IMG/VR virus record: IMGVR_UViG_3300043775_002575
Span: 1-55,945 of that record
DNA length: 55,945 nucleotides
Direction: 5' to 3' (one strand)
Source: a virus
Position numbers and translations under genes: made by a program. Position 1 is the stretch's first letter; every line of letters starts with the position of its first letter. The notes beneath the pieces were generated by a model. It made no database searches and was not told the DNA's origin. It saw nothing but the letters and a program-made list of their open reading frames with translations. Shown here one piece after another: positions 1 to 55,945 of the stretch.

Positions 1-2
1 CA

Positions 3-137
3 TTTGCTATTGCTTGGCTTATAACCAAAGAGCCAGTTACAGCAGGTGCAATCGCAAGTTTCGAGGTAGTTACAAAAACAATCCTTTATTACTTCCATGA
101 GCGTGGTTGGAATAAAGTTAAATGGGGGAGAAAATAA
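3..137 (+). CDS. DUF2061-like membrane protein (5' truncated)
   Basis: The frame is open from the window edge and ends at TAA 135-137, giving 44 C-terminal residues. It has a hydrophobic stretch (FAIAWLIT) followed by TILYYFHERGWNKVKWGR. The YY-HER-WN-(I/V)KWG ending is typical of the small DUF2061 inner-membrane proteins. The stop overlaps the next start by one base (taATG), so it is probably co-transcribed with the nuclease gene. Function is unknown in the family, and the N-terminus lies outside the window. Confidence 0.7.
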   Translation, partial: FAIAWLITKEPVTAGAIASFEVVTKTILYYFHERGWNKVKWGRK

Positions 138-544
138 TGTTTGAATATTATGTAAAGAAAGTAACAAAGGTAGTTGATGGAGATACCATTGATGTCGATA
201 TTGATTTAGGGTTTGACATCTCTTTTAGTTCAAGAGTCAGGCTGGCTGGTATTGATACACCTGAGTCTCGTACAACAGACAAGGCTGAAAAGGCTTTAGG
301 ACTGGAAGCAAAGGCTTATTTAAAGGCTGCTATTGACAGTGCTAAGTCTGTAGTGATCAAGACAGAGAAGATGGACTCATCAGAAAAGTATGGTCGCATC
401 CTTGGTTGGGTATACCTTGATGGGGATACCGTTTCAATCAATGACAAGATGATCAATGATGGCCATGCCTGGGGCTATATGGGAGAGACAAAGGTCAAAG
501 ATTTCGCTGCACTTGCAAAGGCCAGAAAGAAGTCTGGCAAGTGA
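137..544 (+). CDS. Staphylococcal-nuclease-like (SNase) endonuclease
   Basis: A 135-residue protein with the SNase fold signature: VVDGDTIDVDIDLGF near the N-terminus, RVRLAGIDTPESR (catalytic Arg and acidic residues) and the later KYGRILG segment carrying the second active-site Arg. SNases are Ca-dependent nucleases that cleave DNA or RNA; in a phage the role may be host DNA breakdown or nucleotide scavenging. I chose ATG 137 over the in-frame ATG 122 because GGGGGAG at 124-130 sits at the right distance as a Shine-Dalgarno. No signal peptide is visible, so it probably acts in the cytoplasm. Confidence 0.85.
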   Translation: MFEYYVKKVTKVVDGDTIDVDIDLGFDISFSSRVRLAGIDTPESRTTDKAEKALGLEAKAYLKAAIDSAKSVVIKTEKMDSSEKYGRILGWVYLDGDTVSINDKMINDGHAWGYMGETKVKDFAALAKARKKSGK

Positions 545-873
545 GTGATGACTTTGATATTGTTGACAACCTAGTTTTAAATGGTGGCCTAGAGTTTGCA
601 GGTAAAGACTCTGAGACTGGAGAGCCATTGTATAAGCCTACAGAGAGGCTTAAAGATATTGATGCTAGGCTTAGCGAGGACTTGTCTGCATATTTTTCAG
701 AGGTAACTTTAAAACTTTGGGAAAAAGGTTTCCTTGACATGAATATAACAGAGAAAGATCCTTTGGTAAAGTTAGGACCAAAAGGCTTTGATGCTTTAGC
801 CATAAAGTCTTTACCAAAAGATGAGAGAGTAGTCATTGAAGAAATAGTGAAGGCTCTTTTTAACAAAAACTGA
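541..873 (+). CDS. Conserved phage protein of unknown function
   Basis: A 110-residue acidic soluble protein starting at a GTG that overlaps the nuclease stop (GTGA), so the two are probably translationally coupled. It shows a pattern I associate with small tailed-phage proteins: LEFAGKDSETGEPLY, then LWEKGFLDM, then a Leu/Lys-rich helical C-terminus. No catalytic motif or membrane segment is seen. The helix-rich C-terminus could be a small winged-helix or adaptor, but that is a guess. Confidence 0.7.
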   Translation: MSDDFDIVDNLVLNGGLEFAGKDSETGEPLYKPTERLKDIDARLSEDLSAYFSEVTLKLWEKGFLDMNITEKDPLVKLGPKGFDALAIKSLPKDERVVIEEIVKALFNKN

Positions 874-897
874 TATACTGGGTGTCTAGGAGTATTT

Positions 898-1314
898 ATG
901 AATAATTTTTATGGTGCTATTGGGACAACTCTAACTATCATTTTGCTATTATACATATACATCCTGAGAAATAATATAAGGAATAATCGGCAGCCTATAA
1001 TTAGTCAGTCAATGTTGCAGCACCGATATAGCAATAGAAAAAATAATGCAAGAAGAATAAAGGTTAAAACTCAGGCAAACCTTCATTATGATAAAACAAA
1101 CATAAAGGTTATTATTTTTGATAATGATGCGTACTGGATCAAGGACAATATTTTTTATAAAGCACCACTAGTTGATGAACTTATCGATAAGGAAGCAGCA
1201 GAACAAGTTGACACGATACACATGGATAAGGTACAATTAGACAAGATGTTATTCATAATGGATAAATTAAGAGAAGGGATTGGCAATGATAGTAGGAGTT
1301 CAGGGGACCAGTAG
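898..1314 (+). CDS. Single-pass membrane protein, unknown function
   Basis: 138 residues. Residues 7-24 form one transmembrane helix (AIGTTLTIILLLYIYIL), followed by a basic Asn/Arg-rich stretch and a soluble C-terminal part, so the N-terminus is probably outside and the tail cytoplasmic. An AGGAG motif precedes the ATG. A TATACT box near 873 could give a short leader mRNA. The last 29 bases overlap the next gene. No family recognised. Confidence 0.65.
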   Translation: MNNFYGAIGTTLTIILLLYIYILRNNIRNNRQPIISQSMLQHRYSNRKNNARRIKVKTQANLHYDKTNIKVIIFDNDAYWIKDNIFYKAPLVDELIDKEAAEQVDTIHMDKVQLDKMLFIMDKLREGIGNDSRSSGDQ

Positions 1315-1636
1315 TTTTGATGACTACCAGATCTTCCTTAGATCTATGGCTGTTGCCTTATCTGAATTAACAGAAGAAGATAAAGAATTTTATCTATATT
1401 CTGCAGGACCAGAAAACATTAATATGATGGCCATGGAGTTTGTTAACTTATCAGAAAGAGGCTTAAAGTCTCGTGGTAAAAGTATTAAGTATAAGCCTGT
1501 CCCACATTGGTGGATTGAAACAAATATTTCAGAGTTAAATCATTTTGCTTTTTTATGTAAACCAAAAGAGCCAATGTCTAAACTTGTTCATTTTTCAAAA
1601 CTAAACAACATCAATACAAATGTATATAATTTTTAA
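1286..1636 (+). CDS. SLOG-like nucleotide-binding fold protein
   Basis: A 116-residue protein beginning MIVGVQGTSSFDDYQIF. A beta-strand, then a G-x-(Q/R) turn and an F-x-D-Y-x-x-F segment, resembles the start of SLOG/DUF2493 (YspA-type) Rossmann proteins that bind nucleotides or their derivatives. It continues with a conserved-looking VPHWWIETN and ends soluble. ATG 1286 is preferred to TTG 1280 because GAGAAGGG at 1271-1278 is well placed for it. The SLOG assignment rests only on the N-terminal pattern. Confidence 0.6.
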   Translation: MIVGVQGTSSFDDYQIFLRSMAVALSELTEEDKEFYLYSAGPENINMMAMEFVNLSERGLKSRGKSIKYKPVPHWWIETNISELNHFAFLCKPKEPMSKLVHFSKLNNINTNVYNF

Positions 1637-1686
1637 ATAGAATATACATAAGCCAGTGCTTTGCACACAAACAGAACGGAAACACT

Positions 1687-1899
1687 ATGAAGTTAATTAA
1701 TTCTTTAGAGACTATGGAATCAATAGTCAACAAGAACAGACAACTGTCTTGGGATGGATGGACAGTAGTGGAAACATTTCCATCAGAGAAGGCATACTTT
1801 TCAAAGTTTGGCATTTATAAAAACAACAAATGGCAAATGAAAAAAGAGTTTGTTCCTTCTAATCTAGGTTGGGAAATTCCTGATAAGTATGTGATCTAA
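1687..1899 (+). CDS. Small hypothetical protein
   Basis: 70 residues, rich in Trp and aromatic residues (WDGWTVVETFPS, KNNKWQMKKEFVP). It has GGAAA upstream and ends exactly where the WhiB gene begins. The W-D-G-W-T-V pattern is a common small-domain surface in phage proteins but gives no function. Confidence 0.6.
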   Translation: MKLINSLETMESIVNKNRQLSWDGWTVVETFPSEKAYFSKFGIYKNNKWQMKKEFVPSNLGWEIPDKYVI

Positions 1900-2181
1900 T
1901 TGAATAAATTTAAATGGAAAGACAACGCTGTTTGTTTAGATTATGACACAAATTTATTCTTTGACAAATATGAAGATGATGAAATACTAAGGCCAGCAAT
2001 AGATGCTTTATGCTTTTCCTGCCCAGTAAGAAAAGAATGTTTTTCTGTTGGAATTTCAGGTAAAGAGTGGGGTGTTTGGGGCGGGGTATACTTAGAAAAT
2101 GGAGAGATATCAAAAGAATTCTCTAGCCACAAGAGTAAAAATGACTGGGGAATGACATGGCAATCATTAACAATGGAGTAA
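1900..2181 (+). CDS. whiB: WhiB-like iron-sulfur transcription regulator
   Basis: A 93-residue protein with the four cluster-binding cysteines C12, C38, C41 and C47 (C...CxxCxxxxxC), followed by the beta-turn G58-V-W-G-G that WhiB proteins use to contact sigma factor. WhiB proteins are essentially restricted to actinobacteria and their phages, so this is the main host marker here. It starts at TTG 1900 directly after the preceding stop. The basic C-terminal DNA-binding tail is short. It probably reprograms host or phage promoters. Confidence 0.92.
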   Translation: MNKFKWKDNAVCLDYDTNLFFDKYEDDEILRPAIDALCFSCPVRKECFSVGISGKEWGVWGGVYLENGEISKEFSSHKSKNDWGMTWQSLTME

Positions 2182-2182
2182 T

Positions 2183-2422
2183 ATGTACACAGACGCAATG
2201 AGAAGAGCATTTAGATCACTTCATGCTCCTAATAATTTTTCTTTACAGATTATAGATAATGATGACTTTATAACAGTAAAAGCAAAAGAAAAAGACTTTA
2301 TGTCTTTAGAGACTGTGGAGTTAAAAAAGCAGGCTATTGAATATATGATTCGTGTAAAGAAGGCACTAGAGGATAACGGAGCAATTGTTCTTCTAGTTAG
2401 AGAGGGTGGCAAAGAACTATGA
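2183..2422 (+). CDS. Small hypothetical protein
   Basis: 79 residues, soluble, with an N-terminal basic helix (DAMRRAFRSLH), a central beta pair (FSLQIIDNDDFITVKA) and a C-terminal helix. The start is one base after the WhiB stop and the end overlaps the next gene by 4 bases (ATGA). No family recognised. Confidence 0.6.
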   Translation: MYTDAMRRAFRSLHAPNNFSLQIIDNDDFITVKAKEKDFMSLETVELKKQAIEYMIRVKKALEDNGAIVLLVREGGKEL

Positions 2423-2826
2423 TCCAGCCGATATTGTTAGTTATTTTATCAGTCACATCTACGGTATTAGGTTTTCTTTTTTACATTCAAAGAAAAAAGA
2501 CTATACAGATAGTTGCCAATATGCTAGATTTTATGATGATCCAGGAAGCACAAAAACAAGAAACAAAAACAGAGCAAGAACAGTCTAATGAAGACTTTTT
2601 AAAATTTATTTCAGATTCTCGTGACTGGGCATACACCTATATAGACGAAGTGCAAGCATCTTTAAATAAGTTTATTAGTGATATTGAGCCAGAGATTAGT
2701 TATTTTAAAGAGTATGGGGATGTCGGATCTATGGCTCCCAACTACTACTCTATGAAAAAAATCACTGGAGCATATGAAGAACTAAAGAAACTGCTACCAG
2801 AAGACTATGGTAAAATAGATACATGA
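2419..2826 (+). CDS. Membrane-anchored coiled-coil protein
   Basis: 135 residues. Residues 3-22 form a transmembrane helix, followed by a Gln/Glu/Lys-rich stretch and long amphipathic helices, suggesting a short membrane-tethered coiled coil. It overlaps both neighbours by 4 bases. The position just before the oxygenases and holin-like genes would fit an accessory lysis or membrane role, but nothing in the sequence proves it. Confidence 0.65.
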   Translation: MIQPILLVILSVTSTVLGFLFYIQRKKTIQIVANMLDFMMIQEAQKQETKTEQEQSNEDFLKFISDSRDWAYTYIDEVQASLNKFISDIEPEISYFKEYGDVGSMAPNYYSMKKITGAYEELKKLLPEDYGKIDT

Positions 2827-3425
2827 TTAATGATCCATCAAACAAAGATGAAGTCTATTTAAAAAATGTTGAAAAAATAGGAAGTTCTTCAGAAAACATT
2901 CGATATATAGAAAATATCTTGTCTGAAGAAGAGCACACAGTTTTACTTGAGTATGTAAAGGCCCGTAAAGAATGGGTTCACGAGCCATGGGATGCCGAGA
3001 CTGTTGGTCCAGACCAGATGCCACAAGACATTTTAAATATGTTAGAAAAAATATTTGTATTTGTTCAAAATACTGCCACAGATTTTTATGATGTAAAGAT
3101 TAATGATTTTAAAAGGGACAACCTTGTTTTAATTAAGTTTCCACGGGGTCTTGTTTTATATCCACATATAGATACAGATTCAGTAGAATCAAATCACATT
3201 GCATCGATATACTATATTAATGACGACTATGTTGGCGGAGAGATAAACTTTCCAGATTACAATGTAAAGATTCATCCAAAGCCTAACAGTGTTGTTTTCT
3301 TTCCTGGCAATGAAAATTACTTACATGAAGTCCTTACGATTCGAAGTGGAGACCGATATAGCACATCTATGTGGTTTCAGTTTACTGGTTCTACTTTTAA
3401 CAAAAATGCAGAATGGTATAAATAA
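2823..3425 (+). CDS. 2OG-Fe(II) oxygenase, prolyl-4-hydroxylase-like
   Basis: A 200-residue double-stranded beta-helix dioxygenase. The iron ligands are visible: H115-x-D117 (in YPHIDTDS) and distal H168 (in NYLHEV), with R178 (in DRYSTSMWF) as the 2-oxoglutarate anchor. The central YYINDDYVGGEINF is typical of P4H/SM-20-type enzymes. Such enzymes hydroxylate peptidyl residues, often proline, using O2, ascorbate and 2-oxoglutarate. It is followed two bases later by a paralogue (3428-3979), a tandem duplication. The substrate is not known; phage fibre proteins are a candidate. Confidence 0.9.
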   Translation: MINDPSNKDEVYLKNVEKIGSSSENIRYIENILSEEEHTVLLEYVKARKEWVHEPWDAETVGPDQMPQDILNMLEKIFVFVQNTATDFYDVKINDFKRDNLVLIKFPRGLVLYPHIDTDSVESNHIASIYYINDDYVGGEINFPDYNVKIHPKPNSVVFFPGNENYLHEVLTIRSGDRYSTSMWFQFTGSTFNKNAEWYK

Positions 3426-3427
3426 AA

Positions 3428-3979
3428 ATGACAATATCTGAATTAGGAAATTCTGTAGACAATATACAAATTACAGAAAATGTTTTATCTATAGAAGAGC
3501 ATAGACAACTTCTTTATTATACAACCAATCTTGATTCTTGGGTTACTCAGCCTTGGGGTGTTAAATTTTTTAAAGATGGACTGCCAGAACAAATCATCAG
3601 TATATTAGAAAAAGTTTTTAGGATTGCCGATAAAAAATGCAGAGAAACCTACAATGTAAGTCTTAATGTTTTTGAAAGAAAAGAAGTACACCTGATTAAG
3701 TTTGAAAAAGGCTACAAGATGAATGAGCATGCAGATACTACGGGGGATTTTGCAGCAATATACTATATTAACGATGACTATGAAGGAGGAGAAATAAACT
3801 TTACAGATCATAATCTTAAGATTAAGCCAAAGTCTAATAGTCTTATTACATTTCCCAGCAATGAAAACTACTGGCACGAAGTTCTTGAAAATACTGTAAA
3901 AGAAAGATACTCCTCTACTCTATGGTTTACAATTGAAGGATCTAGCCGTGTAAGACCCGAAAGTGGACTGGTCAGATGA
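3428..3979 (+). CDS. 2OG-Fe(II) oxygenase, tandem paralogue
   Basis: 183 residues, clearly homologous to the preceding gene along its whole length (same NIxxxENxLSxEEH start and xxYYINDDYxGGEINF core). Ligands: H101-x-D103 (in NEHADTT), H150 (in YWHEV) and R160 (in ERYSSTLWF). All catalytic residues are kept, so both copies are probably active, perhaps on different sites. The last bases overlap the next small gene (ATGA). Confidence 0.9.
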   Translation: MTISELGNSVDNIQITENVLSIEEHRQLLYYTTNLDSWVTQPWGVKFFKDGLPEQIISILEKVFRIADKKCRETYNVSLNVFERKEVHLIKFEKGYKMNEHADTTGDFAAIYYINDDYEGGEINFTDHNLKIKPKSNSLITFPSNENYWHEVLENTVKERYSSTLWFTIEGSSRVRPESGLVR

Positions 3980-4140
3980 TAAAATTCAAGCCATATGAGG
4001 ATCGTGCATTTGATGCGTTCTATTCATGCAATGTATCTGAGTGTGAACTTGAAGCAGAAAAAATATACGGAACAGAGACATCGATTGTTGATGTTTGTTT
4101 AAATCATTATAAAGAATTATCAGAAAAAGGTTATCGATGA
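3976..4140 (+). CDS. Cys/His microprotein, putative zinc binder
   Basis: 54 residues starting MIKFKPYEDRAFDAF. Cysteines at 18, 23 and 41 with His 44 (C-x4-C ... C-x2-H) suggest a small zinc site. It overlaps both neighbours by 4 bases, which supports it as a real coding frame. Function unknown. Confidence 0.65.
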   Translation: MIKFKPYEDRAFDAFYSCNVSECELEAEKIYGTETSIVDVCLNHYKELSEKGYR

Positions 4141-4295
4141 AAGATGTTATCTTGTCAACACTAACAGGTTTTGGATGTGGCGTAGTATTTGCCGCATTCA
4201 AATTACCAGTCCCAGCACCACCAGTTTTTGCGGGAGTCGCAGGAATTATTGGTCTATGGATTGGATTCACAGCACTAACAAAAATAATATCCTAG
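4137..4295 (+). CDS. XapX-domain membrane protein
   Basis: 52 residues. The pattern MKDVILSTLTGFGCGVVFA followed by FKLPVPAPPVFAGVAGIIG is that of XapX proteins: helix, then (F/L)KLPxPAPP, then a second helix. Family members have two membrane helices and unknown function. It overlaps the upstream gene by 4 bases and lies just before the holin-like gene, so it may be part of a membrane or lysis module. Confidence 0.8.
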   Translation: MKDVILSTLTGFGCGVVFAAFKLPVPAPPVFAGVAGIIGLWIGFTALTKIIS

Positions 4296-4305
4296 GAGGA
4301 AAATT

Positions 4306-4575
4306 ATGAATGAACAAATTAAAAGAGCACTAGCGTCATATGGAAGATCAGTTCTTGGAGCAGCAACAGCAATGTATGCCTCTGGAGTGACAGATCCACA
4401 GACACTAGCATACTCACTACTTGGAGCACTTGTCCCCGTAGTATTGAGAGCAGCCAACCCTAATGACTTGGCATTTGGCAAGATGCCAGATGTTAAAGAG
4501 GTTGAGGTAGCACTAAAGACTGCTAAGGTAGTTAAGAAGGCACCAGCAAAGAAAACAGCAGTAAAAAAGAAGTAG
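4306..4575 (+). CDS. Holin-like small membrane protein
   Basis: 89 residues. Two hydrophobic segments (about 13-27 and 33-48) are separated by a short turn containing TDPQTLAY, then a charged tail ends in an Ala/Lys-rich run (KKAPAKKTAVKKK). Two helices with a highly basic C-terminus is the class II/III holin layout. A strong GGAGGA precedes the ATG. No endolysin is next to it; the only lysozyme-like gene in the window is at 42.9 kb. A holin role is inference. Confidence 0.55.
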   Translation: MNEQIKRALASYGRSVLGAATAMYASGVTDPQTLAYSLLGALVPVVLRAANPNDLAFGKMPDVKEVEVALKTAKVVKKAPAKKTAVKKK

Positions 4576-4587
4576 TATAATAGATAC

Positions 4588-4709
4588 TATTCCGCTATGA
4601 GACTTTAAAAGGTTTTACAACGGATGTTCCCTTGATGGGAAAGTTAGCAGGAGTTGAATCTTCGTGGCTAATAGACCTGAGCAGTCGTCTATAAACTGCT
4701 CATTTCTTA
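4588..4709 (+). ncRNA. Candidate structured RNA upstream of hsp20
   Basis: A TATAAT at 4576-4581 follows the stop of the previous gene, so transcription would start near 4588. The 120 bases to the next promoter hold no gene but fold locally: TTCCC-TTGAT-GGGAA (4627-4641), TTAGC/GCTAA enclosing a 18-base loop (4644-4671), TAGAC/GTCTA, and a final GAGCAG/CTGCTC hairpin (4679-4701) followed by a weak T-rich run. I cannot match it to a known RNA family; it could be a small regulatory RNA. Confidence 0.45.
4679..4701 (+). terminator. CCTGAGCA-type hairpin ending the RNA
   Basis: CCTGAGCAG, loop, AAACTGCTC, then ATTTCTT. The same hairpin type recurs four times on the minus strand (near 19.5, 20.7, 22.4 and 26.0 kb), always downstream of a gene in its own direction. 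Confidence 0.5.
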
Positions 4710-4718
4710 TGCTATAAT
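4710..4718 (+). promoter_or_regulatory. Extended -10 promoter of hsp20
   Basis: TGC-TATAAT, an extended -10 without a clear -35. Transcription would start near 4725, leaving a leader of about 50 bases with AAAGGGG as Shine-Dalgarno before ATG 4776. Confidence 0.6.
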
Positions 4719-4775
4719 ATTAATACCTGCCCAAATGGGGGGTAAATTAACTTATTCGCTTGAAAGGGGAATAAA

Positions 4776-5180
4776 ATGGTAAAAACAGCATTGGATCTTT
4801 TTAATGATCCATTTTTCAATACCTTCTCAAATCTACAGAAGGTAACAACAACAACAAACTATCCACCTTATAACCAAATCAAACTAAATGATACAGAGTA
4901 TATTCTTTCATTTGCTTTGGCTGGATTTTCTAAGGATGATGTCTCAGTATCGCTAGACAATCGCAAACTTACAATCAAGGGCGAAAAGCAGGATGCTGAG
5001 TTACCAGAGGGTGCAGAGTATCTACATAAGGGCATTGCTGCTCGTAAGTTTACTGATATCTTTACCCTTCCTGAGTTTGTTGAGGTGGTTGGGGCTGAGT
5101 TTAAGGATGGTATCTTAGATATCAAACTTGAGAAGCAGATCCCAGAAGACAAACTACCAAAAACAATCGCAATTAAGTAG
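4776..5180 (+). CDS. hsp20: Hsp20/alpha-crystallin small heat-shock protein
   Basis: 134 residues. It has the IbpA-like layout: N-terminal region with FNDPFF, then YPPYNQIKLNDTEYILSFALAGF, an alpha-crystallin domain with KLTIKGEK, and GIAARKFTDIFTLPE before the closing beta-strands (GILDIKLEK). Small heat-shock proteins hold unfolding proteins without ATP; Hsp20 genes are common in aquatic phages, probably to help capsid or fibre folding. The gene has its own promoter and lies between two structured RNA candidates. Confidence 0.95.
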   Translation: MVKTALDLFNDPFFNTFSNLQKVTTTTNYPPYNQIKLNDTEYILSFALAGFSKDDVSVSLDNRKLTIKGEKQDAELPEGAEYLHKGIAARKFTDIFTLPEFVEVVGAEFKDGILDIKLEKQIPEDKLPKTIAIK

Positions 5181-5192
5181 TACAATATAAAT

Positions 5193-5290
5193 GTCCCCAC
5201 ACAGGACCTTAGTGATGGATTAGTTACCCATTGGATAGAGACCGTGGCGCAAGTCAGGTGAATTGCCTGTGTGGGGCTTAATATTTCACG
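5193..5290 (+). ncRNA. Candidate structured RNA with 11-bp closing stem
   Basis: TACAAT at 5181-5186 lies directly after the hsp20 stop and would start transcription near 5193. CCCCACACAGG (5195-5205) pairs perfectly with CCTGTGTGGGG (5266-5276), closing a 60-base interior that holds further short stems, including ATGG/CCAT. No open frame is present. The next promoter and the HNH gene follow at once. It is not a terminator because there is no T-run. Could be a regulatory RNA or an aptamer; the family is not recognised. Confidence 0.55.
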
Positions 5291-5304
5291 GTATAATATA
5301 AGCA

Positions 5305-5577
5305 ATGACTGACAAAGAGTTAGACCATTATAACAAGCAAGAGTTTAAGAGGATGCTTGCCAAAATAAAGGAAGATTCTGGCTGTGTAGACTGTGGTGTT
5401 GGTAACCATATAATTCTAGACTTTGATCATATAAGAGACAAGAAATATAATATATCTAGAATGATCCATGATGGTTTTTCATGGAAGGCTATCAAGAAAG
5501 AGATTGAAAAGTGTGAGGTGGTTTGTGCTAACTGCCACAGGATCAGGACACACAACAGGCTTAACGGTATGATATAA
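5305..5577 (+). CDS. HNH endonuclease
   Basis: 90 residues with the compact HNH/zinc-finger layout: C27-x2-C30, the DFDH motif at 39-42, C74-x2-C77-H78 and H83. These residues hold a structural zinc and the catalytic metal, so the protein should be a DNA nuclease, probably a homing-type element or small phage nuclease. TATAAT (5292-5297) is 7 bases before the ATG, so the mRNA should be leaderless. The stop TAA lies within the -10 box of the next gene. Confidence 0.88.
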   Translation: MTDKELDHYNKQEFKRMLAKIKEDSGCVDCGVGNHIILDFDHIRDKKYNISRMIHDGFSWKAIKKEIEKCEVVCANCHRIRTHNRLNGMI

Positions 5578-5584
5578 TTATATA

Positions 5585-5713
5585 ATGCCAAAGAAAAAAG
5601 CAACAGCGTTTAATCCTATTCAGATTAAAGATGGATGGATTGTTAGACTATACAAAGATGGTCGTATTAAATCTAAGATTGAACCCTACGAACCAAAGCA
5701 TCCTAAAAAATAA
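5585..5713 (+). CDS. Basic microprotein
   Basis: 42 residues starting MPKKKATAFNPIQ, with a GWIVRLYKDGRIKSKIE strand-turn-strand motif and a basic tail. A TATAAT at 5573-5578 is 6 bases before the ATG, giving a leaderless start, which is the best evidence that it is real. It may be nucleic-acid binding; function unknown. Confidence 0.6.
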   Translation: MPKKKATAFNPIQIKDGWIVRLYKDGRIKSKIEPYEPKHPKK

Positions 5714-5715
5714 AT

Positions 5716-6111
5716 TTATTTTGTAAGTTTGTATGAATAACGGAAACCAATTTTTCCTATATACTTTGACAATCCAGGATAGTATCCATCGAAAAACATT
5801 ATGTATCTTGGGTGAGTAGAGCATATAAAAGCAAGTTTTTCAGCATTATTTTTATCTATAGTAAAAAACCAATCATAAAAATGTTTTATTAAAGCATCAA
5901 AACCATTTTCTGCAAGTTTACTTTCTACTGGAACATTGTATTTAACTAACTCACCAAGCATTATTGTTAGATCAGTTGCTTCTTTAGCCATTACAGACCA
6001 ATCATCTTTAGAATATGTAGATAGTCTTTCTTTGCATGCCACAACATTCTGACTGTCTGGCTCTCCCACCATCAATTCTTTCCATAGATCCTTGCATGTT
6101 ATTGTTTCCAT
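5716..6111 (-). CDS. TipAS-domain protein, antibiotic-binding type
   Basis: 131 residues starting METITCKDLW. The region from about residue 20 (DWSVMAKEATDLTIMLGEL) to IKHFYDWFFTIDKN, HPRYIMFFDGYYPGLSKYI matches the TipAS fold, the C-terminal drug-recognition domain of the actinobacterial regulator TipA that traps thiopeptide antibiotics. The MerR-type DNA-binding half is absent. The upstream in-frame start would run into a tRNA gene; the chosen ATG has an ATTATA complement (TATAAT, 6118-6123) 6 bases upstream and is leaderless. It could sequester antibiotics or small molecules for the infected host. Confidence 0.78.
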   Translation of the reverse strand: METITCKDLWKELMVGEPDSQNVVACKERLSTYSKDDWSVMAKEATDLTIMLGELVKYNVPVESKLAENGFDALIKHFYDWFFTIDKNNAEKLAFICSTHPRYIMFFDGYYPGLSKYIGKIGFRYSYKLTK

Positions 6112-6139
6112 GCAGTAATTATACACCACAAATGATTTG

Positions 6140-6212
6140 TACCCCTGGCAAGAATCGAACTTGCGACGCATGGCTTAGAAGTCCATCGTTCTGTCCACTG
6201 AACTACAGAGGT
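6140..6212 (-). tRNA. trnR: tRNA-Arg (UCU)
   Basis: 73 bases. The reverse strand folds as a cloverleaf: acceptor ACCTCTG/CAGGGGT, D arm GTTC/GAAC, anticodon loop CTTCTAA, T arm GCAAG-TTCGATT-CTTGC, discriminator A. One A-G mismatch closes the anticodon stem. The 3' CCA is not encoded. It reads AGA, a codon favoured by AT-rich phages. Confidence 0.93.
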
Positions 6213-6216
6213 ATTG

Positions 6217-6289
6217 TATCTCCAACGGAATTCGAATCCGTGTTGCTGCCGTGAAAGGGCAGAGTCCTAGGCCACTAGACGATGAAGAC
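6217..6289 (-). tRNA. trnE: tRNA-Glu (UUC)
   Basis: 73 bases on the reverse strand: acceptor GTCTTCA/TGGAGAT, the D-arm GTCTAGTGG typical of tRNA-Glu, anticodon stem CTGCC/GGCAG around CTTTCAC, T arm ACGGA-TTCGAAT-TCCGT, discriminator A. CCA is not encoded. Only 4 bases separate it from tRNA-Arg. Confidence 0.95.
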
Positions 6290-6293
6290 AGAG

Positions 6294-6367
6294 TACACCA
6301 GGTAGGACTTGAACCTACGATAACCGAATTATGAGTTCGGGGCCTTAACCAACTTGGCTACTGGTGC
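6294..6367 (-). tRNA. trnM: tRNA-Met (CAU), elongator type or Ile-2
   Basis: 74 bases on the reverse strand: acceptor GCACCAG/CTGGTGT (one G-U pair), anticodon stem CCGAA/TTCGG around CTCATAA, T arm GTAGG-TTCAAGT-CCTAC, discriminator A. It lacks the GC pairs of initiator tRNA. A CAU anticodon could also belong to a lysidine-modified Ile tRNA; sequence alone does not settle this. Confidence 0.9.
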
Positions 6368-6373
6368 TAGACC

Positions 6374-6517
6374 TTATTTAATTAGTAAGCCAAAAAATGT
6401 ACCAAGCAAAAAACATAGGATTCCGAAAGTCGAATAGTAATATGTTTTCATATGTTGATTAATAATGTAACGCTTTAGTTCTTTTGATATGTTATTTAAT
6501 TCATCTTGATCTACCAA
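6374..6517 (-). CDS. Small membrane protein
   Basis: 47 residues with a TTG start, preceded by AGGAG 8 bases upstream. An N-terminal polar helix (DQDELNNISKELKRYI) is followed by one membrane helix (STFGILCFLLGTFFGLLI). It ends just before the tRNA cluster and follows a basic microprotein at close spacing. Function unknown. Confidence 0.6.
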   Translation of the reverse strand: MVDQDELNNISKELKRYIINQHMKTYYYSTFGILCFLLGTFFGLLIK

Positions 6518-6528
6518 TTATATATCTC

Positions 6529-6696
6529 CTAAATATTTTGAGATGCTTGGAACATAGACTGACCAATAATTTCTGATCTCAGAGCAGCCTGTTGTCTTTC
6601 AAATTTAGATAAGTGTGGCTTGGCCTGAACTCTTTTTTTATTTTTGTTTGCTCTTTTAATCTTATGCTGAGAAACTTTATTGTTTGATTTTTTCAT
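6529..6696 (-). CDS. Very basic microprotein
   Basis: 55 residues. The first 27 are dominated by Lys, Arg, Asn and Gln (MKKSNNKVSQHKIKRANKNK), then comes a helix (KFERQQAALRSEIIGQSMF). Its end supplies the AGGAG used by the next gene. It may bind nucleic acid; no family recognised. Confidence 0.6.
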   Translation of the reverse strand: MKKSNNKVSQHKIKRANKNKKRVQAKPHLSKFERQQAALRSEIIGQSMFQASQNI

Positions 6697-6700
6697 TAGA

Positions 6701-6829
6701 TCACTGGCTTTCTGCTACTTTGTCACAAGGACAAATTATGGACTCTGGGAGTTCGTGAACCTTGGTTACAATAGTAATCATGGTTTCACACTCAACACAC
6801 TTATATACTTTCTTAATTCGTTTGCTCAT
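6701..6829 (-). CDS. Zinc-ribbon microprotein
   Basis: 42 residues with C11-x2-C14 and C33-x-C35, a minimal zinc-ribbon-like arrangement, plus an N-terminal MSKRIKK. A TATGAT-type -10 (complement ATCATA at 6836-6841) lies 6 bases before the ATG in the extended form TGG-TATGAT, giving a leaderless start. Confidence 0.62.
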   Translation of the reverse strand: MSKRIKKVYKCVECETMITIVTKVHELPESIICPCDKVAESQ

Positions 6830-6860
6830 AAACTAATCATACCATACTGAGGTATGTGTG

Positions 6861-7328
6861 TCAAGATTTGTTTCCATCCCAAGTCCCAATCTTTGTGGTA
6901 GGGATTCCGTGCTCTTCCCAAAGCCTAATAACATTTGGATTGTCATCTACGGCATGAAGAATATTCCAATGTTTCTTAATCTGAGTTAAGATATCTTTTT
7001 TTACTTCATAGTCTGGCCTATTGTCATCATCTTTACGCATGTACAGTGCGTGATGGCCGATGTCGTTTTTAGCAAGCCAGCGAGAGGTTAGTCCACGCCA
7101 ATTTTCTTTTCTTGATGTGACAATTATAATGTGTCTTTGATCAAAGAATGCCTCATTAAGCATTTGAACTACTTCAAAGTTTGGCAGGGCATCGATAGAA
7201 GCCTCATGAAAGGCATCGTAATCCCTATTAGGACCACGAACAAGGTGAAGGTATGGATCTACATTGGCTAAGGTGCCATCTACATCAAAGATGACTCCTG
7301 GGGTTACAGGACTAGTTCTGATCAACAT
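6861..7328 (-). CDS. HAD-family phosphatase, PNKP 3'-phosphatase-like
   Basis: 155 residues. HAD motif I is D15-V-D-G-T19, motif II is the Ser/Thr in IIIVTSR, and motifs III-IV are the Lys before DILTQIKKH and the VDDNPN. The stretch LYMRKDDDNRPDYEVKK is like the phosphatase domain of T4-type polynucleotide kinase/phosphatase, which removes 3' phosphates from nicked nucleic acid. The kinase half is not present, so it may act alone or with a kinase elsewhere, perhaps in tRNA or DNA end repair. It overlaps the upstream microprotein by 17 bases. Confidence 0.82.
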   Translation of the reverse strand: MLIRTSPVTPGVIFDVDGTLANVDPYLHLVRGPNRDYDAFHEASIDALPNFEVVQMLNEAFFDQRHIIIVTSRKENWRGLTSRWLAKNDIGHHALYMRKDDDNRPDYEVKKDILTQIKKHWNILHAVDDNPNVIRLWEEHGIPTTKIGTWDGNKS

Positions 7329-7401
7329 GATATGTCATAACAAAGTAGCATACGGCATAGCCCACTAGGAATGCTGGAATTAAAAAGAAAATGCTAATCA
7401 T
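7312..7401 (-). CDS. Tiny membrane peptide
   Basis: 29 residues, almost entirely one membrane helix (ISIFFLIPAFLVGYAVCYFV). An AGGTGG motif precedes the ATG and its start overlaps the preceding stop (ATGA). The C-terminus overlaps the phosphatase start. Such peptides are easily overcalled, but the double overlap supports it. Confidence 0.45.
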   Translation of the reverse strand: MISIFFLIPAFLVGYAVCYFVMTYHVDQN

Positions 7402-7571
7402 TCAAAGTCCACCTGTGTTTCAAAAATTTTAGTCATATAGTTATCCTCTCCTCTTGCAATTTTTGCAGCAGCAATACGCATACCTAAAGCATTTGTAACT
7501 GAAGAGTCAATTGGCAACGATTCTATTTCCCTTGCTATCTCTTCTCGTAATGTCATTTCATCTATACTCAT
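7398..7571 (-). CDS. Small hypothetical protein
   Basis: 57 residues, helical (SIDEMTLREEIAREIES, then MRIAAAKIARGED). Leaderless: TATAAT complement at 7578-7583, 6 bases before ATG. It heads a three-gene unit with the membrane peptide and the phosphatase. Function unknown. Confidence 0.6.
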   Translation of the reverse strand: MSIDEMTLREEIAREIESLPIDSSVTNALGMRIAAAKIARGEDNYMTKIFETQVDFE

Positions 7572-7627
7572 ACTTCAATTATACCCTACTTGGCAGGGTA
7601 TGTCAAAACAAGTGATATAATAATCTT

Positions 7628-7873
7628 ATGACAACACCACCAAACTATCAAGGACTATATAACAATGGAGCACTTTATGCCATTGGAGACACAGTTATTA
7701 CTGATGGAGATCCATACGGTATTGACGGAGCGTACTTCATTCGAATTAGCAACCCTGGTAATCCAGGATATCCACCTGCAGTGGGTGGAGGAAGTAACGA
7801 TAACTGGGCACCGTATGGTGTCAAGTCAGTAACTGGATCTGGATCTGTGACAGGATCAGGCGCAATAGCCTAA
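7628..7873 (+). CDS. Small virion-type protein with carbohydrate-binding-like motif
   Basis: 81 residues on the plus strand inside a minus-strand block. The start NYQGLYNNGALYAIGDTVI resembles the Y-x-x-G-x-x-Y-x-x-G-D-x-V signature found in small carbohydrate-binding modules of phage fibres and chitinases, followed by a Gly/Asn/Ser-rich part. TATAAT at 7616-7621 is 6 bases before the ATG (leaderless). It may be a minor surface protein expressed late, like the fibre genes which use the same promoter type. Confidence 0.6.
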   Translation: MTTPPNYQGLYNNGALYAIGDTVITDGDPYGIDGAYFIRISNPGNPGYPPAVGGGSNDNWAPYGVKSVTGSGSVTGSGAIA

Positions 7874-8187
7874 TCTTTATCCCAGTAGGCTTTACCAAAC
7901 TCATCAAGGTCATCCCAGCCTGAATCAGACATGTCAATCTTCATTTTTTCTAAACTTTTCTTCCACGCATCCATATCAATCATATAGTATGTTCCCCACC
8001 ATTCGTAGGGTTTATTAAGATATTTCCACATAAAAGCATGGTACTTATATCTCCACCCATACTCTTCGTCTTCGTCCATATTCACACACTTAACAATATG
8101 GTTACCAGCAAACTCTCCACACATATTGCCTATCCATCGTAATGGCAGTATCTTAGTTCTTTGTGTCTTCGTTGAATGATTTATCAT
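7870..8187 (-). CDS. Conserved hypothetical protein
   Basis: About 105 residues, rich in Trp, Tyr, Asp and Lys, with the conserved-looking RYKYHAFMWKYLNKPYEWWGTYY. The start is uncertain: the ATG at 8187 overlaps the previous gene by 35 bases, and an internal Met (at 8124) is possible. It overlaps the convergent gene at 7628-7873 by 4 bases. No function assigned. Confidence 0.6.
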   Translation of the reverse strand: MINHSTKTQRTKILPLRWIGNMCGEFAGNHIVKCVNMDEDEEYGWRYKYHAFMWKYLNKPYEWWGTYYMIDMDAWKKSLEKMKIDMSDSGWDDLDEFGKAYWDKD

Positions 8188-8281
8188 CTTTAGGTACCCA
8201 GACTTTCTTTCCATCTTTCCATACAGGCCAATAGCCAAGACTACGCCAGTCCATGGTCATTATCTTAGGATCTTTTGGCAT
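8153..8281 (-). CDS. Microprotein with Trp-rich motif
   Basis: 42 residues (MPKDPKIMTMDWRSLGYWPV...). The DGKKVWVPKD turn resembles a small beta hairpin. It starts within the end of the preceding zinc microprotein and overlaps the next, a typical phage overlap chain. Function unknown. Confidence 0.5.
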   Translation of the reverse strand: MPKDPKIMTMDWRSLGYWPVWKDGKKVWVPKDDKSFNEDTKN

Positions 8282-8381
8282 TGACACACCAAATCTTTCC
8301 ATCACTCATTGTTTGATGGGCATTCCAGAACCAATCGGATTCTTTGCTTAGGCTACATACTTCACATTGATCAACATTCAT
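8265..8381 (-). CDS. Cys-containing microprotein
   Basis: 38 residues with C6-x2-C9, H22 and C32, a possible zinc site. Leaderless start: the TATAAT complement at 8388-8393 is 6 bases upstream of the ATG. Confidence 0.52.
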   Translation of the reverse strand: MNVDQCEVCSLSKESDWFWNAHQTMSDGKIWCVNAKRS

Positions 8382-9403
8382 ATCTTAATTATATCAGTCG
8401 GTGTTCTATGTGTCAAATTATAAAATAGATCTGCAACATGATGTTGAAAATGAATTCCTGGATGAGCATAGCCAGTTGTCTTTTTGCTATCAATGATTGA
8501 GTAATCAGATCCAACTGACCAACAGAAATTATCCTTAAACTCAGAGTTGTGATCTGACTTACAAATATCTTGCACAAAAGTATTGCAAGGCTTAATTGAT
8601 TTGGCAGGAAAGAATGATGTGAAGTTTTTTAATTTAAAATCTTTAATATTTAAAAGTTCTTCCATAAGCAAGTTAGTATTTATGTCCCAGGTTGTCCAAT
8701 ATAGTTTTATGCCACTTGTCAAGCAGAATGATTCTAGTATGTAAATAGAGTTTATAGAATTTAAAATTAGTTGGTGTGGGGAAGTTGCGTCTTCTACATA
8801 TTTTTTATCTTTTACTTCCATCAATAAAGAACTTTTATACTCATCAATTTTTGGATTGCAGTAGGTCAATTCTAAATGATCCCAATCAGGAAAGTTTTTA
8901 TCATTTTTTGATTTGTAAAATTCCTTATCAATAACAACTACACTTCTAAAAAAGTCTGGAAACAAACAAAAGATTTCTTTTGGCATTTTGTTATTTAGGG
9001 AATACTGAATAATATTATTACAAATACTTTCTACAGATGCTCCAGGACTGCCCAAATTAACAATGCTTTTATTAATCCTATTACCTAAAAAGTTTGTCCA
9101 TCTAGCAGGTTCTGGAACTCCAACTCCAAAAGTTATAGAGCAACCAGATGCAATAACATCTGAATTGTCATCAATTTCTCCACGACAACCAAAACGATTA
9201 ATCTCGTATGTATTGTGCTCATCAACTGTTCCAACAAAAGGATCTTTTTGGTTCCACTCTTTAAAGAAAGTATCTTTAGCATATGGTTTAAAGTAGCCAA
9301 ACTCGCTGGTGTTGGTGAAGTTTTTTATTAGATAGTCTTTTTCTTTATCACTTTTTTGATCAAACTTATAAAAACTTAAAATGTCTCTTGTCAGAAAAGT
9401 CAT
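8378..9403 (-). CDS. SGNH/GDSL-family hydrolase
   Basis: 341 residues. Block I is ASGCSITFGVGVPEPARW, with the Ser of GCS-I-T as nucleophile; the catalytic His is in the C-terminal YAHPGIHFQ. This family contains esterases and O-acyl hydrolases or transferases acting on sugars and lipids. A second SGNH protein with the same GCSIT and HPG-(I/L)-H motifs lies at 40.8 kb inside the sugar cluster, so both may edit acyl groups on a glycan. It overlaps the upstream membrane protein by 4 bases. Confidence 0.78.
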   Translation of the reverse strand: MTFLTRDILSFYKFDQKSDKEKDYLIKNFTNTSEFGYFKPYAKDTFFKEWNQKDPFVGTVDEHNTYEINRFGCRGEIDDNSDVIASGCSITFGVGVPEPARWTNFLGNRINKSIVNLGSPGASVESICNNIIQYSLNNKMPKEIFCLFPDFFRSVVVIDKEFYKSKNDKNFPDWDHLELTYCNPKIDEYKSSLLMEVKDKKYVEDATSPHQLILNSINSIYILESFCLTSGIKLYWTTWDINTNLLMEELLNIKDFKLKNFTSFFPAKSIKPCNTFVQDICKSDHNSEFKDNFCWSVGSDYSIIDSKKTTGYAHPGIHFQHHVADLFYNLTHRTPTDIIKI

Positions 9404-9630
9404 TCTTCTCTTCTCCAGTGTATGTATGACTTTATATATACAAGTCCATACGCTACTGCACTAACAATAAATCCATACTGCTTAGTTACTAGACCATAAA
9501 CAGTCCATAATGTTTCATTAAATAATAAAACAAACCAGCCCCAAATTGTTTTTCTTCCAACAAAATAAATTCCAGACACGCCGATAATAGCAAGCACCCA
9601 GTGGGCATAGTCGTTAATCCATTGTTCCAT
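9400..9630 (-). CDS. Small multi-pass membrane protein
   Basis: 76 residues with about three hydrophobic segments (11-24, 30-48, 54-68) and a charged end (IHWRREE). The WGW-x4-FNE-x3-TVYGL pattern recalls half of a PnuC-type transporter, but it is too short for one. Leaderless: TATACT complement at 9637-9642, 6 bases before ATG. Confidence 0.6.
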   Translation of the reverse strand: MEQWINDYAHWVLAIIGVSGIYFVGRKTIWGWFVLLFNETLWTVYGLVTKQYGFIVSAVAYGLVYIKSYIHWRREE

Positions 9631-9669
9631 ATATACAGTATACCCTAAAGTAATAGTTTAGTCAAATCT

Positions 9670-10212
9670 TTATATTATTATCTTTTTTTCTAAAAGTTTG
9701 TTGTAATAATAATAGCACAAACCAATATTTAGATCATCTGACAAATCTTTATTGTAGTCTGGCAAATCTTTGCTTGACTCAACAAAAAAGGGATCTGGCT
9801 GTCCGTAATCTCCATCAAAAAGATGATGCTCATCTTCCTTAATATCTAATAGTTCTATTAACTTTTTAATTGTAGTGTCTGGGTATTTAACAAGATCATT
9901 AAAGTCTATAACATAGTCTGCATGCTCATATAAAAAACTATAAAGAAGTATGTATTCTGATACAATTTGATTAACTCTTTGCCATGTAACCTCATAAACA
10001 CCACGATGTTCCGCTGCAATATATGAGGCAATGCTGTCTCTAGGATCTCTTGCTATGGTAATTATTACCCTTTGCTTATTGTGATCCTTATCAAATGCCC
10101 AATTAATTGTATGAGTTTTTTCAATACGGAATCCTGACTCTTTTTCAAAAAGTCTATCAAAATAGTGGGATCCGCTTCTTGGGTATGTGCTTAAATGCGG
10201 TTTGTATTTCAC
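9670..10212 (-). CDS. Sulfotransferase-like protein
   Basis: 180 residues. The P-loop-like 5'-phosphosulfate site is YPRSGSHYF (residues 10-18) and the 3'-phosphate site is IARDPRDSIASY. PAPS-dependent sulfotransferases transfer sulfate to sugars, proteins or small molecules. I chose GTG 10212, which overlaps the preceding stop (GTGA), over GTG 10245; this also brings the P-loop to the expected N-terminal position. A second, diverged copy is at 13413-13964. Substrate unknown; a glycan on the virion or host is possible. Confidence 0.75.
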   Translation of the reverse strand: MKYKPHLSTYPRSGSHYFDRLFEKESGFRIEKTHTINWAFDKDHNKQRVIITIARDPRDSIASYIAAEHRGVYEVTWQRVNQIVSEYILLYSFLYEHADYVIDFNDLVKYPDTTIKKLIELLDIKEDEHHLFDGDYGQPDPFFVESSKDLPDYNKDLSDDLNIGLCYYYYNKLLEKKIII

Positions 10213-10334
10213 GACACTAAGCCCATAGATAGGTGACCAAGGCACACATCAGCAACAATATAGTCGGAATGATTAACGACAATATCAAAATGCGTTGCGT
10301 CTTTATCACAAAAAAAACATTTAGACTTCTTCAT
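10209..10334 (-). CDS. CxxC...CxxH zinc microprotein
   Basis: 41 residues: C6-x2-C9, then C31-x2-H34 (VCLGHL), very like a single small zinc finger. Leaderless: complement of TGG-TATAAT with the -10 at 10341-10346, 6 bases before the ATG. Its end overlaps the sulfotransferase start by 4 bases. Confidence 0.6.
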   Translation of the reverse strand: MKKSKCFFCDKDATHFDIVVNHSDYIVADVCLGHLSMGLVS

Positions 10335-10349
10335 ATAATAATTATACCA

Positions 10350-11777
10350 TTAAACAAAATCAAACCACAGTGGCATAATATATCTTGATCCATTTGCAGG
10401 AGCAACATGATACCAGTAGTGAATATTTCCAGGGAATAGAACTAAATCGCCAGCCTTGGGCTTAAATGATACACCTTGATGAATAAAAGACAACTCTCCA
10501 CCATCGTAATCGTCATTAAGATATACCCATCCTGCTAAATGGTTTGAATCTTTATGTCCTAAGTCGTCTATTGGAATTACTGGACTATTATTATGCACCC
10601 ATTCAGCAAAACGAGAGTTTCTTGGCTTTAGTTTAACACCATACTCTTCTTCCACCAAAGATTTTATTTGAGGTATATATCTTTCTGAATAGTCTAGTGA
10701 GTCGTAATAAAGTAAAGACAAGGTAGGCTTTCCAGCGCTATCAGGCTGTAGAGGACGATTATTGCTTGTCTCTGTACCCTTGATTAGTTCTATAATGTTG
10801 TTGCACTCTTCTTTACTTAGATAGTTACTAAAGATTTTTACATTATTAGGATTGTTTCCAATCTTAGTAAAGTTTTCTATAGTAAGTTCAGATATTACCA
10901 CCTTCTTTTGTTCTGGGATAACTATGTTATTAAAATCTTTTACTAATTCTAGCAACTTGCTAATGTCTTCTTGATCGGTATGTATCATAAAATCATATAT
11001 TCCAAATTGTTCAGACAACTGTCTTATTTGTCTAACAACATCAACCATAGGTCCTTTAACATGGTGATGCTGCTTTCTTACTGGTGCATTTTTATCGTAT
11101 CTAACATTTTGCTCTTCGTCGGGATGATTTATAATTAGAGGATCGATAATAACTATTGGCTTTACTCTACTAAGATCAATCTTTTTAAATTGATCTCTAA
11201 ATAGTAAGTTATCATCTACATAAATATACTCACAATGCTTGTTTGCTATTTCAATAGTAGTGTCTGAAGAACCAACAACAGCCATATGTGTCTTATGTTG
11301 GTGCGTTTTCATCAAATCCATAACCTTATCCATCCAGACTGCAGAGATAGCAACTCTTTTTTCAAGAGTATCTATTAGTGATGGATCGTGCATATAGTGT
11401 TCTAGAACTATTCTTTCTGCAGGACCATTTCCTTCATCTCCCCATCTTCCAGCAACAAGGTTTACACCAATTCTTCCAGGAGCAAATCGGTTTAATGTTT
11501 CACAAATTTTAGCAGCATAGTCAGGGCTTGTTCCGTATGCTGGCAAAGCAATTGTCATAATTAGTTGGTTTGTTTTTTGTAGCGCTTCTTGTATAACTAA
11601 GGAAAAGTCTATGCCTCCTGGACCGTAAGGAAGCAAAACAGATTTTACATTAGCATCATCTAGTTCTGTGGCCATCTTAAGGATTCCATTAAGATCTAGG
11701 TTTTCAATACTGTCATTTATCTGCCAGTGCCTTCTCCACATCCAGTGAAATGTTATGGGCTTATTTATATTATCCAT
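10350..11777 (-). CDS. Luciferase-like monooxygenase fused to a 2OG-Fe(II) oxygenase
   Basis: 475 residues in one uninterrupted frame. Residues 1-300 resemble the TIM-barrel flavin monooxygenases (SsuD/luciferase-like): ITFHWMWRRHW, VKSVLLPYGPGGIDFSLVIQEA, IMTIALPAYGTSPDYAAKI and RFAPGRIGVNLVAGRWGDE. Residues 310-475 are a P4H-like dioxygenase with H408-x-D410, H457 and R465, and the VYLNDDYDGGELSF core. The first half would use reduced flavin and O2, the second Fe(II), 2-oxoglutarate and O2, so two successive oxidations on one substrate are plausible. I know of no characterised protein with this order. The gene overlaps the next by 8 bases. Confidence 0.85.
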   Translation of the reverse strand: MDNINKPITFHWMWRRHWQINDSIENLDLNGILKMATELDDANVKSVLLPYGPGGIDFSLVIQEALQKTNQLIMTIALPAYGTSPDYAAKICETLNRFAPGRIGVNLVAGRWGDEGNGPAERIVLEHYMHDPSLIDTLEKRVAISAVWMDKVMDLMKTHQHKTHMAVVGSSDTTIEIANKHCEYIYVDDNLLFRDQFKKIDLSRVKPIVIIDPLIINHPDEEQNVRYDKNAPVRKQHHHVKGPMVDVVRQIRQLSEQFGIYDFMIHTDQEDISKLLELVKDFNNIVIPEQKKVVISELTIENFTKIGNNPNNVKIFSNYLSKEECNNIIELIKGTETSNNRPLQPDSAGKPTLSLLYYDSLDYSERYIPQIKSLVEEEYGVKLKPRNSRFAEWVHNNSPVIPIDDLGHKDSNHLAGWVYLNDDYDGGELSFIHQGVSFKPKAGDLVLFPGNIHYWYHVAPANGSRYIMPLWFDFV

Positions 11778-12033
11778 TTTTTATTACTCTTCCTTTTGTT
11801 TTAAACCAAGACCCTATCTTGGCCTTTGCTACTTTGCTTCTTAAAAGTTCTCCAAATGTTTCATGTGATATATCTGATCCAAGATACTCCTGACCAGTTT
11901 CAAGGTCTATCAGTTTCCATTTGCCAGGTGCTTTTGTGTGCAAGATCAAATCGATTGGATGATCGTAATCATTTACCTCAGAGCCATCTAAAAGTTTTCT
12001 TTTCTTTTGATTTGGTTCTGAGTTATTTGTCAT
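11770..12033 (-). CDS. Hypothetical protein upstream of the oxygenase fusion
   Basis: 87 residues, polar, with a basic N-terminus (QKKRKLLDGSEVNDYDHPID) and a GKWKLIDLETGQEYLGS beta hairpin. Leaderless start with the TATAAT complement at 12040-12045. It overlaps the fusion gene by 8 bases, so the two are probably translated together. It could be a partner or carrier, but no family is recognised. Confidence 0.6.
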   Translation of the reverse strand: MTNNSEPNQKKRKLLDGSEVNDYDHPIDLILHTKAPGKWKLIDLETGQEYLGSDISHETFGELLRSKVAKAKIGSWFKTKGRVIKNG

Positions 12034-12047
12034 TATTCAATTATACA

Positions 12048-12659
12048 CTATGGGATTGTAAACCAAATTGGCACGGTATATCTTACACCAGACAGGACTT
12101 CTTTTACTTCATGGGCATAGTACATATTTCCAGGGAACATAATGAGGTCACCAATCTTAGGCTTAATAGTAACATCGTGTGTTGCAAAACTTAGTTCCCC
12201 ACCCTCATAGTCATCATTAAGATATATAAGTGTAGGTAGGTGGTTGTCCGTTACCCATCCGAGATCGTCAACATGTAGGGCTAGTTTGGTACCCTTGTCC
12301 CATCTTGCAATGTTAAGATAGTCAAGATCTTTCTTCTTTATATTTTCATGGTTATATGCTTTTTTAACTTCATCTAAAACTCTACCGAATATGTTATATT
12401 TATCTATAACGCCCTGATAGTTGTGAATCCATGCAACAGGATTATCTTTGTCGTCTTTTTGAGAAACAAAACTAATTCTTCTAGTTTCTTGAATATGGCT
12501 AAGAAGATAGTCAATCTCTTCAGAAGAAAGAAAATTTGGTATAACTTTTATGTTGTCTGCAGAATTGCCGATTTTTTGAAAAAATTCAAGATACGCTGGG
12601 GTTCTTTCGATTTCTCCTGGGTGGTTTCCCACTGCTTGATTGTTAACTATGTATGCCAT
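12048..12659 (-). CDS. 2OG-Fe(II) oxygenase, P4H-like
   Basis: 203 residues starting MAYIVNNQAV. Ligands H129-x-D131 (in ALHVDD), H183 (in YYAHEV) and R193 (in VRYTVPIWF), with core IYLNDDYEGGELSF. The upstream in-frame GTG lies inside the -10 box; ATG 12659 has the TATAAT complement at 12666-12671 6 bases upstream, so the start is decided by the promoter. Closest in-window relative is the C-terminal half of the 10350-11777 fusion. Confidence 0.9.
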   Translation of the reverse strand: MAYIVNNQAVGNHPGEIERTPAYLEFFQKIGNSADNIKVIPNFLSSEEIDYLLSHIQETRRISFVSQKDDKDNPVAWIHNYQGVIDKYNIFGRVLDEVKKAYNHENIKKKDLDYLNIARWDKGTKLALHVDDLGWVTDNHLPTLIYLNDDYEGGELSFATHDVTIKPKIGDLIMFPGNMYYAHEVKEVLSGVRYTVPIWFTIP

Positions 12660-12741
12660 ATAACCATTATACACTACGAAAAAATCTTTAAAGTTCGGCG
12701 CAAAATAGAAGTTATAAACCTCTATATGCCCTATACGGGCA

Positions 12742-12846
12742 CTATTGGTGAGTAGCCTTCATATGCCGAGCAAGGGAATCATGCCCAAAGATACCCCATC
12801 TAAGATCCCATTCCTTCTTACAAATTGGACAGACTATTATCCTCAT
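12742..12846 (-). CDS. C2H2 zinc-finger microprotein
   Basis: 34 residues: C6-x2-C9, then H28-x4-H33 in a SLARHMKATH helix. The Leu-x2-His-x4-His end is that of classical C2H2 fingers, though the C-to-H spacing (18) is longer than usual. It overlaps the following frame by 29 bases. A lone finger of this type is unusual in phages and may bind DNA or a protein. Confidence 0.58.
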   Translation of the reverse strand: MRIIVCPICKKEWDLRWGIFGHDSLARHMKATHQ

Positions 12847-13066
12847 CACTCTCCCAAATCATTAGACATCTTGTACAGGTAATCCCATGCTCTCTCATAT
12901 ACCAAGTATGGTCACACCTAACAACATAATCCTTGCCCATACCCTTACGCTTTAGTTGTTGTCTGAACTTTCCATTAGGATCGTGAATGTGGCAAAAATG
13001 ATTTGAGCCAGTTGTATTTGCAAAGCAGGTTTTGCCATTATTCTTTTTGGCATAACACTTTCTCAT
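12818..13066 (-). CDS. Cys/His-rich zinc-binding protein
   Basis: 82 residues. N-terminal C4...C14...C25-HIH-D resembles the small fingers with the form CxAxxxxGxxC...FCHxH, followed by a basic helix and a second site (CDHTWYMREHG...CTRC). Probably two zinc sites. The start overlaps the previous stop (ATGA). Function unknown. Confidence 0.65.
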   Translation of the reverse strand: MRKCYAKKNNGKTCFANTTGSNHFCHIHDPNGKFRQQLKRKGMGKDYVVRCDHTWYMREHGITCTRCLMIWESDEDNSLSNL

Positions 13067-13185
13067 TGGCGATGTCTTTTCTTATTACCATACCTAGCCT
13101 TAACCTCAGCCTTAGCCTGTTCTACAATGGCGTTCGTAATGTCTTCAACAGTAAACTCTTGATCGAAGGTTTCTTCAGTATCCAC
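13063..13185 (-). CDS. Small helical protein
   Basis: 40 residues from GTG 13185. The N-terminal half is acidic (DTEETFDQEFTVEDI) and the C-terminal half is basic (KARYGNKKRHRQ). It overlaps its neighbours by 11 and 4 bases. Function unknown. Confidence 0.55.
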   Translation of the reverse strand: MDTEETFDQEFTVEDITNAIVEQAKAEVKARYGNKKRHRQ

Positions 13186-13381
13186 CTAGGCACTCATTTC
13201 TTGTATGGTATAGACGAATCTTGGTCATAGTTTTTTTGTTCGGGGCACTGAGAGGTTCACCGCATGCAGCACACTCCATGTCCCATTCGCCAGAAAAGAA
13301 GTCATATCGTAATCCTTTTGTGCGATTATATTTTTCTATACGAAATGCTGTAAATGGGTCAGGTATCTCCATATTGATCAT
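13175..13381 (-). CDS. Zinc-binding small protein
   Basis: 68 residues with C36-x2-C39 and H59...C64, a probable zinc site. Starts MINMEIPDPF; the TATAAT complement at 13388-13393 is 6 bases before the first ATG, supporting a leaderless start there rather than at the fourth residue. Function unknown. Confidence 0.62.
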   Translation of the reverse strand: MINMEIPDPFTAFRIEKYNRTKGLRYDFFSGEWDMECAACGEPLSAPNKKTMTKIRLYHTRNECLGGY

Positions 13382-13412
13382 ATCTTAATTATAGCCTGGT
13401 TTGGCTGGTTTG

Positions 13413-13964
13413 TCAATGTATGGATTTATCTAGCATGGCATTATAAATGTCATATAGTTTGGATAGGTCTGTATCTTCTATATATTTTCTAATCATCTCA
13501 TACTCTCTAACCTTCTTGCTAGATATCATATGGCCATGTTCAGCGTAGTCCTTAAGTCGACCAGACTCATAGCCCTCAGTGATGATCTCAACATCCATCT
13601 TAATGGCTATGGCCTTGATCGTTTCAACGGGGAAATTTATTAGTCTATCGTAATCTATTATAATATCAAATTGATCAATCATAGTCATATCATCTGTGCC
13701 AGTAAAGTACTTAGAGTAATCGTTTAGCCAAAGACTCCTTAAATTATTATTAACTAACTTGTCTAAAGTAGTACTTGAGGTATCGTAAAAGTATCTCATA
13801 GAAACCTCAGATGCCAGAAACTCTACTGGATCTCTGGCTATCGTTATCATTTTGTTATTTTGAAGAGTATGAAACCTTTCCACAAACAAACCAGTATGTT
13901 GTAGTATCCTGTCTTGAAGATAGTTTGAGCCAACTCTAGGCAGGGTAACTATCGAATAATCCAT
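13413..13964 (-). CDS. Sulfotransferase-like protein (second copy)
   Basis: 183 residues. The N-terminus carries TLPRVGSNYLQDR (phosphosulfate loop, residues 8-20) and IARDPVEFLASE is the 3'-phosphate site. It is diverged from the 9670-10212 copy but keeps the same two motifs and overall length. Leaderless start with TGC-TAGAAT (complement 13971-13976), 6 bases before the ATG. Whether it binds PAPS is not proven; the loop has Val instead of Ser or Thr. Confidence 0.68.
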   Translation of the reverse strand: MDYSIVTLPRVGSNYLQDRILQHTGLFVERFHTLQNNKMITIARDPVEFLASEVSMRYFYDTSSTTLDKLVNNNLRSLWLNDYSKYFTGTDDMTMIDQFDIIIDYDRLINFPVETIKAIAIKMDVEIITEGYESGRLKDYAEHGHMISSKKVREYEMIRKYIEDTDLSKLYDIYNAMLDKSIH

Positions 13965-14010
13965 AAAACCATTCTAGCATATTCTGCGGGGGATAAAGTA
14001 TAATAGACTA

Positions 14011-14325
14011 ATGACCCTACTATATATACTCTATAGCCCTGTGTATAAGGCTGTCAAAATAGGGATATCTGATGTCTCAGGTAGAAGGTTTGCAAGCCAT
14101 AGGACCAAGGGTTGGATATTGATTAAGTATTGGGCATTTTCCGAACGGGATAAAGCAAGAGCAATAGAATCCCTAGTAGTACAAACCCTTACTTCCAAGT
14201 ATGGACATTTCCTGGATAAGGCGGATATGCCACAAGGGGGTTATACGGAGACATTTGATGCGTCGAAGATAACTCGAAAAGGTTTGATCCGTATGGTCAA
14301 TAGGGCTATAAAGGATGTATCGTAA
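14011..14325 (+). CDS. GIY-YIG-like nuclease (T5orf172/MUG113 type)
   Basis: 104 residues. YILYSPVYKAVKIGISDVSG matches the YVL...KIGIS core of T5orf172-like GIY-YIG domains; R26-x-x-S-H and a later Glu (AIESLVV) fit the remaining catalytic positions. Such nucleases nick DNA. Plus-strand gene inside a minus-strand block with its own TATAAT (13999-14004) 6 bases upstream, so it looks like an inserted, independently expressed gene. Confidence 0.75.
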   Translation: MTLLYILYSPVYKAVKIGISDVSGRRFASHRTKGWILIKYWAFSERDKARAIESLVVQTLTSKYGHFLDKADMPQGGYTETFDASKITRKGLIRMVNRAIKDVS

Positions 14326-14328
14326 TCT

Positions 14329-14427
14329 TTATTTACCCTGGCATTTTGGACACTTGGATGTAGGGTTTGAGGTTCCATAAGGTACTTGGAACATACCCCC
14401 ACAGTCAAAGCATAAGACATCTAACAT
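14329..14427 (-). CDS. Zinc-ribbon microprotein
   Basis: 32 residues with C6-x2-C9 and C26-x2-C29: a complete, minimal two-knuckle zinc ribbon. It overlaps the preceding stop by one base (TAATG). It converges with the GIY-YIG gene. Confidence 0.58.
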   Translation of the reverse strand: MLDVLCFDCGGMFQVPYGTSNPTSKCPKCQGK

Positions 14428-14513
14428 TATCCAGTCATCCTTATCTGTTGTAGGTAGGCCATATAGTTAAGAAATATGAATAGGCCAAGCATGATGATTA
14501 GGAAAGGTTTCAT
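14427..14513 (-). CDS. Tiny membrane peptide
   Basis: 28 residues with one hydrophobic helix (FLIIMLGLFIFLNYMAYL). The TATACT complement at 14520-14525 lies 6 bases before the ATG, giving a leaderless start, which is the main support. Confidence 0.5.
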   Translation of the reverse strand: MKPFLIIMLGLFIFLNYMAYLQQIRMTG

Positions 14514-14531
14514 ACATAAAGTATATCAGAG

Positions 14532-14654
14532 TTATCCACAGGTTGGACAGTAGTATGGAGCATCAGGCTTATCTGGATCGATAGCCAATAGGTAGTAACA
14601 TTGAGTGCATTTAATGTCACTGAGTTCGTGTTCTGTTGTTGGGTCTGTTGTCAT
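14532..14654 (-). CDS. Zinc-ribbon microprotein
   Basis: 40 residues with C16-x2-C19 and C36-x2-C39, ending C-P-T-C-G. TATACT complement at 14661-14666 is 6 bases before the ATG (leaderless). Its last codons and stop also form a perfect DnaA box (14532-14540). Confidence 0.6.
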   Translation of the reverse strand: MTTDPTTEHELSDIKCTQCYYLLAIDPDKPDAPYYCPTCG

Positions 14655-14684
14655 ATGTTTAGTATATCATGGTTTTCAACAGAG

Positions 14685-14704
14685 TTATCCACAAGTTATC
14701 CACA
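14685..14704 (+). other. Tandem DnaA boxes in a gene-free region
   Basis: Two perfect TTATCCACA copies at 14685-14693 and 14696-14704, 11 bases apart in the same orientation, with a third at 14532-14540. The 14655-15025 gap has no gene; it also carries a sigma70 promoter and a terminator. Candidate replication origin or DnaA-controlled site. Confidence 0.6.
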
Positions 14705-14873
14705 GATTAATCTTACTGATAATATTATTAGACACTCTAGAAGTGGAGCATTGTGGAGGATAGTGGAGTAGGGAGCGCTTTTAACGATGCGTTCGTAATC
14801 TTTTTTTGGAGAGAGGGGCCTTATCACAAAACCTTCATATTGTCAAACCTCAAACCTTCCTATCCCGCTGCGG

Positions 14874-14902
14874 ATGATATCACAGATATAATGGTTTGTC
14901 AA
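14874..14902 (-). promoter_or_regulatory. Sigma70-type promoter in the gene-free region
   Basis: Reverse strand TTGACA (14897-14902), 17-base spacer, TATCAT (14874-14879). It points towards the DnaA boxes with no obvious gene for about 200 bases, so it may produce an untranslated RNA or a primer. Confidence 0.6.
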
Positions 14903-14927
14903 GTCCTTTCAAACCTTAAAACCCCAT

Positions 14928-14953
14928 AAAAAAATCTCCCAAAACCAGGGAGA
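14928..14953 (-). terminator. Rho-independent terminator
   Basis: Reverse strand TCTCCC-TGGTTTT-GGGAGA followed by seven T. It ends the transcript of the gene at 15026-15271. Confidence 0.85.
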
Positions 14954-15025
14954 AATTGTCGATAATCGTAATGTTTTTTTAACAAACCTTTATGTTATTT
15001 AAAGAAACCAGGAGATAATGGTTTG

Positions 15026-15271
15026 TTATTCTATAGGGGTTTGTTCTTGTATGGTTTGCTCTTGATCCCCTGGGATTTCGCCTTCGGCGAAGCGGCCTGT
15101 GGCCTGCTCAATTTCACGGGCCTGCAAAAATTCGGGGGTAAATGTAAAGAATCTATTCAAACCTATAGCATGTGTAACAGTAACAAATGAGTTCCACATG
15201 TTATCTGAGAAAGCCTGATATTGTTTAGGATCTCTTTTGGCATATTCTGCAAAGTGATGTTTAGGGCTCAT
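15026..15271 (-). CDS. Hypothetical protein
   Basis: 81 residues starting MSPKHHFAEYAKR. The upstream in-frame ATG lies before the promoter; the TATAAT complement at 15278-15283 is 6 bases from ATG 15271, so the shorter form is chosen. Middle part has SFVTVTHAIGLNRFFTF, end is Glu/Gln-rich. Followed by a strong terminator. No family recognised. Confidence 0.62.
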   Translation of the reverse strand: MSPKHHFAEYAKRDPKQYQAFSDNMWNSFVTVTHAIGLNRFFTFTPEFLQAREIEQATGRFAEGEIPGDQEQTIQEQTPIE

Positions 15272-15457
15272 ATATTTATTATAACACCATATAAAAGGGT
15301 TTGACAAACCTTACAAACTATGGTATAAGTTCAGCAGGGGGAAAGATTTGAAGGTTCGTAATGTCCTGGTTTGGGGATATAAAGGTTTGGATCGTAATAA
15401 GGTTTGGTGGTTTGACAATTTGATAAAAGTATGGCACGTGCCCTTTCGGGTCACTGA

Positions 15458-15718
15458 TTATTCGTCAACAAAAATATCTTCAAGTCGTGCGTAGCCTTCG
15501 TCTTGAATTCCCAAACCTTCAATAAACAAATCCCAAGTTTCGTTGATGTATTGTTCTAGTGTTGGTGTGTGATTAATTATTCCTTCAGCAAAACCAAAAG
15601 CAAGTGGCAAACCTAAATCGTTATACTCCATAAAATCTGACCACTCGTCATCCTTTTTAAAATTAACCCATAGTTGTCCAAGGATTAAAGCCTTGCTATC
15701 AAAATCCGTTGTTGGCAT
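15458..15718 (-). CDS. Acidic phage protein, unknown function
   Basis: 86 residues, strongly acidic. LGQLWVNFKKDDEWSDFMEYNDLGLPLAF and the C-terminal TWDLFIEGLGI look conserved and resemble small acidic proteins of actinobacterial phages. No motif for function. It overlaps the upstream gene by 20 bases. Confidence 0.65.
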   Translation of the reverse strand: MPTTDFDSKALILGQLWVNFKKDDEWSDFMEYNDLGLPLAFGFAEGIINHTPTLEQYINETWDLFIEGLGIQDEGYARLEDIFVDE

Positions 15719-15905
15719 AATTTGTTCCTTCCTTAGTTTCTTTGGCTGACTCTGCTATTACCTGTAATCGATTATACACTACATAGGGCTGAGATTTTGC
15801 TAAGTATTCCCCGACCAATTCCAAATCAACTCTGAGGTCAGCAATAATGTTGCCCATTTTATTGGCAATCTTTTCCTCATCTGTAATTCGTCTGCTTATA
15901 CGCAT
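15699..15905 (-). CDS. Small helical protein
   Basis: 68 residues starting MRISRRITDEEKIANKMGN, mostly helical. An earlier in-frame Met (15932) exists but ATG 15905 has a GGGAGAA just upstream. Function unknown. Confidence 0.55.
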   Translation of the reverse strand: MRISRRITDEEKIANKMGNIIADLRVDLELVGEYLAKSQPYVVYNRLQVIAESAKETKEGTNYANNGF

Positions 15906-15998
15906 AGTTCTCCCTTGTATCCATTGTATCAAAAAGTGGGGGAAAGAGCAAGCCCCACGCCTGCCCCTTCCACCCGATTAATCTAGGTGACCCAATAC

Positions 15999-16373
15999 CT
16001 AGATTTGCTCAACTAAATCTGCAACACCACTGCGGGTTGGCCGATAGGCCTCAACAAATTTATCAAAGGGCACAGAGACATTATCAGTAACAGTCTTAGT
16101 AACAAAGTCGACTAGGACCGTTTTCTCACCTAGGTCCAGGCCATCATTGTCAATTGCATATATACCAAATCCGTGCTCATCCAATACTGAACCATTAATA
16201 AGATAACTTATGATCATCCGTGTTCCATATGCTGAATCAAACCATCTAGGCTTTGAATGCTGCAGCGCCATTGCTAGGTCCCGCTGCCATTCGGTCTCGC
16301 CCCAATGACTATAGAGAACTACCCTAGGGCCCTTCTCACTGTCTTGAAATACATAGTTAATCCGTGCTCCCAT
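15999..16373 (-). CDS. Conserved phage protein of unknown function
   Basis: 124 residues, beginning MGARINYVFQDSEKGPRVVLYSHWGETEW. The ARINYVF...VVLYSHWGE start and the later RMIISYLI look conserved. It overlaps the upstream gene by one base. No catalytic motif recognised. Confidence 0.65.
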   Translation of the reverse strand: MGARINYVFQDSEKGPRVVLYSHWGETEWQRDLAMALQHSKPRWFDSAYGTRMIISYLINGSVLDEHGFGIYAIDNDGLDLGEKTVLVDFVTKTVTDNVSVPFDKFVEAYRPTRSGVADLVEQI

Positions 16374-16711
16374 TAGTCTTGCTCCTCATCTAGGTCGCCC
16401 TCAAAGTCAATGACAACCTTAGATACACGGCCATCATCATTTAACTGAATATACACAGGGTAGTATCCGTCACCATAGCCCGTATTAAATACAATTGCTT
16501 TACCAATGCCTAGTTCTCCAGCATTATTGGCAAGCGTTGTAGCACTGGCACCCTGATAAGAGTATTCATACATCTTGCCTTCTAGGTCCCATTCCTCGCC
16601 TTCGTTAGTATTCCAGCCGTCAAGGTAGCAAGGGTCTCCCACCATTGCTTGACCGCTGTCCACAGCGAAGGAGCCTACTAATCTTAGTTCATCTATTACT
16701 ATTTGTGTCAT
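16373..16711 (-). CDS. DUF4241-like protein
   Basis: 112 residues. AVDSGQAMVGDPCYLDGWN resembles the signature of DUF4241-type proteins (D-x-G...DPCY). The rest is beta-rich with an acidic tail (FEGDLDEEQD). Part of an ATGA-coupled chain. Function unknown. Confidence 0.58.
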   Translation of the reverse strand: MTQIVIDELRLVGSFAVDSGQAMVGDPCYLDGWNTNEGEEWDLEGKMYEYSYQGASATTLANNAGELGIGKAIVFNTGYGDGYYPVYIQLNDDGRVSKVVIDFEGDLDEEQD

Positions 16712-17142
16712 TTTGTTTCCAATCCTACTAGGGTCATTTCTTCAAGTGTAGCACACTGAGGGCATTTTGGCAAGTCTGCCTCATCAAAGGCATCTCTAAC
16801 AGTATTATCAGGGTCCTCAAACTCTGCTCCACAGTTCTCACAGTAGAACCAGTTATAACTAACTCTGATTTGAATTGTTGTGTTGGGTGGGCAAGGAACT
16901 TCAGTAATGAAGTATCCTAGTCTATTTACAAATCCCCAGCCGCTCCAGATATATGAGCCACCATCGTCGCCATCACCATACATCCAGATACGGTCCTCTG
17001 GCTGCTCTTTAACAAAGGCAACCTCATCGCCATAGGTTTCAAACATCTCACCATTAAAGGAGGCGTTAGTATCTATATGATTTTTGATTGGCTTGTATGT
17101 GTCACACCAGTCATCAAAGTCCATTTCAATAAAGTTATCCAC
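16708..17142 (-). CDS. Protein with C-terminal zinc ribbon
   Basis: 144 residues. The N-terminal half is acidic and aromatic (YGDGDDGGSYIWSGWGF). C-terminal C-x2-C ... C-x2-C (CENCGAEF, KCPQCATL) forms a zinc ribbon. It starts at GTG 17142. It may bind nucleic acid or a protein partner. Confidence 0.62.
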   Translation of the reverse strand: MDNFIEMDFDDWCDTYKPIKNHIDTNASFNGEMFETYGDEVAFVKEQPEDRIWMYGDGDDGGSYIWSGWGFVNRLGYFITEVPCPPNTTIQIRVSYNWFYCENCGAEFEDPDNTVRDAFDEADLPKCPQCATLEEMTLVGLETK

Positions 17143-17413
17143 GGCTCTTTATCCTATCTGCAATAGCAAAGGCTAAAGCATATGTTAGATTATATACTTC
17201 CACATAAGCGTCAAGCCTTCCTTCTGCTCGTGTGCGGTCCATAGAAAGCATTGCGTCAGAGTAGCCACCCTCACGCTCTTCCTTTTCAATCTCAAGGTAT
17301 TCAGTCTCAGCCTCAAGCATTAGGTTCTTAAGTTCTCCGTGTAGGATATCAGTTCCTGATACTCCCATATTAACTGCTAGTTGTAGTCGTGGGTCTAGTT
17401 GTGTGGTTTCCAT
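17135..17413 (-). CDS. Hypothetical helical protein
   Basis: 92 residues, helix-rich with METTQLDPRLQLAVNMGVSG and a Glu-rich centre. It overlaps the next gene by 8 bases. No family recognised. Confidence 0.6.
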   Translation of the reverse strand: METTQLDPRLQLAVNMGVSGTDILHGELKNLMLEAETEYLEIEKEEREGGYSDAMLSMDRTRAEGRLDAYVEVYNLTYALAFAIADRIKSRG

Positions 17414-17415
17414 AG

Positions 17416-17622
17416 TTATATTCTACCCTCTAGCACTGACAAGAAATGGCGGGTAGCAATAAGTTCACCTGTATTATGCATGTCATCAATCTCTAGGTCA
17501 CGATACTCATCAGAGTCATAGTCACCCTCAAATGTGTCCATTAGGTTTTGTAGTTTGTCTGCATCCTGCAAAAGGCTAATCTCATGCAGGCGTATATATT
17601 CTTTGAATGTATTTAGGTCCAT
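17416..17622 (-). CDS. Small acidic helical protein
   Basis: 68 residues with many Asp/Glu and Leu repeats (LQDADKLQNLMDTFEGDYDSD), predicted to be helical. Two bases separate it from both neighbours. Function unknown. Confidence 0.58.
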   Translation of the reverse strand: MDLNTFKEYIRLHEISLLQDADKLQNLMDTFEGDYDSDEYRDLEIDDMHNTGELIATRHFLSVLEGRI

Positions 17623-17623
17623 A

Positions 17624-17866
17624 CTATAAAGTATACGGGTTTGAGTTGATTTTTACAACTTCACGGGGTGTGACCTTGCTCACATCTGTAATGATCGGAG
17701 CATAGGCTTCTTCATAACTAATATAGTTTAGCATCCTACCACAAGGGCATTTCATTTCCACTACCCCCAGGGGGAAGCCAAAGTCATCCCTAGCGGTAAA
17801 TTCAACAAGAGCATCACACTCATCAGGATCGCAAACAAATGTATACTTACTCCACATTGTGAACAT
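17624..17866 (-). CDS. Small Cys-containing protein
   Basis: 80 residues with C12, C17 and the C-P-C motif in MKCPCGRML, a possible metal site. It overlaps the upstream gene by 20 bases. Function unknown. Confidence 0.58.
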   Translation of the reverse strand: MFTMWSKYTFVCDPDECDALVEFTARDDFGFPLGVVEMKCPCGRMLNYISYEEAYAPIITDVSKVTPREVVKINSNPYTL

Positions 17867-18035
17867 ACTCCTTTGCCCATTCAGGCGCTTCGCCTTCTAC
17901 CCAATCTAATTTAACATCAAAGTCTCCACCGCCACCTTCAGGCCAGCCAGTTGTTACTACTAACTCTGTGCCGTCTTCAAAGAAGATTTGCTCAACAATG
18001 GTGCGGTATGTAATTTCACGGGATTGAATGTTCAT
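17847..18035 (-). CDS. Small hypothetical protein
   Basis: 62 residues, beta-strand-rich and acidic, with TGWPEGGGGDFDVKLDW. Start overlaps the previous stop by one base. Function unknown. Confidence 0.56.
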   Translation of the reverse strand: MNIQSREITYRTIVEQIFFEDGTELVVTTGWPEGGGGDFDVKLDWVEGEAPEWAKEYVHNVE

Positions 18036-18241
18036 TAGTCCTCTATATATTCTACTGATACTTGGTGGATTACTTCATCATACTTAACAAGGGTATCAAT
18101 GTCCTCAACAAAACGAGCAATAAGATAATCAACCTTATCCTCAGTGCTCATATCAGGTGGACCATAGAGTTCAAACCCTATATCATTAGACATTGCTTCA
18201 TCAATATCTACAATCTGTTCAATGGCTATTTTAACTTTCAT
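18035..18241 (-). CDS. Small acidic protein
   Basis: 68 residues: KVKIAIEQIVDIDEAMSND, then DKVDYLIARFVEDIDTLV and a closing beta strand. Its ATGA overlap with the gene upstream indicates coupling. The strand-helix-strand order recurs in several small proteins of this block. Confidence 0.58.
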   Translation of the reverse strand: MKVKIAIEQIVDIDEAMSNDIGFELYGPPDMSTEDKVDYLIARFVEDIDTLVKYDEVIHQVSVEYIED

Positions 18242-18408
18242 TTGCTATTTGCTCCAGCCTCGTATGCAACCTTGTAAATCTCTACAAGTCTTAGGTATGT
18301 TCCTTTGACTGCATCATCCTCATTAGACATAGAGGCCTCAAAGTATACGATTTGGTCTGCTTGGTCTTGCAGTTCTTCTTTATGCTCTTTCGATATCTTG
18401 ATTTTCAT
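18238..18408 (-). CDS. Small helical protein
   Basis: 56 residues starting MKIKISKEHKEELQDQADQ, all helical. First gene after the TGTCAGT-box promoter at 18437-18459, so it should be the first gene of the transcript through at least 15.5 kb. Confidence 0.58.
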   Translation of the reverse strand: MKIKISKEHKEELQDQADQIVYFEASMSNEDDAVKGTYLRLVEIYKVAYEAGANSK

Positions 18409-18436
18409 TTGGGTCCTTTGTTTGGGTTATATATTA

Positions 18437-18459
18437 ATTATAGCGGAGACCACTGACAA
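18437..18459 (-). promoter_or_regulatory. TGTC-box promoter
   Basis: Reverse strand TTGTCA, 11 bases (starting GTGG), TATAAT. One of eight promoters in this block with the same 11-base spacing. Confidence 0.72.
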
Positions 18460-18460
18460 A

Positions 18461-18622
18461 TTAGAAATATCCTTCTGCCATTAGTCCTTCAAGGAAGTCT
18501 TTGGTTTTCCACAGGGTATTGTGTAGCCAAGGATCTTGATCAGGATTAACATTAATCATAAGTGATTGAACACCCAAGATCATATCTAGTGCATCTACTT
18601 CTTCATATCCCACTAGTGGCAT
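18461..18622 (-). CDS. Small hypothetical protein
   Basis: 53 residues (MPLVGYEEVDALDMIL...), helical, with WLHNTLWKTKDFLEGLM. It overlaps the upstream gene by one base (TAATG). Function unknown. Confidence 0.56.
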   Translation of the reverse strand: MPLVGYEEVDALDMILGVQSLMINVNPDQDPWLHNTLWKTKDFLEGLMAEGYF

Positions 18623-18774
18623 TATCCTACCTCTATCCCAGCATACTTAGCCATAGTATTAAGAGTGATGTGGATGTGACAGTCACAATCCTCTCCCCCC
18701 ATATTTTCATCAAACTCTAGGTGAGAGAAATTGTCCTCATAAATCTCATTGATTAGTTCGTCTATGGTGTTCAT
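18622..18774 (-). CDS. Small protein with C/H cluster
   Basis: 50 residues with CDCHIH near the middle, a compact cluster of Cys and His that could bind a metal. It overlaps its neighbours by one and four bases. Function unknown. Confidence 0.55.
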   Translation of the reverse strand: MNTIDELINEIYEDNFSHLEFDENMGGEDCDCHIHITLNTMAKYAGIEVG

Positions 18775-19013
18775 TTTGTGTGCCACTCCCCTAGTTCAGG
18801 TAGGAATACATTTTCTTCTATATCCCATTGGGCATCGTCCCAACTAAGTTCATCAGACATTACCTTGGCAATCTCGTCTATGAAGGTTTGCATAACGGCT
18901 TCTGCGTGGTGTCTATTCTTAGCCTTGATATTTGTAATAGAGATAGCAAGATCACAAGAATAGTAATCTGCATACATTGTTGGGTCTTCCATTGTTTCTG
19001 TTTCTAGGGTCAT
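18771..19013 (-). CDS. Small alpha/beta protein
   Basis: 80 residues. The strand-helix pattern SCDLAISITNIKAKNRHHAEAV resembles other small proteins here (24852, 27379, 20775 C-terminus) that share V-x-A-x-(N/D)-x-x-x-A. Function unknown. Confidence 0.57.
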   Translation of the reverse strand: MTLETETMEDPTMYADYYSCDLAISITNIKAKNRHHAEAVMQTFIDEIAKVMSDELSWDDAQWDIEENVFLPELGEWHTK

Positions 19014-19228
19014 ACATATTCCTTTTCGTAGGCTTGGTGTGAGGTTACTACTAATTCTAGCATTTCGGCAGGGTATCTGTCAAGCACCCAATTAAGGGCC
19101 TCTCCAGCAGTCTTAAAGTCAGAGGCGGTAGTGCTCTCCCCATAACCTTGAATGGTTGCTTCCCAGCAGTCAATACCACCAGGTGAGACGGAGTAGTTCA
19201 TTTCATATATTGCCACTTGTTTGGTCAT
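19010..19228 (-). CDS. Small alpha/beta protein
   Basis: 72 residues: beta strands (VAIYEMNYSV), then a helix (TAGEALNWVLDRYP). First gene behind a near-consensus sigma70 promoter. Its stop overlaps the next start (ATGA). Function unknown. Confidence 0.57.
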   Translation of the reverse strand: MTKQVAIYEMNYSVSPGGIDCWEATIQGYGESTTASDFKTAGEALNWVLDRYPAEMLELVVTSHQAYEKEYV

Positions 19229-19234
19229 ATATTA

Positions 19235-19263
19235 ATTATCGCATAATCTAGGGAAAATGTCAA
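19235..19263 (-). promoter_or_regulatory. Near-consensus sigma70 promoter
   Basis: Reverse strand TTGACA (19258-19263), exact 17-base spacer, GATAAT (19235-19240). Upstream lie two copies of TCGTAAAGATTTTTT followed by a TTTGACATTTT (19266-19345) and a GCACGTGC palindrome at 19370-19377. Confidence 0.82.
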
Positions 19264-19411
19264 CTCTATCGTAAAGATTTTTTGGTTTGACATTTTGGGG
19301 GATCTTTTATAGTCTTCGTAAAGATTTTTTAATTTGACATTTTTATGTCCGATTTGTCTGGTTTGGGGCACGTGCAATTTTTATGCATTGCAGTGCATAT
19401 TTATTTACTTG

Positions 19412-19485
19412 CGATCCGTACGGGACTTGAACCCGTGACCTCTACCGTGACAGGGTAGCGAACTAACCAACTATTCTAACGGACC
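19412..19485 (-). tRNA. trnD: tRNA-Asp (GUC)
   Basis: 74 bases on the reverse strand: acceptor GGTCCGT/ACGGATC, D arm GAAT/GTTC, anticodon stem CTACC/GGTAG around CTGTCAC, T arm ACGGG-TTCAAGT-CCCGT, discriminator G as expected for Asp. CCA is not encoded. It lies 40 bases downstream of DUF932 on the same strand, separated by a CCTGAGCAAG hairpin, so it may be cut from a longer transcript. Confidence 0.95.
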
Positions 19486-19492
19486 TAATGGT

Positions 19493-19513
19493 GAGCAGTT
19501 TTAATTCTTGCTC
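19493..19513 (-). terminator. CCTGAGCAAG hairpin between DUF932 and tRNA-Asp
   Basis: Reverse strand GAGCAAG...CTGCTC, no T-run after it. Because a tRNA follows, it may be a processing site rather than a terminator. Confidence 0.45.
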
Positions 19514-19526
19514 AGGAATTTTTTTG

Positions 19527-20549
19527 TTATGCTAAAGACATAACATTCTGAACTACTTTTAGCAAACGATTTTTTTCTGCGTTGATAGCAGGGTCAAATC
19601 CTGATGCTGATGCGAGAATGGATTCGTTATTGCCACCACGAGCAGAACGATACCAGTCAAGTCGCTCAGTTAGCGCATTGAACGCACCCCAAGCATTACC
19701 AGCAATCATACCATTAAATTCACCAGTGTAAATATCGTTAATCATATCTACCTTGTTTTCCCATTTCTTGCTTGAACCCTTAGCATCTTTTTCAGGCTTT
19801 GGGTAAGCAGCAAGAATGATTTTGTTAAAGTCAATGGCGCTAACTTCTTTTTCAATCATAGCCTTAGCCATAATATCAAATTCGTCCATATAAGCATTAG
19901 CAAGACCAAGAGTTTCACGAGCAATCTGAACTTTGCCGTTAGCGGTCTGAGTGTGGCGAATCTTGAAAGATTGCTTGATGCCCTTATTCTTCTTACGACC
20001 TACGCCACCAAGCGCAAGGTTAAGAGTGTTAGCGCATACGACACGAACTGGCGTGATGCTTGCTTGAATAGCGATTGAACCATCGTGTGATGTGTTGATG
20101 AGCAAATAAGTTTTTACCTTATCTGATACACCATTAGGGTCAAGAATTGTTTCACGCTCTAGTGCTAAAGCACCGAACACGACACGACCACCCTTGATTG
20201 AACCAGCGGTTTCCCAACGACCACCGCCGTCTAGGATATTATCACCGAATGAAAACAAATCTTCATTTTGTAGTGGGTGATAACGCTCACCAACAATTCC
20301 AAGAACATCTGTCTGAGAGTTATCTGTTGGGTTAGTGCGTAGGACATACTGATATGCCTTATCGCTTGTGAGATGTGTAGGGGTTTCCAAATCTTCTAGG
20401 CGAACATTCCACCCATTTAGATTTGCTGCTTGTAGCATTTCTGCCGTTGTTTTTTCTTCTGTAAAGACTGTTCCCAATCCGTGCCAAGCAGGTTCTCTGA
20501 ATGATGCGAATGAGGTTTTGCCATTTTGCGTTTCTAAGTCGTGAGCCAC
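19527..20549 (-). CDS. DUF932 phage/plasmid-like protein
   Basis: 340 residues, close to the usual DUF932 length. FREPAWHGLGTVFTEEKTT near the N-terminus, FSFGDNILDGGGRWETAGS, the GGRVVFGALAL segment, TPVRVVCANTLNLAL and the C-terminal WGAFNALTERLDW are all typical. The family (TIGR03299) is widespread in phages and plasmids; its role is unknown though a link to DNA replication or recombination has been suggested. It has its own promoter (20580-20609). Confidence 0.92.
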   Translation of the reverse strand: MAHDLETQNGKTSFASFREPAWHGLGTVFTEEKTTAEMLQAANLNGWNVRLEDLETPTHLTSDKAYQYVLRTNPTDNSQTDVLGIVGERYHPLQNEDLFSFGDNILDGGGRWETAGSIKGGRVVFGALALERETILDPNGVSDKVKTYLLINTSHDGSIAIQASITPVRVVCANTLNLALGGVGRKKNKGIKQSFKIRHTQTANGKVQIARETLGLANAYMDEFDIMAKAMIEKEVSAIDFNKIILAAYPKPEKDAKGSSKKWENKVDMINDIYTGEFNGMIAGNAWGAFNALTERLDWYRSARGGNNESILASASGFDPAINAEKNRLLKVVQNVMSLA

Positions 20550-20579
20550 GATTTCCTTCTTTCTGTTGTTGATAATCTA

Positions 20580-20609
20580 ATCATACACCCACCCACCGAC
20601 AAAAGTCAA
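20580..20609 (-). promoter_or_regulatory. DUF932 promoter with TGTC box and -35
   Basis: Reverse strand TTGACT, 18-base spacer, TATGAT; also TTGTCG exactly 11 bases before the -10. Both promoter types are superimposed. Confidence 0.72.
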
Positions 20610-20681
20610 ATCGTATAAGTAATCAGGGGACAAATGGGGCATTTCGTAACTGTGTCGTAATTCACAATGTGATCTTCGCCA

Positions 20682-20701
20682 TGTGGATAACCTGTGGATA
20701 A
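20682..20701 (-). other. Tandem DnaA boxes
   Basis: TTATCCACA twice on the reverse strand (20693-20701 and 20682-20690), 11 bases apart. Next to them: CCACGTGC (20705-20712), and TCACAATGTGA at 20662-20672. Confidence 0.55.
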
Positions 20702-20722
20702 ACCCCACGTGCAAAATTTTAT

Positions 20723-20751
20723 AAAAAAGAGAGCAGTTTTAAAACTTGCTC
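20723..20751 (-). terminator. CCTGAGCAAG terminator
   Basis: Reverse strand GAGCAAGTTTTAAAACTGCTC then TCTTTTTT. Best member of the hairpin family and a good rho-independent terminator for the gene at 20775. Confidence 0.8.
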
Positions 20752-20774
20752 AGGTTTTTATTAGTAGCCCCCTA

Positions 20775-21206
20775 CTAAATATCTATTCTATCAATTGAGG
20801 ATGATAGATAAGAAATGTTGTCTGAGTTATAATCGACGGTATCGAAATCAATATCGTGAATTGCATTCTGTGCATCCTCTTCAGTGCGAGCATTAACAGT
20901 AACAGAATACATAACTGTAACTTCAACTTCGAATTCTTTTGTTAATTCAAAGCCCATAATTTCTGCAATTGATTCTGCTTGAGACTCAGAGATATCTTCA
21001 CTCTCTAATTCACTAAGGGTCCACTCTTGCATTGATTCAACCATACGGTTGCGTTCTGCAGAGTCTGCATATGAGCGCTGAGTTACTTTTTGAATGTGCT
21101 CCTCTAATTGAGTTACACGCAATGTTGCCTTGGCTAAAGAATCACGAAGAAACTCTTCTGTTGCATTGACTGTGCTTGCTAGTGTTGATATATCTTGCTG
21201 GTCCAT
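20775..21206 (-). CDS. Coiled-coil protein with C-terminal alpha/beta domain
   Basis: 143 residues. Residues 15-75 form a long helix or coiled coil; residues 95-125 (VEVTVMYSVTVNARTEEDAQNAI) form the strand-strand-helix motif shared with several small proteins in this block. Promoter 21240-21269 and a good terminator make it a single-gene unit. Function unknown. Confidence 0.63.
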   Translation of the reverse strand: MDQQDISTLASTVNATEEFLRDSLAKATLRVTQLEEHIQKVTQRSYADSAERNRMVESMQEWTLSELESEDISESQAESIAEIMGFELTKEFEVEVTVMYSVTVNARTEEDAQNAIHDIDFDTVDYNSDNISYLSSSIDRIDI

Positions 21207-21239
21207 TGGGGGCCTCTTTCTGTTTGTTGGTTTATATTA

Positions 21240-21269
21240 ATTATACTGTAAGGCACTGACAATTGTCAA
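21240..21269 (-). promoter_or_regulatory. TGTC-box promoter with overlapping -35
   Basis: Reverse strand TTGACA-18-TATAAT, with TTGTCA exactly 11 bases from the same -10. The boxes form TTGACAATTGTCA, a near palindrome, which would suit an operator. Confidence 0.76.
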
Positions 21270-21767
21270 CTACCAAGATGAGCAATAAGAAAATGAAAGT
21301 CGATCAATTTCTGGTAGCGCAAATATACGCTCTAATTGATTAATAGTATTAGTAAGGTCCTTCCAATACCATTCATCAATATCTGTGCTCCCAAAGAAAA
21401 ATCCTTCTTGTGGTGGGAACAGGCTAGGGTCTTTTGTTTCTAATGCGTGTTTACATAAAGCAAGCAACTCTATTAGTTTATCTTGTGAAACATAGTAACT
21501 ACCACAGTCATCAATACCGTTCTGAATATTCTTTACGAACCAAGCGTGTATCTGATTAGCCTTGCGCCAATAAGCACAAGTAACTTCTACGCTTGCTCCA
21601 TAGATATCTGTAGCGACATCTGTTAGTTGAGTTATTTCCATTAAGTCATTGAACTTAGGGTATACGGCTTCGGGTGAGTCATAAGATAGTTCATCATTTG
21701 ACTGTAGTGCTTTCCAGTTAATTTTTTCTAAATGCTTTTTAGCACTAAGATACATATCTAGTCCCAT
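21270..21767 (-). CDS. MGLDMYL-type conserved phage protein
   Basis: 165 residues. The start MGLDMYLSAKKHL is the hallmark of a widespread but uncharacterised phage family. Other conserved pieces are YWRKANQIHAWFV, DDCGSYYVS and FGSTDIDEWYW. The Trp/Tyr/His pattern suggests a ligand-binding pocket. Single gene with its own TGTC-box promoter (21801-21823). Function unknown. Confidence 0.78.
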   Translation of the reverse strand: MGLDMYLSAKKHLEKINWKALQSNDELSYDSPEAVYPKFNDLMEITQLTDVATDIYGASVEVTCAYWRKANQIHAWFVKNIQNGIDDCGSYYVSQDKLIELLALCKHALETKDPSLFPPQEGFFFGSTDIDEWYWKDLTNTINQLERIFALPEIDRLSFSYCSSW

Positions 21768-21800
21768 TGGGGGCTTCCTTCTTTCTGTTTGTTTCTTTTA

Positions 21801-21823
21801 ATTATACTATAGGGGTCTGACAA
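21801..21823 (-). promoter_or_regulatory. TGTC-box promoter
   Basis: Reverse strand TTGTCA, 11 bases (GACCCCTATAG), TATAAT. Confidence 0.72.
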
Positions 21824-21830
21824 ATTGGGT

Positions 21831-21955
21831 GATAGGGGTAGGCACGGCCGTTAGTCTGGAACCCACCCCTATCAGATCCCCAGGGGACGCTTGCTATAAA
21901 TAGCGTGGAACGCAGGGGATAATGAGTGGGGCTTTTACACCCCACCCAATTATCT
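21831..21955 (-). other. GC-rich structured intergenic element
   Basis: No gene. GATAGGGGT (21831-21839) pairs with ACCCCTATC (21865-21873), GCTAT/ATAGC forms a second hairpin inside a CCCC/GGGG pair, and GTGGGG/CCCCAC a third near 21926. There is no T-run. Its GC content is much higher than the surroundings; candidate structured RNA or complex terminator. Confidence 0.4.
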
Positions 21956-21957
21956 AA

Positions 21958-22380
21958 TTAGAGATAACGAGCAACCGCATTGTATGTGGAAGTATTTACA
22001 ACTTCCTCATCTGTCATCTTTAAGATGCGAATTGCGTTTGTGATTTCCTCTTTCATTTCCTTATAGGTATGAGTGTGAATAACCTCAAAATCCTTTTCAG
22101 GTTCAGCAGGGAAAGTTCCCTCTTTTGTGATGATGTCAAAATCAACATTGAGAGTGTTGTTCCAAGAACGATAGTTAGTGCGTAGGTTTTCAGCCTTTGA
22201 GAAGTTGGCAATAGCCCACTCACCAATTTGCTTTTTCCAAGCCTCATAAGCAACTGTGTGCTTGCGTTCGTTTTCTCCTTGTGTTGCGTAGTCCATCTCT
22301 AGTTTTGCTAGTGATGCCTCTAGTCCTGCGATTACTCGCTGAGTAGGGATTTTTACTGAGATTGCTTTTCCTCTAGCCAT
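21958..22380 (-). CDS. Hypothetical phage protein
   Basis: 140 residues. Long helix (RVIAGLEASLAKLEMDYATQ), a tetrahelical middle part with WKKQIGEWAIANF, then a beta region and ILKMTDEEVVNTSTYNAVARYL. The C-terminal NTSTYNAVA-x-YL motif looks conserved. No promoter just upstream, so it is probably read with the 22473 gene. Function unknown. Confidence 0.62.
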   Translation of the reverse strand: MARGKAISVKIPTQRVIAGLEASLAKLEMDYATQGENERKHTVAYEAWKKQIGEWAIANFSKAENLRTNYRSWNNTLNVDFDIITKEGTFPAEPEKDFEVIHTHTYKEMKEEITNAIRILKMTDEEVVNTSTYNAVARYL

Positions 22381-22423
22381 TTGTTTTCTCTTTTCTTTTG
22401 TGGGGTATTAGTTGGGGGTGTGT

Positions 22424-22444
22424 GAGCCTTTTTGTATCTTGCTC
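22424..22444 (-). terminator. Degenerate CCTGAGCAAG hairpin
   Basis: Reverse strand CCTGAGCAAGATAC...GGCTCAC; short stem GAGC/GCTC, no T-run. Fourth minus-strand copy of the hairpin type. Confidence 0.35.
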
Positions 22445-22472
22445 AGGATAGTTTTTAGCGTTATTGCTAAAC

Positions 22473-22637
22473 TTACTTTGCCGTCCAAGTTGTATAACGG
22501 GTTGCGCCATTTACATCTAACTTTACACGAACATTTCCATTAGCCTGTGGTGTAATTTCTGTAATTACTCCGCTGACCTTTGACTTCTGTGTTGTGAAAG
22601 TGTCGCCGACCTTGTATGTTGCTGTTGCTACTGCCAT
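22473..22637 (-). CDS. Small beta-barrel-like protein (paralogue A)
   Basis: 54 residues: TYKVGDTFTTQKSKVSGVI, then VRVKLDVNG. The pattern G-D-x-F-T-T-x-K-x-x-V-x-G-x-I looks like a KOW/SH3-type barrel. The neighbouring gene 22743-22913 has the same pattern and length, so they are probably paralogues. Confidence 0.6.
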   Translation of the reverse strand: MAVATATYKVGDTFTTQKSKVSGVITEITPQANGNVRVKLDVNGATRYTTWTAK

Positions 22638-22681
22638 TTTTTTCTCTTTTCTGTTTAGGGGTTGTTATTTGGTTATACCTA

Positions 22682-22711
22682 AGTATAACATTTTGCGGAT
22701 AAAAATGTCAA
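22682..22711 (-). promoter_or_regulatory. Sigma70-type promoter
   Basis: Reverse strand TTGACA, 18 bases, TATACT, for the gene at 22473-22637. A TCACATTGTGA palindrome lies just upstream (22730-22740). Confidence 0.72.
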
Positions 22712-22742
22712 ATCTAAACCTGACATTTCTCACATTGTGAGA

Positions 22743-22913
22743 TTACTTAGAGGTCTTGACCATAGCAAGGCGTTGTGCGCCATTTGCCAAAATCAGACTA
22801 ACTCTGGTAACCTTATTAGACATTGGTGTAAAACCTGCGATACGACCTGTAACGCCTGTCTTGCTGGTTGTGAATAAATCACCAATTTGGTAAGTGTATC
22901 CGTGAAGTGTCAT
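22743..22913 (-). CDS. Small beta-barrel-like protein (paralogue B)
   Basis: 56 residues starting MTLHGYTYQIGDLFTTSK; the longer in-frame start lies upstream of the likely promoter and has no ribosome site. Y-x-I-G-D-L-F-T-T-S-K-T-G-V-x-G-R-I repeats the pattern of paralogue A. Function unknown. Confidence 0.6.
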   Translation of the reverse strand: MTLHGYTYQIGDLFTTSKTGVTGRIAGFTPMSNKVTRVSLILANGAQRLAMVKTSK

Positions 22914-23152
22914 TTGGGTCTTGCCTTTCGTTGTGGGGGTTAATTGCTTATAGTATAATTTTAGCAAAAAAATGTCAGAAATACAAATCCTGGGGGGGGT
23001 TCTGGGGTGTGTTCTTAAACACATCTTAAAGGCGTGTCGCAACTTGACAAATCAAGTTTTGCGGACGTGGATCCCATGCAATTTTTATTGGTAAAAAAAT
23101 AAAAGTACTATGCACCAAATTAAAAATATTATTTGCAGGGAATTCATTTATC

Positions 23153-23887
23153 TCATTTCTTACTCGCAGAAAAAATTATGTCACTCTTAGAGTATACACA
23201 AAGTGAGCAAGAAACGCAAGCGCTACCTTGTTGAGATATAAGTTTAATTTGTTTATTATTCTCAGGACACTTAGCAGCGGGGCGACCAATCATTTCTTTT
23301 ACATCGGCCTGGCCAATTGCAAAATTCTTAGCAAGATATGCCATTCTAACACCGCTATTAATTTTTAGATCAACGGCAGTTTTTACATTCTCGCTATCTG
23401 CAGAAAAATACAATGATAAATTAGATACATCCTTAAGAATAAGTGCAGCAGCCTTTACTCTAGTGTATACCCAGAATTGAATGTCGGGGTGCTTATCAAT
23501 AACTACTTTCCAGGCATAGGTATAGGTATCGTTAAAGAAATCGCCGTCCCAGTGAATACGGAATAACTTAGGAGCGTCTTTCTTTTCACAATCAGATACA
23601 AAATCAACAATCATCTCATCAAGCAGGCGCACCATAGTTTCTCCGTCTGCGTCTTTCAGCAGGGACCAATTGTGCAATAGGTTAACCTTTACGGTTGGGA
23701 AGACTTTTTCAAGTTTTCCTGCGTAGCAAACGCTTTCACAAACACTAGTGGCACCAGGGCACGAGAAAGCCTTTCCAGCAGGTAGGCCAAAGGTATTTGC
23801 GATACTTGCTTGTTTTCCATTAGGGGTGACGGCATTAGCGACCTTTCTATCTTTAGATCTTTTTAGTTTAAGTGTATTAGTAGTCAA
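23153..23887 (-). CDS. Gp88-like conserved phage protein
   Basis: 244 residues from TTG 23887. NTFGLPAGKAFSCPGATSVCESVCYAGKLEKVFP near the N-terminus and FRIHWDGDFFNDTYTYAWK, WVYTRVKAA in the middle, then a C-terminal Cys cluster (CPE...CVSCSLC) are features of the Gp88-type family found in many actinobacteriophages. The six or more cysteines suggest metal or Fe-S binding. Function is unknown. It overlaps its upstream neighbour by 11 bases. Confidence 0.78.
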   Translation of the reverse strand: MTTNTLKLKRSKDRKVANAVTPNGKQASIANTFGLPAGKAFSCPGATSVCESVCYAGKLEKVFPTVKVNLLHNWSLLKDADGETMVRLLDEMIVDFVSDCEKKDAPKLFRIHWDGDFFNDTYTYAWKVVIDKHPDIQFWVYTRVKAAALILKDVSNLSLYFSADSENVKTAVDLKINSGVRMAYLAKNFAIGQADVKEMIGRPAAKCPENNKQIKLISQQGSACVSCSLCVYSKSDIIFSASKK

Positions 23888-24053
23888 GGCCTAGACTCAT
23901 TTCTAGAGCAATGTCTTCGTTATAGTGAGCGGACATTTCTTCTAGTAAGCAATGAGTGCACTTTTCTTCATATTCATCAACCGCATTTTCACGGCAAGAA
24001 GGGCAGGTGGTTGCGTAGTATTCATCATAGAATTCATCAGCGATATTTCCCAT
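23877..24053 (-). CDS. Zinc-ribbon microprotein
   Basis: 58 residues starting MGNIADEFYDEYY, with C-P-S-C and C-T-H-C. A promoter (24085-24107) lies between this ATG and the upstream in-frame start, so the short form is chosen; AAGGAG precedes it. It overlaps the Gp88-like gene. Confidence 0.64.
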   Translation of the reverse strand: MGNIADEFYDEYYATTCPSCRENAVDEYEEKCTHCLLEEMSAHYNEDIALEMSLGLDY

Positions 24054-24058
24054 AGGGG

Positions 24059-24205
24059 CTATTCTCCTTTTTGTTGTTTTTTTAATTGTAGCAGTTCGGA
24101 CTGACATTTTTTACGGTTGTATTTCTTTTTATTAGGCACCGCAGAGGCAGCATTAGAACGGCGAAGTTCCATAAGTCTGCGTAATTCCTCTGAGTTTTTT
24201 TTCAT
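24059..24205 (-). CDS. Basic helical microprotein
   Basis: 48 residues starting MKKNSEELRRLMELRRS, Lys/Arg-rich and helical. A longer in-frame frame exists but starts upstream of the promoter at 24211-24240. It may bind nucleic acid. Confidence 0.55.
   Translation of the reverse strand: MKKNSEELRRLMELRRSNAASAVPNKKKYNRKKCQSELLQLKKQQKGE
24085..24107 (-). promoter_or_regulatory. TGTC-box promoter inside a gene
   Basis: Reverse strand ATGTCA, 11 bases, TACAAT. It lies within the 24059-24205 gene and would drive 23877-24053 and the Gp88-like gene. Confidence 0.65.
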
Positions 24206-24210
24206 ACTTA

Positions 24211-24240
24211 ATCTTAGCATACAGGGGCAAAAAATGTCAA
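24211..24240 (-). promoter_or_regulatory. Sigma70-type promoter
   Basis: Reverse strand TTGACA, 18 bases, TAAGAT, 10 bases from a CRP-type palindrome (24250-24265) that would overlap an activator position. Confidence 0.7.
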
Positions 24241-24249
24241 ATCTTAAAA

Positions 24250-24265
24250 TGTGATAAATCTCACA
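24250..24265. promoter_or_regulatory. CRP-type operator TGTGA-N6-TCACA
   Basis: TGTGATAAATCTCACA, a perfect CRP/FNR-family inverted repeat directly upstream of the 24211-24240 promoter. Next to it is GGACGTGGACCACGTGC (24271-24287), two overlapping CACGT palindromes. Confidence 0.62.
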
Positions 24266-24323
24266 GGGCGGGACGTGGACCACGTGCATTTTTGTGCGGG
24301 GAAGCACACAAAAATACTTTTAA

Positions 24324-24566
24324 CTATTCTTCTTGTTCAATAAAAACATACAACGGAATTAAATCAGTATAACTATACTGTGTAAATTCTGTTTCACCAA
24401 ATTCATTTTCGGTTTGTATGTCGTAGTTATCTCCTGTTGAATCACATTCAATAAAATTAACTTCAACGATGTCATCACCAATTTTAATTAAATCACCAAG
24501 CATTAATTGGTCGGGTGTTAAGTTATCTGCGTGGATCAATTCCATAGTTTCCATTGTATCAGACAT
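24324..24566 (-). CDS. Small beta-rich acidic protein
   Basis: 80 residues. LTPDQLMLGDLIKIGDDIVEVNFIEC resembles a small barrel (LGDLIKIGDD-x-V), followed by acidic strands. It starts 1 base after the upstream stop. Function unknown. Confidence 0.58.
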   Translation of the reverse strand: MSDTMETMELIHADNLTPDQLMLGDLIKIGDDIVEVNFIECDSTGDNYDIQTENEFGETEFTQYSYTDLIPLYVFIEQEE

Positions 24567-24567
24567 T

Positions 24568-24852
24568 CTATTCCTCCCAATCAGGTAGCCAAAATTCCAA
24601 GTGGTGTTGGCTTATGATAGCCCTCGCAGGTGCGTGAGTCATTCCCTTATAGAGAATCTGAAAGTCGCCAACCATAGGCATATCAATCATTCGGTCATAG
24701 TCCTCATCATAGTATGCGTCAATAGCCTCGATACAAGGTTTTACCATTTCTGCGGGGACGGGTGGATAGTGATTACCTTTAAGGTGATAAAGTAATTGTG
24801 TTTCTAAGTCTAAGACTTCATCTTTAATTCCAAGTGCGGTTATGCTTCCCAT
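24568..24852 (-). CDS. Hypothetical protein
   Basis: 94 residues, helix-rich, with NHYPPVPAEMVKPCIEAIDAYYDE in the middle. Overlaps the upstream gene by one base. Function unknown. Confidence 0.58.
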   Translation of the reverse strand: MGSITALGIKDEVLDLETQLLYHLKGNHYPPVPAEMVKPCIEAIDAYYDEDYDRMIDMPMVGDFQILYKGMTHAPARAIISQHHLEFWLPDWEE

Positions 24853-24995
24853 TATATTTTCTCCTCTATGTCTGCGACATAAACATCGCTTCGTCTAATC
24901 ATTCCATATTTTAAGTTACTATCGAACATATCAACGGCATCTTCTTCATTGTCTGCCTCGACATTTATAAAACAAGTAAATTCATATAGTGCCAT
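24852..24995 (-). CDS. Small alpha/beta protein
   Basis: 47 residues: LYEFTCFINVEADNEEDAVDMF then a closing strand. V-x-A-D-N-E-E-D-A is the shared motif of this block's small proteins. It overlaps neighbours by single bases (TAATG type). Confidence 0.58.
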   Translation of the reverse strand: MALYEFTCFINVEADNEEDAVDMFDSNLKYGMIRRSDVYVADIEEKI

Positions 24996-25213
24996 TACGC
25001 TCTTACCTGAACCCTTCCATCTCGGTAGAATACTTTAGTGTAACACTTTCCTGTCGGTGTGTAAATATTCACTGTTGAGTATTCGTTAGCCATTCCCCAG
25101 TCGGTAAATCGGAAAAAACTTTCCCAAGCACCAAATTCGTTTTCATAGCGTTGTTCCCAGTGAGGTTTTGCCTCTGAGTCATACTGACAAGTTACTAGGT
25201 ATTCATATTCCAT
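24995..25213 (-). CDS. Small aromatic protein
   Basis: 72 residues, Tyr/Trp/Phe-rich (EYEYLVTCQYDSE, WEQRYENEFGAWESFFRF). Beta-rich, function unknown. One-base overlaps on both sides. Confidence 0.57.
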   Translation of the reverse strand: MEYEYLVTCQYDSEAKPHWEQRYENEFGAWESFFRFTDWGMANEYSTVNIYTPTGKCYTKVFYRDGRVQVRA

Positions 25214-25356
25214 TATTCTGCCTCTTTCGTTGTAAATAGTGCGCCTTCATTAAGTAAGCCGACTTCCAAATTAAATAACTCATCTGAGTTTGCTTGCGAC
25301 AAGTCTATCCAACCTGCGCCTTCATTGTCAATTCTAAATATTTCTATGTATCCCAT
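25213..25356 (-). CDS. Small hypothetical protein
   Basis: 47 residues, MGYIEIFRIDNEGAGWIDL, acidic. Overlaps neighbours by one base on each side. Function unknown. Confidence 0.56.
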   Translation of the reverse strand: MGYIEIFRIDNEGAGWIDLSQANSDELFNLEVGLLNEGALFTTKEAE

Positions 25357-25520
25357 TAGTTTTCACACTCACAATCTTTTGAGTAATCAAATTCGCAAAA
25401 ATAGCAACCCATTAACTCGCTATGGGTTTTACACTGATAACGGAATTGGACTTCATCACAACACAAGAAAGATAAATCCCAAATCCAATAGAATTCGTTT
25501 TGGTCAATAACACTAGCCAT
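25356..25520 (-). CDS. Cys-rich microprotein
   Basis: 54 residues with C20, C21, C30-x2-H33, C39-x2-C42, C50-x-C52. The Cys/His pattern suggests one or two zinc sites. Overlaps its downstream neighbour by one base. Function unknown. Confidence 0.6.
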   Translation of the reverse strand: MASVIDQNEFYWIWDLSFLCCDEVQFRYQCKTHSELMGCYFCEFDYSKDCECEN

Positions 25521-25522
25521 AA

Positions 25523-25729
25523 TTACTCACCAACCTTTACTGCGATAGTCGCAAATTTATTTCGCAAGCCTTTAGCATTGACCTCAATTAGATAGGCTTC
25601 GGTATTTTCTCCATACCAAATTCCTTCTCGCTTTTGAGCCGATACAATTTCGCCCTCAAAGTGGCGGTTGCGTGAGCGATAGTTTTTCCCTACAAGTAGG
25701 CTTTCTATTGTGTATAGTTTGGTAGCCAT
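25523..25729 (-). CDS. Small beta-rich protein
   Basis: 68 residues. YTIESLLVGKNYRSRNRHFEGEIV reads like a small barrel with basic face. First gene of the operon behind the TGTC-box promoter 25762-25784. Function unknown. Confidence 0.6.
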   Translation of the reverse strand: MATKLYTIESLLVGKNYRSRNRHFEGEIVSAQKREGIWYGENTEAYLIEVNAKGLRNKFATIAVKVGE

Positions 25730-25761
25730 TGGCAGACCTCTTTCTTTTTGTTGATAATTCT

Positions 25762-25784
25762 ATCCTAGCATAGCCCACTGACAT
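25762..25784 (-). promoter_or_regulatory. TGTC-box promoter
   Basis: Reverse strand ATGTCA, 11 bases (GTGGGCTATGC), TAGGAT; preceded by GCGAGCCTAACTAAAA, a form of the GAGCCTWA leader repeat. Confidence 0.68.
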
Positions 25785-25913
25785 TTTTAGTTAGGCTCGC
25801 CGTATCGGATAGACTTTCTTTATTTATTTTTTCTTACTATGTAAGTCTATATGATTAAACTAAAAATATCAACTTACTAGCCAGTAAATCCAAATAGTGA
25901 GACGCTCAAGCCG

Positions 25914-25929
25914 TGTGATTAATCTCACA
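25914..25929. promoter_or_regulatory. CRP-type operator TGTGA-N6-TCACA
   Basis: TGTGATTAATCTCACA, identical to the site at 27094-27109. GGCGTGTCG (25938-25946) is adjacent. Confidence 0.6.
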
Positions 25930-25966
25930 AAATTTCGGGCGTGTCGTAAACAACTTCTTAAACACC

Positions 25967-25987
25967 TGTGGATAAGCCTGTGGATAA
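25967..25987 (-). other. Tandem DnaA boxes
   Basis: Two reverse-strand TTATCCACA copies (25979-25987 and 25967-25975), 12 bases apart. A GCCACGTCC element (25994-26002) and a CCTGAGCAAG hairpin (26010-26030) follow in the upstream direction. Confidence 0.52.
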
Positions 25988-26009
25988 CTTTTTGCCACGT
26001 CCAAAATTT

Positions 26010-26030
26010 GAGCAGTTTTCAATCTTGCTC
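26010..26030 (-). terminator. CCTGAGCAAG hairpin
   Basis: Reverse strand GAGCAAGATTGAAAACTGCTC then AAATTTTG; weak T-run. It lies just after the gene ending at 26042. Confidence 0.5.
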
Positions 26031-26041
26031 AGGATCACAAT

Positions 26042-26167
26042 TTACTTTCGCAAATCGTTTTTGATTTCTTGCCAATCTTCTTTTAGCATTGGCAACATCA
26101 TTTTAAATAAAATAAAAACGCTACCCGCTAAAAATAGTTGAACCATTGTTGTTAGTAGTCTGCTCAT
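26042..26167 (-). CDS. Small membrane protein
   Basis: 41 residues: one membrane helix (LTTMVQLFLAGSVFILFKMM) and a charged tail (KEDWQEIKNDLRK). Its start overlaps the preceding stop (ATGA). Function unknown. Confidence 0.56.
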   Translation of the reverse strand: MSRLLTTMVQLFLAGSVFILFKMMLPMLKEDWQEIKNDLRK

Positions 26168-26334
26168 TTTTCACAAGCCTTTCTAAAAGTTTCAAAATCA
26201 AATCGTGGATTATCTGCTTCGAACATTGAGCCAAAATCATTTACCAAATCGTGAAAAGTAAATTCATCTCCGATTAACTCTTTGAAAGATGAAAGAATTT
26301 CAGCAGTTGCGACATAGTCTTTACGAGTCATCAT
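26164..26334 (-). CDS. MTRKDY-type small phage protein
   Basis: 56 residues. M-T-R-K-D-Y-V-A-T-A-E-I-L at the start and NPRFDFETFRKACEK at the end match a small helical family that recurs in many phages (MxRKDY...NFDxxxFxxAC). Function unknown. Either of two adjacent ATGs could start it. Confidence 0.68.
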   Translation of the reverse strand: MMTRKDYVATAEILSSFKELIGDEFTFHDLVNDFGSMFEADNPRFDFETFRKACEK

Positions 26335-26541
26335 TTATTCGGCCACCTTTAGAATTGCGTAAGTGCCACGAGCATTAATTTCATCAAGTATTGGACCAAG
26401 CGCAGGCGCTACCAAATCCTTTAGCATTCCTTCAAGCATTGCGATTAAATCTGAGTGAGGAATAGCGAGTGCTTGTTGTGCTATTGGGTGAGTTTCATCG
26501 AACTCGGTTACGAACTTTAGTGTGTGTTCTACTTTAGTCAT
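26335..26541 (-). CDS. Small helical protein
   Basis: 68 residues with long helices (HPIAQQALAIPHSDLIAMLEG), followed by a Pro-Ala-Leu turn. Ends immediately before the start of the next gene. Function unknown. Confidence 0.58.
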   Translation of the reverse strand: MTKVEHTLKFVTEFDETHPIAQQALAIPHSDLIAMLEGMLKDLVAPALGPILDEINARGTYAILKVAE

Positions 26542-26561
26542 TTATTTTATTTCCTATTCTT

Positions 26562-26705
26562 TTAGTTGTTAAATTGGTTTAGGTCTTGCTCAATACCAAA
26601 ATCGCATTCGCAAGTTTCTACATCATAGTCAAAATCATTTCCAAAAAAGATTAGACCTGTTGAATTACATTCCTCGCAGGGAATTGTTAAGACGGAGTTT
26701 ATCAT
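26562..26705 (-). CDS. DnaJ-type zinc-finger-like microprotein
   Basis: 47 residues: C10-x2-C13-x-S-T-G, then C32-x-C34. The C-x2-C-x-x-x-G start resembles one knuckle of DnaJ zinc fingers. It overlaps the next gene by one base. Confidence 0.58.
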   Translation of the reverse strand: MINSVLTIPCEECNSTGLIFFGNDFDYDVETCECDFGIEQDLNQFNN

Positions 26706-26890
26706 TAGAGAACCGCCTTTCCTCTAAGTGTTCCTGATACGCCTAAAGCGTCGCAAGATACTTTAACCGCAACACCAACGGGAAGTTGTGTTGGATAAGT
26801 TGAGATGAATTGAGCAACCGCACCACGAGAAGGGAGAGCGATTTTTTTAGTAGAACCATTGAAGGTTTCTAGTGTTATAGTGTAAGTCAT
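26705..26890 (-). CDS. 61-residue protein, inverted paralogue A
   Basis: TITLETFNGSTKKIALPSRGAVAQFIS..., then PVGVAVKVSCDALGVSGTLRG. The same length and order of motifs (G-x-T-K, V-x-x-F-I-x-x-Y, G-x-A-V, G-x-x-x-G) are found at 28971-29156 on the other strand. Beta-rich; function unknown. Driven by the 26924-26946 promoter. Confidence 0.62.
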   Translation of the reverse strand: MTYTITLETFNGSTKKIALPSRGAVAQFISTYPTQLPVGVAVKVSCDALGVSGTLRGKAVL

Positions 26891-26923
26891 TTATAGACTT
26901 CCTTTCTTTAAGTTGATAAGACT

Positions 26924-26946
26924 ATCTTATCATTAGCCACCGACAA
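26924..26946 (-). promoter_or_regulatory. TGTC-box promoter
   Basis: Reverse strand TTGTCG, 11 bases (GTGGCTAATGA), TAAGAT; preceded by GTGAGCCTAAGCAAATAA. Confidence 0.68.
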
Positions 26947-26973
26947 ATTGGGCACTTATTTGCTTAGGCTCAC

Positions 26974-26989
26974 TGTGATACTGGTCACA
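26974..26989. promoter_or_regulatory. CRP-type operator
   Basis: TGTGATACTGGTCACA, a perfect TGTGA-N6-TCACA, placed between two GAGCCTWAGCAAATAA repeats. Confidence 0.6.
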
Positions 26990-27043
26990 TTTATTTGCTA
27001 AGGCTCATTGCTTATTTATCTTTATTTAATTGTTATAGTAGCA

Positions 27044-27072
27044 ATACTAGCAGATAAAAGTCAAAAAGTCAA
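27044..27072 (-). promoter_or_regulatory. Sigma70-type promoter, twin of the 28.4 kb promoter
   Basis: Reverse strand TTGACT (27067-27072), 17-base spacer, TAGTAT (27044-27049). ACTTGACTTTTTGA and the following ATTAAATAA match the plus-strand promoter at 28428. It gives a leader of about 140 bases before 26890. Confidence 0.68.
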
Positions 27073-27093
27073 GTCCAAACACGGCGTGTCGTA

Positions 27094-27109
27094 TGTGATT
27101 AATCTCACA
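27094..27109. promoter_or_regulatory. CRP-type operator
   Basis: TGTGATTAATCTCACA, just upstream of the 27044-27072 promoter, with GGCGTGTCG at 27083-27091, a DnaA box at 27126-27134 and GGCACGTCC at 27141-27149. Confidence 0.6.
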
Positions 27110-27189
27110 TTATTTATACACAGCCTGTGGATAACTTTTTGGCACGTCCAAAAATTGTAGAGTTTTATTTCTACAACTTTTGTTTTTAT

Positions 27190-27291
27190 TTATTTTATTT
27201 TATCTAAAATCTTTTCTAACTCTTTTAGTTGTTCTAAGTTTAGATGATCCAAATTAATTGCGTTAGAAAATCCAAATAAATCTTTTTCCAT
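27190..27291 (-). CDS. Helical microprotein
   Basis: 33 residues, MEKDLFGFSNAINLDHLNL, then a Leu/Lys/Glu helix. TAA overlaps a T-rich hairpin region. Short and of unknown function, supported by tight spacing to its neighbour. Confidence 0.45.
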   Translation of the reverse strand: MEKDLFGFSNAINLDHLNLEQLKELEKILDKIK

Positions 27292-27292
27292 T

Positions 27293-27382
27293 TTAGTTTT
27301 CCTCAATTTCATCTAGTAGTTCCCAAAGGATTGGCTCTAACGCTTTTGCGCTTTCATCTAACTTTTCTTGTAGTGTTTTCAT
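27293..27382 (-). CDS. Helical microprotein
   Basis: 29 residues, acidic helix (KTLQEKLDESAKALEPILWE). Its start overlaps the preceding stop (ATGA), and it ends one base before the next start. Confidence 0.45.
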   Translation of the reverse strand: MKTLQEKLDESAKALEPILWELLDEIEEN

Positions 27383-27528
27383 TGAGTTACCTCCTCAACC
27401 ATAAACGGGTCAAACTTAGCAATTTCATTTTCGCTAAGTGGGTAGAGTGTTTTATTTAGAGCGAATACCGCTCTCATTTCATCTTCTGCCTCTACGACAT
27501 AAGAAATTAGCACATTGTATTTAGTCAT
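27379..27528 (-). CDS. Small alpha/beta protein
   Basis: 49 residues: KYNVLISYVVEAEDEMRAVFAL, the strand plus V-x-A-E-D-x-x-x-A helix motif of this block. Function unknown. Confidence 0.55.
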   Translation of the reverse strand: MTKYNVLISYVVEAEDEMRAVFALNKTLYPLSENEIAKFDPFMVEEVTQ

Positions 27529-27659
27529 TAATTTACTCCTTCTAAGAATAGTTCATACATTGGTGAACAGGTTAAACAGATTGGATACTCAAAACGAAAA
27601 TCAAAGAAATCATCTTCCATATTTATTTGGCAATTCTCGCAATAGGTTAAATCACTCAT
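27528..27659 (-). CDS. Zinc-ribbon microprotein
   Basis: 43 residues with C7-x2-C10 and C28-x2-C31. Two complete knuckles. One-base overlaps on both sides. Confidence 0.58.
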   Translation of the reverse strand: MSDLTYCENCQINMEDDFFDFRFEYPICLTCSPMYELFLEGVN

Positions 27660-27823
27660 TATTTGACTCCCTTGTATAGAAAGTCCCAAGCCTTACGGCA
27701 CATTAAAATTGACTCACAGTTATCGCAACAGATAGAGCCGTGAGGGTTAAGGTTTATGTCGTAGACATCAACAAATGTATGTGTCTTTCCACATACGGAA
27801 TCAAGGCGTAGCATAGTGCTCAT
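27659..27823 (-). CDS. Cys-rich microprotein
   Basis: 54 residues with C11, H15, C32-C33-x2-C36 and C42, a possible zinc site. Overlaps neighbours by one and four bases. Confidence 0.57.
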   Translation of the reverse strand: MSTMLRLDSVCGKTHTFVDVYDINLNPHGSICCDNCESILMCRKAWDFLYKGVK

Positions 27824-27987
27824 TTATTTTCTCCTTCGAATAGTTCTTTACACTTATTAGGATTTTCCCAATAAGGTTGCCCTTCGTGATAAAGGGCGGG
27901 GGCTAATACAACCTGACCGCAAGGGCATAGGTTCATTAAGCCTTTAGGGTAATCGCTTACAGTAGCGAATTTAGTCCAAATACTCAT
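27820..27987 (-). CDS. Cys-containing microprotein
   Basis: 55 residues with C21-x-C23-G (CPCG) and C46. The pattern resembles a half zinc ribbon. ATGA overlaps on both sides. Confidence 0.57.
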   Translation of the reverse strand: MSIWTKFATVSDYPKGLMNLCPCGQVVLAPALYHEGQPYWENPNKCKELFEGENK

Positions 27988-28157
27988 TTAGTATTCTCCT
28001 TATCTATACAGTTGATACAGTAGCAAGCCTTGCTAGAGATTAAAAATCTTAGCAATTCTTTTCTAGTGTAAGCGTCTAAACCATAAGAGGATTTTACTCC
28101 GCCGTTATGGTATTCGTGAACTATTGTAGAAAATAGTGTTTCATTTAGTGTAGTCAT
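27984..28157 (-). CDS. Small Cys-tail protein
   Basis: 57 residues, helical, ending in ACYCINC (C45, C47, C50). First gene after the TGTC-box promoter 28214-28236, so it heads the 27.2-28.2 kb operon. Confidence 0.57.
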   Translation of the reverse strand: MTTLNETLFSTIVHEYHNGGVKSSYGLDAYTRKELLRFLISSKACYCINCIDKENTK

Positions 28158-28213
28158 TTTTGACCACCTTTCTTAGTGGATTTCTTTACCACTTAACTTT
28201 CTTTATACTATTA

Positions 28214-28236
28214 AGTATAGCAGGGGGGTCAGACAT
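28214..28236 (-). promoter_or_regulatory. TGTC-box promoter
   Basis: Reverse strand ATGTCT, 11 bases (GACCCCCCTGC), TATACT. It is the minus-strand member of the divergent control region 28158-28614. Confidence 0.66.
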
Positions 28237-28268
28237 TTTGAGGGGTATAAATGGGGTAAATCGGACAT

Positions 28269-28300
28269 TGTGAGGTAGGTCACATATGATGTAGGTCACA
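28269..28300. promoter_or_regulatory. Tandem CRP-type operators
   Basis: TGTGAGGTAGGTCACA (28269-28284) is followed without a gap by TATGATGTAGGTCACA (28285-28300), a one-arm-degenerate copy. A third site, TGTGGTGTAAATCACA, is at 28381-28396, and GGACGTGCC at 28370-28378. Confidence 0.55.
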
Positions 28301-28427
28301 TTTTTTGGGGGAATTATAACAATTCCGTAACAATGTTATTTTTATCGGCGTGTCGATTTGACAAGATCGGGACGTGCCAATGTGGTGTAAATCACATTAA
28401 AAATGTCCGATTTGTCCGTGTCTAAAC

Positions 28428-28456
28428 TTGACTTTTTGAGATTTCTATGCTATACT
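28428..28456 (+). promoter_or_regulatory. Sigma70-type promoter with long leader
   Basis: TTGACT (28428-28433), 17 bases, TATACT (28451-28456). The leader of about 150 bases contains GTGAGCCTTATCAAATAA, the same repeat as in the minus-strand twin at 27.0 kb, and ends in GAAAGGAAG before ATG 28615. Confidence 0.75.
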
Positions 28457-28614
28457 TCTAGTATAAGAAAAATTAAATAAGGGTAGAAAAAGTAAATAGG
28501 CGAAATCCCTGCCAGTAGAAAATCCTAGTGAGCCTTATCAAATAAGATAAGCAAATAACCTAGGTCAAGGAAAAAGGTTAGAAAGTCTAACCGAATAAAA
28601 GAAAGGAAGTCAAA

Positions 28615-28848
28615 ATGACTTCACTAAATAACTACTACTCAGAGATTCGCTCTGATATTGCAAAAGACTTCGGTCTATCATCTGCGGGTTATGCCCCTAC
28701 ATCTAAGCGTATGCCAGTGCGTATCGCTCAGCGTATCACTAACGCTTACCCTAGTGATTTCTCACAAGGTAGATTTAACTCTACCCTAAATCCTCAAGCG
28801 GTTAGAATTGCTAAGCGCTATATGTCTAGAGTTATGGGAGTTAAATAA
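28615..28848 (+). CDS. Small basic protein
   Basis: 77 residues, Arg/Ser-rich, with RMPVRIAQRITNAYPSDF and a repeated A-x-R-I-A-(Q/K)-R motif. Basic charge fits nucleic-acid binding. First gene of the plus-strand early-type operon. No family recognised. Confidence 0.62.
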   Translation: MTSLNNYYSEIRSDIAKDFGLSSAGYAPTSKRMPVRIAQRITNAYPSDFSQGRFNSTLNPQAVRIAKRYMSRVMGVK

Positions 28849-28850
28849 AT

Positions 28851-28970
28851 ATGAATCCTTTTACATACGCAATTGATTGGCTAGATGAGAATGCTGATTA
28901 CGCTCCAATAGGAGCATTCATTGGGGTAGTCATAGCAATAGCGCTATGCTTTATATTTGGGGGTAACTAA
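28851..28970 (+). CDS. Tiny membrane peptide
   Basis: 39 residues with one membrane helix (PIGAFIGVVIAIALCFIFGG). Its stop is directly followed by the next ATG. Confidence 0.52.
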   Translation: MNPFTYAIDWLDENADYAPIGAFIGVVIAIALCFIFGGN

Positions 28971-29156
28971 ATGAAAGTAACATTAACAAGCACATCAGGT
29001 GCTACAAAAGAAATGCATTTTGATACTAAGGATAGAGTATTAGAATTTATTGAGTTATACAAGGCTACACTACATCAGGGTCAGGCAGTGTGTATAGATG
29101 CTCCACTGATAGGCATCCATAGTGGCTGGATACAGGGTAGCGCACCCAAAATGTAG
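28971..29156 (+). CDS. 61-residue protein, inverted paralogue B
   Basis: VTLTSTSGATKEMHFDTKD, VLEFIELYKATLHQGQAVCID, then GIHSGWIQG. Same length and motif order as paralogue A at 26705-26890 on the minus strand. Last gene of its operon; a terminator follows. Function unknown. Confidence 0.62.
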   Translation: MKVTLTSTSGATKEMHFDTKDRVLEFIELYKATLHQGQAVCIDAPLIGIHSGWIQGSAPKM

Positions 29157-29165
29157 TGCAAGATC

Positions 29166-29199
29166 GATAGTGTGTCTATTATGGGCTCACTATTTTTTT
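29166..29199 (+). terminator. Rho-independent terminator
   Basis: GATAGTG, 15-base loop, CACTAT and seven T. It isolates the early-type operon from the P450 gene. Confidence 0.78.
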
Positions 29200-29304
29200 G
29201 TGTTTATTTTTTTTATAGTATGTATCATACATCTGGACAAAATATTCAGATTTTAGGCTATTTGGTTTTTATAATTTTTCAGATCCGTGGTGTATACTAA
29301 AGTT

Positions 29305-30471
29305 ATGTTGCCTCCAGACGCTCCTGAACTATTTATGCTTTTAAAGAAAGCAACAAAAGGAAACCCATCTGTCAGCATAAATTCAGAAAGCATATTTTTT
29401 GCATTTACCAATAAGGCAGTGGAAGATGTTGCTCTAAACAAATACAACAGTTTTGAAAAAAGCGGTAGACTAAAAGCATTAGACTATGTCCTGGGTGAAG
29501 GTCTTATAACCAGTGAAGAACCTAAGCATATGCACAACAAGAAAGAAATATCTCCAACATTCCACAACGATCATATGGTCGAATATGAAAATAGAATATC
29601 TACAATCATAGACTCTTTACTTTCTAACTGGTCTGACGAAGTAGATGTTAGAAGGGAAATGGGGTTTTTCGTTTTCAAAAGTATCCTAGAAATATTTTTT
29701 TCAGAAAGCATGGACGAGTATTTCACGGAAGCAAGAGAAAACGTATCTACAGCATCATATAAAATTGCTAACAGTGTGTACGATGACGAACTGCTTAAGT
29801 CAAGAGATGAGTTAAGAGAGTTTTCTAAAAAAATAGTAGACAAAAGATTAGAGTCTAAAGAAATAAAAAATGATTTTTTAGATATCATCATCAATTCGTA
29901 CAATAATAAAAAAATAGATCTTGACGATCTGTACGACGAAGCAATAACTATGCTATTGGTTGGATATGAAACAACTGCATTTGCATTGGAGTGGGCAGTC
30001 TACTATTTGTCGATAAATAAAAATTGGCAAGAAAAAATTTCTAGAGAAGAAAATGTTGATGCTTTTATTAATGAGGTTTTGAGAATGTCTCCTCCTATTT
30101 GGAATGAATCCAGGGTAGCGATGGAAGATGTAGAAATAGACGGAGTAATCATACCTACTGGCACACATGTAATGCTAAGTTCTTTGGCCGTACATAGAAA
30201 CAAAGATGTTTTTGAAGATCCAGACACCTTTAAACCAGAAAGATGGTTTGGTAATCTAGATTTGTCAAAAGGAGAATATTTTCCATTTTTGTTTGGCAAA
30301 AGACAGTGCATCGGCAAAGAGTTTGCTTTAATGGAAATGAGAATAATGTTAACCAAAATTGCTAAAAAATTCACGGTAGATTTAGCAAGCAATCACACAG
30401 GACATACTGCAACAATATCCTATAGGCCTAAAGATCCTATTATCATACGTGTCAAAGCAATTGGTGTATAA
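29305..30471 (+). CDS. Cytochrome P450 monooxygenase
   Basis: 388 residues, full bacterial P450 length. I-helix oxygen-activation motif GYETT (E222 region), K-helix E257-V-L-R260, the PERW motif, and the haem loop FLFGKRQCIGKEF with C335 as proximal ligand: all four signatures are intact. P450s insert oxygen into substrates with help from a ferredoxin or reductase, not seen here, so host partners would be needed. ATG 29305 is chosen over GTG 29287 because TATACT (29293-29298) overlaps the latter; the mRNA is leaderless. A Cys-rich 60-residue peptide gene follows at once. P450 genes in phages are very rare. Confidence 0.93.
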   Translation: MLPPDAPELFMLLKKATKGNPSVSINSESIFFAFTNKAVEDVALNKYNSFEKSGRLKALDYVLGEGLITSEEPKHMHNKKEISPTFHNDHMVEYENRISTIIDSLLSNWSDEVDVRREMGFFVFKSILEIFFSESMDEYFTEARENVSTASYKIANSVYDDELLKSRDELREFSKKIVDKRLESKEIKNDFLDIIINSYNNKKIDLDDLYDEAITMLLVGYETTAFALEWAVYYLSINKNWQEKISREENVDAFINEVLRMSPPIWNESRVAMEDVEIDGVIIPTGTHVMLSSLAVHRNKDVFEDPDTFKPERWFGNLDLSKGEYFPFLFGKRQCIGKEFALMEMRIMLTKIAKKFTVDLASNHTGHTATISYRPKDPIIIRVKAIGV

Positions 30472-30479
30472 TAGATAGC

Positions 30480-30662
30480 ATGGGAATATTAGACAATTTT
30501 GAAAACGCTTTAAACGACAACTTTGAGTTTGAATCAAAACCTATGGCCGAAACAGATGCTATGGGCAGAGAGATTTTTTGGGAAGACTTAGGTCGACCAG
30601 AAGATACAAACCTACTTGCTCAAAACGGTTGCTCTTGTTCTGGCTGTAGTTGTGGCAAATAA
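30480..30662 (+). CDS. 60-residue peptide with Cys-rich tail, possible modified peptide
   Basis: An acidic N-terminal part (1-48, many Asn, Asp, Glu; NFENALNDNFEFESKP) precedes NGCSCSGCSCGK with C51, C53, C56 and C58. This leader-core layout is like a RiPP precursor. TATAAT (30467-30472) overlaps the P450 stop and lies 7 bases before the ATG. Being next to a P450 suggests that the peptide may be its substrate, since some P450s crosslink peptide cores. Equally it may be a metal-binding structural peptide, so the RiPP idea is inference. Confidence 0.6.
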   Translation: MGILDNFENALNDNFEFESKPMAETDAMGREIFWEDLGRPEDTNLLAQNGCSCSGCSCGK

Positions 30663-30664
30663 TC

Positions 30665-30850
30665 TTAACTAAGAATGCCTCTATTAATAAAGGTTTGATA
30701 GATCAAACCAAACATATGCTCTAGCGCTGGACGCTGTTGAATAAGGTTTCTTTCAATTTCTTCATCAGGCATTCCAGTTCCTGCTAGTAATTCAATATTA
30801 TAAACATTTACTACATCGATCATAGTTTCAATAACTTCTTCTCTTGTCAT
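30665..30850 (-). CDS. Small helical protein
   Basis: 61 residues starting MTREEVIETMIDVVNVYNI; ATG 30850 is preferred over the ATG 6 bases upstream because AAAAGGA is correctly spaced for it. TATAAT lies farther upstream, so this one has a leader. Convergent with the Cys-rich peptide gene, 2 bases away. Function unknown. Confidence 0.58.
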   Translation of the reverse strand: MTREEVIETMIDVVNVYNIELLAGTGMPDEEIERNLIQQRPALEHMFGLIYQTFINRGILS

Positions 30851-30890
30851 GCCCATTCCTTTTCTCTTGTATGTTATATTATAGCACTAA

Positions 30891-31859
30891 CTAAAGCCAA
30901 GGGCCAACTATATGATCGTGTTGGTCACTTAGTGAAATTTCAGATTCTTTTTGAAATTTTTCGTATAGTTCATATGAACCTATTCCGTAGACACCCAGAG
31001 ATGTATCCCCAGATAATATTTTTGCAGCCCTAAAGTAGGAATCTTTATTCATATCTCCCCACTCGGAGTGATCTTGCCAATGAAGAACCCTTTTGTCGCT
31101 ATCATAGTTTTCATTATAAGCATGCCACATATAGTGAAACGATGGATTAATTAGTTTAACTCCCCTGGTGTAAAACCTCAAGGCCAGAGTTGGCTCTTCG
31201 CCAATAAAATACAGTTCTTTATCGTACGGTATTTCTTTTATAATCTTTGACTCACAAAACAAAGAGTTAGCACATAAAAAATATGCTTCATATCCATATT
31301 TAAAATAATCGCACTCGTACCAAAATGGCTGAGGCATGGTGTCTTCATCTTTCCACCCCATAGCCCCTCTCATTGGCACTTTTTCAAAATCGTAGAACTC
31401 TTCTATTCCAGTTTCGTGATCTCTTCTAAATCCTTCTGGGTGCATAGTAAACGCAATCTCAGATTGCCAGTAATCTTTACAGGCGACATAGTTTTCTGTT
31501 ACTACTTTATCCCAATCATCAATAAATCTAGAATGGGAGTCTATCTGTAAAAAATAATCAGTATGTATATCCCTAGAGACAATCTCCCTAGCCCAGCATG
31601 CGCCTCTACTTTCAGAAAAATGGTATTTCACATATCTGATTTGAGACTCTGGTATAAAAGACAAATCAGGATGTTCAGATTCATCGGCTTGAGAAACAAT
31701 TGAAAAAAATAGTCTATCTCTATACTTTGCATTATAGTATGCGCTAGTTACTGTATTTACAAGATCAGGATCTCTATAACTTGCAATTGAAATAAAAATT
31801 GTTTTTGATTTTGATGGAACAAAGCGACTAGCAATTAAAGGTACGTTAATCAATTCCAA
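30891..31859 (-). CDS. Glycosyltransferase, polypeptide GlcNAc-transferase family
   Basis: 322 residues from TTG 31859. IFISIASYRDPDLVNTVTSA at 21-40, SESRGACWAREIVSR and the metal site LQIDSHSRF (D107-x-H109), then WDKVV and GEEPTLALRFYTRG are features of the GlcNAc family (Pfam GlcNAc) that includes the Dictyostelium Skp1 hydroxyproline GlcNAc-transferase. Such enzymes use UDP-GlcNAc and a protein acceptor in the cytoplasm. With four or five prolyl-hydroxylase-like oxygenases in this window, a hydroxyproline target is plausible. It overlaps the upstream gene by 10 bases. Confidence 0.83.
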   Translation of the reverse strand: MELINVPLIASRFVPSKSKTIFISIASYRDPDLVNTVTSAYYNAKYRDRLFFSIVSQADESEHPDLSFIPESQIRYVKYHFSESRGACWAREIVSRDIHTDYFLQIDSHSRFIDDWDKVVTENYVACKDYWQSEIAFTMHPEGFRRDHETGIEEFYDFEKVPMRGAMGWKDEDTMPQPFWYECDYFKYGYEAYFLCANSLFCESKIIKEIPYDKELYFIGEEPTLALRFYTRGVKLINPSFHYMWHAYNENYDSDKRVLHWQDHSEWGDMNKDSYFRAAKILSGDTSLGVYGIGSYELYEKFQKESEISLSDQHDHIVGPWL

Positions 31860-32620
31860 TCAACCACTTCGTCATAGGTAACGCTATACTCTCCTGTGAA
31901 TATTTCTGCATAAGATATGATGTCTTTATTGTACCTTGTAAGGGTGTTTTTACCGACTTTGTCACATAGATACTTTGTACCATTAGTTAGTACCTCAAAA
32001 GCCATCTCTTGCCCTTGTAAGGCGTTATTGAGGGTATCTATGTACCTTGCCTTACCATAACGCTTTGATGTAAAAGATTGATCAACATAATCAAACCTTG
32101 CTTGTGCATCATTTCTTTTTGCAATGTCCGAATTGTCTATTATGTACTTTGTTGCAGGATGTTCCATCCGTGTTGACCAGTTTCGCATGTTATCGCTGTA
32201 TCTCTCCATGTTCTTGAGAGTTGAATCAGCGAAAGCCATGCGTATAAGGTCTTGTTCGGATAGGTCAGCCTCTATTGCGAACGAAATCAAAAAAGCGGTT
32301 GCGAAAGGAAACTTGTCGCTATATGTCGAAACGCCGAAGTGAACATTCGGATTAAATGACTCGACTGACATATTGTCTTCTAATAGTCGCATATGATTTC
32401 CGAGAGATACATACTCTTGTCGATTCATATCGCAGTCGACGAACAAGCATTCTTCTGGATTGATCCCGTCGGCGAGACATAAAATATTTTTGTCGTACGA
32501 ACCCACTATTTTCGAACCGTTAAAACGCTCTAGTAATTTTGCGGACATAAAACCATCCATGTCGGGGGATATAATTAAATTCCTAGAATACTCCAGTGTA
32601 TCCAGTATGTCTGTTTTCAT
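31850..32620 (-). CDS. DHH-like phosphoesterase, putative
   Basis: 256 residues. NLIISPDMDGFMSAKLLERF resembles motif I of DHH phosphoesterases (D-x-D-G-x-x-S-A), and FVDCDMNR could be a later metal-binding Asp. A DHH motif itself is not obvious, so the assignment is tentative. Leaderless start: TATATT complement at 32627-32632, 6 bases before ATG. It is divergent from 32653 and co-directional with the glycosyltransferase. Confidence 0.5.
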   Translation of the reverse strand: MKTDILDTLEYSRNLIISPDMDGFMSAKLLERFNGSKIVGSYDKNILCLADGINPEECLFVDCDMNRQEYVSLGNHMRLLEDNMSVESFNPNVHFGVSTYSDKFPFATAFLISFAIEADLSEQDLIRMAFADSTLKNMERYSDNMRNWSTRMEHPATKYIIDNSDIAKRNDAQARFDYVDQSFTSKRYGKARYIDTLNNALQGQEMAFEVLTNGTKYLCDKVGKNTLTRYNKDIISYAEIFTGEYSVTYDEVVDWN

Positions 32621-32652
32621 TTTTTAAATATACCCCTTATAATAATTTTATT

Positions 32653-32904
32653 ATGACAGTACAAGACTGGGCTTCTCTTATAGTAGCCATACTTACAATT
32701 GTATCATCAATCGCCTTCGCAATCAAGTGGATGGTAAAACATTATCTCAGCGAACTTAAGCCCAATTCTGGATCATCGATAAAAGATCAAGTTTCAAGAT
32801 TAGAGAATCGTCTAAACGAAGCAGACAAAACACGTAAAGATATGGATCGCAAATTAGATCACATGTATGATATTCTTATTGAGTATATTGCAAAATCTAA
32901 GTAA
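32653..32904 (+). CDS. Membrane protein with coiled coil, holin-like
   Basis: 83 residues: membrane helix (WASLIVAILTIVSSIAFAIKWMV), then HYLSELKPNSGSSIKDQ and a coiled coil (RLENRLNEADKTRKDMDRKLDHM). This layout recurs in actinobacteriophage small membrane proteins near lysis or tail genes. ATG 32653 is chosen because TATAAT lies 9 bases upstream; earlier in-frame starts precede it. Function not proven. Confidence 0.6.
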   Translation: MTVQDWASLIVAILTIVSSIAFAIKWMVKHYLSELKPNSGSSIKDQVSRLENRLNEADKTRKDMDRKLDHMYDILIEYIAKSK

Positions 32905-32934
32905 CTATATATACTATATATAAGATATCTTTTA

Positions 32935-32957
32935 AAACTATAAAGATAGTTCTTTTT
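32935..32957 (+). terminator. Short terminator
   Basis: AACTAT-aaag-ATAGTT then CTTTTTT downstream of the membrane protein. Confidence 0.55.
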
Positions 32958-33105
32958 TCTTATATATTTAAAGTATACACTATCCCTAATCTGGCTAAAA
33001 TAGACTTATGGTAACAAATCGGACATTGTCTATTATAACAATTGTATAACAATTATAAAACCTTTACTTTAATGTCCATTTTGTCTATTATGGTATAATT
33101 TATTA

Positions 33106-33160
33106 CTGGCTAATACCTTGGTTTGTCCTATACCCACCAATCAAGGTATTAGTCTTTTTT
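33106..33160 (+). ncRNA. Promoter followed at once by a strong terminator
   Basis: TGG-TATAAT (33091-33099) would start RNA near 33106. CTAATACCTTG (33110-33120) pairs with CAAGGTATTAG (33142-33152), then TCTTTTTT. The transcript would be only about 55 bases with no coding capacity. A second TATAAT (33165-33170) then serves the next gene. It may be a small RNA or an insulator. Confidence 0.5.
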
Positions 33161-33177
33161 ATGGTATAATCATTATT

Positions 33178-33558
33178 ATGGCTACACATGGACCAGAAGT
33201 ATTTGGAGCAGACCCTGCTCGTATAAAATGGCAAATAGTTAGGGGAGACACCTCTCCGCTTCGTGTGGAATTTTTGCAAGATGATGAAGCAACATATTTT
33301 GATACATCTGATTGGACCTTTGAGGCTACTTCTTATGATCCTCAGTCTGATGCTCTTGATTCCCTGGAAGTTTCACGTGGAACAGGATATGTAGATATAA
33401 TGGCTCCATCTTCAGTTACAGCACTATGGGGAACTGGCTACAAAGCAATAGTAACAGAATTAACTTTTGATCTACAAGTTACAATTGACTCAGATACAGT
33501 TTGGACTCCTTTGATTGGAACTATTTCAGTCATTGGTGATGTTACAGGTAGTTTGTAA
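33178..33558 (+). CDS. BppU-like baseplate/fibre connector protein
   Basis: 126 residues starting MATHGPEVFG. IKWQIVRGDTSPLRVEFLQDDEATYFDTSDW follows the W-x-(V/I)-V-R-G-D-T pattern of small beta-sandwich proteins related to the N-terminus of baseplate upper proteins. A paralogue is at 44133-44549. Leaderless (TATAAT 33165-33170, 7 bases). It probably links fibres to the baseplate; this is inference. Confidence 0.68.
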   Translation: MATHGPEVFGADPARIKWQIVRGDTSPLRVEFLQDDEATYFDTSDWTFEATSYDPQSDALDSLEVSRGTGYVDIMAPSSVTALWGTGYKAIVTELTFDLQVTIDSDTVWTPLIGTISVIGDVTGSL

Positions 33559-33644
33559 TGGCAGTAGTTAAAGTTTCAACTCCAAGGCCAGAGTTGCCTC
33601 CAGTAATTAGAATTAAAAATAAAACATTTAAAGTAAATAAATAA
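33558..33644 (+). CDS. Basic microprotein
   Basis: 28 residues (MAVVKVSTPRPELPPVIRI...), basic and Pro-containing. Its start overlaps the previous stop by one base. Doubtful but placed exactly between two structural genes. Confidence 0.4.
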   Translation: MAVVKVSTPRPELPPVIRIKNKTFKVNK

Positions 33645-33662
33645 TCATGAGATAATGTCTTT

Positions 33663-34394
33663 ATGGCTGCTTCTAAATCAATGGACTTTCCTAGTGCAAA
33701 AAAATCTAGTTATGCTGCACAAGTAGAACAAAGCCAAACATCTAACTATCAAGAAAATACATTGTCTTTTCTTCCAGTTCCTGGACCACAAGGACCGCAA
33801 GGACCAGCAGGTAAAGATGGAAAAGATGGCTTGCCTGGCCCAGCAGGTCCAGAAGGACAAAGGGGACCAAAAGGAGAAAAAGGACAATCTGGACAAAACG
33901 GACTAAGTTCTTTATCGTCTTCAGGACAGCAGGCTGGTTGGGCATCTTACACAAACAGCATTAATAAACCAATAAAACTTGGAATATCCCAGGGTGACGA
34001 TGGATGGGTTACATTGTTGCTAGATACAAAAGATAAAACTCAAAATGAAGTCTACATTCCAAAAGGATGTACTAGTCTTTGGAACAGTCATCAGAGAGCC
34101 CTAAACTTCCACGGCATCAAAGAAGGATCCCAAGTGTTCGTAACATATAACTTTGAACTAACCACATATACTTCTAATACTGAGGTTTGGCTAAGGACAT
34201 ATTTTGCAAGCAAGGGGCAAGAGTTTGTTAACTTTGTTGGTTCCCTTAAATATCAAAACACATACAACCTTTCAGTTACTCAAAATATATTTATTGAGAA
34301 TCAGTCTATGTGGGGCAATGGGGCAGTTCCTCAAATACGAACAGACTTTGATGCATCGGTAATACTCAATTCTGTATATGTCAGCGTGGTATAA
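33663..34394 (+). CDS. Collagen-like fibre protein
   Basis: 243 residues. N-terminal 40 residues end in LPVP; then exactly 13 Gly-x-y triplets (residues 41-79, e.g. GPQGPQGPAGKDGKDG), then a beta-rich globular head (80-243). The triplets would form a collagen triple helix, with Pro at position y in GLP, a possible hydroxylation site. Leaderless, with GATAAT at 33651-33656. The stop TAA is part of the next promoter. Confidence 0.85.
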   Translation: MAASKSMDFPSAKKSSYAAQVEQSQTSNYQENTLSFLPVPGPQGPQGPAGKDGKDGLPGPAGPEGQRGPKGEKGQSGQNGLSSLSSSGQQAGWASYTNSINKPIKLGISQGDDGWVTLLLDTKDKTQNEVYIPKGCTSLWNSHQRALNFHGIKEGSQVFVTYNFELTTYTSNTEVWLRTYFASKGQEFVNFVGSLKYQNTYNLSVTQNIFIENQSMWGNGAVPQIRTDFDASVILNSVYVSVV

Positions 34395-34401
34395 TAAAAC
34401 C

Positions 34402-35184
34402 ATGGCATTTCCAGCGACCTATGACTTTAATTACTATAAGGGTGATACCTTTGAGTTTCGTATCTACCCAAAAAAGAACGATGGAACAGCACACCTTTTA
34501 AGTGCTTTTAATGTGCCAACAAACTTTGCCAACAACCCAGACTATGTTTTAGACACATCAGCGCCATACGATAGCGCACAGTTTTCAATTGCCTCAGCCC
34601 GTGGTGCAACTCAAATTATAAATGGAGTTTCTACACCAGTAGTTCCAATTAGATGCTTTGCTAGAATATCCGACGACGGAACATTTGTTCAGTGTGCAAT
34701 TAGACCATCCGACTCAGTTGCCCTAAACGCTGGAACAGAATATGTTTATGATGTTGAAGTAAGAGCAGCAGAAGGAAATTACGACAATCCATTTTATGAA
34801 AAAGTATACACTCTAATGACAGGTAAAATAACAGTAACAGATCAGATTACTGGAGCAAGAGAAAATACTAGTGCCACTTTGTCAAACTATAATATTAGAG
34901 GAGTTACTAAGCCAGTTAAGGGAGCAACCCCAGTAACATCTGTTTTTGAAACAGCAGAACATTCAGGAACTGTTGCTTGGTTTGAGTCAGATGCAACTAC
35001 ACCACTGGTTGGAAACTTTGTTGCTTCCACTTCTTATGTTGCAAAGATTACGCTAACTGTAAAACCTCCATACTATATTACTGGAACCCCAGCAAACAGA
35101 TTTACAGTAGAGCATGCAACAGTTGTTACAAACGCAATTAACTCAGGAATAGTTACTGCAGTATTCCCTGCAACAGGGGCTTAG
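34402..35184 (+). CDS. Beta-rich tail/baseplate protein
   Basis: 260 residues starting MAFPATYDFNYYKGDTFEF. The Y-x-G-D-T-F-E-F start echoes the RGDT motif of 33178. It has repeated Ig-like segments and Thr/Val-rich strands. TGG-TATAAT at 34387-34395 is 6 bases before the ATG. Likely a fibre or decoration component. Confidence 0.65.
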   Translation: MAFPATYDFNYYKGDTFEFRIYPKKNDGTAHLLSAFNVPTNFANNPDYVLDTSAPYDSAQFSIASARGATQIINGVSTPVVPIRCFARISDDGTFVQCAIRPSDSVALNAGTEYVYDVEVRAAEGNYDNPFYEKVYTLMTGKITVTDQITGARENTSATLSNYNIRGVTKPVKGATPVTSVFETAEHSGTVAWFESDATTPLVGNFVASTSYVAKITLTVKPPYYITGTPANRFTVEHATVVTNAINSGIVTAVFPATGA

Positions 35185-35186
35185 TC

Positions 35187-35783
35187 GTGGCAGATATACT
35201 TTTATCTAATGATGACCTAACAGTTTTTGGTGGACCAGAAACAATTAGCCTTGATTTAGATTTTGGACCAACTGGTGATCGTGGAAGTATCATTATTGGA
35301 GTCCAGGGAGATCCAAGGCAAAAGTTTGTTAATGATTCAATTTCTCAAGACATCCAGGCATTAGATATTGCAATAGACTATAGCCCATCTTCTCCAACAT
35401 ACAAAACAGTATTTCAAAGAATCTCAGGTCCTACTGAAACACAATGGATTCCTCTAGTTAGTTTAAAGTCAAACTTTTATTCAGAAACCAAAGGGCCCTT
35501 AACACCAGTAGGTGGCAAAATAACTATTGCACCCATAAACCTTGCAGACATTTATGATCTATCAGAAGGAACAGTCACTTCTTCAAGATTTAGCGTACAG
35601 TACTCTATATCTTCACCAGAAAGTGCTGGACCTCTAGCAACAAACCTAATTATAAAAGAACTAAACACTACTCAAGGATTTATCGCTTTGCCACTTGAAA
35701 TAGAAGGAATAGAATATCTAGATGGAGAATGGGTACCTATGGCTGGCCCAAAGTATGTTCATCTTTTTATTACGGTGGTATAA
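35187..35783 (+). CDS. Fibre-associated protein
   Basis: 198 residues from GTG 35187. DLDFGPTGDRGSIIIGVQGDPR is a short GxxGxxG-like part that is common in phage tail collar proteins; the rest is beta-rich, ending GPKYVHLFITVV. The last codons (GTG GTA TAA) are the -10 of the next promoter. Confidence 0.65.
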   Translation: MADILLSNDDLTVFGGPETISLDLDFGPTGDRGSIIIGVQGDPRQKFVNDSISQDIQALDIAIDYSPSSPTYKTVFQRISGPTETQWIPLVSLKSNFYSETKGPLTPVGGKITIAPINLADIYDLSEGTVTSSRFSVQYSISSPESAGPLATNLIIKELNTTQGFIALPLEIEGIEYLDGEWVPMAGPKYVHLFITVV

Positions 35784-35802
35784 TGAAAAAGGGTGATCTA
35801 TA

Positions 35803-38466
35803 ATGGCAGCAGAGAATATTGATGGTACTATCAATGGTACTGGCCTGTTCCCTGCAAAAATACCTGGTCTTTCAGATGCAGCCGATATTCAGGCAGCGCT
35901 AAGACTTTATCACTACGGATCATATACCTATGACGGTGCTAACACAAATGAAGCAACCTTGCTTGCAAACCCATCTGTTGCAGCACATCTACAAACTCTT
36001 AAAAATGCTGATGCAGCAGAAGTAACAAACAGAAATGCTGCAATTGCTGTAGAAACAACAAATAGAAATACTGCAATTACAACACACAATGCAGCAACAA
36101 CAAATGTTCACGGAATAGCAAATACAGCAAACCTTGCAACACAGCAATTTGTAGCAACTGCAGTTACAACTGCAATAAGCGGTGCTACTGGAGGATATCC
36201 TGCTCTTGCAGGAGATGCTATTGATTGGAACTCTGTTGACGCAAGATTTGATGTTGTTCCACAACTTGCAAATGTTGGAACAGTTATAACAAAAACAGAA
36301 AACTTTATCTTATCACCCGATGATGTTGGAAAGACTGCTATTTTGTATTCTTCTAACCCAATAGTTGTGACTCTTCCAGCAAACGCTTTAGTAGAAATTC
36401 CAGTGGGATATTCAATTGATATAATTCAAACAGGCACTGGTTCAGTAACTGTATCTGAAGGCAGTGACGCTGTTTCAATTAATAGCAAGGCTGGAATAAA
36501 ATCTCTAGATGGACAATATTCAAAAGGTACTCTGGTTAAAATAGACACCAATACATGGTTTTTTTTTGGAAACTTACTTAACGTAGTAGTTCCAACACCT
36601 GTTCCAACACCTGTAGCACCAGTTCCAGTTCCAACACCTGCAGTAGTTCCTGTTGCACCAACACCAATAGTTTCTCCAGTTGCCCCTGTTGTTCAGCCAA
36701 CTGCTCCAACACCAATAGTTTCTCCAGTTGTTCAACCTACAACTCCAGTTGCTCAAACACCTACTCTTGCAACCCCATCACTTTCTGTAAGTATGGGACC
36801 AGACGGATTTAATGGTGCAGTTTATGCAAATGTTACAGTAACAAATCATAGTAATGATAATACATACACATCAAATCTTGGAACACAAAACCCTGAGTTC
36901 CCAGAAGAATTTAATATTTCTGGATTAACTAGTGGTCAATCTTACACAGTTTATATAACTGCATCTCGTTCTGGATATACAAGTGCTCAAGGATCTATAA
37001 CCTTTACCGCAAATGCAGTGGCTCCAACACCTGTAGCAACTCCAACAAGTCCAGTTGCTCCTGTTCCTGCAGTTGCTCCTGTTACTCCAACTGCTCAACC
37101 TAACTACTATGTTTTCACATATTATGACGGAAAATGTAACTACATAGTGTATGATTTCCTTGATAATGAAATAGGAACATACTCAACAAATCTTTGTACA
37201 AATTCTGGAACAGATGCTTCTGGGGCAACTCTTCCAAGTTGTAGTAATTCAGGTTGTGTTTCTACTACACCAGTTGCTCCTGTACCAGCACCAACACCAG
37301 CACCAACTCCTACGGTAATTGTTGCACCAGGAACAGTTTATTTATCATATTGTGATCCTCAAGGTGGGCCACAAGTTGAATCATATGCAATTAATGCAGA
37401 CAACATTCTTTCTACAAATATTAATACTGCATGTGCAACATACTATGATGTCTTAAGTTACGCAGGAGCAACAAATATTCAGTGCTCTACTGCTTCATCG
37501 CCTGGAGCCCCATCATGTGGAACCGCCCCAGCACCGACACCAGTTGCTGCTCCAGTTGCTCCTGTAGCACCAGTTCCAGTACCAGTTGCGCCTACACCAG
37601 TTCCAGCAGTACAGACTTCTACAATTTATCACGCAGTATGCTTTAGTGATGGCGGTACAAGCAATGACTCAAGCACAGTTCCAAATATGCTTTATTCCGA
37701 TTGTACAACTTACCGAGCATTTGTACTAAGTATTGATCCAGGAGCATCTATAAATTGTTCTGCTTCAGGGCCAGTTTCTTTACCAGGATGTGTTGCACCT
37801 ACACCAGCACCAACACCTGTAGTACCTGTAGCGCCAGTTCCAGCACCAGTTGCTCCTGTAGCGCCAGTTCCAGCACCAACAGCACTAACATGTCCAAACA
37901 ATGACACCTATGGAGTTACAAGTGGAGGAGTCTACAGTGGTTCTTGCCCTGATGGTTCATGTCCAGGATGTAGCAATTACCAAGAGAAGTGGTACAAGTG
38001 CTCTGATGGAAGTTCAGGAACTAAGTTCTATGTAGGTCTTGGATGTAGCACACCTGTAGCACCTGCACCTGTTGCACCTGCACCTGTTGCACCTGCACCT
38101 GTTGCACCTAGCCCTGCTCCTACTGCAGCACTAGACTGTACAGCGTGTACTGGATATAGCGGACTTGCAGGAACAGAAGTACAAGACTGTTCTGATGGAT
38201 GCGGAACTAGAACATTGTGTAGAACGCCTCTAGGATGTGCCAACTACTACTTAAATGAATGTCCAGGTTGTGCTGCTCCTACACCAGTTGCTCCTACACC
38301 TGCTGCTGCGACACCTACAGCGTCTTCACCAACAGCATGCGTTGCAAACTGCGTATTTGATGGTTATACCTGTAATGGATGGGCAGCAACATATACTTAT
38401 ATTAACTATGGATGTGGAGGAGCAAGTGCTTGCCCTCCTTATACCGATAATTTTGGTTGTGCATAA
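35803..38466 (+). CDS. Large tail fibre with XP-rich linkers and Cys-rich modules
   Basis: 887 residues. N-terminal 1-120 are helical trimer-like (AEVTNRNAAIAVETTNRN), 130-262 resemble a fibre head (GGYPALAGDAIDW, IDIIQTGTGSVTVSEG). From residue 263 Pro-rich linkers (APVPVPTPAVVPVAP) alternate with one fibronectin-type domain (about 333-405) and several modules of about 40-60 residues with four to eight cysteines. The XP linkers lie near 263-332, 406-436, 488-508, 575-605, 663-695, 749-773 and 823-843. Alternating Ala/Thr/Val-Pro is the arrangement glycosylated in plant arabinogalactan proteins. Role: receptor binding. Confidence 0.8.
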   Translation: MAAENIDGTINGTGLFPAKIPGLSDAADIQAALRLYHYGSYTYDGANTNEATLLANPSVAAHLQTLKNADAAEVTNRNAAIAVETTNRNTAITTHNAATTNVHGIANTANLATQQFVATAVTTAISGATGGYPALAGDAIDWNSVDARFDVVPQLANVGTVITKTENFILSPDDVGKTAILYSSNPIVVTLPANALVEIPVGYSIDIIQTGTGSVTVSEGSDAVSINSKAGIKSLDGQYSKGTLVKIDTNTWFFFGNLLNVVVPTPVPTPVAPVPVPTPAVVPVAPTPIVSPVAPVVQPTAPTPIVSPVVQPTTPVAQTPTLATPSLSVSMGPDGFNGAVYANVTVTNHSNDNTYTSNLGTQNPEFPEEFNISGLTSGQSYTVYITASRSGYTSAQGSITFTANAVAPTPVATPTSPVAPVPAVAPVTPTAQPNYYVFTYYDGKCNYIVYDFLDNEIGTYSTNLCTNSGTDASGATLPSCSNSGCVSTTPVAPVPAPTPAPTPTVIVAPGTVYLSYCDPQGGPQVESYAINADNILSTNINTACATYYDVLSYAGATNIQCSTASSPGAPSCGTAPAPTPVAAPVAPVAPVPVPVAPTPVPAVQTSTIYHAVCFSDGGTSNDSSTVPNMLYSDCTTYRAFVLSIDPGASINCSASGPVSLPGCVAPTPAPTPVVPVAPVPAPVAPVAPVPAPTALTCPNNDTYGVTSGGVYSGSCPDGSCPGCSNYQEKWYKCSDGSSGTKFYVGLGCSTPVAPAPVAPAPVAPAPVAPSPAPTAALDCTACTGYSGLAGTEVQDCSDGCGTRTLCRTPLGCANYYLNECPGCAAPTPVAPTPAAATPTASSPTACVANCVFDGYTCNGWAATYTYINYGCGGASACPPYTDNFGCA

Positions 38467-38503
38467 AAATGCAATATGATATACTATATTAAAAGGAGAA
38501 AAA

Positions 38504-38881
38504 ATGCAATTTAAATTAAATGCTGAAGACGAAGTCATTGATTTTATTTATATAGAGACAGACACTGAGACAGGTTTGCCAGTAAGAGATACAGATGTTT
38601 TGGTATTTAATTCACTATCTTCTAGTCCATCTGTTGTAGAAATAACTGATTTAGAATATAATCCAGAGCAGGGCTCTATTTGGAACGGTAAAGATTTTAT
38701 AGATCCAGAAAATAGAGAACCAAGACCTCTTGCTAAAAAAGATGATGGTTTTAGAAAGTTTGCATTTATTGTAGACAACGAATATAAGTTTTTCTATGGT
38801 GTTGCAGATACACCAGAAAACGGAATGAAGATTGCAATTCTTTCTAGCAATCCACAAGTTACAATTGGAGAGGAAATATAA
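38504..38881 (+). CDS. Structural-region hypothetical protein
   Basis: 125 residues, acidic, beta-rich, with IWNGKDFIDPENREPRP in the middle, resembling tail-fibre-associated chaperone or assembly proteins. AAAAGGAG precedes the ATG, and TATACT lies upstream, so this gene has a leader. Overlaps the next gene by one base. Confidence 0.58.
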   Translation: MQFKLNAEDEVIDFIYIETDTETGLPVRDTDVLVFNSLSSSPSVVEITDLEYNPEQGSIWNGKDFIDPENREPRPLAKKDDGFRKFAFIVDNEYKFFYGVADTPENGMKIAILSSNPQVTIGEEI

Positions 38882-39120
38882 TGGAAGAGAATCTATCGCC
38901 ACTGCAAAAATACAAGCAGATGCTTGGAGATACAAGACCTTGGGATGTTGTAAATCCAAATACTGAGTGGGCAGATGAAGAAGTAGCAAAAGAAAGATTT
39001 TCCATCTGTAAAGGATGTCCAGAATTAATTAAACTAACTAGTCAATGTAAAAAGTGTGGCTGCCTTATGAAAGTAAAAACAAAATTAGAAAAAGCGGTTT
39101 GCCCACTAGGAAAGTGGTAA
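38881..39120 (+). CDS. DUF6171-like zinc-ribbon protein
   Basis: 79 residues. The C-terminal half ICKGCPELIKLTSQCKKCGC, then KTKLEKAVCPLGKW, with C43, C46, C56, C59, C61 and C74, matches a family found beside phage tail genes. Likely binds one or two zincs. Function unknown. Confidence 0.78.
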   Translation: MEENLSPLQKYKQMLGDTRPWDVVNPNTEWADEEVAKERFSICKGCPELIKLTSQCKKCGCLMKVKTKLEKAVCPLGKW

Positions 39121-39121
39121 A

Positions 39122-39712
39122 ATGAAACCAGCATACCTGTTAAAGACAGTTTTTCCACCAGAAGAGCATTTGGCTTTACAAAATCTTGCAATGAATCTTT
39201 GGTCAACAGACAAAAGCACGTATGATAGAGGTTTTGGAAGACATCAATGGACAATTTGGGATAATACTCACGGTCCTGCAATTGAGCCATTAAGAAGATT
39301 TCACGAAATGCTTTTACCATTAGCAAGAGAAGAGTTTGAATCAGAAACTCTTGTGCCATCTTGGTGCCTATTAAGTATTTATGAGGGAAAAGAAGCAAAA
39401 TTATGGAAGCATGTAGATGATAACGCTTGCACATACCATATAAACTATACAATTTTTCATAAAACACCTTGGGACTTTTATGTAGAAGGTGAAAAATTTC
39501 AGGCAGAAGAAAATGATGCAGTTATTTCTTATGGTAATGATCAGTTACATTGGAGGGAAGAATTTCCAGATCCAGAACACAATCTAGTTGCTAATGCATT
39601 CTTTTTTTATACAGAGCCAGATCATTGGTTCTTTAAGCATGGTCCACAATATCTATATACTGATATTCGTAAACCAGTTGAAGGCAAAGAAACAATAAAA
39701 GAAACTATGTAA
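39122..39712 (+). CDS. 2OG-Fe(II) oxygenase-like protein
   Basis: 196 residues. EAKLWKHVDDNACTYHINYTIF carries H97-x-D99, and QLHWREEF carries H143, matching Fe ligands; the 2OG Arg is not certain. Sequence is diverged from the P4H-like copies elsewhere. It stands at the head of the sugar cluster, next to an O-fucosyltransferase-like protein. It may hydroxylate fibre protein residues before glycosylation. Confidence 0.68.
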   Translation: MKPAYLLKTVFPPEEHLALQNLAMNLWSTDKSTYDRGFGRHQWTIWDNTHGPAIEPLRRFHEMLLPLAREEFESETLVPSWCLLSIYEGKEAKLWKHVDDNACTYHINYTIFHKTPWDFYVEGEKFQAEENDAVISYGNDQLHWREEFPDPEHNLVANAFFFYTEPDHWFFKHGPQYLYTDIRKPVEGKETIKETM

Positions 39713-40744
39713 ATGAATAAATTATTCTTTCAGTTATATAATCCTACAGGTTTAATAAATCAGGTAATGAGCCTTGAGTTGGCAGCAGGGTTATCTCATG
39801 AACTAAATGTTCCAGTCATTATGCACTATGGAAGATATACAGCAGACCCAAAACTTTATTTTACTGATACAATTCCAATTTTTAGTCCAAGCAGGTTTTA
39901 TAATGAACAAAGAAAAGGTTTTACAAACGATAACCAATTTCCTCACTTGCTAGACCTTATGGATTTTGATCAAAACATAATTATAATTGATGAAAAAATA
40001 GATCACTTTGAACAAGAAGAACTAGTTATTGATGATATTATGAATAATTTTTATTATAGTAATCAACCAGAAATAACTGGAGATGAGTTTCTTTTTGCAG
40101 AAGGAAGAAAAAGACTTCCACTAGATAAAACACTTCATTTAAAATTGACTCTCGGCTGGTACTCAAGATTTTTTTATAAAAGAAGTGATAGCCTAAACAA
40201 AGCAATATCTTCAGTCAGATTTAAAAAAGAGTATGTAGATTTAGCAAACAAAATATATCACTCTATCGGAGAATTTCAAGGAATGCACTTAAGATTATCG
40301 GATCACATAAAGATGTTTGAAACAAAACAAGAAATGTTTGAGTCATGGCTAGATAAATTTGCACAGAATAATCTTCCTGTAGTTTTATCAACTTGTGAGC
40401 CAGGACATAAAATGGTACAAGATAATAAGCATAGGTTTATACTGTTAGATGAATATATTGTGCATAATTTTAGAGATGAATTTATGGCTTTGCCATTTCA
40501 GGATGAAGTAGTTTTTGGACTTATATGTAACTTGGTAATGCATAATGCTACAAACTTTGTTGGAACATCTGGAAGCACATATACTGCCTATATTCATAGA
40601 AATAGAAATCAAAAAGGAATTGAGACTTGGGACTTTTTTGACAACCCACCAAAGACAACATCAACTCGTTACTCTTGGAATGGATCTTCTTTAGAGAATG
40701 GCAGAAAAATGTGGTGGAGAGAATGGCCAGAATCAAAATGTTAA
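39713..40744 (+). CDS. O-fucosyltransferase-like glycosyltransferase
   Basis: 343 residues. The N-terminal NPTGLINQVMSLELAAGL, central GMHLRLSD and C-terminal FVGTSGSTYTAYIHRNR correspond to the G-x-x-N-Q, G-x-H-x-R and T-x-x-S-T motifs of GDP-fucose protein O-fucosyltransferase-like enzymes. It would transfer a sugar from a GDP donor to a protein or glycan. A GDP-sugar epimerase two genes downstream could supply the donor. Confidence 0.73.
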   Translation: MNKLFFQLYNPTGLINQVMSLELAAGLSHELNVPVIMHYGRYTADPKLYFTDTIPIFSPSRFYNEQRKGFTNDNQFPHLLDLMDFDQNIIIIDEKIDHFEQEELVIDDIMNNFYYSNQPEITGDEFLFAEGRKRLPLDKTLHLKLTLGWYSRFFYKRSDSLNKAISSVRFKKEYVDLANKIYHSIGEFQGMHLRLSDHIKMFETKQEMFESWLDKFAQNNLPVVLSTCEPGHKMVQDNKHRFILLDEYIVHNFRDEFMALPFQDEVVFGLICNLVMHNATNFVGTSGSTYTAYIHRNRNQKGIETWDFFDNPPKTTSTRYSWNGSSLENGRKMWWREWPESKC

Positions 40745-40815
40745 AAAGAATTTTTTATAAGTTTAAAATGTGGCGTAAGTATAAAAAAATAAAAAAGGGT
40801 AAGTTTATTTACTAA
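40738..40815 (+). CDS. Basic microprotein
   Basis: 25 residues, almost all Lys, Arg, Phe and Tyr (MLKRIFYKFKMWRKYKKIKK). Overlaps its neighbours by 7 and 1 bases. Could be a membrane-active peptide or a chance frame. Confidence 0.35.
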   Translation: MLKRIFYKFKMWRKYKKIKKGKFIY

Positions 40816-41753
40816 TGCTTTTTGATATGTTTAATCCTAGAGTTATTCCTCATATGGGTATTGATAAAACACAACCAAAAAAGGATTATTCTCATACTAC
40901 TGAAATATTGGCAGGGCATTCAGAAGTACCAAGACCAGAATACAATTATAAATGGAATAGCGATAACCTAAGATCCATAGAGTTTGCGACAAAGCCACCA
41001 ATAGTAGCCCTAGGTTGCTCTATAACGCTTGGCCAAGGACTTCCAGAACATCTTAGGTGGACCGACCTTCTATCTAATCGTATTGGGGTCCCTATAGGAA
41101 ATATATCTTATTCTGGAGCATCTGCAAACAAGTTGGTTTCTAGTTTTTTAGGAATGATTCATCAATATCAATATAAGCCAGAGATTGTTATTGCTCATTT
41201 TGCAAACTTTGAAAGATTTTATTTTGTTAGCCCAGACGGGGAAAGAATGCAGGAGTGGTTTATTAATCATAGTGCAAAAAAAACAAAAGCATCAGCACCT
41301 TGGAACTATGAAGAGATTTTGCCATATGAGTGGGTTTATTATCAAAATCTAGATCATATTAAAATGCTAGAAGCATTCTGTGAGGCAAGCGGAATTAAAC
41401 TGTACTGGTCTTCTTGGTCACACGGAATGACAGATGAACAAGAACAATTCTTAAAAGACAACTTTAGGCATTATGTTTCAGACACAACAAAGAAAGAGTT
41501 TCCAGCAGACTTTGAACTTGGTTTTGTTGCAAACAGTGTGCCTGAACTTACCAAGCATTTTGAGATGATAAATTGGCAAGGGTGCCATCATGGATGGAAA
41601 GACATGTACCCAGAAATATTTGACTATGGCTATGACTACCACAAAATTGCATATGACTATGGAAGACTAAAGGGGCCTGGAGCGCACTGGCCACACCCTG
41701 GGCTACATAAGCAGTTGCATATTTCTGAGTTTTGGGAAAAACTAATATCCTAA
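40815..41753 (+). CDS. SGNH/GDSL-family hydrolase (second copy)
   Basis: 312 residues. Block I GCSITLGQGLPEHLRWTDLL and catalytic-type HWPHPGLH at the C-terminus match the copy at 8378-9403, so the two are paralogues. It lies between the O-fucosyltransferase-like gene and the GDP-mannose epimerase, so it probably removes or adds acyl groups on a sugar. Confidence 0.78.
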   Translation: MLFDMFNPRVIPHMGIDKTQPKKDYSHTTEILAGHSEVPRPEYNYKWNSDNLRSIEFATKPPIVALGCSITLGQGLPEHLRWTDLLSNRIGVPIGNISYSGASANKLVSSFLGMIHQYQYKPEIVIAHFANFERFYFVSPDGERMQEWFINHSAKKTKASAPWNYEEILPYEWVYYQNLDHIKMLEAFCEASGIKLYWSSWSHGMTDEQEQFLKDNFRHYVSDTTKKEFPADFELGFVANSVPELTKHFEMINWQGCHHGWKDMYPEIFDYGYDYHKIAYDYGRLKGPGAHWPHPGLHKQLHISEFWEKLIS

Positions 41754-41803
41754 ATATTTTAAAATAGGGATATATACTTTAAGTGAGAGAATTGTGAGAT
41801 AGT

Positions 41804-42835
41804 ATGAAAACAGCATTAGTCCTTGGAGCAGGTGGCTTTATCGGTAGCCACATGGTTAATAGACTTAAGTCAGAAGGATACTGGGTTAGAGGTGTTGATC
41901 TAAAGCATCCTGATTTTTCTAACACACAGGCAGACGAGTTCATTGAAAGAGATCTGTCCGTTTATGAAAATGTTGAAAAGGCAATTCAGTTTAAAGGATA
42001 TCAAGGAAACTTTTACAGCGAAATTCCATATAAGTTAATTACTAGTTTTGATGAGATTTATCAATTTGCTGCAGATATGGGTGGCGCTGGATATATATTT
42101 ACTGGAGAACACGATTCCCAGATTATGGAAAACTCTGCACTTATAAACCTTAACTTGCTTAGGGCACAATCAAGACTAAACGCAAAATATGATATTAATA
42201 AAACCAAAATATTTTATTCAAGTTCTGCCTGTATGTATCCTGACTATAAGCAGTTGGATGTTAATAATCCTGGATTAAAAGAGTCTGACGCATACCCTGC
42301 CGATCCTGACAGCGAGTATGGCTGGGAAAAATTGTTTAGTGAAAGAATGTTCTTAGCCTTTAATAAAAACAACAGAATTCCCGTAGCGATTGCCAGATAT
42401 CACAACATCTATGGACCAGAAGGAACTTGGGATGGTGGAAAAGAAAAGGCTCCTGCAGCAATGTGTCGAAAAGTTATACAGTCAGATGGCTTTATAGAAA
42501 TTTGGGGGGATGGAGAACAAACCCGTTCATTCCTATATATAGATGAATGCATAGAAGCAACAAGAAGACTTATGAAATCAGACTTTACTGGTCCTGTTAA
42601 TATTGGATCTGAAGAAATGGTTACTATCAACCAGTTGGTAGATATTGCTTGCAGTATTGAGGGCAAGGTTTTGAGCAAGATGCATATCCCTGGACCTTTG
42701 GGAGTTAGAGGAAGAAATTCTAATAATGACTTGGTAAGAGAAAAACTAGGCTGGGATTACTCAATGTCTCTTAAAGACGGAATTGAAAAAACCTACAACT
42801 GGATACTTCAGGAAACAAAAAAGAACCCCTCCTAA
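41804..42835 (+). CDS. gme: GDP-mannose 3,5-epimerase
   Basis: 343 residues, usual family length. LGAGGFIGSHM (NAD site), AADMGGAGYI, SSACMYPDYKQL, the Y-x-x-x-K catalytic YGWEK, ARYHNIYGPEGTWDGGKEKAPAA and GVRGRNSNNDLVREKLGW all match the plant GDP-mannose 3,5-epimerase closely. It converts GDP-D-mannose to GDP-L-galactose (and gulose). Plausible role: donor supply for the GT downstream of the fibres. ATG 41804 follows a TATACT region. Confidence 0.93.
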   Translation: MKTALVLGAGGFIGSHMVNRLKSEGYWVRGVDLKHPDFSNTQADEFIERDLSVYENVEKAIQFKGYQGNFYSEIPYKLITSFDEIYQFAADMGGAGYIFTGEHDSQIMENSALINLNLLRAQSRLNAKYDINKTKIFYSSSACMYPDYKQLDVNNPGLKESDAYPADPDSEYGWEKLFSERMFLAFNKNNRIPVAIARYHNIYGPEGTWDGGKEKAPAAMCRKVIQSDGFIEIWGDGEQTRSFLYIDECIEATRRLMKSDFTGPVNIGSEEMVTINQLVDIACSIEGKVLSKMHIPGPLGVRGRNSNNDLVREKLGWDYSMSLKDGIEKTYNWILQETKKNPS

Positions 42836-42842
42836 GAGGGGT
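42825..42842. terminator. Terminator overlapping the epimerase end
   Basis: ACCCCTC-CTAA-GAGGGGT; the stem includes the epimerase stop. On the minus strand it is followed by TTCTTTTTT and ends the lysozyme-like gene. Confidence 0.75.
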
Positions 42843-42856
42843 CCTAATTTGAGATA

Positions 42857-43420
42857 TTACTTAGGAAATTTAGCCATCCAGTATTTGGTTCTTGGAGTGA
42901 TGCCCTTCCATGAGGACCAATCATCTCCACCATTTGTCATATAGTATGCAATCTCTGCATTCTTGACGGGATTGAATAGTTCAGCATTTGACTCAAGATC
43001 AAACTTAGTTCTACGGTCAGGACCAAGGTTGTCTATCATGTTAATTTGGAACATACCATAAGATGAGTCACCAGTCTTGTGGTTTCCGTTAAATGCTAAT
43101 GGTCGCCCATTAGATTCTTTCTTTGCTACCGCCCAGGCAACAACAAGGTCTTTGCCCTTGAAGCCAACCAGAGACAACAGTTCCTTTAGTTCCAAATCAG
43201 TCAGAGAAACCTTATTCTCAAAACTCTCTAACTTTTTAGCCTTAGAAACCAAAAAAACCTCTTTCGAGGCGGGTTCTACTGTCTGAGCCTGTTCTATGCT
43301 CAAGTTGTTTTTAGTATCAAGACCTGAATCAGCATTGGCTCCGTTCGACAAAACAGTTACTAATGCTACGATACTGAGTGTGCTAATGATCTCTTTGTTT
43401 CTTTCGATAAATTTAATCAT
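42857..43420 (-). CDS. Secreted lytic transglycosylase/lysozyme-like protein
   Basis: 187 residues starting MIKFIERNKEIISTLSIVAL; ATG 43420 is chosen because AAGGAGG precedes it. N-terminal signal or anchor (residues 10-30), spacer, then a lysozyme-like domain: AWAVAKKESNGRPLAFNG (catalytic Glu), TGDSSYGMFQINM and NAEIAYYMTNGGDDWSSWKG. It should cleave peptidoglycan glycan strands. Own promoter 43468-43497 and terminator: a single-gene unit. Confidence 0.85.
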   Translation of the reverse strand: MIKFIERNKEIISTLSIVALVTVLSNGANADSGLDTKNNLSIEQAQTVEPASKEVFLVSKAKKLESFENKVSLTDLELKELLSLVGFKGKDLVVAWAVAKKESNGRPLAFNGNHKTGDSSYGMFQINMIDNLGPDRRTKFDLESNAELFNPVKNAEIAYYMTNGGDDWSSWKGITPRTKYWMAKFPK

Positions 43421-43467
43421 AGTTTCCTCCTTAGAAAACAATAACACCTTGGTAGGTGTTACTACCT

Positions 43468-43497
43468 AGTATAACACAAAATTTTACCAAAAGTCAA
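43468..43497 (-). promoter_or_regulatory. Promoter of the lysozyme-like gene
   Basis: Reverse strand TTGACT (43492-43497), 18 bases, TATACT (43468-43473). The leader has a hairpin AACACCT-ACCA-AGGTGTT (43443-43460) and a strong AAGGAGG. Confidence 0.7.
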
Positions 43498-43507
43498 CTT
43501 CAGAGGG

Positions 43508-43516
43508 TGGTATAAT
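43508..43516 (+). promoter_or_regulatory. Extended -10 promoter, leaderless type
   Basis: TGG-TATAAT, 7 bases before ATG 43524; typical of the structural genes in this window. Confidence 0.72.
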
Positions 43517-43523
43517 AAAGATT

Positions 43524-44114
43524 ATGGCTACAGGACAATCACTTAACTATCCTAATATGAAGTACCCGCTTGCTTCAGATCCCGTTAATGTACACGGGGA
43601 TATTAAAACATTGGTTGATGCTTTAAATGATATTCTTCCACCTTTGGGAATGACAGGTGTTACATCACTTGTAAGAAATGCAAGTTCTACTGTTCCTATT
43701 TTAGCAGGAACCCCAGTTTTTATTTCAGGAAGCATTTCTTATCAAGGAAAGCCAGTCCCAACTGTATTAAGATATAATCCAGCAAGCCCTACTCATAATC
43801 CAGATGTTCCAATACTAGGTTTAATGCAGTCAGATACATTACCTTCTTCTGGTCTCGTAACATCTCCTACTGATGGAAATGGAATTGTAGTCGTATCTGG
43901 AATTATACAAATGAACACAAGCCAACTAGGTGTTGCTGGAACAAAAATTTATGTAAATGATGTCGGAGCCCTTGTTTCAGTTCGTCCATCTTCAGGCCCA
44001 GCAAGATATATTGGAGTAGTTGGAGTTTCTGGGTTAAAGGCAAACGGTGGAATGATAATTGTTCAAACAAAAGGCAACGGAACATGGGGGGCACTCAAAG
44101 ACGGACTGTCTTAA
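43524..44114 (+). CDS. Fibre/collar-type structural protein
   Basis: 196 residues. N-terminal DPVNVHGDIKTLVDALNDILPPLGMTGV and beta-rich Gly/Val parts with GVVGVSGLKANGGM are typical of phage tail spikes. Leaderless. No recognised catalytic motif. Confidence 0.62.
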   Translation: MATGQSLNYPNMKYPLASDPVNVHGDIKTLVDALNDILPPLGMTGVTSLVRNASSTVPILAGTPVFISGSISYQGKPVPTVLRYNPASPTHNPDVPILGLMQSDTLPSSGLVTSPTDGNGIVVVSGIIQMNTSQLGVAGTKIYVNDVGALVSVRPSSGPARYIGVVGVSGLKANGGMIIVQTKGNGTWGALKDGLS

Positions 44115-44132
44115 GAGTGGTATAATTTAACA

Positions 44133-44549
44133 ATGGCAACTTTAAGAGGATCTCAATCACTGTACAACATTGGCAACCCGCCACCTACAGTTATTTGGAC
44201 TGTCGTGCGTGGAGATACTTCTGGATTTAAAGTTTATGTAACTGATGATGCAAAAGAGCCTTTGATTTTAAAGGGTGCTGGATCTGAATGGGATATTGCT
44301 ATGAAGATTAAAAGACCAACTCTTGCAAAAGACAAAGGAATTATTACAGACAATGCAACATTAGTTTTAAATTTATATCCAGTTGCAGACGAAGATGACC
44401 TAGTTGGAGAGTTTACGGTTTGGCTTACAGCAGCACAGTCAGCACAACTTCAAACAGGAGACATCTTTGACATTCAAGTGTCAGACCCTACAAGAGTTTG
44501 GACGGTTGCCCAGGGTAGCCTAAAGATTCTTGAAGATGTAACAGATTAA
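44133..44549 (+). CDS. BppU-like connector protein (paralogue)
   Basis: 138 residues: VIWTVVRGDTSGFKVYVTDDAKEPL, the same W-x-V-V-R-G-D-T motif as 33178-33558. Leaderless (TATAAT 44121-44126). Overlaps the next gene by one base. Confidence 0.68.
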   Translation: MATLRGSQSLYNIGNPPPTVIWTVVRGDTSGFKVYVTDDAKEPLILKGAGSEWDIAMKIKRPTLAKDKGIITDNATLVLNLYPVADEDDLVGEFTVWLTAAQSAQLQTGDIFDIQVSDPTRVWTVAQGSLKILEDVTD

Positions 44550-44773
44550 TGGCAACAGCACTAATACTTGATGAACTTAATGGAAAAACAAAACTAATTT
44601 TTCCTATTGACTACCCATTAATTCAGGTAGAAGATTTTACAAAAAACACACTGATCACAGAAGTTCTTCCTTTTAGAGTTAAGTTTTCAGCAATTCAGAT
44701 ACAGGCTATTGGTTTGGGTAACACTCCAGCAATTCCACTTCAAGTTATTGGCTATAGCAACTACATTCTCTAA
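44549..44773 (+). CDS. Small structural-region protein
   Basis: 74 residues, hydrophobic and beta-rich (LNGKTKLIFPIDYPLIQVED). Two-gene unit with the connector upstream. Function unknown. Confidence 0.55.
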   Translation: MATALILDELNGKTKLIFPIDYPLIQVEDFTKNTLITEVLPFRVKFSAIQIQAIGLGNTPAIPLQVIGYSNYIL

Positions 44774-44806
44774 TAGTCTTATTAAAAGGGATGATATAAT
44801 CTCTAC

Positions 44807-45253
44807 ATGGCTAAAATATCAATTCCAGCAGTTAAGGGCCTATTCCAAACAGGAGATAGACCTACTCAAGAAAATTATGTAGATTTAATCGACACCCTGT
44901 CTTCTCAGTCAACAGACTTGGGTTCATCAGGAAATAATGAAAATACAATCAACGGAATTGAGAACGTAACTGTTATTGATAACTTTGATGCTACAGTTTG
45001 GCGTATGGTGAAGTATATTATTTCAATATCAAAGACTTCAGCAGGTGACAACAAGTTCTACGCAACTGAAATGACAATTCTTGTTGACGGTACAAATGTA
45101 TCAGTCAGCGAGTATGGAACAATCGACAATGATGGGAATATTGGCACCATTAATGTCTCTCGCACTGGAAATACCGTGGCTATTACAGTCACTCCAGACC
45201 CTGCGATCAAGCCAGTCACTGTGCGATTTGCTCGTATGGGACTTAAGGCATAA
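44807..45253 (+). CDS. Fibre C-terminal-domain protein
   Basis: 148 residues. The C-terminal 90 residues (WRMVKYIISISKTSAG..., VSVSEYGTIDNDGNIG) match the end of the 45272 fibre, so this is a stand-alone copy of that domain with a short N-terminus. Leaderless (TATAAT 44795-44800). Confidence 0.63.
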   Translation: MAKISIPAVKGLFQTGDRPTQENYVDLIDTLSSQSTDLGSSGNNENTINGIENVTVIDNFDATVWRMVKYIISISKTSAGDNKFYATEMTILVDGTNVSVSEYGTIDNDGNIGTINVSRTGNTVAITVTPDPAIKPVTVRFARMGLKA

Positions 45254-45271
45254 TAAAAGGAGATATAAAAA

Positions 45272-47422
45272 ATGGCAACAGTAAATAAAGATTTTAAAAT
45301 TAAGAGTGGTTTAATCGTTGAAGGTACAACAGCGACAGTTAACGGACAAGACATTCTTACAAAGAAGCAAGCAGACCAAGACTACATCGTCGGTCTTATT
45401 GGTGGAACAGCAACATCTGCTAACGAACCAAACAAGGTCGTAAAGCGTGATGCTAATGGAAACTTTGCTGCGAATCAGGTTACAGCAGATTTAGTTGGAG
45501 ATGTAACTGGTGATGTAACAGGTAACGTAACTGGTAACCTAACAGGAAATGTAACAGGAAATGTAACTGGTGATGTAACTGGTAACTTAACAGGTAGTGT
45601 AATTGGAACAGTTTCAAGCCTTGCAAACCTAAGCACTGAAAATCTTTCAGAAAGAACAAACCTTTACTTCACAGACCAAAGAGCACTTGATGCAACTGCA
45701 TCAGCAATCGCAACTGCTGCAGGCGATGTAGCATCAGATCTTACAGATCACGAAAATGCTACAGAAGCACACGGTGCAACTGGTGCGGTAGTTGGAACAA
45801 CAAACACACAAACATTAACAAATAAGACTATTGGAGATACACTTAACTTCACTGGCGCAGGTGCAATGACAATCAACTCTGATTCTCATATCGTTCTTAC
45901 TCCAGCAGCAGGTTCTTCTGTTAAGTGGGGAGCAGATGTTCTTGCAACTCAGGCTTATGCAGATCAGGCAGAAGCAGATGCAGTCTCAACAGCATCAGCA
46001 GATGCAACCACAAAGGCTAACAACGCAAAATCAGGTGCAGAAGCAACAGCAGCAGCAGCACTTTCAACTGCAATCGGTACAGAAGTTGCAGATCGTAACT
46101 CAGCAATAACTTCAGCAATTGGAACAGAAGTTACAGACCGTAACTCTGCTATTGCAACTGCTAAAGCACAGGCTATTGCAGATGCTAACTCTTACACAGA
46201 TGCAGAAGTTGCAGCCCTTGTAGATACAGCACCAGCACTTCTTGATACACTTAACGAATTGGCTGCAGCAATTGCAGATAATCCAAACTACGCTTCAGAT
46301 GCAGCAGCAGCCGTTGCTGGTAGAGTAGCAAAGTCTGGCGACACAATGACTGGGGACCTAACACTTCCAGGTGCACCAACATTAAACCTACATGCAGCAA
46401 CTAAGGGTTATGTTGATCAAGCAGAAACAGATGCAGTAACATCAGCAAACTCTTACACAGACGGCAGAGAGACAGCGATTACTACTGCTTACCAGAACTA
46501 TGCTAACACAGCAGAATCTGATGCAGTAACAACTGCTAACTCTTACACAGATGGAGAAATTACAACAGCACTTTCAACTGCTCAGGGCTACGCAGACACT
46601 GCAGAAGCAGATGCTAACTCTTACACAGATGGTGAAATCACAGATGCTCTTGTAATTGCTCAAGGTTATGCAAGCACTGCACAGAACAATGCACAAACAC
46701 ATACAACAAATGCAATCAATGCTATTGACACAGATGACATTGAAGAGGGACCAACAAACCTTTACTTCACAAATGCACGAGCAATCGCTGCAGTTGGTGG
46801 AACAATTGCAGACCAGATTAATCTTATTGACACAGATGACATTGAAGAAGGTACTGCAAACCAGTACTTCACAGATTCTCGTGCCAAGGCTTCAGCATTA
46901 GATCTTTTGGTTAATGCAACAAAAACTAACATTACAATTGATGCACAGCCTGGTGGAGGAATTGTTATCACCGCAGAAAACGGTGTAGCAGATTCTGATA
47001 CTGATGACCTTGTAGAAGGTACAACAAACAAGTACTTTACAGATGTTCGTGCAGTAGACGCTCTTGAAGCAGTTGTTCCAAACTTCACAGCAGTTGAGTT
47101 AAACTCAGTTGCTAAGCAGGTTGCAGCAACTCTTTCAGCACCAACTGCAGGAATTCAGTTTGCCCATCAATTTCTTAAGGACGAGTACCGCTCAGCAGAA
47201 TATCTTGTAAAGGTTGCCTATGGAGATCACACAGAAATCTCAAAGGTACTTTTAACACTTGATGCCAACGATAACGTTGCAATCACAGAGTATGGAGTTG
47301 TTGGAACCAACGGTTCAGCATCGACAATCTCTGCAGCCGTACAGGGTCTCTTTGTAAAACTTACAGTAACAACCGCTAACAATAACTCAACAGTTACTGT
47401 TATGGGAACATTGCTTAAGTAA
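45272..47422 (+). CDS. Tail fibre with NxTG repeats and coiled coil
   Basis: 716 residues. Repeats of (D/N)(V/L)TG (about residues 77-112) precede three copies of the (D)TDD(I/L)-x-EG-T-N-x-YFT motif and long Ala/Asn/Thr coiled-coil segments (ANSYTDGEITTALSTAQ), then the C-terminal domain shared with 44807-45253. This layout is that of trimeric fibres. AAAGGAG precedes the ATG. Confidence 0.76.
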   Translation: MATVNKDFKIKSGLIVEGTTATVNGQDILTKKQADQDYIVGLIGGTATSANEPNKVVKRDANGNFAANQVTADLVGDVTGDVTGNVTGNLTGNVTGNVTGDVTGNLTGSVIGTVSSLANLSTENLSERTNLYFTDQRALDATASAIATAAGDVASDLTDHENATEAHGATGAVVGTTNTQTLTNKTIGDTLNFTGAGAMTINSDSHIVLTPAAGSSVKWGADVLATQAYADQAEADAVSTASADATTKANNAKSGAEATAAAALSTAIGTEVADRNSAITSAIGTEVTDRNSAIATAKAQAIADANSYTDAEVAALVDTAPALLDTLNELAAAIADNPNYASDAAAAVAGRVAKSGDTMTGDLTLPGAPTLNLHAATKGYVDQAETDAVTSANSYTDGRETAITTAYQNYANTAESDAVTTANSYTDGEITTALSTAQGYADTAEADANSYTDGEITDALVIAQGYASTAQNNAQTHTTNAINAIDTDDIEEGPTNLYFTNARAIAAVGGTIADQINLIDTDDIEEGTANQYFTDSRAKASALDLLVNATKTNITIDAQPGGGIVITAENGVADSDTDDLVEGTTNKYFTDVRAVDALEAVVPNFTAVELNSVAKQVAATLSAPTAGIQFAHQFLKDEYRSAEYLVKVAYGDHTEISKVLLTLDANDNVAITEYGVVGTNGSASTISAAVQGLFVKLTVTTANNNSTVTVMGTLLK

Positions 47423-47457
47423 TAAAAAATAAAAATAGTTGGAAGAGGGAGTAGTAA

Positions 47458-47907
47458 ATGACAACAGTCGACAAAGACTTCAAGGTCAAGAATGGATTAG
47501 TCGTAGCAAACGGCGGTACATTCGGAGATGCAGTAACAGTAGGGGCTCCAACCCTTAATGCCCATGCAGCAACTAAGGAGTATGTCGATAGCCGTTCAAT
47601 GGCTGTTGGCTCTACTGCTCCTTCTTCACCAACCAACGGAACACAGTGGTTAGACACTTTAACAAATAGAGTTAACTTTTACTACAATGGAGCCTGGTAC
47701 ACCCAAGCAACTATAGAAGACACAAATAGTATTCCAGATCACATTCACGACACAGCAATTGATGGCACTGGCTTTATTGTGAGTATGTTCGTAGACTCTG
47801 GATTTTTTGATAGCCCAATGACTTCTGTTTCAGATTCTGGAAATGCATCAGACACAGAGTTTACCTCTACCAGAGATGGCGGAATAGCAATAGATAACTT
47901 CAATTAA
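47458..47907 (+). CDS. Fibre N-terminal-domain protein
   Basis: 149 residues. TTVDKDFKVKNGLVVANGGTFGDAV matches the start of the 45272 fibre. A Thr/Ser/Asp-rich part and a Gly-rich end follow. GAGGGAG lies before the ATG. It may be a short fibre or a docking partner. Confidence 0.6.
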   Translation: MTTVDKDFKVKNGLVVANGGTFGDAVTVGAPTLNAHAATKEYVDSRSMAVGSTAPSSPTNGTQWLDTLTNRVNFYYNGAWYTQATIEDTNSIPDHIHDTAIDGTGFIVSMFVDSGFFDSPMTSVSDSGNASDTEFTSTRDGGIAIDNFN

Positions 47908-47962
47908 AAATTGGATGTTATAATAAGATAATAATGGGCAGCCCCCATAAGGAGAAAAATAC

Positions 47963-49321
47963 ATGGCAGTTAGACAACAGCAAAGAAGAGGCACTGCAGC
48001 GCAGTGGACATCTGCAAATCCAATTTTGTCACCAGGTGAAATCGGTTTTGAAATTGATACAAATAAATTTAAGATTGGTGATGGAACAACTCGTTGGGCC
48101 TCCCTAATATACTTTACTGCCGACGCAGCAGCAGCACTTGAAGGCCTAATTGATGGTGCTCCAGGTCTGCTAAACACTCTTAATGAACTTGCAGCAGCCG
48201 TAGGCGACGATGCAAACTTTTTCTCTACAGTAACAACAAATATTGCAACTGCTAAGTCAGAGGCTATTTCTGCAGCCTCAGCAGATGCTACTTCAAAGGC
48301 TAACGCAGCAAAGACTGCTGCAGAAACAACAGCCTCAGCAGACGCTACGGCCAAGGCTAACGCAGCAAAGATTGCTGCAGAAGAAACAGCAGCAGCAGAT
48401 GCTACTGCAAAGGTAGCAGCAGAAACAACTGCTCGTAATACAGCACTTGATCTAAAGGCACCAAAGGCTTCACCAACATTTACTGGTACAGTAGTCCTTC
48501 CAGCAGTTACTGCAGGCGGAGATATTATTCCAGCAACAGATAACACATATAGCCTAGGCTCACCAGAAAAGATGTTCAAGGACGTATATGTTGGTCCAGG
48601 ATCTCTTTATGTTAATGGTCAGAAAGTTCTTCAGGATGAGTCAGGAGCAATCGTTGTATCAGCAGATATTGACGAAAATCTAGGACTACGAACAAGCGGA
48701 AGCGGTAACATTGAACTTGACCCAACAGGAACAGGATCAATCAATGTAAAAGGTCCAGTAGTTGTTGAAATAGGAGCAAACTTCTCAAGCGCCGACGGCA
48801 ATGGAGTTATGTTCAGCAATGGCGTTAGATCAGATAGCGTTACAAGCAAGACAACAAATACAGACCTATCCTTGTCAGGAAATGGCATCGGAAAAGTTTA
48901 TATTAATGATAATGCAGAAGTTAGCGGAAATTTCTCAGTTATTGGAAACCTTTCAGTTGGCGGAACAGTCACAACAATAAACAGCGAAACAATATCTTTG
49001 GCTGATAACATTATCGACCTAAATAGCAATTTTACAAGTGGCACTCCAAGCGAAAACTCTGGAATAAGAGTTGTTCGTGGAGATGAATCAAATGTTCAAG
49101 TTCGCTGGAATGAGTCGCAAGATAAGTGGCAATTCACAAACGATGGTTCTGTTTTCTTCGATATTGCCCCAGCACAGTCACCAACATTCACAGGAACACC
49201 TGTAGCACCAACTGCTACAGTTGGAACTGATACAACACAGGTTGCAACAACAGCCTTTGTTAAAGCAGCAATACAGGATATCTCAAGTCTAAACCTTGTC
49301 CTTGATGGCGGGGGAGTTTAA
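47963..49321 (+). CDS. Mtd-N-type fibre/adhesin (A)
   Basis: 452 residues. MAVRQQQRRGTAAQWTSANP and PGEIGFEIDTNKFKIGDGTTRW match the N-terminus of the major tropism determinant type (Mtd_N) adhesins. Then comes a Ala/Glu/Lys coiled coil (ADATSKANAAKTAAETTA) and beta-rich repeats. AAGGAG precedes the ATG. Receptor binding role inferred. Confidence 0.76.
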   Translation: MAVRQQQRRGTAAQWTSANPILSPGEIGFEIDTNKFKIGDGTTRWASLIYFTADAAAALEGLIDGAPGLLNTLNELAAAVGDDANFFSTVTTNIATAKSEAISAASADATSKANAAKTAAETTASADATAKANAAKIAAEETAAADATAKVAAETTARNTALDLKAPKASPTFTGTVVLPAVTAGGDIIPATDNTYSLGSPEKMFKDVYVGPGSLYVNGQKVLQDESGAIVVSADIDENLGLRTSGSGNIELDPTGTGSINVKGPVVVEIGANFSSADGNGVMFSNGVRSDSVTSKTTNTDLSLSGNGIGKVYINDNAEVSGNFSVIGNLSVGGTVTTINSETISLADNIIDLNSNFTSGTPSENSGIRVVRGDESNVQVRWNESQDKWQFTNDGSVFFDIAPAQSPTFTGTPVAPTATVGTDTTQVATTAFVKAAIQDISSLNLVLDGGGV

Positions 49322-49390
49322 GATAATGCAAATACTAAGTGGTATAATTACAAAGAATACGTACGCAGCCCGTACTAAGGAGAACTAAAC

Positions 49391-51193
49391 ATGGCAACAA
49401 GAATGCAACAGCGTAGAGGATTAGCATCCCAATGGGCATCTGTAAACCCAGTACTAGCAGCAGGTGAAATCGGTTTTGAAACTGACACCAGCAAATTTAA
49501 GATGGGTAATGGAACATCTACATGGTCCCAGTTGGTATATTTTGCTAACGCAACAGAACTTCAGGCTGCAATTGACGCAGTTGTGGGTCTTCCACCAGCA
49601 ACTCTAGACTCCTTGGCAGAGATTGCAGACGCTTTGGGCGACGATCCCAACTTCTTGTCAGCATTAGCAACAAACGCAAGAGTTGACAACGTGGTTCTTG
49701 GTGGAGCAGCACAAGCCCAAGCAGCAGCAAACGCTGCAGCAGCAGCGCTTACAGCCCACAACGCAGCCACAACAGATGTTCATGGAATTGCTGACACAGC
49801 ACTTCTAGCAACTACAGCAAATGTAGCAACTGCTAAAACAGAAGCACTTGCAGCAACAGATTCAAAGATTTCAACTGCAGTAGCAGCACTTACAAAGTCT
49901 TCAGTAGGTCTTGCAAATGTTGATAACACTCTGGATCTAGATAAGCCAGTTTCAAATGCAACATTAACTGCAATTGATACTGCAAAGACTGAAGCAATTT
50001 CTGCTTCGTCAACAGTTTCAGAGTCTAATGTGTCAACGCACAATTCTCTTACGACAAATGTTCATGGAATTGCTGACACAGCACTTCTTGCAACAAAAGC
50101 GTATGCTGATGGATCAGAAACAGATGCAATCACTGCAGCAGGTCTTGCAGCAGATGCAAAGATTTTGTCACATAATAATGAAACAACAAATGTTCATGGA
50201 ATTTTAGACACAGCAGAGTTAGTTACTAGCGCAGATCTTATAATTGCTCTTAGTGGCGCAGCAGAAGGATATCCATCTCTTGCAGGCGAAGGTCTTGAAT
50301 GGGACTCAGTTAATGAGCAGTTTGATATTGATGAAACATTAATAGCAACTAGAGTTTACGCAGAAAACACAGCAGATACAAAGATTGCTACAGCAGTTGC
50401 AGCACTTACAAAGTCTTCAGTAGGACTTACAAGTGTTGATAACACATCAGACTTAAGTAAGCCAGTATCTACAGTACAGGCTACAGCAATAGAAACTGCA
50501 AAGACTGAGGCTATTACAGCAGCAGGAACAGCAGCAGATACAAAGATTTCTACACACAATACAGATACATCAGATGTACACGGAATTGCAGATACTTCAC
50601 TTCTAGCACTTAAGTCAGAAGTTGCAGCAGTAACAAAGGCATCACTTGGTCTTGGAAATGTTGATAATACAGCAGATACAGCAAAGCCAGTATCTACAGC
50701 ACAGTCACAAGCAATTGCAACTGCAAAGGCAGAGGCAATCGCAGATGCAACATCACAGGTAAACGCACTTCTAACTGGCGCACCAGAAGCACTCAATACA
50801 CTTGATGAACTTGCTGCAGCACTTGGAGATGACGCAAACTTTGCGGCATCAGTAACAACTAGCCTTGGATTAAAGGTAGACTCTTTAACACCAATTACTC
50901 AAAAGACAGAGTCATATACACTTTCATCATTAACTGAAAGAGATGATCTAATTGAAATGGGATCTGCATCAGCAATAACACTTACAGTTCCACCATCATC
51001 ATCAGTTAATTTTCCAATCGGAACATCCATAGATGTTCTTCAAACAGGCACAGGACAGGTTACAATTGCTGCAGGTGCAGGAGTAACTGTTAATGCAACA
51101 CCAGGTTTAAAGTTGCGTACACAATGGTCTGGAGTTACTCTTTTCAAGAGAGCAGCAGATACTTGGGTAGTTTACGGCGACCTAACAGCATAA
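49391..51193 (+). CDS. Mtd-N-type fibre/adhesin (B)
   Basis: 600 residues. MATRMQQRRGLASQWASVNP and GEIGFETDTSKFKMGNGTSTW repeat the Mtd_N start. Four or so segments of the form KSSVGL-x-(N/S)VDN-T-x-DL-x-KPVS alternate with VHGIADT segments, typical of repetitive fibre shafts. The C-terminus (IDVLQTGTGQVTIAAGAG) matches part of the 35803 fibre. AAGGAG precedes the ATG. Confidence 0.76.
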   Translation: MATRMQQRRGLASQWASVNPVLAAGEIGFETDTSKFKMGNGTSTWSQLVYFANATELQAAIDAVVGLPPATLDSLAEIADALGDDPNFLSALATNARVDNVVLGGAAQAQAAANAAAAALTAHNAATTDVHGIADTALLATTANVATAKTEALAATDSKISTAVAALTKSSVGLANVDNTLDLDKPVSNATLTAIDTAKTEAISASSTVSESNVSTHNSLTTNVHGIADTALLATKAYADGSETDAITAAGLAADAKILSHNNETTNVHGILDTAELVTSADLIIALSGAAEGYPSLAGEGLEWDSVNEQFDIDETLIATRVYAENTADTKIATAVAALTKSSVGLTSVDNTSDLSKPVSTVQATAIETAKTEAITAAGTAADTKISTHNTDTSDVHGIADTSLLALKSEVAAVTKASLGLGNVDNTADTAKPVSTAQSQAIATAKAEAIADATSQVNALLTGAPEALNTLDELAAALGDDANFAASVTTSLGLKVDSLTPITQKTESYTLSSLTERDDLIEMGSASAITLTVPPSSSVNFPIGTSIDVLQTGTGQVTIAAGAGVTVNATPGLKLRTQWSGVTLFKRAADTWVVYGDLTA

Positions 51194-51223
51194 AAATTTA
51201 AATAGGAAAAAGGAGATACAGAG

Positions 51224-53002
51224 ATGGCAGTTAATAAGAATATAGGTGGAAGATCACAGGCAGCAAATGACTTCTTGGCACCACTTGCACCAATAGATGT
51301 TGTTCTAACAGATGTTGGAACAAACAGACCATATAATAATGGTGCCGTATCAGTTGCATTTGCACTGCCAGCAAACTCTCCTCAAGCAACATCATACACA
51401 GTAACACTCAGTAGCGGACAAAGCAATACTGGGTCTTCTTCTCCTATAACCGTTACAGGAATTAATTCGTCAGCATCAGTTACTGCAACAGTAACCGCAA
51501 CAAATGAAATTGGAACATCTCCATCATCTTCTGTATCTTCAGCAGTAACAGTAACTACAGTTCCAGCAACACCAGGAGCACCATCAGCATCATCTTCTTC
51601 AGCAGGAACAGACTATGTTTCATGGACAGCACCAGATAATGGTGGAAAAGCAATTACTAACTATCGTTGGACATCTGATGATGGCAAAGCAGGAGATACT
51701 TCTTCAACTGCAGTGAATGTTGGTCAAGAGCAAGGATCGGCACAGACATACAATGTTTATGCCACTAATGCCAATGGAAACTCAGGAACATCTTCTGCAT
51801 CAGGATCTGTTACTACAGCATTTTCTTTCGCACCATTTGGTGCTTTTGGTTTCGTACCAGCACCTACACCAACGCCAGTTGTAAACTGTAATCAGTGTCT
51901 TAGTTATGAACCATCCGATGGTTCTTATGGATTAACACAAAGTAATGGATCATGTACTTCAGGTACAATAACTTACAGAATGTGTCGTACTCCAGGTGGC
52001 TGTCCAGATGTACCTCAGTTTGGTCCTTGCGTTCCACCAGCACCAACACCAGCACCTACACCAGTTCCAACACCAGCACTTGACTGTGTAACATGCGTAG
52101 GCGGTACATATAATCAAGATTGTCCAAGTGGACAAGTAGGAACAATAACTTATTGCAGAACTGCAGCAGCATGTCCTGACTATATACAAAGCAATACTTG
52201 TGCAGCAGCACCTACACCAGCACCTGTACTAAACTGTACAAGTTGTGTTTACGGTGAAACAGAACCTGCTTGTCCATCTGGCCAAGTTGGTTACCGTCGT
52301 CGCTGTATTACAGCATCAGGATGCCCTGATTATGACATTGTTAACACATGTACAACACCATTCGGAGCCTTCGGTGCTTTCGGAGCCTTTGGAGCCTTCG
52401 GAGCCTTTGGAGCCTTCGGAGCCTTCGGTGCTTTCGGAGCCTTCGGTGCTTTCGGAGCCTTCGGTGCTTTCGGAGCATTCGGTGCTTTCGGAGCATTCGG
52501 TGCCTATACTTTCGGTAAGTCTGTAAGCGTACACACATTAGTGTTAACCACAAATGGATACGTTGAAGCAGGAAATCTTCAAGTAGGAGATGTCCTAGTT
52601 TCTACAGAAATTCCTGGTCTAGGAATGAACTTTACAAAGGAAGATGTTAAAAACTGGTCAGGAAACCCAGCAGATCTTGCTATGGTTCCTGACAAGGAAA
52701 CAACAATTATGCATATAGGAACAACTACAGCAGAAGACTCTGTATCTATCAATGGTGAATTTTATTCAGGATCTCACTATATGCTAGTAAAAAGAGATGG
52801 AGTTTCAAAGATGATTGCATCTATTGATCTTCTAGATACAGATGAGTTGTGGTCTACAGATACAAATACTTGGACTGCAATAACTGAGTTGACTATCTCA
52901 CATATTCCTCATCAGGTAGTTTCTATAAACTGTGAGCCTTATGACTTGTTCTATACAGATCACTTCTTGGTTTACGATGGATACCAAACAGCAGAAAACT
53001 AA
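51224..53002 (+). CDS. Fibre with Fn3, Cys-rich modules, FGA repeat and Hint domain
   Basis: 592 residues. Order: N-terminal region, two fibronectin-like domains (about 27-200), XP-rich linkers, three Cys-rich modules of about 40 residues (C-x2-C...C-P-(S/D)...C...CPD...C, residues 220-375), a 16-copy FGA tract (380-427), then a Hint/intein-type domain (431-592). The Hint start has GKSVSVHTLVLTTNGYVEAG, with Ser where the catalytic Cys usually lies, and a GSHYMLVKRDG block-B-like segment. The protein ends in Asn, as an intein would. Function of the domain is uncertain. Confidence 0.8.
   Translation: MAVNKNIGGRSQAANDFLAPLAPIDVVLTDVGTNRPYNNGAVSVAFALPANSPQATSYTVTLSSGQSNTGSSSPITVTGINSSASVTATVTATNEIGTSPSSSVSSAVTVTTVPATPGAPSASSSSAGTDYVSWTAPDNGGKAITNYRWTSDDGKAGDTSSTAVNVGQEQGSAQTYNVYATNANGNSGTSSASGSVTTAFSFAPFGAFGFVPAPTPTPVVNCNQCLSYEPSDGSYGLTQSNGSCTSGTITYRMCRTPGGCPDVPQFGPCVPPAPTPAPTPVPTPALDCVTCVGGTYNQDCPSGQVGTITYCRTAAACPDYIQSNTCAAAPTPAPVLNCTSCVYGETEPACPSGQVGYRRRCITASGCPDYDIVNTCTTPFGAFGAFGAFGAFGAFGAFGAFGAFGAFGAFGAFGAFGAFGAFGAFGAYTFGKSVSVHTLVLTTNGYVEAGNLQVGDVLVSTEIPGLGMNFTKEDVKNWSGNPADLAMVPDKETTIMHIGTTTAEDSVSINGEFYSGSHYMLVKRDGVSKMIASIDLLDTDELWSTDTNTWTAITELTISHIPHQVVSINCEPYDLFYTDHFLVYDGYQTAEN
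52361..52504 (+). repeat. 16 x 9-bp FGA-coding tandem repeat
   Basis: Sixteen copies of a 9-base unit (TTCGG-(A/T)-GC-N, with synonymous changes) coding Phe-Gly-Ala. Length changes would stay in frame. It forms the flexible or aggregation-prone tract before the Hint domain. Confidence 0.92.
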
Positions 53003-53007
53003 AAACA

Positions 53008-53529
53008 GTGATCAGGGTTATTGATACTTCAAATTTTTTAAAATTTGATTATCCAGAACAACTGAACGGTGCATGGTTTTACTATGTGTTTTTTGAAAAT
53101 CATCCAAATAAAAATATAGACGGAATATGTTCTATATACTTTAATGACAAATACCCAAGTGGTTCGGTATGCGTTGGAGACTACATATTAAATGATTATC
53201 CAGATGCATATTCCTCATGGACAAAACCAGATAAAGATGGAAATGTTAAGTCAGCCAGAGTGCTAGTTTCTCCTATTTTAAGAGGAAAGGGTATTGCTAA
53301 AGCAGGAGGAGCATATGGAATGACAATGCTAAGAGATGTTTTTGGTAAAACTGTTGTACATGACTCTGGAAATGAACTTTCGTATAAAGCCTATGCAGGA
53401 GCCGCTAAAATTGCAAATCTTCCTATTTTTAAAAATACAAAGATAGAAGAAGGATTTCACATGGGTAAAGAGTTTTTTGACCAACCAATCTATCCATATG
53501 TTTTCTTTGGCAGAAGGGTCTCTGAATAA
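53008..53529 (+). CDS. GNAT-like acetyltransferase, putative
   Basis: 173 residues from GTG 53008. SARVLVSPILRGKGIAKAGGAYGMTM carries the R-G-K-G-I-A acetyl-CoA loop of the GNAT fold. Placed directly after the Hint-domain fibre. Whether it acetylates fibres, sugars or small molecules is not shown. Confidence 0.58.
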   Translation: MIRVIDTSNFLKFDYPEQLNGAWFYYVFFENHPNKNIDGICSIYFNDKYPSGSVCVGDYILNDYPDAYSSWTKPDKDGNVKSARVLVSPILRGKGIAKAGGAYGMTMLRDVFGKTVVHDSGNELSYKAYAGAAKIANLPIFKNTKIEEGFHMGKEFFDQPIYPYVFFGRRVSE

Positions 53530-53942
53530 TGAAATATATTGTTTTTAATCAAGAGACTGATACTATTAGTTCAATAAGTACAGCAGTAAGAGCAATGTGT
53601 AAAGAAAACAAAATAAATTGTGAAAGACAAGAGTATAAGGTTTTAGTTTCTAAAGAAACACTGTTTGTTAAAAATAACAATGTAAGATTTACATCGGGAT
53701 CAAAAAAATATTTATGTTTTTATGGAAGATCTTATTTAAACAAAAATGGAAAAATTACTGAAACTATTTATTTAAAAGATAATTTAGTTACTTTAAATCC
53801 AGATTCTAACGAATTATTGCTTATATCTGGCGGGATAGATAACTCAACAGTAGTAGATGATGATGAAACCCTATTGCACTTTTATGTTGCACCAAGTAGT
53901 CTTTTAGGACTACAAGATCCAGCCTTATGGCAAAACCTTTAA
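53529..53942 (+). CDS. Hypothetical beta-rich protein
   Basis: 137 residues, beta-rich with KYLCFYGRSYLNKNGKITET. Overlaps the upstream gene by one base. Function unknown. Confidence 0.57.
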   Translation: MKYIVFNQETDTISSISTAVRAMCKENKINCERQEYKVLVSKETLFVKNNNVRFTSGSKKYLCFYGRSYLNKNGKITETIYLKDNLVTLNPDSNELLLISGGIDNSTVVDDDETLLHFYVAPSSLLGLQDPALWQNL

Positions 53943-53973
53943 TATGATATAATTAAAGTAACGAAAGGCTTAT

Positions 53974-54690
53974 ATGAATACCATTAGATTCCTTCAGATG
54001 TATCCAGCACTTACTAACATTGTTCCAGAGCCAGAACCAGGAACAAAAAATGTTCCTTCTTGGTATAAAGAGCAACCAGCAATTGCAGGTGGCAGCGATA
54101 TCCCTGATAGAGGAGTAATGCGTCTTACTGTAAAAAAATGCCAGGCCTTTTTTGATGCTATGTCAATGGGATATATACTAAAAGTTCCATGCGATATATA
54201 CATAGACACAACTGATGGAAATGTTAATATTCAATTACCTATTCATATGAACAAATACTATACTGCATTAATAAGTGAGCACAATCCAGAACAAGTCTCC
54301 CATCTTCCAATAGATCAAGACATATACTGCAATAGAATATTAAGAATCCATCCTACTTGGATGGTTCAAACCGATGAGGGCTATAGTACGTTTTTTACAA
54401 ACCCAATGCACCAGAGCCCATCACCACTAAAAGCCATTGATGCAGTTGTTGATACTGATAATTATTTTACTGACGGCCATCTTTCCTTTTTAGTAAAAAA
54501 GAATTTTAAAGGAACTATAAAGCAAGGAACCCCAATGTTTCAAGTTTTTCCATTTAAGAGAGAAGACTGGACAATGGAATTAGATAAAAACTTCTCACAA
54601 GCAAAAGTAGAAGAGCAAAGAGGAAGAGTTAGATCTAGTTTTCAAAACGGTTACAGACTTAAGTTTTGGCGAAAGAAAACATTTAAGTAA
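53974..54690 (+). CDS. DUF6065-like phage protein
   Basis: 238 residues. NIVPEPEPGTKNVPSWYKEQP, TVKKCQAFFDAMSMGYILKVPCDIYI and FTDGHLSFLVKKNFKG are typical of a phage/cyanophage family of unknown function (PxWY...KxCxxFxDxxxxGY). AAAGG before ATG; TATAAT further upstream. A good terminator follows. Confidence 0.6.
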   Translation: MNTIRFLQMYPALTNIVPEPEPGTKNVPSWYKEQPAIAGGSDIPDRGVMRLTVKKCQAFFDAMSMGYILKVPCDIYIDTTDGNVNIQLPIHMNKYYTALISEHNPEQVSHLPIDQDIYCNRILRIHPTWMVQTDEGYSTFFTNPMHQSPSPLKAIDAVVDTDNYFTDGHLSFLVKKNFKGTIKQGTPMFQVFPFKREDWTMELDKNFSQAKVEEQRGRVRSSFQNGYRLKFWRKKTFK

Positions 54691-54729
54691 AACTCTCAAC
54701 AATAGATTTAGGTAGAGTTTTGCTTTTTA
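54689..54729 (+). terminator. Rho-independent terminator
   Basis: AAAACTCT ... AGAGTTTT then GCTTTTT. Confidence 0.8.
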
Positions 54730-54783
54730 TAAAACTCTGGTATACTTAAGTCTTAATCCGTTTTTGAAAGGACGATACATATT

Positions 54784-55945
54784 ATGTCAGATTTTTTTAG
54801 TTTTAAACTTCCAGAGGACTTCGTAGAAAAGTACAAGAGCCAAGAAAGCCCATTTGGGTTTAAGGATGCAGCAGAAAATTCACTTGGAGAAATTACTTTT
54901 ATTCGTACATATTCTCGTATGAAGGAAGATGGAACTAAGGAAAGATGGCATGAGGTTTGCCGTCGTGTAATCGAGGGTATGTATTCAGTACAGAAGAATC
55001 ATGCTAAAGAAAACCGTTTGCCATGGAATGACTATAAGGCTCAGAAGTCTGCACAAGAAGCATTCCAAAGAATGTTTGAATTAAAGTGGACACCACCAGG
55101 TCGAGGTATGTGGGCATTTGGAACTCCTATGACTATGGAGAAGAAAAATTCTGCAGCACTACAAAACTGTGCAATGGTTTCAACAAAGGATCTTGACAAG
55201 AATGATCCAGGAGCACTATTTGCTTGGGTGATGGATGCACTGATGCTTGGCATTGGTGTAGGTTTTGATACAGTGGGACAGGATAAGAATTTCTCAATCT
55301 ATACCCCAACAGAACCAGAACAGGTGTTCGAAATTCCAGACACTCGTGAAGGTTGGGTAGAGTCTGTAAGACTTCTAATCAACTCCTATCTCAGAGCCAA
55401 CCAGAGTATTCAAAAATTTAACTATGACTTAATCAGACCACTTGGAGCACCCATCAAGGGCTTTGGAGGCGTTGCATCAGGACCTGCACCTCTTATCAAG
55501 TTGCATGACCAGATAGACCGTGTAATCGGCTCCAGAGGCGGAGAAACACTAGATTCTCGTGCCATTGTAGACCTTGTAAACCTCATTGGTACTTGCGTTG
55601 TATCAGGCAATGTTCGTAGGTCAGCAACACTTGCTTTAGGAAATGAAGGGGATGAAACATTCATGAATCTAAAAAATTCAGAACTATTCCCAGAGCGCAA
55701 CTCATTTGATCCAGAGAATCCAGGTTGGGCTTGGATGTCTAACAATTCTATTTCAGCAGAAGTAGGAACAAAGTACGAAGACTATGTAGATTTAATTACA
55801 GAAAACGGAGAACCAGGCTTTATCTGGCTTGATGTTGCTCGTAATTATGGACGACTAAAGGATGCGCCAGACGGTAAGGATTATCGTGTGATGGGATTTA
55901 ACCCATGTGCGGAGCAGCCATTAGAATCATACGAACTATGTACAC
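54784..55945 (+). CDS. nrdJ: Class II (B12-dependent) ribonucleoside-triphosphate reductase, 3' truncated
   Basis: 387 codons to the window edge. WTPPGRGMWAFGTPM, QNCAMVSTKD, GIGVGFDTVG, GNVRRSATLALG and FNPCAEQPLESYELCT are those of the monomeric adenosylcobalamin-dependent reductase (Lactobacillus leichmannii type); C in PCAEQ and N carry the active site. It makes dNTPs for phage DNA. TGG-TATACT lies upstream with an AAAGGACG leader. Confidence 0.95.
   Translation, partial: MSDFFSFKLPEDFVEKYKSQESPFGFKDAAENSLGEITFIRTYSRMKEDGTKERWHEVCRRVIEGMYSVQKNHAKENRLPWNDYKAQKSAQEAFQRMFELKWTPPGRGMWAFGTPMTMEKKNSAALQNCAMVSTKDLDKNDPGALFAWVMDALMLGIGVGFDTVGQDKNFSIYTPTEPEQVFEIPDTREGWVESVRLLINSYLRANQSIQKFNYDLIRPLGAPIKGFGGVASGPAPLIKLHDQIDRVIGSRGGETLDSRAIVDLVNLIGTCVVSGNVRRSATLALGNEGDETFMNLKNSELFPERNSFDPENPGWAWMSNNSISAEVGTKYEDYVDLITENGEPGFIWLDVARNYGRLKDAPDGKDYRVMGFNPCAEQPLESYELCT

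Follow-up and report, generated by a model that had tools for sequence, protein, structure and literature searches.

A phage gene cassette that may hydroxylate and glycosylate the proline-rich linkers of an adjacent tail fibre

Sugars linked to hydroxyproline are known from plants, algae and protists. The question raised by a 55,945-nucleotide viral DNA (IMG/VR record IMGVR_UViG_3300043775_002575, analysed at its full length and hereafter called the window) is whether a phage modifies its own fibres in this manner. All of the open reading frames from which an earlier note had assembled such a pathway were found at the positions given there; we designate genes by their lower coordinate. A tight same-strand cassette (38881-42835) lies just downstream of fibre gene 35803, which encodes Ala/Thr/Val-Pro linkers, and between two sets of fibre genes. 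Its genes encode, in order, a DUF6171 protein, a diverged 2OG oxygenase, a POFUT/NodZ-fold transferase, an SGNH-like protein and a GDP-mannose 3,5-epimerase (Table 1). The DUF6171 gene and the SGNH-like gene are additions to the earlier description of this region.

Table 1. Features of the window considered in this study.
Feature	Coordinates	Strand	Basis
P4H-like 2OG oxygenase, possible extra hydroxylase	2823..3425	+	PF13640 1e-10; metal ligands kept
P4H-like 2OG oxygenase	3428..3979	+	PF13640 2e-13; metal ligands kept
N-terminal half weakly luciferase-like, plus 2OG-type domain without two His	10350..11777	-	PF13640, alignment
P4H-like 2OG oxygenase	12048..12674	-	PF13640 2e-12; metal ligands kept
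GT60 glycosyltransferase, outside cassette	30891..31859	-	PF11397 1e-31
Collagen-like fibre	33663..34394	+	PF01391 E 6e-8
Large fibre, six Pro-rich linkers, proposed main acceptor	35803..38466	+	Residue counts, PHROG
Small ORF between fibre and cassette, found in some relatives	38504..38881	+	Synteny
DUF6171 Cys-rich small protein, first cassette gene	38881..39120	+	PF19668 E 1.4e-6
Diverged 2OG-Fe(II) oxygenase (OG5), cassette anchor	39122..39712	+	Predicted fold, invariant residues
POFUT/NodZ-fold glycosyltransferase	39713..40744	+	AF2 fold; gap of 0 nt to OG5
SGNH-like protein (by motif)	40815..41753	+	Invariant motifs, weak PDB match
GDP-mannose 3,5-epimerase	41804..42835	+	Similarity, catalytic residues
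Lysozyme-like gene bordering the cassette slot	42857..43447	-	PF18896 E 6.7e-16
Second fibre, Pro-rich linker and F-G-A repeat	51224..53002	+	ORF list, repeat runs, residue counts

Structural searches, suggested earlier as a check on 39122 and 39713, returned a 2OG-dioxygenase fold for the former and a POFUT/NodZ fold for the latter. The 39122 protein gave no match in a Pfam search, and its description as a diverged 2OG enzyme is upheld by the AF2 model (pLDDT 90), which matched AlkB and PHD2 at about 1e-7 in Foldseek and gave fold matches with Z scores of up to 17.4, and by the H-x-D and H residues (H97, D99, H143), which are invariant in 27 aligned sequences. No Arg or Lys is present about ten residues past the distal His, the usual place for 2OG binding; R40, R145 and R183, invariant elsewhere, are candidates to take its place. 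Its nearest folds include PHD2, but also HalB, BesD and SnoN, which act on free amino acids or small molecules. The 39713 model (pLDDT 84, pTM 0.87) was closest to POFUT2 (Z 16.5), POFUT1 (14.1) and NodZ (13.6), in a group that includes FUT8 and spans Z 16.5-11.2, with the next match of another kind at 9.4. Identity to the POFUT and NodZ matches was 11-16%, and H192 and R194 are invariant in 31 aligned sequences, forming an H-x-R motif that we take to be characteristic of the POFUT/NodZ/FUT8 fold group. The match to Pfam O-FucT fell below the gathering cut-off (E 0.025; 14.6 bits, with 31.5 needed); the label of O-fucosyltransferase-like enzyme holds at the level of predicted fold.

The epimerase assignment of 41804 was confirmed by similarity to the A. 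thaliana enzyme (2c59; 1e-91). C143, Y172, K176, K215 and R304 are invariant in 62 of 62 sequences, and S141 is Ser in 43 (the window included) and Thr in 19; all of these are presumably catalytic positions of GDP-mannose 3,5-epimerase. The enzyme is predicted to make GDP-L-galactose. GDP-mannose 4,6-dehydratase was above the cut-off in 0 of 19 records and GDP-fucose synthase in 0 of 23; sub-cut-off matches occurred in 8 and 16 records, respectively, and many of them were the epimerase itself. GDP-fucose for 39713 could be supplied by the host. The G-C-S-x-T and H-P-G motifs of 40815 are invariant in 11 aligned sequences; a Pfam search of this protein gave no match and a PDB search gave a weak match to thioesterase I (E 0.17); a role on sugar acyl groups is possible.

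We examined the fibres as candidate substrates. The Ala/Thr/Val-Pro linkers described for 35803 were recovered by counting: 105 of its 887 residues are Pro, preceded mostly by A (35), T (23) and V (15). Its PHROG tail fibre match is weak (3.7e-5). Strict alternating-Pro DNA runs gave five matches at two places in the window (37279-37310 and 52037-52074), against a shuffle mean of 0.01. The Pro-rich fibre 51224 had not been recorded previously. The collagen-like nature of 33663 was also verified, but with Pro at the Y position in only 1 of its 14 Gly-X-Y triplets this fibre seems ill suited to a prolyl hydroxylase.

Several enzymes of the proposed pathway lie outside the cassette. The P4H-like oxygenases claimed earlier, 2823, 3428, 12048 and the C-terminal part of 10350, all scored above the PF13640 cut-off, and the first three retain the H-x-D...H ligands and distal R in the alignment; their membership in a fibre pathway is possible, as candidates only. 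In 10350, P-I-D-D and Y-W-Y-H-V occupy the two His positions, and because both iron-binding His are replaced, this domain is probably inactive as an oxygenase. Related records carry 0 to 10 P4H-like genes, and the best PDB matches of the P4H-like profile are prolyl 4-hydroxylases (5e-12). In the two cyanophage records examined, relatives of the two 2OG genes are surrounded by further 2OG genes, and the annotation shows neither a fibre nor a transferase within 6 kb. The 30891 protein, assigned earlier to the family of the Skp1 GlcNAc-transferase, is a GT60 member (111 bits, cut-off 21; D-S-H matching the D-x-H motif). It is on the opposite strand from the cassette and adjoins a DHH-like gene, the same neighbour as in L002-L012.

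Comparison of 51 related clusters showed a 2OG gene that anchors the cassette and a transferase slot whose content varies. Of the 50 clusters in which the following gene could be read, 27 had a POFUT-like gene there, 7 a GT60 gene and 3 a putative third transferase, with gaps of -22 to +3 nt between the 2OG gene and the transferase. Immediately upstream stood a P4H-like gene in 20 of the 51 clusters, 16 of them overlapping by 13 nt, or a DUF6171 gene in 24 of the 51; the P4H-like cassette partner, c17, keeps the H-x-D...H triad and distal Arg. Of the complete clusters with a POFUT-like gene, 25 of 26 also had the epimerase, which was found in 0 of 8 with GT60 alone (Fisher p 5e-7 for POFUT-like against GT60) and in 0 of 3 with the putative third type, all three of which carry a nucleotidyltransferase instead. 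Among POFUT-like cassettes that are distinct but incomplete, 6 of 19 show no epimerase in the sequence present. Because epimerase and transferase are neighbours, joint transfer alone yields part of this association. The tree of the flanking lysozyme-like gene implies 12 or more changes of transferase type; only three independent pairs sat on well-supported branches, and nearly every pairing agreed (sign test p 0.25). Some relatives also carry a carbamoyltransferase closest to NodU, a sulfotransferase, an FkbM-type methyltransferase or putative further transferases.

A Pro-rich protein was the usual upstream neighbour. Distinct cassettes preceded by 5 kb of sequence numbered 53; in 50 of them the 7 kb upstream encodes a stretch of 30 residues with 10 or more Pro, compared with 62 of 1255 other ORFs. 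The remaining three (L049, L050 and L077, the last with 9 of 30) lacked a strongly Pro-rich protein in the upstream search. Thr or Ser seldom precedes Pro in some cassette-adjacent fibres (2% in L084, 6% in L066, 7% in L059), indicating that Pro is the feature common to these fibres. Thr is also present in most repeats and could be the acceptor residue; the Thr/Ser share was no different whether or not the cassette had a P4H-like gene (p 0.64). In 12 related records, strict alternating-Pro runs were confined to sites far from the cassette in G007 and G009 and were not found in G008 and G011. Viral stretches with (PT)5 repeats carried a P4H, OG5, GT60 or POFUT-like gene in 13 of 120 cases, with none detected in the other 107, compared with 0 of 120 (AT)5 stretches (p 1.7e-4). 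In lineage L009-L012, where GT60 still occupies the slot, the homologous fibre carries poly-Thr linkers. The 92-kb record of this lineage gave no match to the 39122 profile, the P4H-like profile or PF13640, searches in which control records G001, G006 and G019 gave matches. Hydroxylase loss with a poly-Thr fibre was seen in this one lineage only.

Gene coupling, transferase exchange, the Pro-rich neighbour and the Thr-linker lineage support hydroxylation-dependent fibre glycosylation, probably involving hydroxyproline and L-galactose. The link between enzymes and fibres, drawn earlier from the gene order of one window, thus gains backing from related phages, in which a hydroxylase and glycosyltransferase unit is tied to Pro-rich fibres. 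We give an even chance to a model in which this cassette places L-galactose on hydroxyproline in the linkers of the adjacent fibre. Against it count the missing Arg/Lys and the varied nearest folds of 39122, the two cyanophage records, the 107 (PT)5 stretches and the records with distant or no alternating-Pro runs. The cassette would be a modular virion-modification unit in line with, and presumably co-expressed with, the fibre genes. The 39122 enzyme would hydroxylate the linkers, most likely yielding hydroxyproline, joined in about 40% of related clusters by the overlapping P4H-like partner. Host GDP-mannose would be converted by 41804 to GDP-L-galactose, from which 39713 would then transfer L-galactose to the hydroxylated linker. 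The SGNH-like protein may decorate the sugar, as may the additional modifying enzymes of some relatives, and the resulting coat could stiffen and protect the extended linkers or vary the fibre surface.

The transferases might instead glycosylate linker Thr (or Ser) directly, as in mucins, with the 2OG enzymes serving another purpose, for example hydroxylation of the sugar, of a different residue or of a partner protein. In the excerpts cited, some GT60 members are polypeptide GlcNAc-transferases that carry out mucin-type glycosylation, and the acceptor, Hyp or Thr, varies within the family (PMC6939170, PMC8724618). Searches with PF13640 and with the 39122 and P4H-like profiles drew no match in six records that have GT60 near TP repeats, which makes Thr a possible GT60 acceptor; T is also common before Pro, and the poly-Thr fibre of L009-L012 occurs with GT60. 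We nevertheless consider direct Thr glycosylation unlikely: several adjacent fibres are nearly Thr-free, with A/V/I-Pro repeats, the 2OG gene anchors the set and in most cases directly adjoins the transferase gene, and the lineage without this gene has Thr in place of the Pro repeats. We are more doubtful that the cassette blocks superinfection by modifying a glycan, either free or belonging to the host (wall polysaccharide, lipid-linked sugar or a teichoic-acid-like polymer), its fibre-side location being a hotspot effect. NodZ and FUT8, which act on glycans, are among the fold matches of 39713, but the top matches are protein O-fucosyltransferases. Similarly, the NodU-like carbamoyltransferase and sulfotransferase of some relatives, and phage XacN1, with GT60 beside a carbamoyltransferase and no fibre annotated within 6 kb, would suit a glycan substrate, as would the suggestion, in an excerpt of an isolate paper, that actinophage glycosyltransferases might, among other possibilities, modify the cell wall (PMC10202952). 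The same-strand position between fibre gene sets, and the recurrence of P4H-like partners with Pro-rich proteins in phages with different neighbouring genes, argue against it.

The chain originally proposed, in which scattered P4H-like enzymes hydroxylate Pro, 30891 adds GlcNAc and 39713 adds fucose, has every enzyme family present in one window; we now regard it as highly improbable. Of the four enzymes whose co-occurrence in related phages was offered as its check, GT60 lies outside the window's cassette, and among 15 records that have a POFUT-like gene just 3 gave a GT60 match: G001 (100% identity to the GT60 of the window), G012 (32%) and G002 (weak, with an internal stop). A Skp1-type Hyp-GlcNAc-Gal-Fuc set of GT60 and fucosyltransferase was not found as a unit in these records. 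The two types also occur together in four more contigs (L126, L127, L130 and L435), outside of which they substitute for each other in the cassette, and GDP-fucose enzymes were lacking above the cut-off, as described.

Linker glycosylation through hydroxyproline would have partial precedents. Alternating Ala/Thr/Val-Pro repeats are typical of extensins and arabinogalactan proteins, and plant Hyp transferases are not known to have a POFUT-like fold. Pro-rich repeats, prolyl hydroxylation and sugar on the hydroxyl would be common to these plant and algal proteins and the phage system, as predicted from its genes; the predicted phage donor is GDP-L-galactose, and the proposed substrate is a phage fibre rather than a wall protein. 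Mimivirus, a giant virus of a eukaryote, has a collagen lysyl hydroxylase and glucosyltransferases, and modifies Lys, not Pro. The 39713 protein shares its predicted fold with POFUT1, POFUT2, NodZ and FUT8 (Z 11.2-16.5 among the matches listed), but it is paired with a GDP-L-galactose-type epimerase and is below the Pfam O-FucT cut-off. Excerpts of one report describe Hyp-linked glycans of plant and algal hydroxyproline-rich glycoproteins and, in the Skp1 pathway, galactose between GlcNAc and fucose (PMC8724618). In Dictyostelium and Toxoplasma that pathway is cytosolic, with prolyl hydroxylation followed by GT60, according to excerpts (PMC6939170, PMC8724618), whereas the phage 2OG-GT60 coupling is found in relatives and not in the window's cassette; its fucosyltransferase is described there as GT74 (PMC8724618), in contrast to the phage POFUT fold. 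Mimivirus likewise encodes enzymes for collagen hydroxylation and glycosylation, in the portions cited (PMC9546862, PMC11838735), with transferases different from those of the phage cassette. Putative capsid glycosylation in mycobacteriophages, where actinophage glycosyltransferases are proposed to act on virion protein, has no hydroxylase step in the excerpt cited (PMC11256854).

More tentatively, we propose that phages of a WhiB-bearing, probably actinobacterial, lineage evolved their own hydroxyproline-rich glycoproteins, with a constant hydroxylase, a socket that accepts unrelated glycosyltransferases, each bringing its own donor enzymes (those for UDP-GlcNAc, GDP-L-galactose or another, third sugar nucleotide), and linkers that track the hydroxylase, Pro with it and Thr without it. 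If true, hydroxyproline-linked sugar chemistry would extend to viruses of bacteria, as a viral counterpart to plant arabinogalactan proteins, and some of the many 2OG oxygenases in environmental phages that are still unexplained would gain a function. Such compact enzymes would be of use for producing L-galactosylated or Hyp-glycosylated proteins. Exchangeable sugar modules acting on a phage's own tail fibre would make switching of its surface glycan possible, suggesting that phages could vary the fibre surface while the receptor-binding sequence stays unchanged.

The enzyme block that the earlier note described is present in the window, and all of the ORFs that it quoted exist, although the block is smaller and tighter than was implied. 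The gene order is the Pro-rich-linker fibre 35803, the small ORF 38504, a DUF6171 gene, the diverged 2OG oxygenase 39122, the POFUT-like glycosyltransferase 39713, an SGNH-like gene and the GDP-mannose 3,5-epimerase 41804, after which a lysozyme-like gene in the opposite orientation bounds the cassette. The gap between 39122 and 39713 is 0 nt. A WhiB-like gene was found in 10 of the 19 records tested, counting the window; its presence points to an actinobacterial host, as judged from gene content. The window spans an entire IMG/VR record of 55,945 bases, and the positions of individual features are collected in the table.

Positions of features in the window and, in the last line, in the related contig L011
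Feature	Coordinates	Strand	Remarks
WhiB-like gene	1900-2181		
Two small sulfotransferase-like genes	9670-10245 and 13413-13964	-	the second scored under the cut-off; both may decorate glycans further
P4H-like gene 10350, one of four in the window	10350-11777	-	fusion protein: one half weakly matches luciferase-like monooxygenases (E 0.058), the other is a 2OG-type domain with neither metal-binding His
Cytochrome P450 gene	29287-30471	+	PF00067, E 8e-57; F-G-K-R-Q-C-I-G, presumably the heme-binding motif; two tandem copies in relative L007
DUF6171 gene	38881-39120	+	Cys-rich; precedes 39122
Fibre gene	51224-53002	+	long F-G-A repeat, Cys-rich modules, Pro-rich linker; in Pfam no more than a weak hit to collagen; C-terminal region resembles a Hint domain (by eye)
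Fibre gene of L011	3113-5149	-	long Thr runs in place of Pro repeats

In a collection of annotated phages, megablast found no near-identical genome. Viral contigs were scanned for relatives, with 11 loci obtained from the GT60 glycosyltransferase 30891 and 71 from 39713; a scan with the 39713 profile gave the best 80 of 98, and a scan for 39122 the best 80 of 524. In these loci the cassette sits in a slot that has fibre genes on one side and the lysozyme-like gene on the other, and the 39122 family is its anchor. The 173 ORFs of this family, repeat-fetched contigs included, were reduced to 89 distinct ORFs and then to 51 clusters, grouped by transferase type and by 90% identity between their 2OG proteins; 13 clusters lack a complete cassette (12 POFUT-like and 1 without a transferase), and 1 is complete without a downstream transferase. 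The gene after the 39122 homologue could be read in 50 of the 51 clusters: 27 carry a POFUT-like gene there, 7 a GT60 gene and 3 a putative third transferase, with gaps of -22 to +3 nt. In 20/51 clusters another 2OG gene, of P4H-like type, is the immediate upstream neighbour, and 16 of these 20 show a 13-nt overlap. The DUF6171 gene immediately precedes the 39122 homologue in 24/51 clusters, and the P4H-like partner in others.

The third transferase, which has no Pfam match, was named from a D-T-D motif seen by eye and from the nucleotidyltransferase gene that accompanies it. Additional genes in some relatives encode a carbamoyltransferase, a sulfotransferase, an FkbM-type methyltransferase or putative further transferases. 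Two of the putative transferases, c23 and c37, were named from H-x-R-R-G motifs seen by eye; their profiles align with each other, that of c23 does not align with that of 39713, and c23 had no match in a profile search of the PDB. The cassette also adjoins other genes, for example a tape-measure-like gene (by eye) in several of the loci L046-L055, and it is found in further contigs, among them L077, L100 and L103. T4-type Gp23 was not matched in 19 records, a result that is uninformative since the control was likewise without a match. When mapped onto a tree of the lysozyme-like gene that flanks the cassette (63 rows, including one long and unsure row, L182), the transferase type changes at least 12 times, and 3 of these changes are forced by well-supported branches.

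An epimerase gene accompanied the POFUT-like gene in 25 of 26 complete clusters, GT60 alone in 0/8 and the third type in 0/3. The Fisher test was confined to complete POFUT-like and GT60 clusters, and those with GT60 upstream and a POFUT-like gene downstream were counted as POFUT-like. Among incomplete distinct POFUT-like cassettes, 6/19 had no epimerase within the available stretch. This pairing would be expected were the POFUT-like enzyme to use the epimerase product and GT60 a common UDP-sugar. Since neighbouring genes travel together, the pairing supports a donor match but does not prove it. By sequence, 41804 is a GDP-mannose 3,5-epimerase (1e-91; second-clade relative, 1e-84), and five of six catalytic positions checked were invariant in 62/62 sequences, the sixth being Ser in 43 and Thr in 19. 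Second epimerase-like genes in the records G012 and G016 scored below the cut-off.

The 39713 model has a POFUT/NodZ/FUT8-type fold and was closest to POFUT2 (Z 16.5), followed by POFUT1, NodZ, plant FUT1 and FUT8; the best-scoring row outside this group reached 9.4. By sequence the protein falls below the Pfam cut-off for O-fucosyltransferases, and its profile reached POFUT2 in the PDB only at E 0.1. The 39122 protein has no Pfam match and its profile no meaningful match in the PDB. Its confident model (pLDDT 90) adopts a 2OG-dioxygenase fold, matching AlkB and PHD2 at about 1e-7, and a second aligner gave Z 14.8-17.4 across its 50 rows, among them SnoN, HalB/BesD, PHD2 and bacterial P4H. Because these matches span 2OG oxygenases of several kinds, the predicted fold is clear but does not fix the substrate. 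H-x-D...H is invariant in 27 aligned family members, in which the 2OG-binding Arg is absent from its usual place.

Among isolated phages, the POFUT-like gene was matched in none, and 39122 was matched only partly, in two cyanophages (two accessions each). These relatives, in S-SM1 and Syn30, are labelled 'ferrochelatase' in 3/4 records, whereas the window protein has a predicted 2OG-dioxygenase fold; the label is probably a propagated misannotation. The P4H-like partner was matched in 210 records, mainly of Synechococcus phages. 30891 is a GT60 protein, and a GT60 profile had no match in the PDB; among isolated phages 30891 matched only three Xanthomonas/Stenotrophomonas phage records (~24% identity), and the GT60 of L007 matched only XacN1. 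Two pattern-based scans of genome contigs gave no bacterial or archaeal relatives of 39713 or 39122.

We next consider the fibres as the proposed substrate. Of the 53 distinct cassettes preceded by 5 kb or more of sequence, 50 have an upstream ORF containing a 30-residue segment with 10 or more Pro; such a segment occurs in 62 of 1255 other ORFs. The share of Thr/Ser before Pro was 2% in L084, 6% in L066, 7% in L059 and up to 95% in L103, and it did not differ between cassettes with and without the P4H-like partner. Because the residue before Pro ranges so widely, Pro itself is, at the level of sequence, the feature common to the cassette fibres. Strict alternating-Pro runs occurred in 10/12 large related records; by place and codons they belong partly to Pro-rich fibres and partly to Glu-Pro-type proteins elsewhere (only the latter in G007 and G009), and a reversed-pattern control was uninformative, the reversed pattern being almost the same as the original. 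The collagen-like fibre 33663 was weakened as the main substrate, with Pro at the Y position in 1/14. Participation of all four window P4H-like genes in the pathway is unproven, since related records carry anywhere from 0 to 10 PF13640 genes, with eight to ten matches, many in tandem, in each of G004, G005, G007, G008, G010 and G017.

A natural comparison is offered by the lineage L009-L012, in which GT60 occupies the slot and long Thr runs replace the Pro repeats of the homologous fibre. Its 92-kb record, which may be a fragment and represents one lineage only, had no match to PF13640, the 39122 profile or the P4H-like profile, all of which matched control records. When ORFs containing 15 or more Thr per 30-residue segment were compared, no other fibre lacked a corresponding richness in Pro, and the one further exception was a tape-measure-like protein (name by eye). 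The last viral scan gave no second hydroxylase-less lineage; it returned contigs already known, and L435, which was new, carries 39122-like, POFUT-like and epimerase genes.

When the search was begun from the repeats, among the matches listed a P4H-like, 39122-family, GT60 or POFUT-like gene lay near (PT)5 in 13/120 stretches and near (AT)5 in 0/120 (p 1.7e-4); the sets differ in GC, 85 and 38 of the 120 being under 50%, and within these the counts were 13/85 and 0/38 (p 0.009). The 13 positive stretches, among the matches listed, held a 2OG gene in 7, a transferase in 9 and both in 3; one of them, L298, has the same length and gene content as the known cassette contig L070. Gene order was seen anew in L289 (fibre, P4H, GT60) and L272 (fibre, P4H, epimerase), and L220 has a looser arrangement, its fibre lying ~6 kb away from a GT60 gene and two P4H-like genes. 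Six of the 13, in records of 35-297 kb (L196, L208, L242, L262, L277 and L285), have GT60 alone near Thr-Pro-repeat proteins. Because these six match none of the three 2OG searches (PF13640, 39122 profile and P4H-like profile), their gene content favours Thr as the GT60 acceptor there, and the repeat proteins may be mucin-like phage glycoproteins. GT60 enzymes are described in PMC6939170 and PMC8724618 as acting on Hyp or mucin-type sites.

The earlier note had proposed prolyl hydroxylation of fibres, followed by GlcNAc from 30891 and fucose from 39713. Its core idea, hydroxylation and then glycosylation, gains independent support, but the detailed pathway is unsupported: GT60 was matched in 3/15 records with a POFUT-like gene, and enzymes for the donor GDP-fucose exceeded the cut-off in 0/19 and 0/23 records. 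Co-occurrence held for some contigs (L126, L127, L130 and L435, and the near-identical L002-L006 with GT60 outside the slot), but the two transferases mostly alternate in the slot. In Skp1 chemistry, galactose lies between GlcNAc and fucose, according to PMC8724618.

Searches of the open-licence literature listed no account of a phage hydroxylation-glycosylation system of a Pro-rich fibre. Among freshwater phage papers searched by passage, PMC10202952 refers to glycosyltransferases of phages and to a variable island that carries collagen-like genes as well as tail fibre genes, PMC6802176 contains none of the searched enzyme terms, and PMC12143481 mentions glycosyltransferases once, concerning host surface glycans. 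From these data we conclude that the cassette is real, recurrent and modular. Hydroxyproline as the acceptor and L-galactose as the sugar are plausible but unproven, and glycosylation of the adjoining Pro-rich fibre is the best reading of its function.
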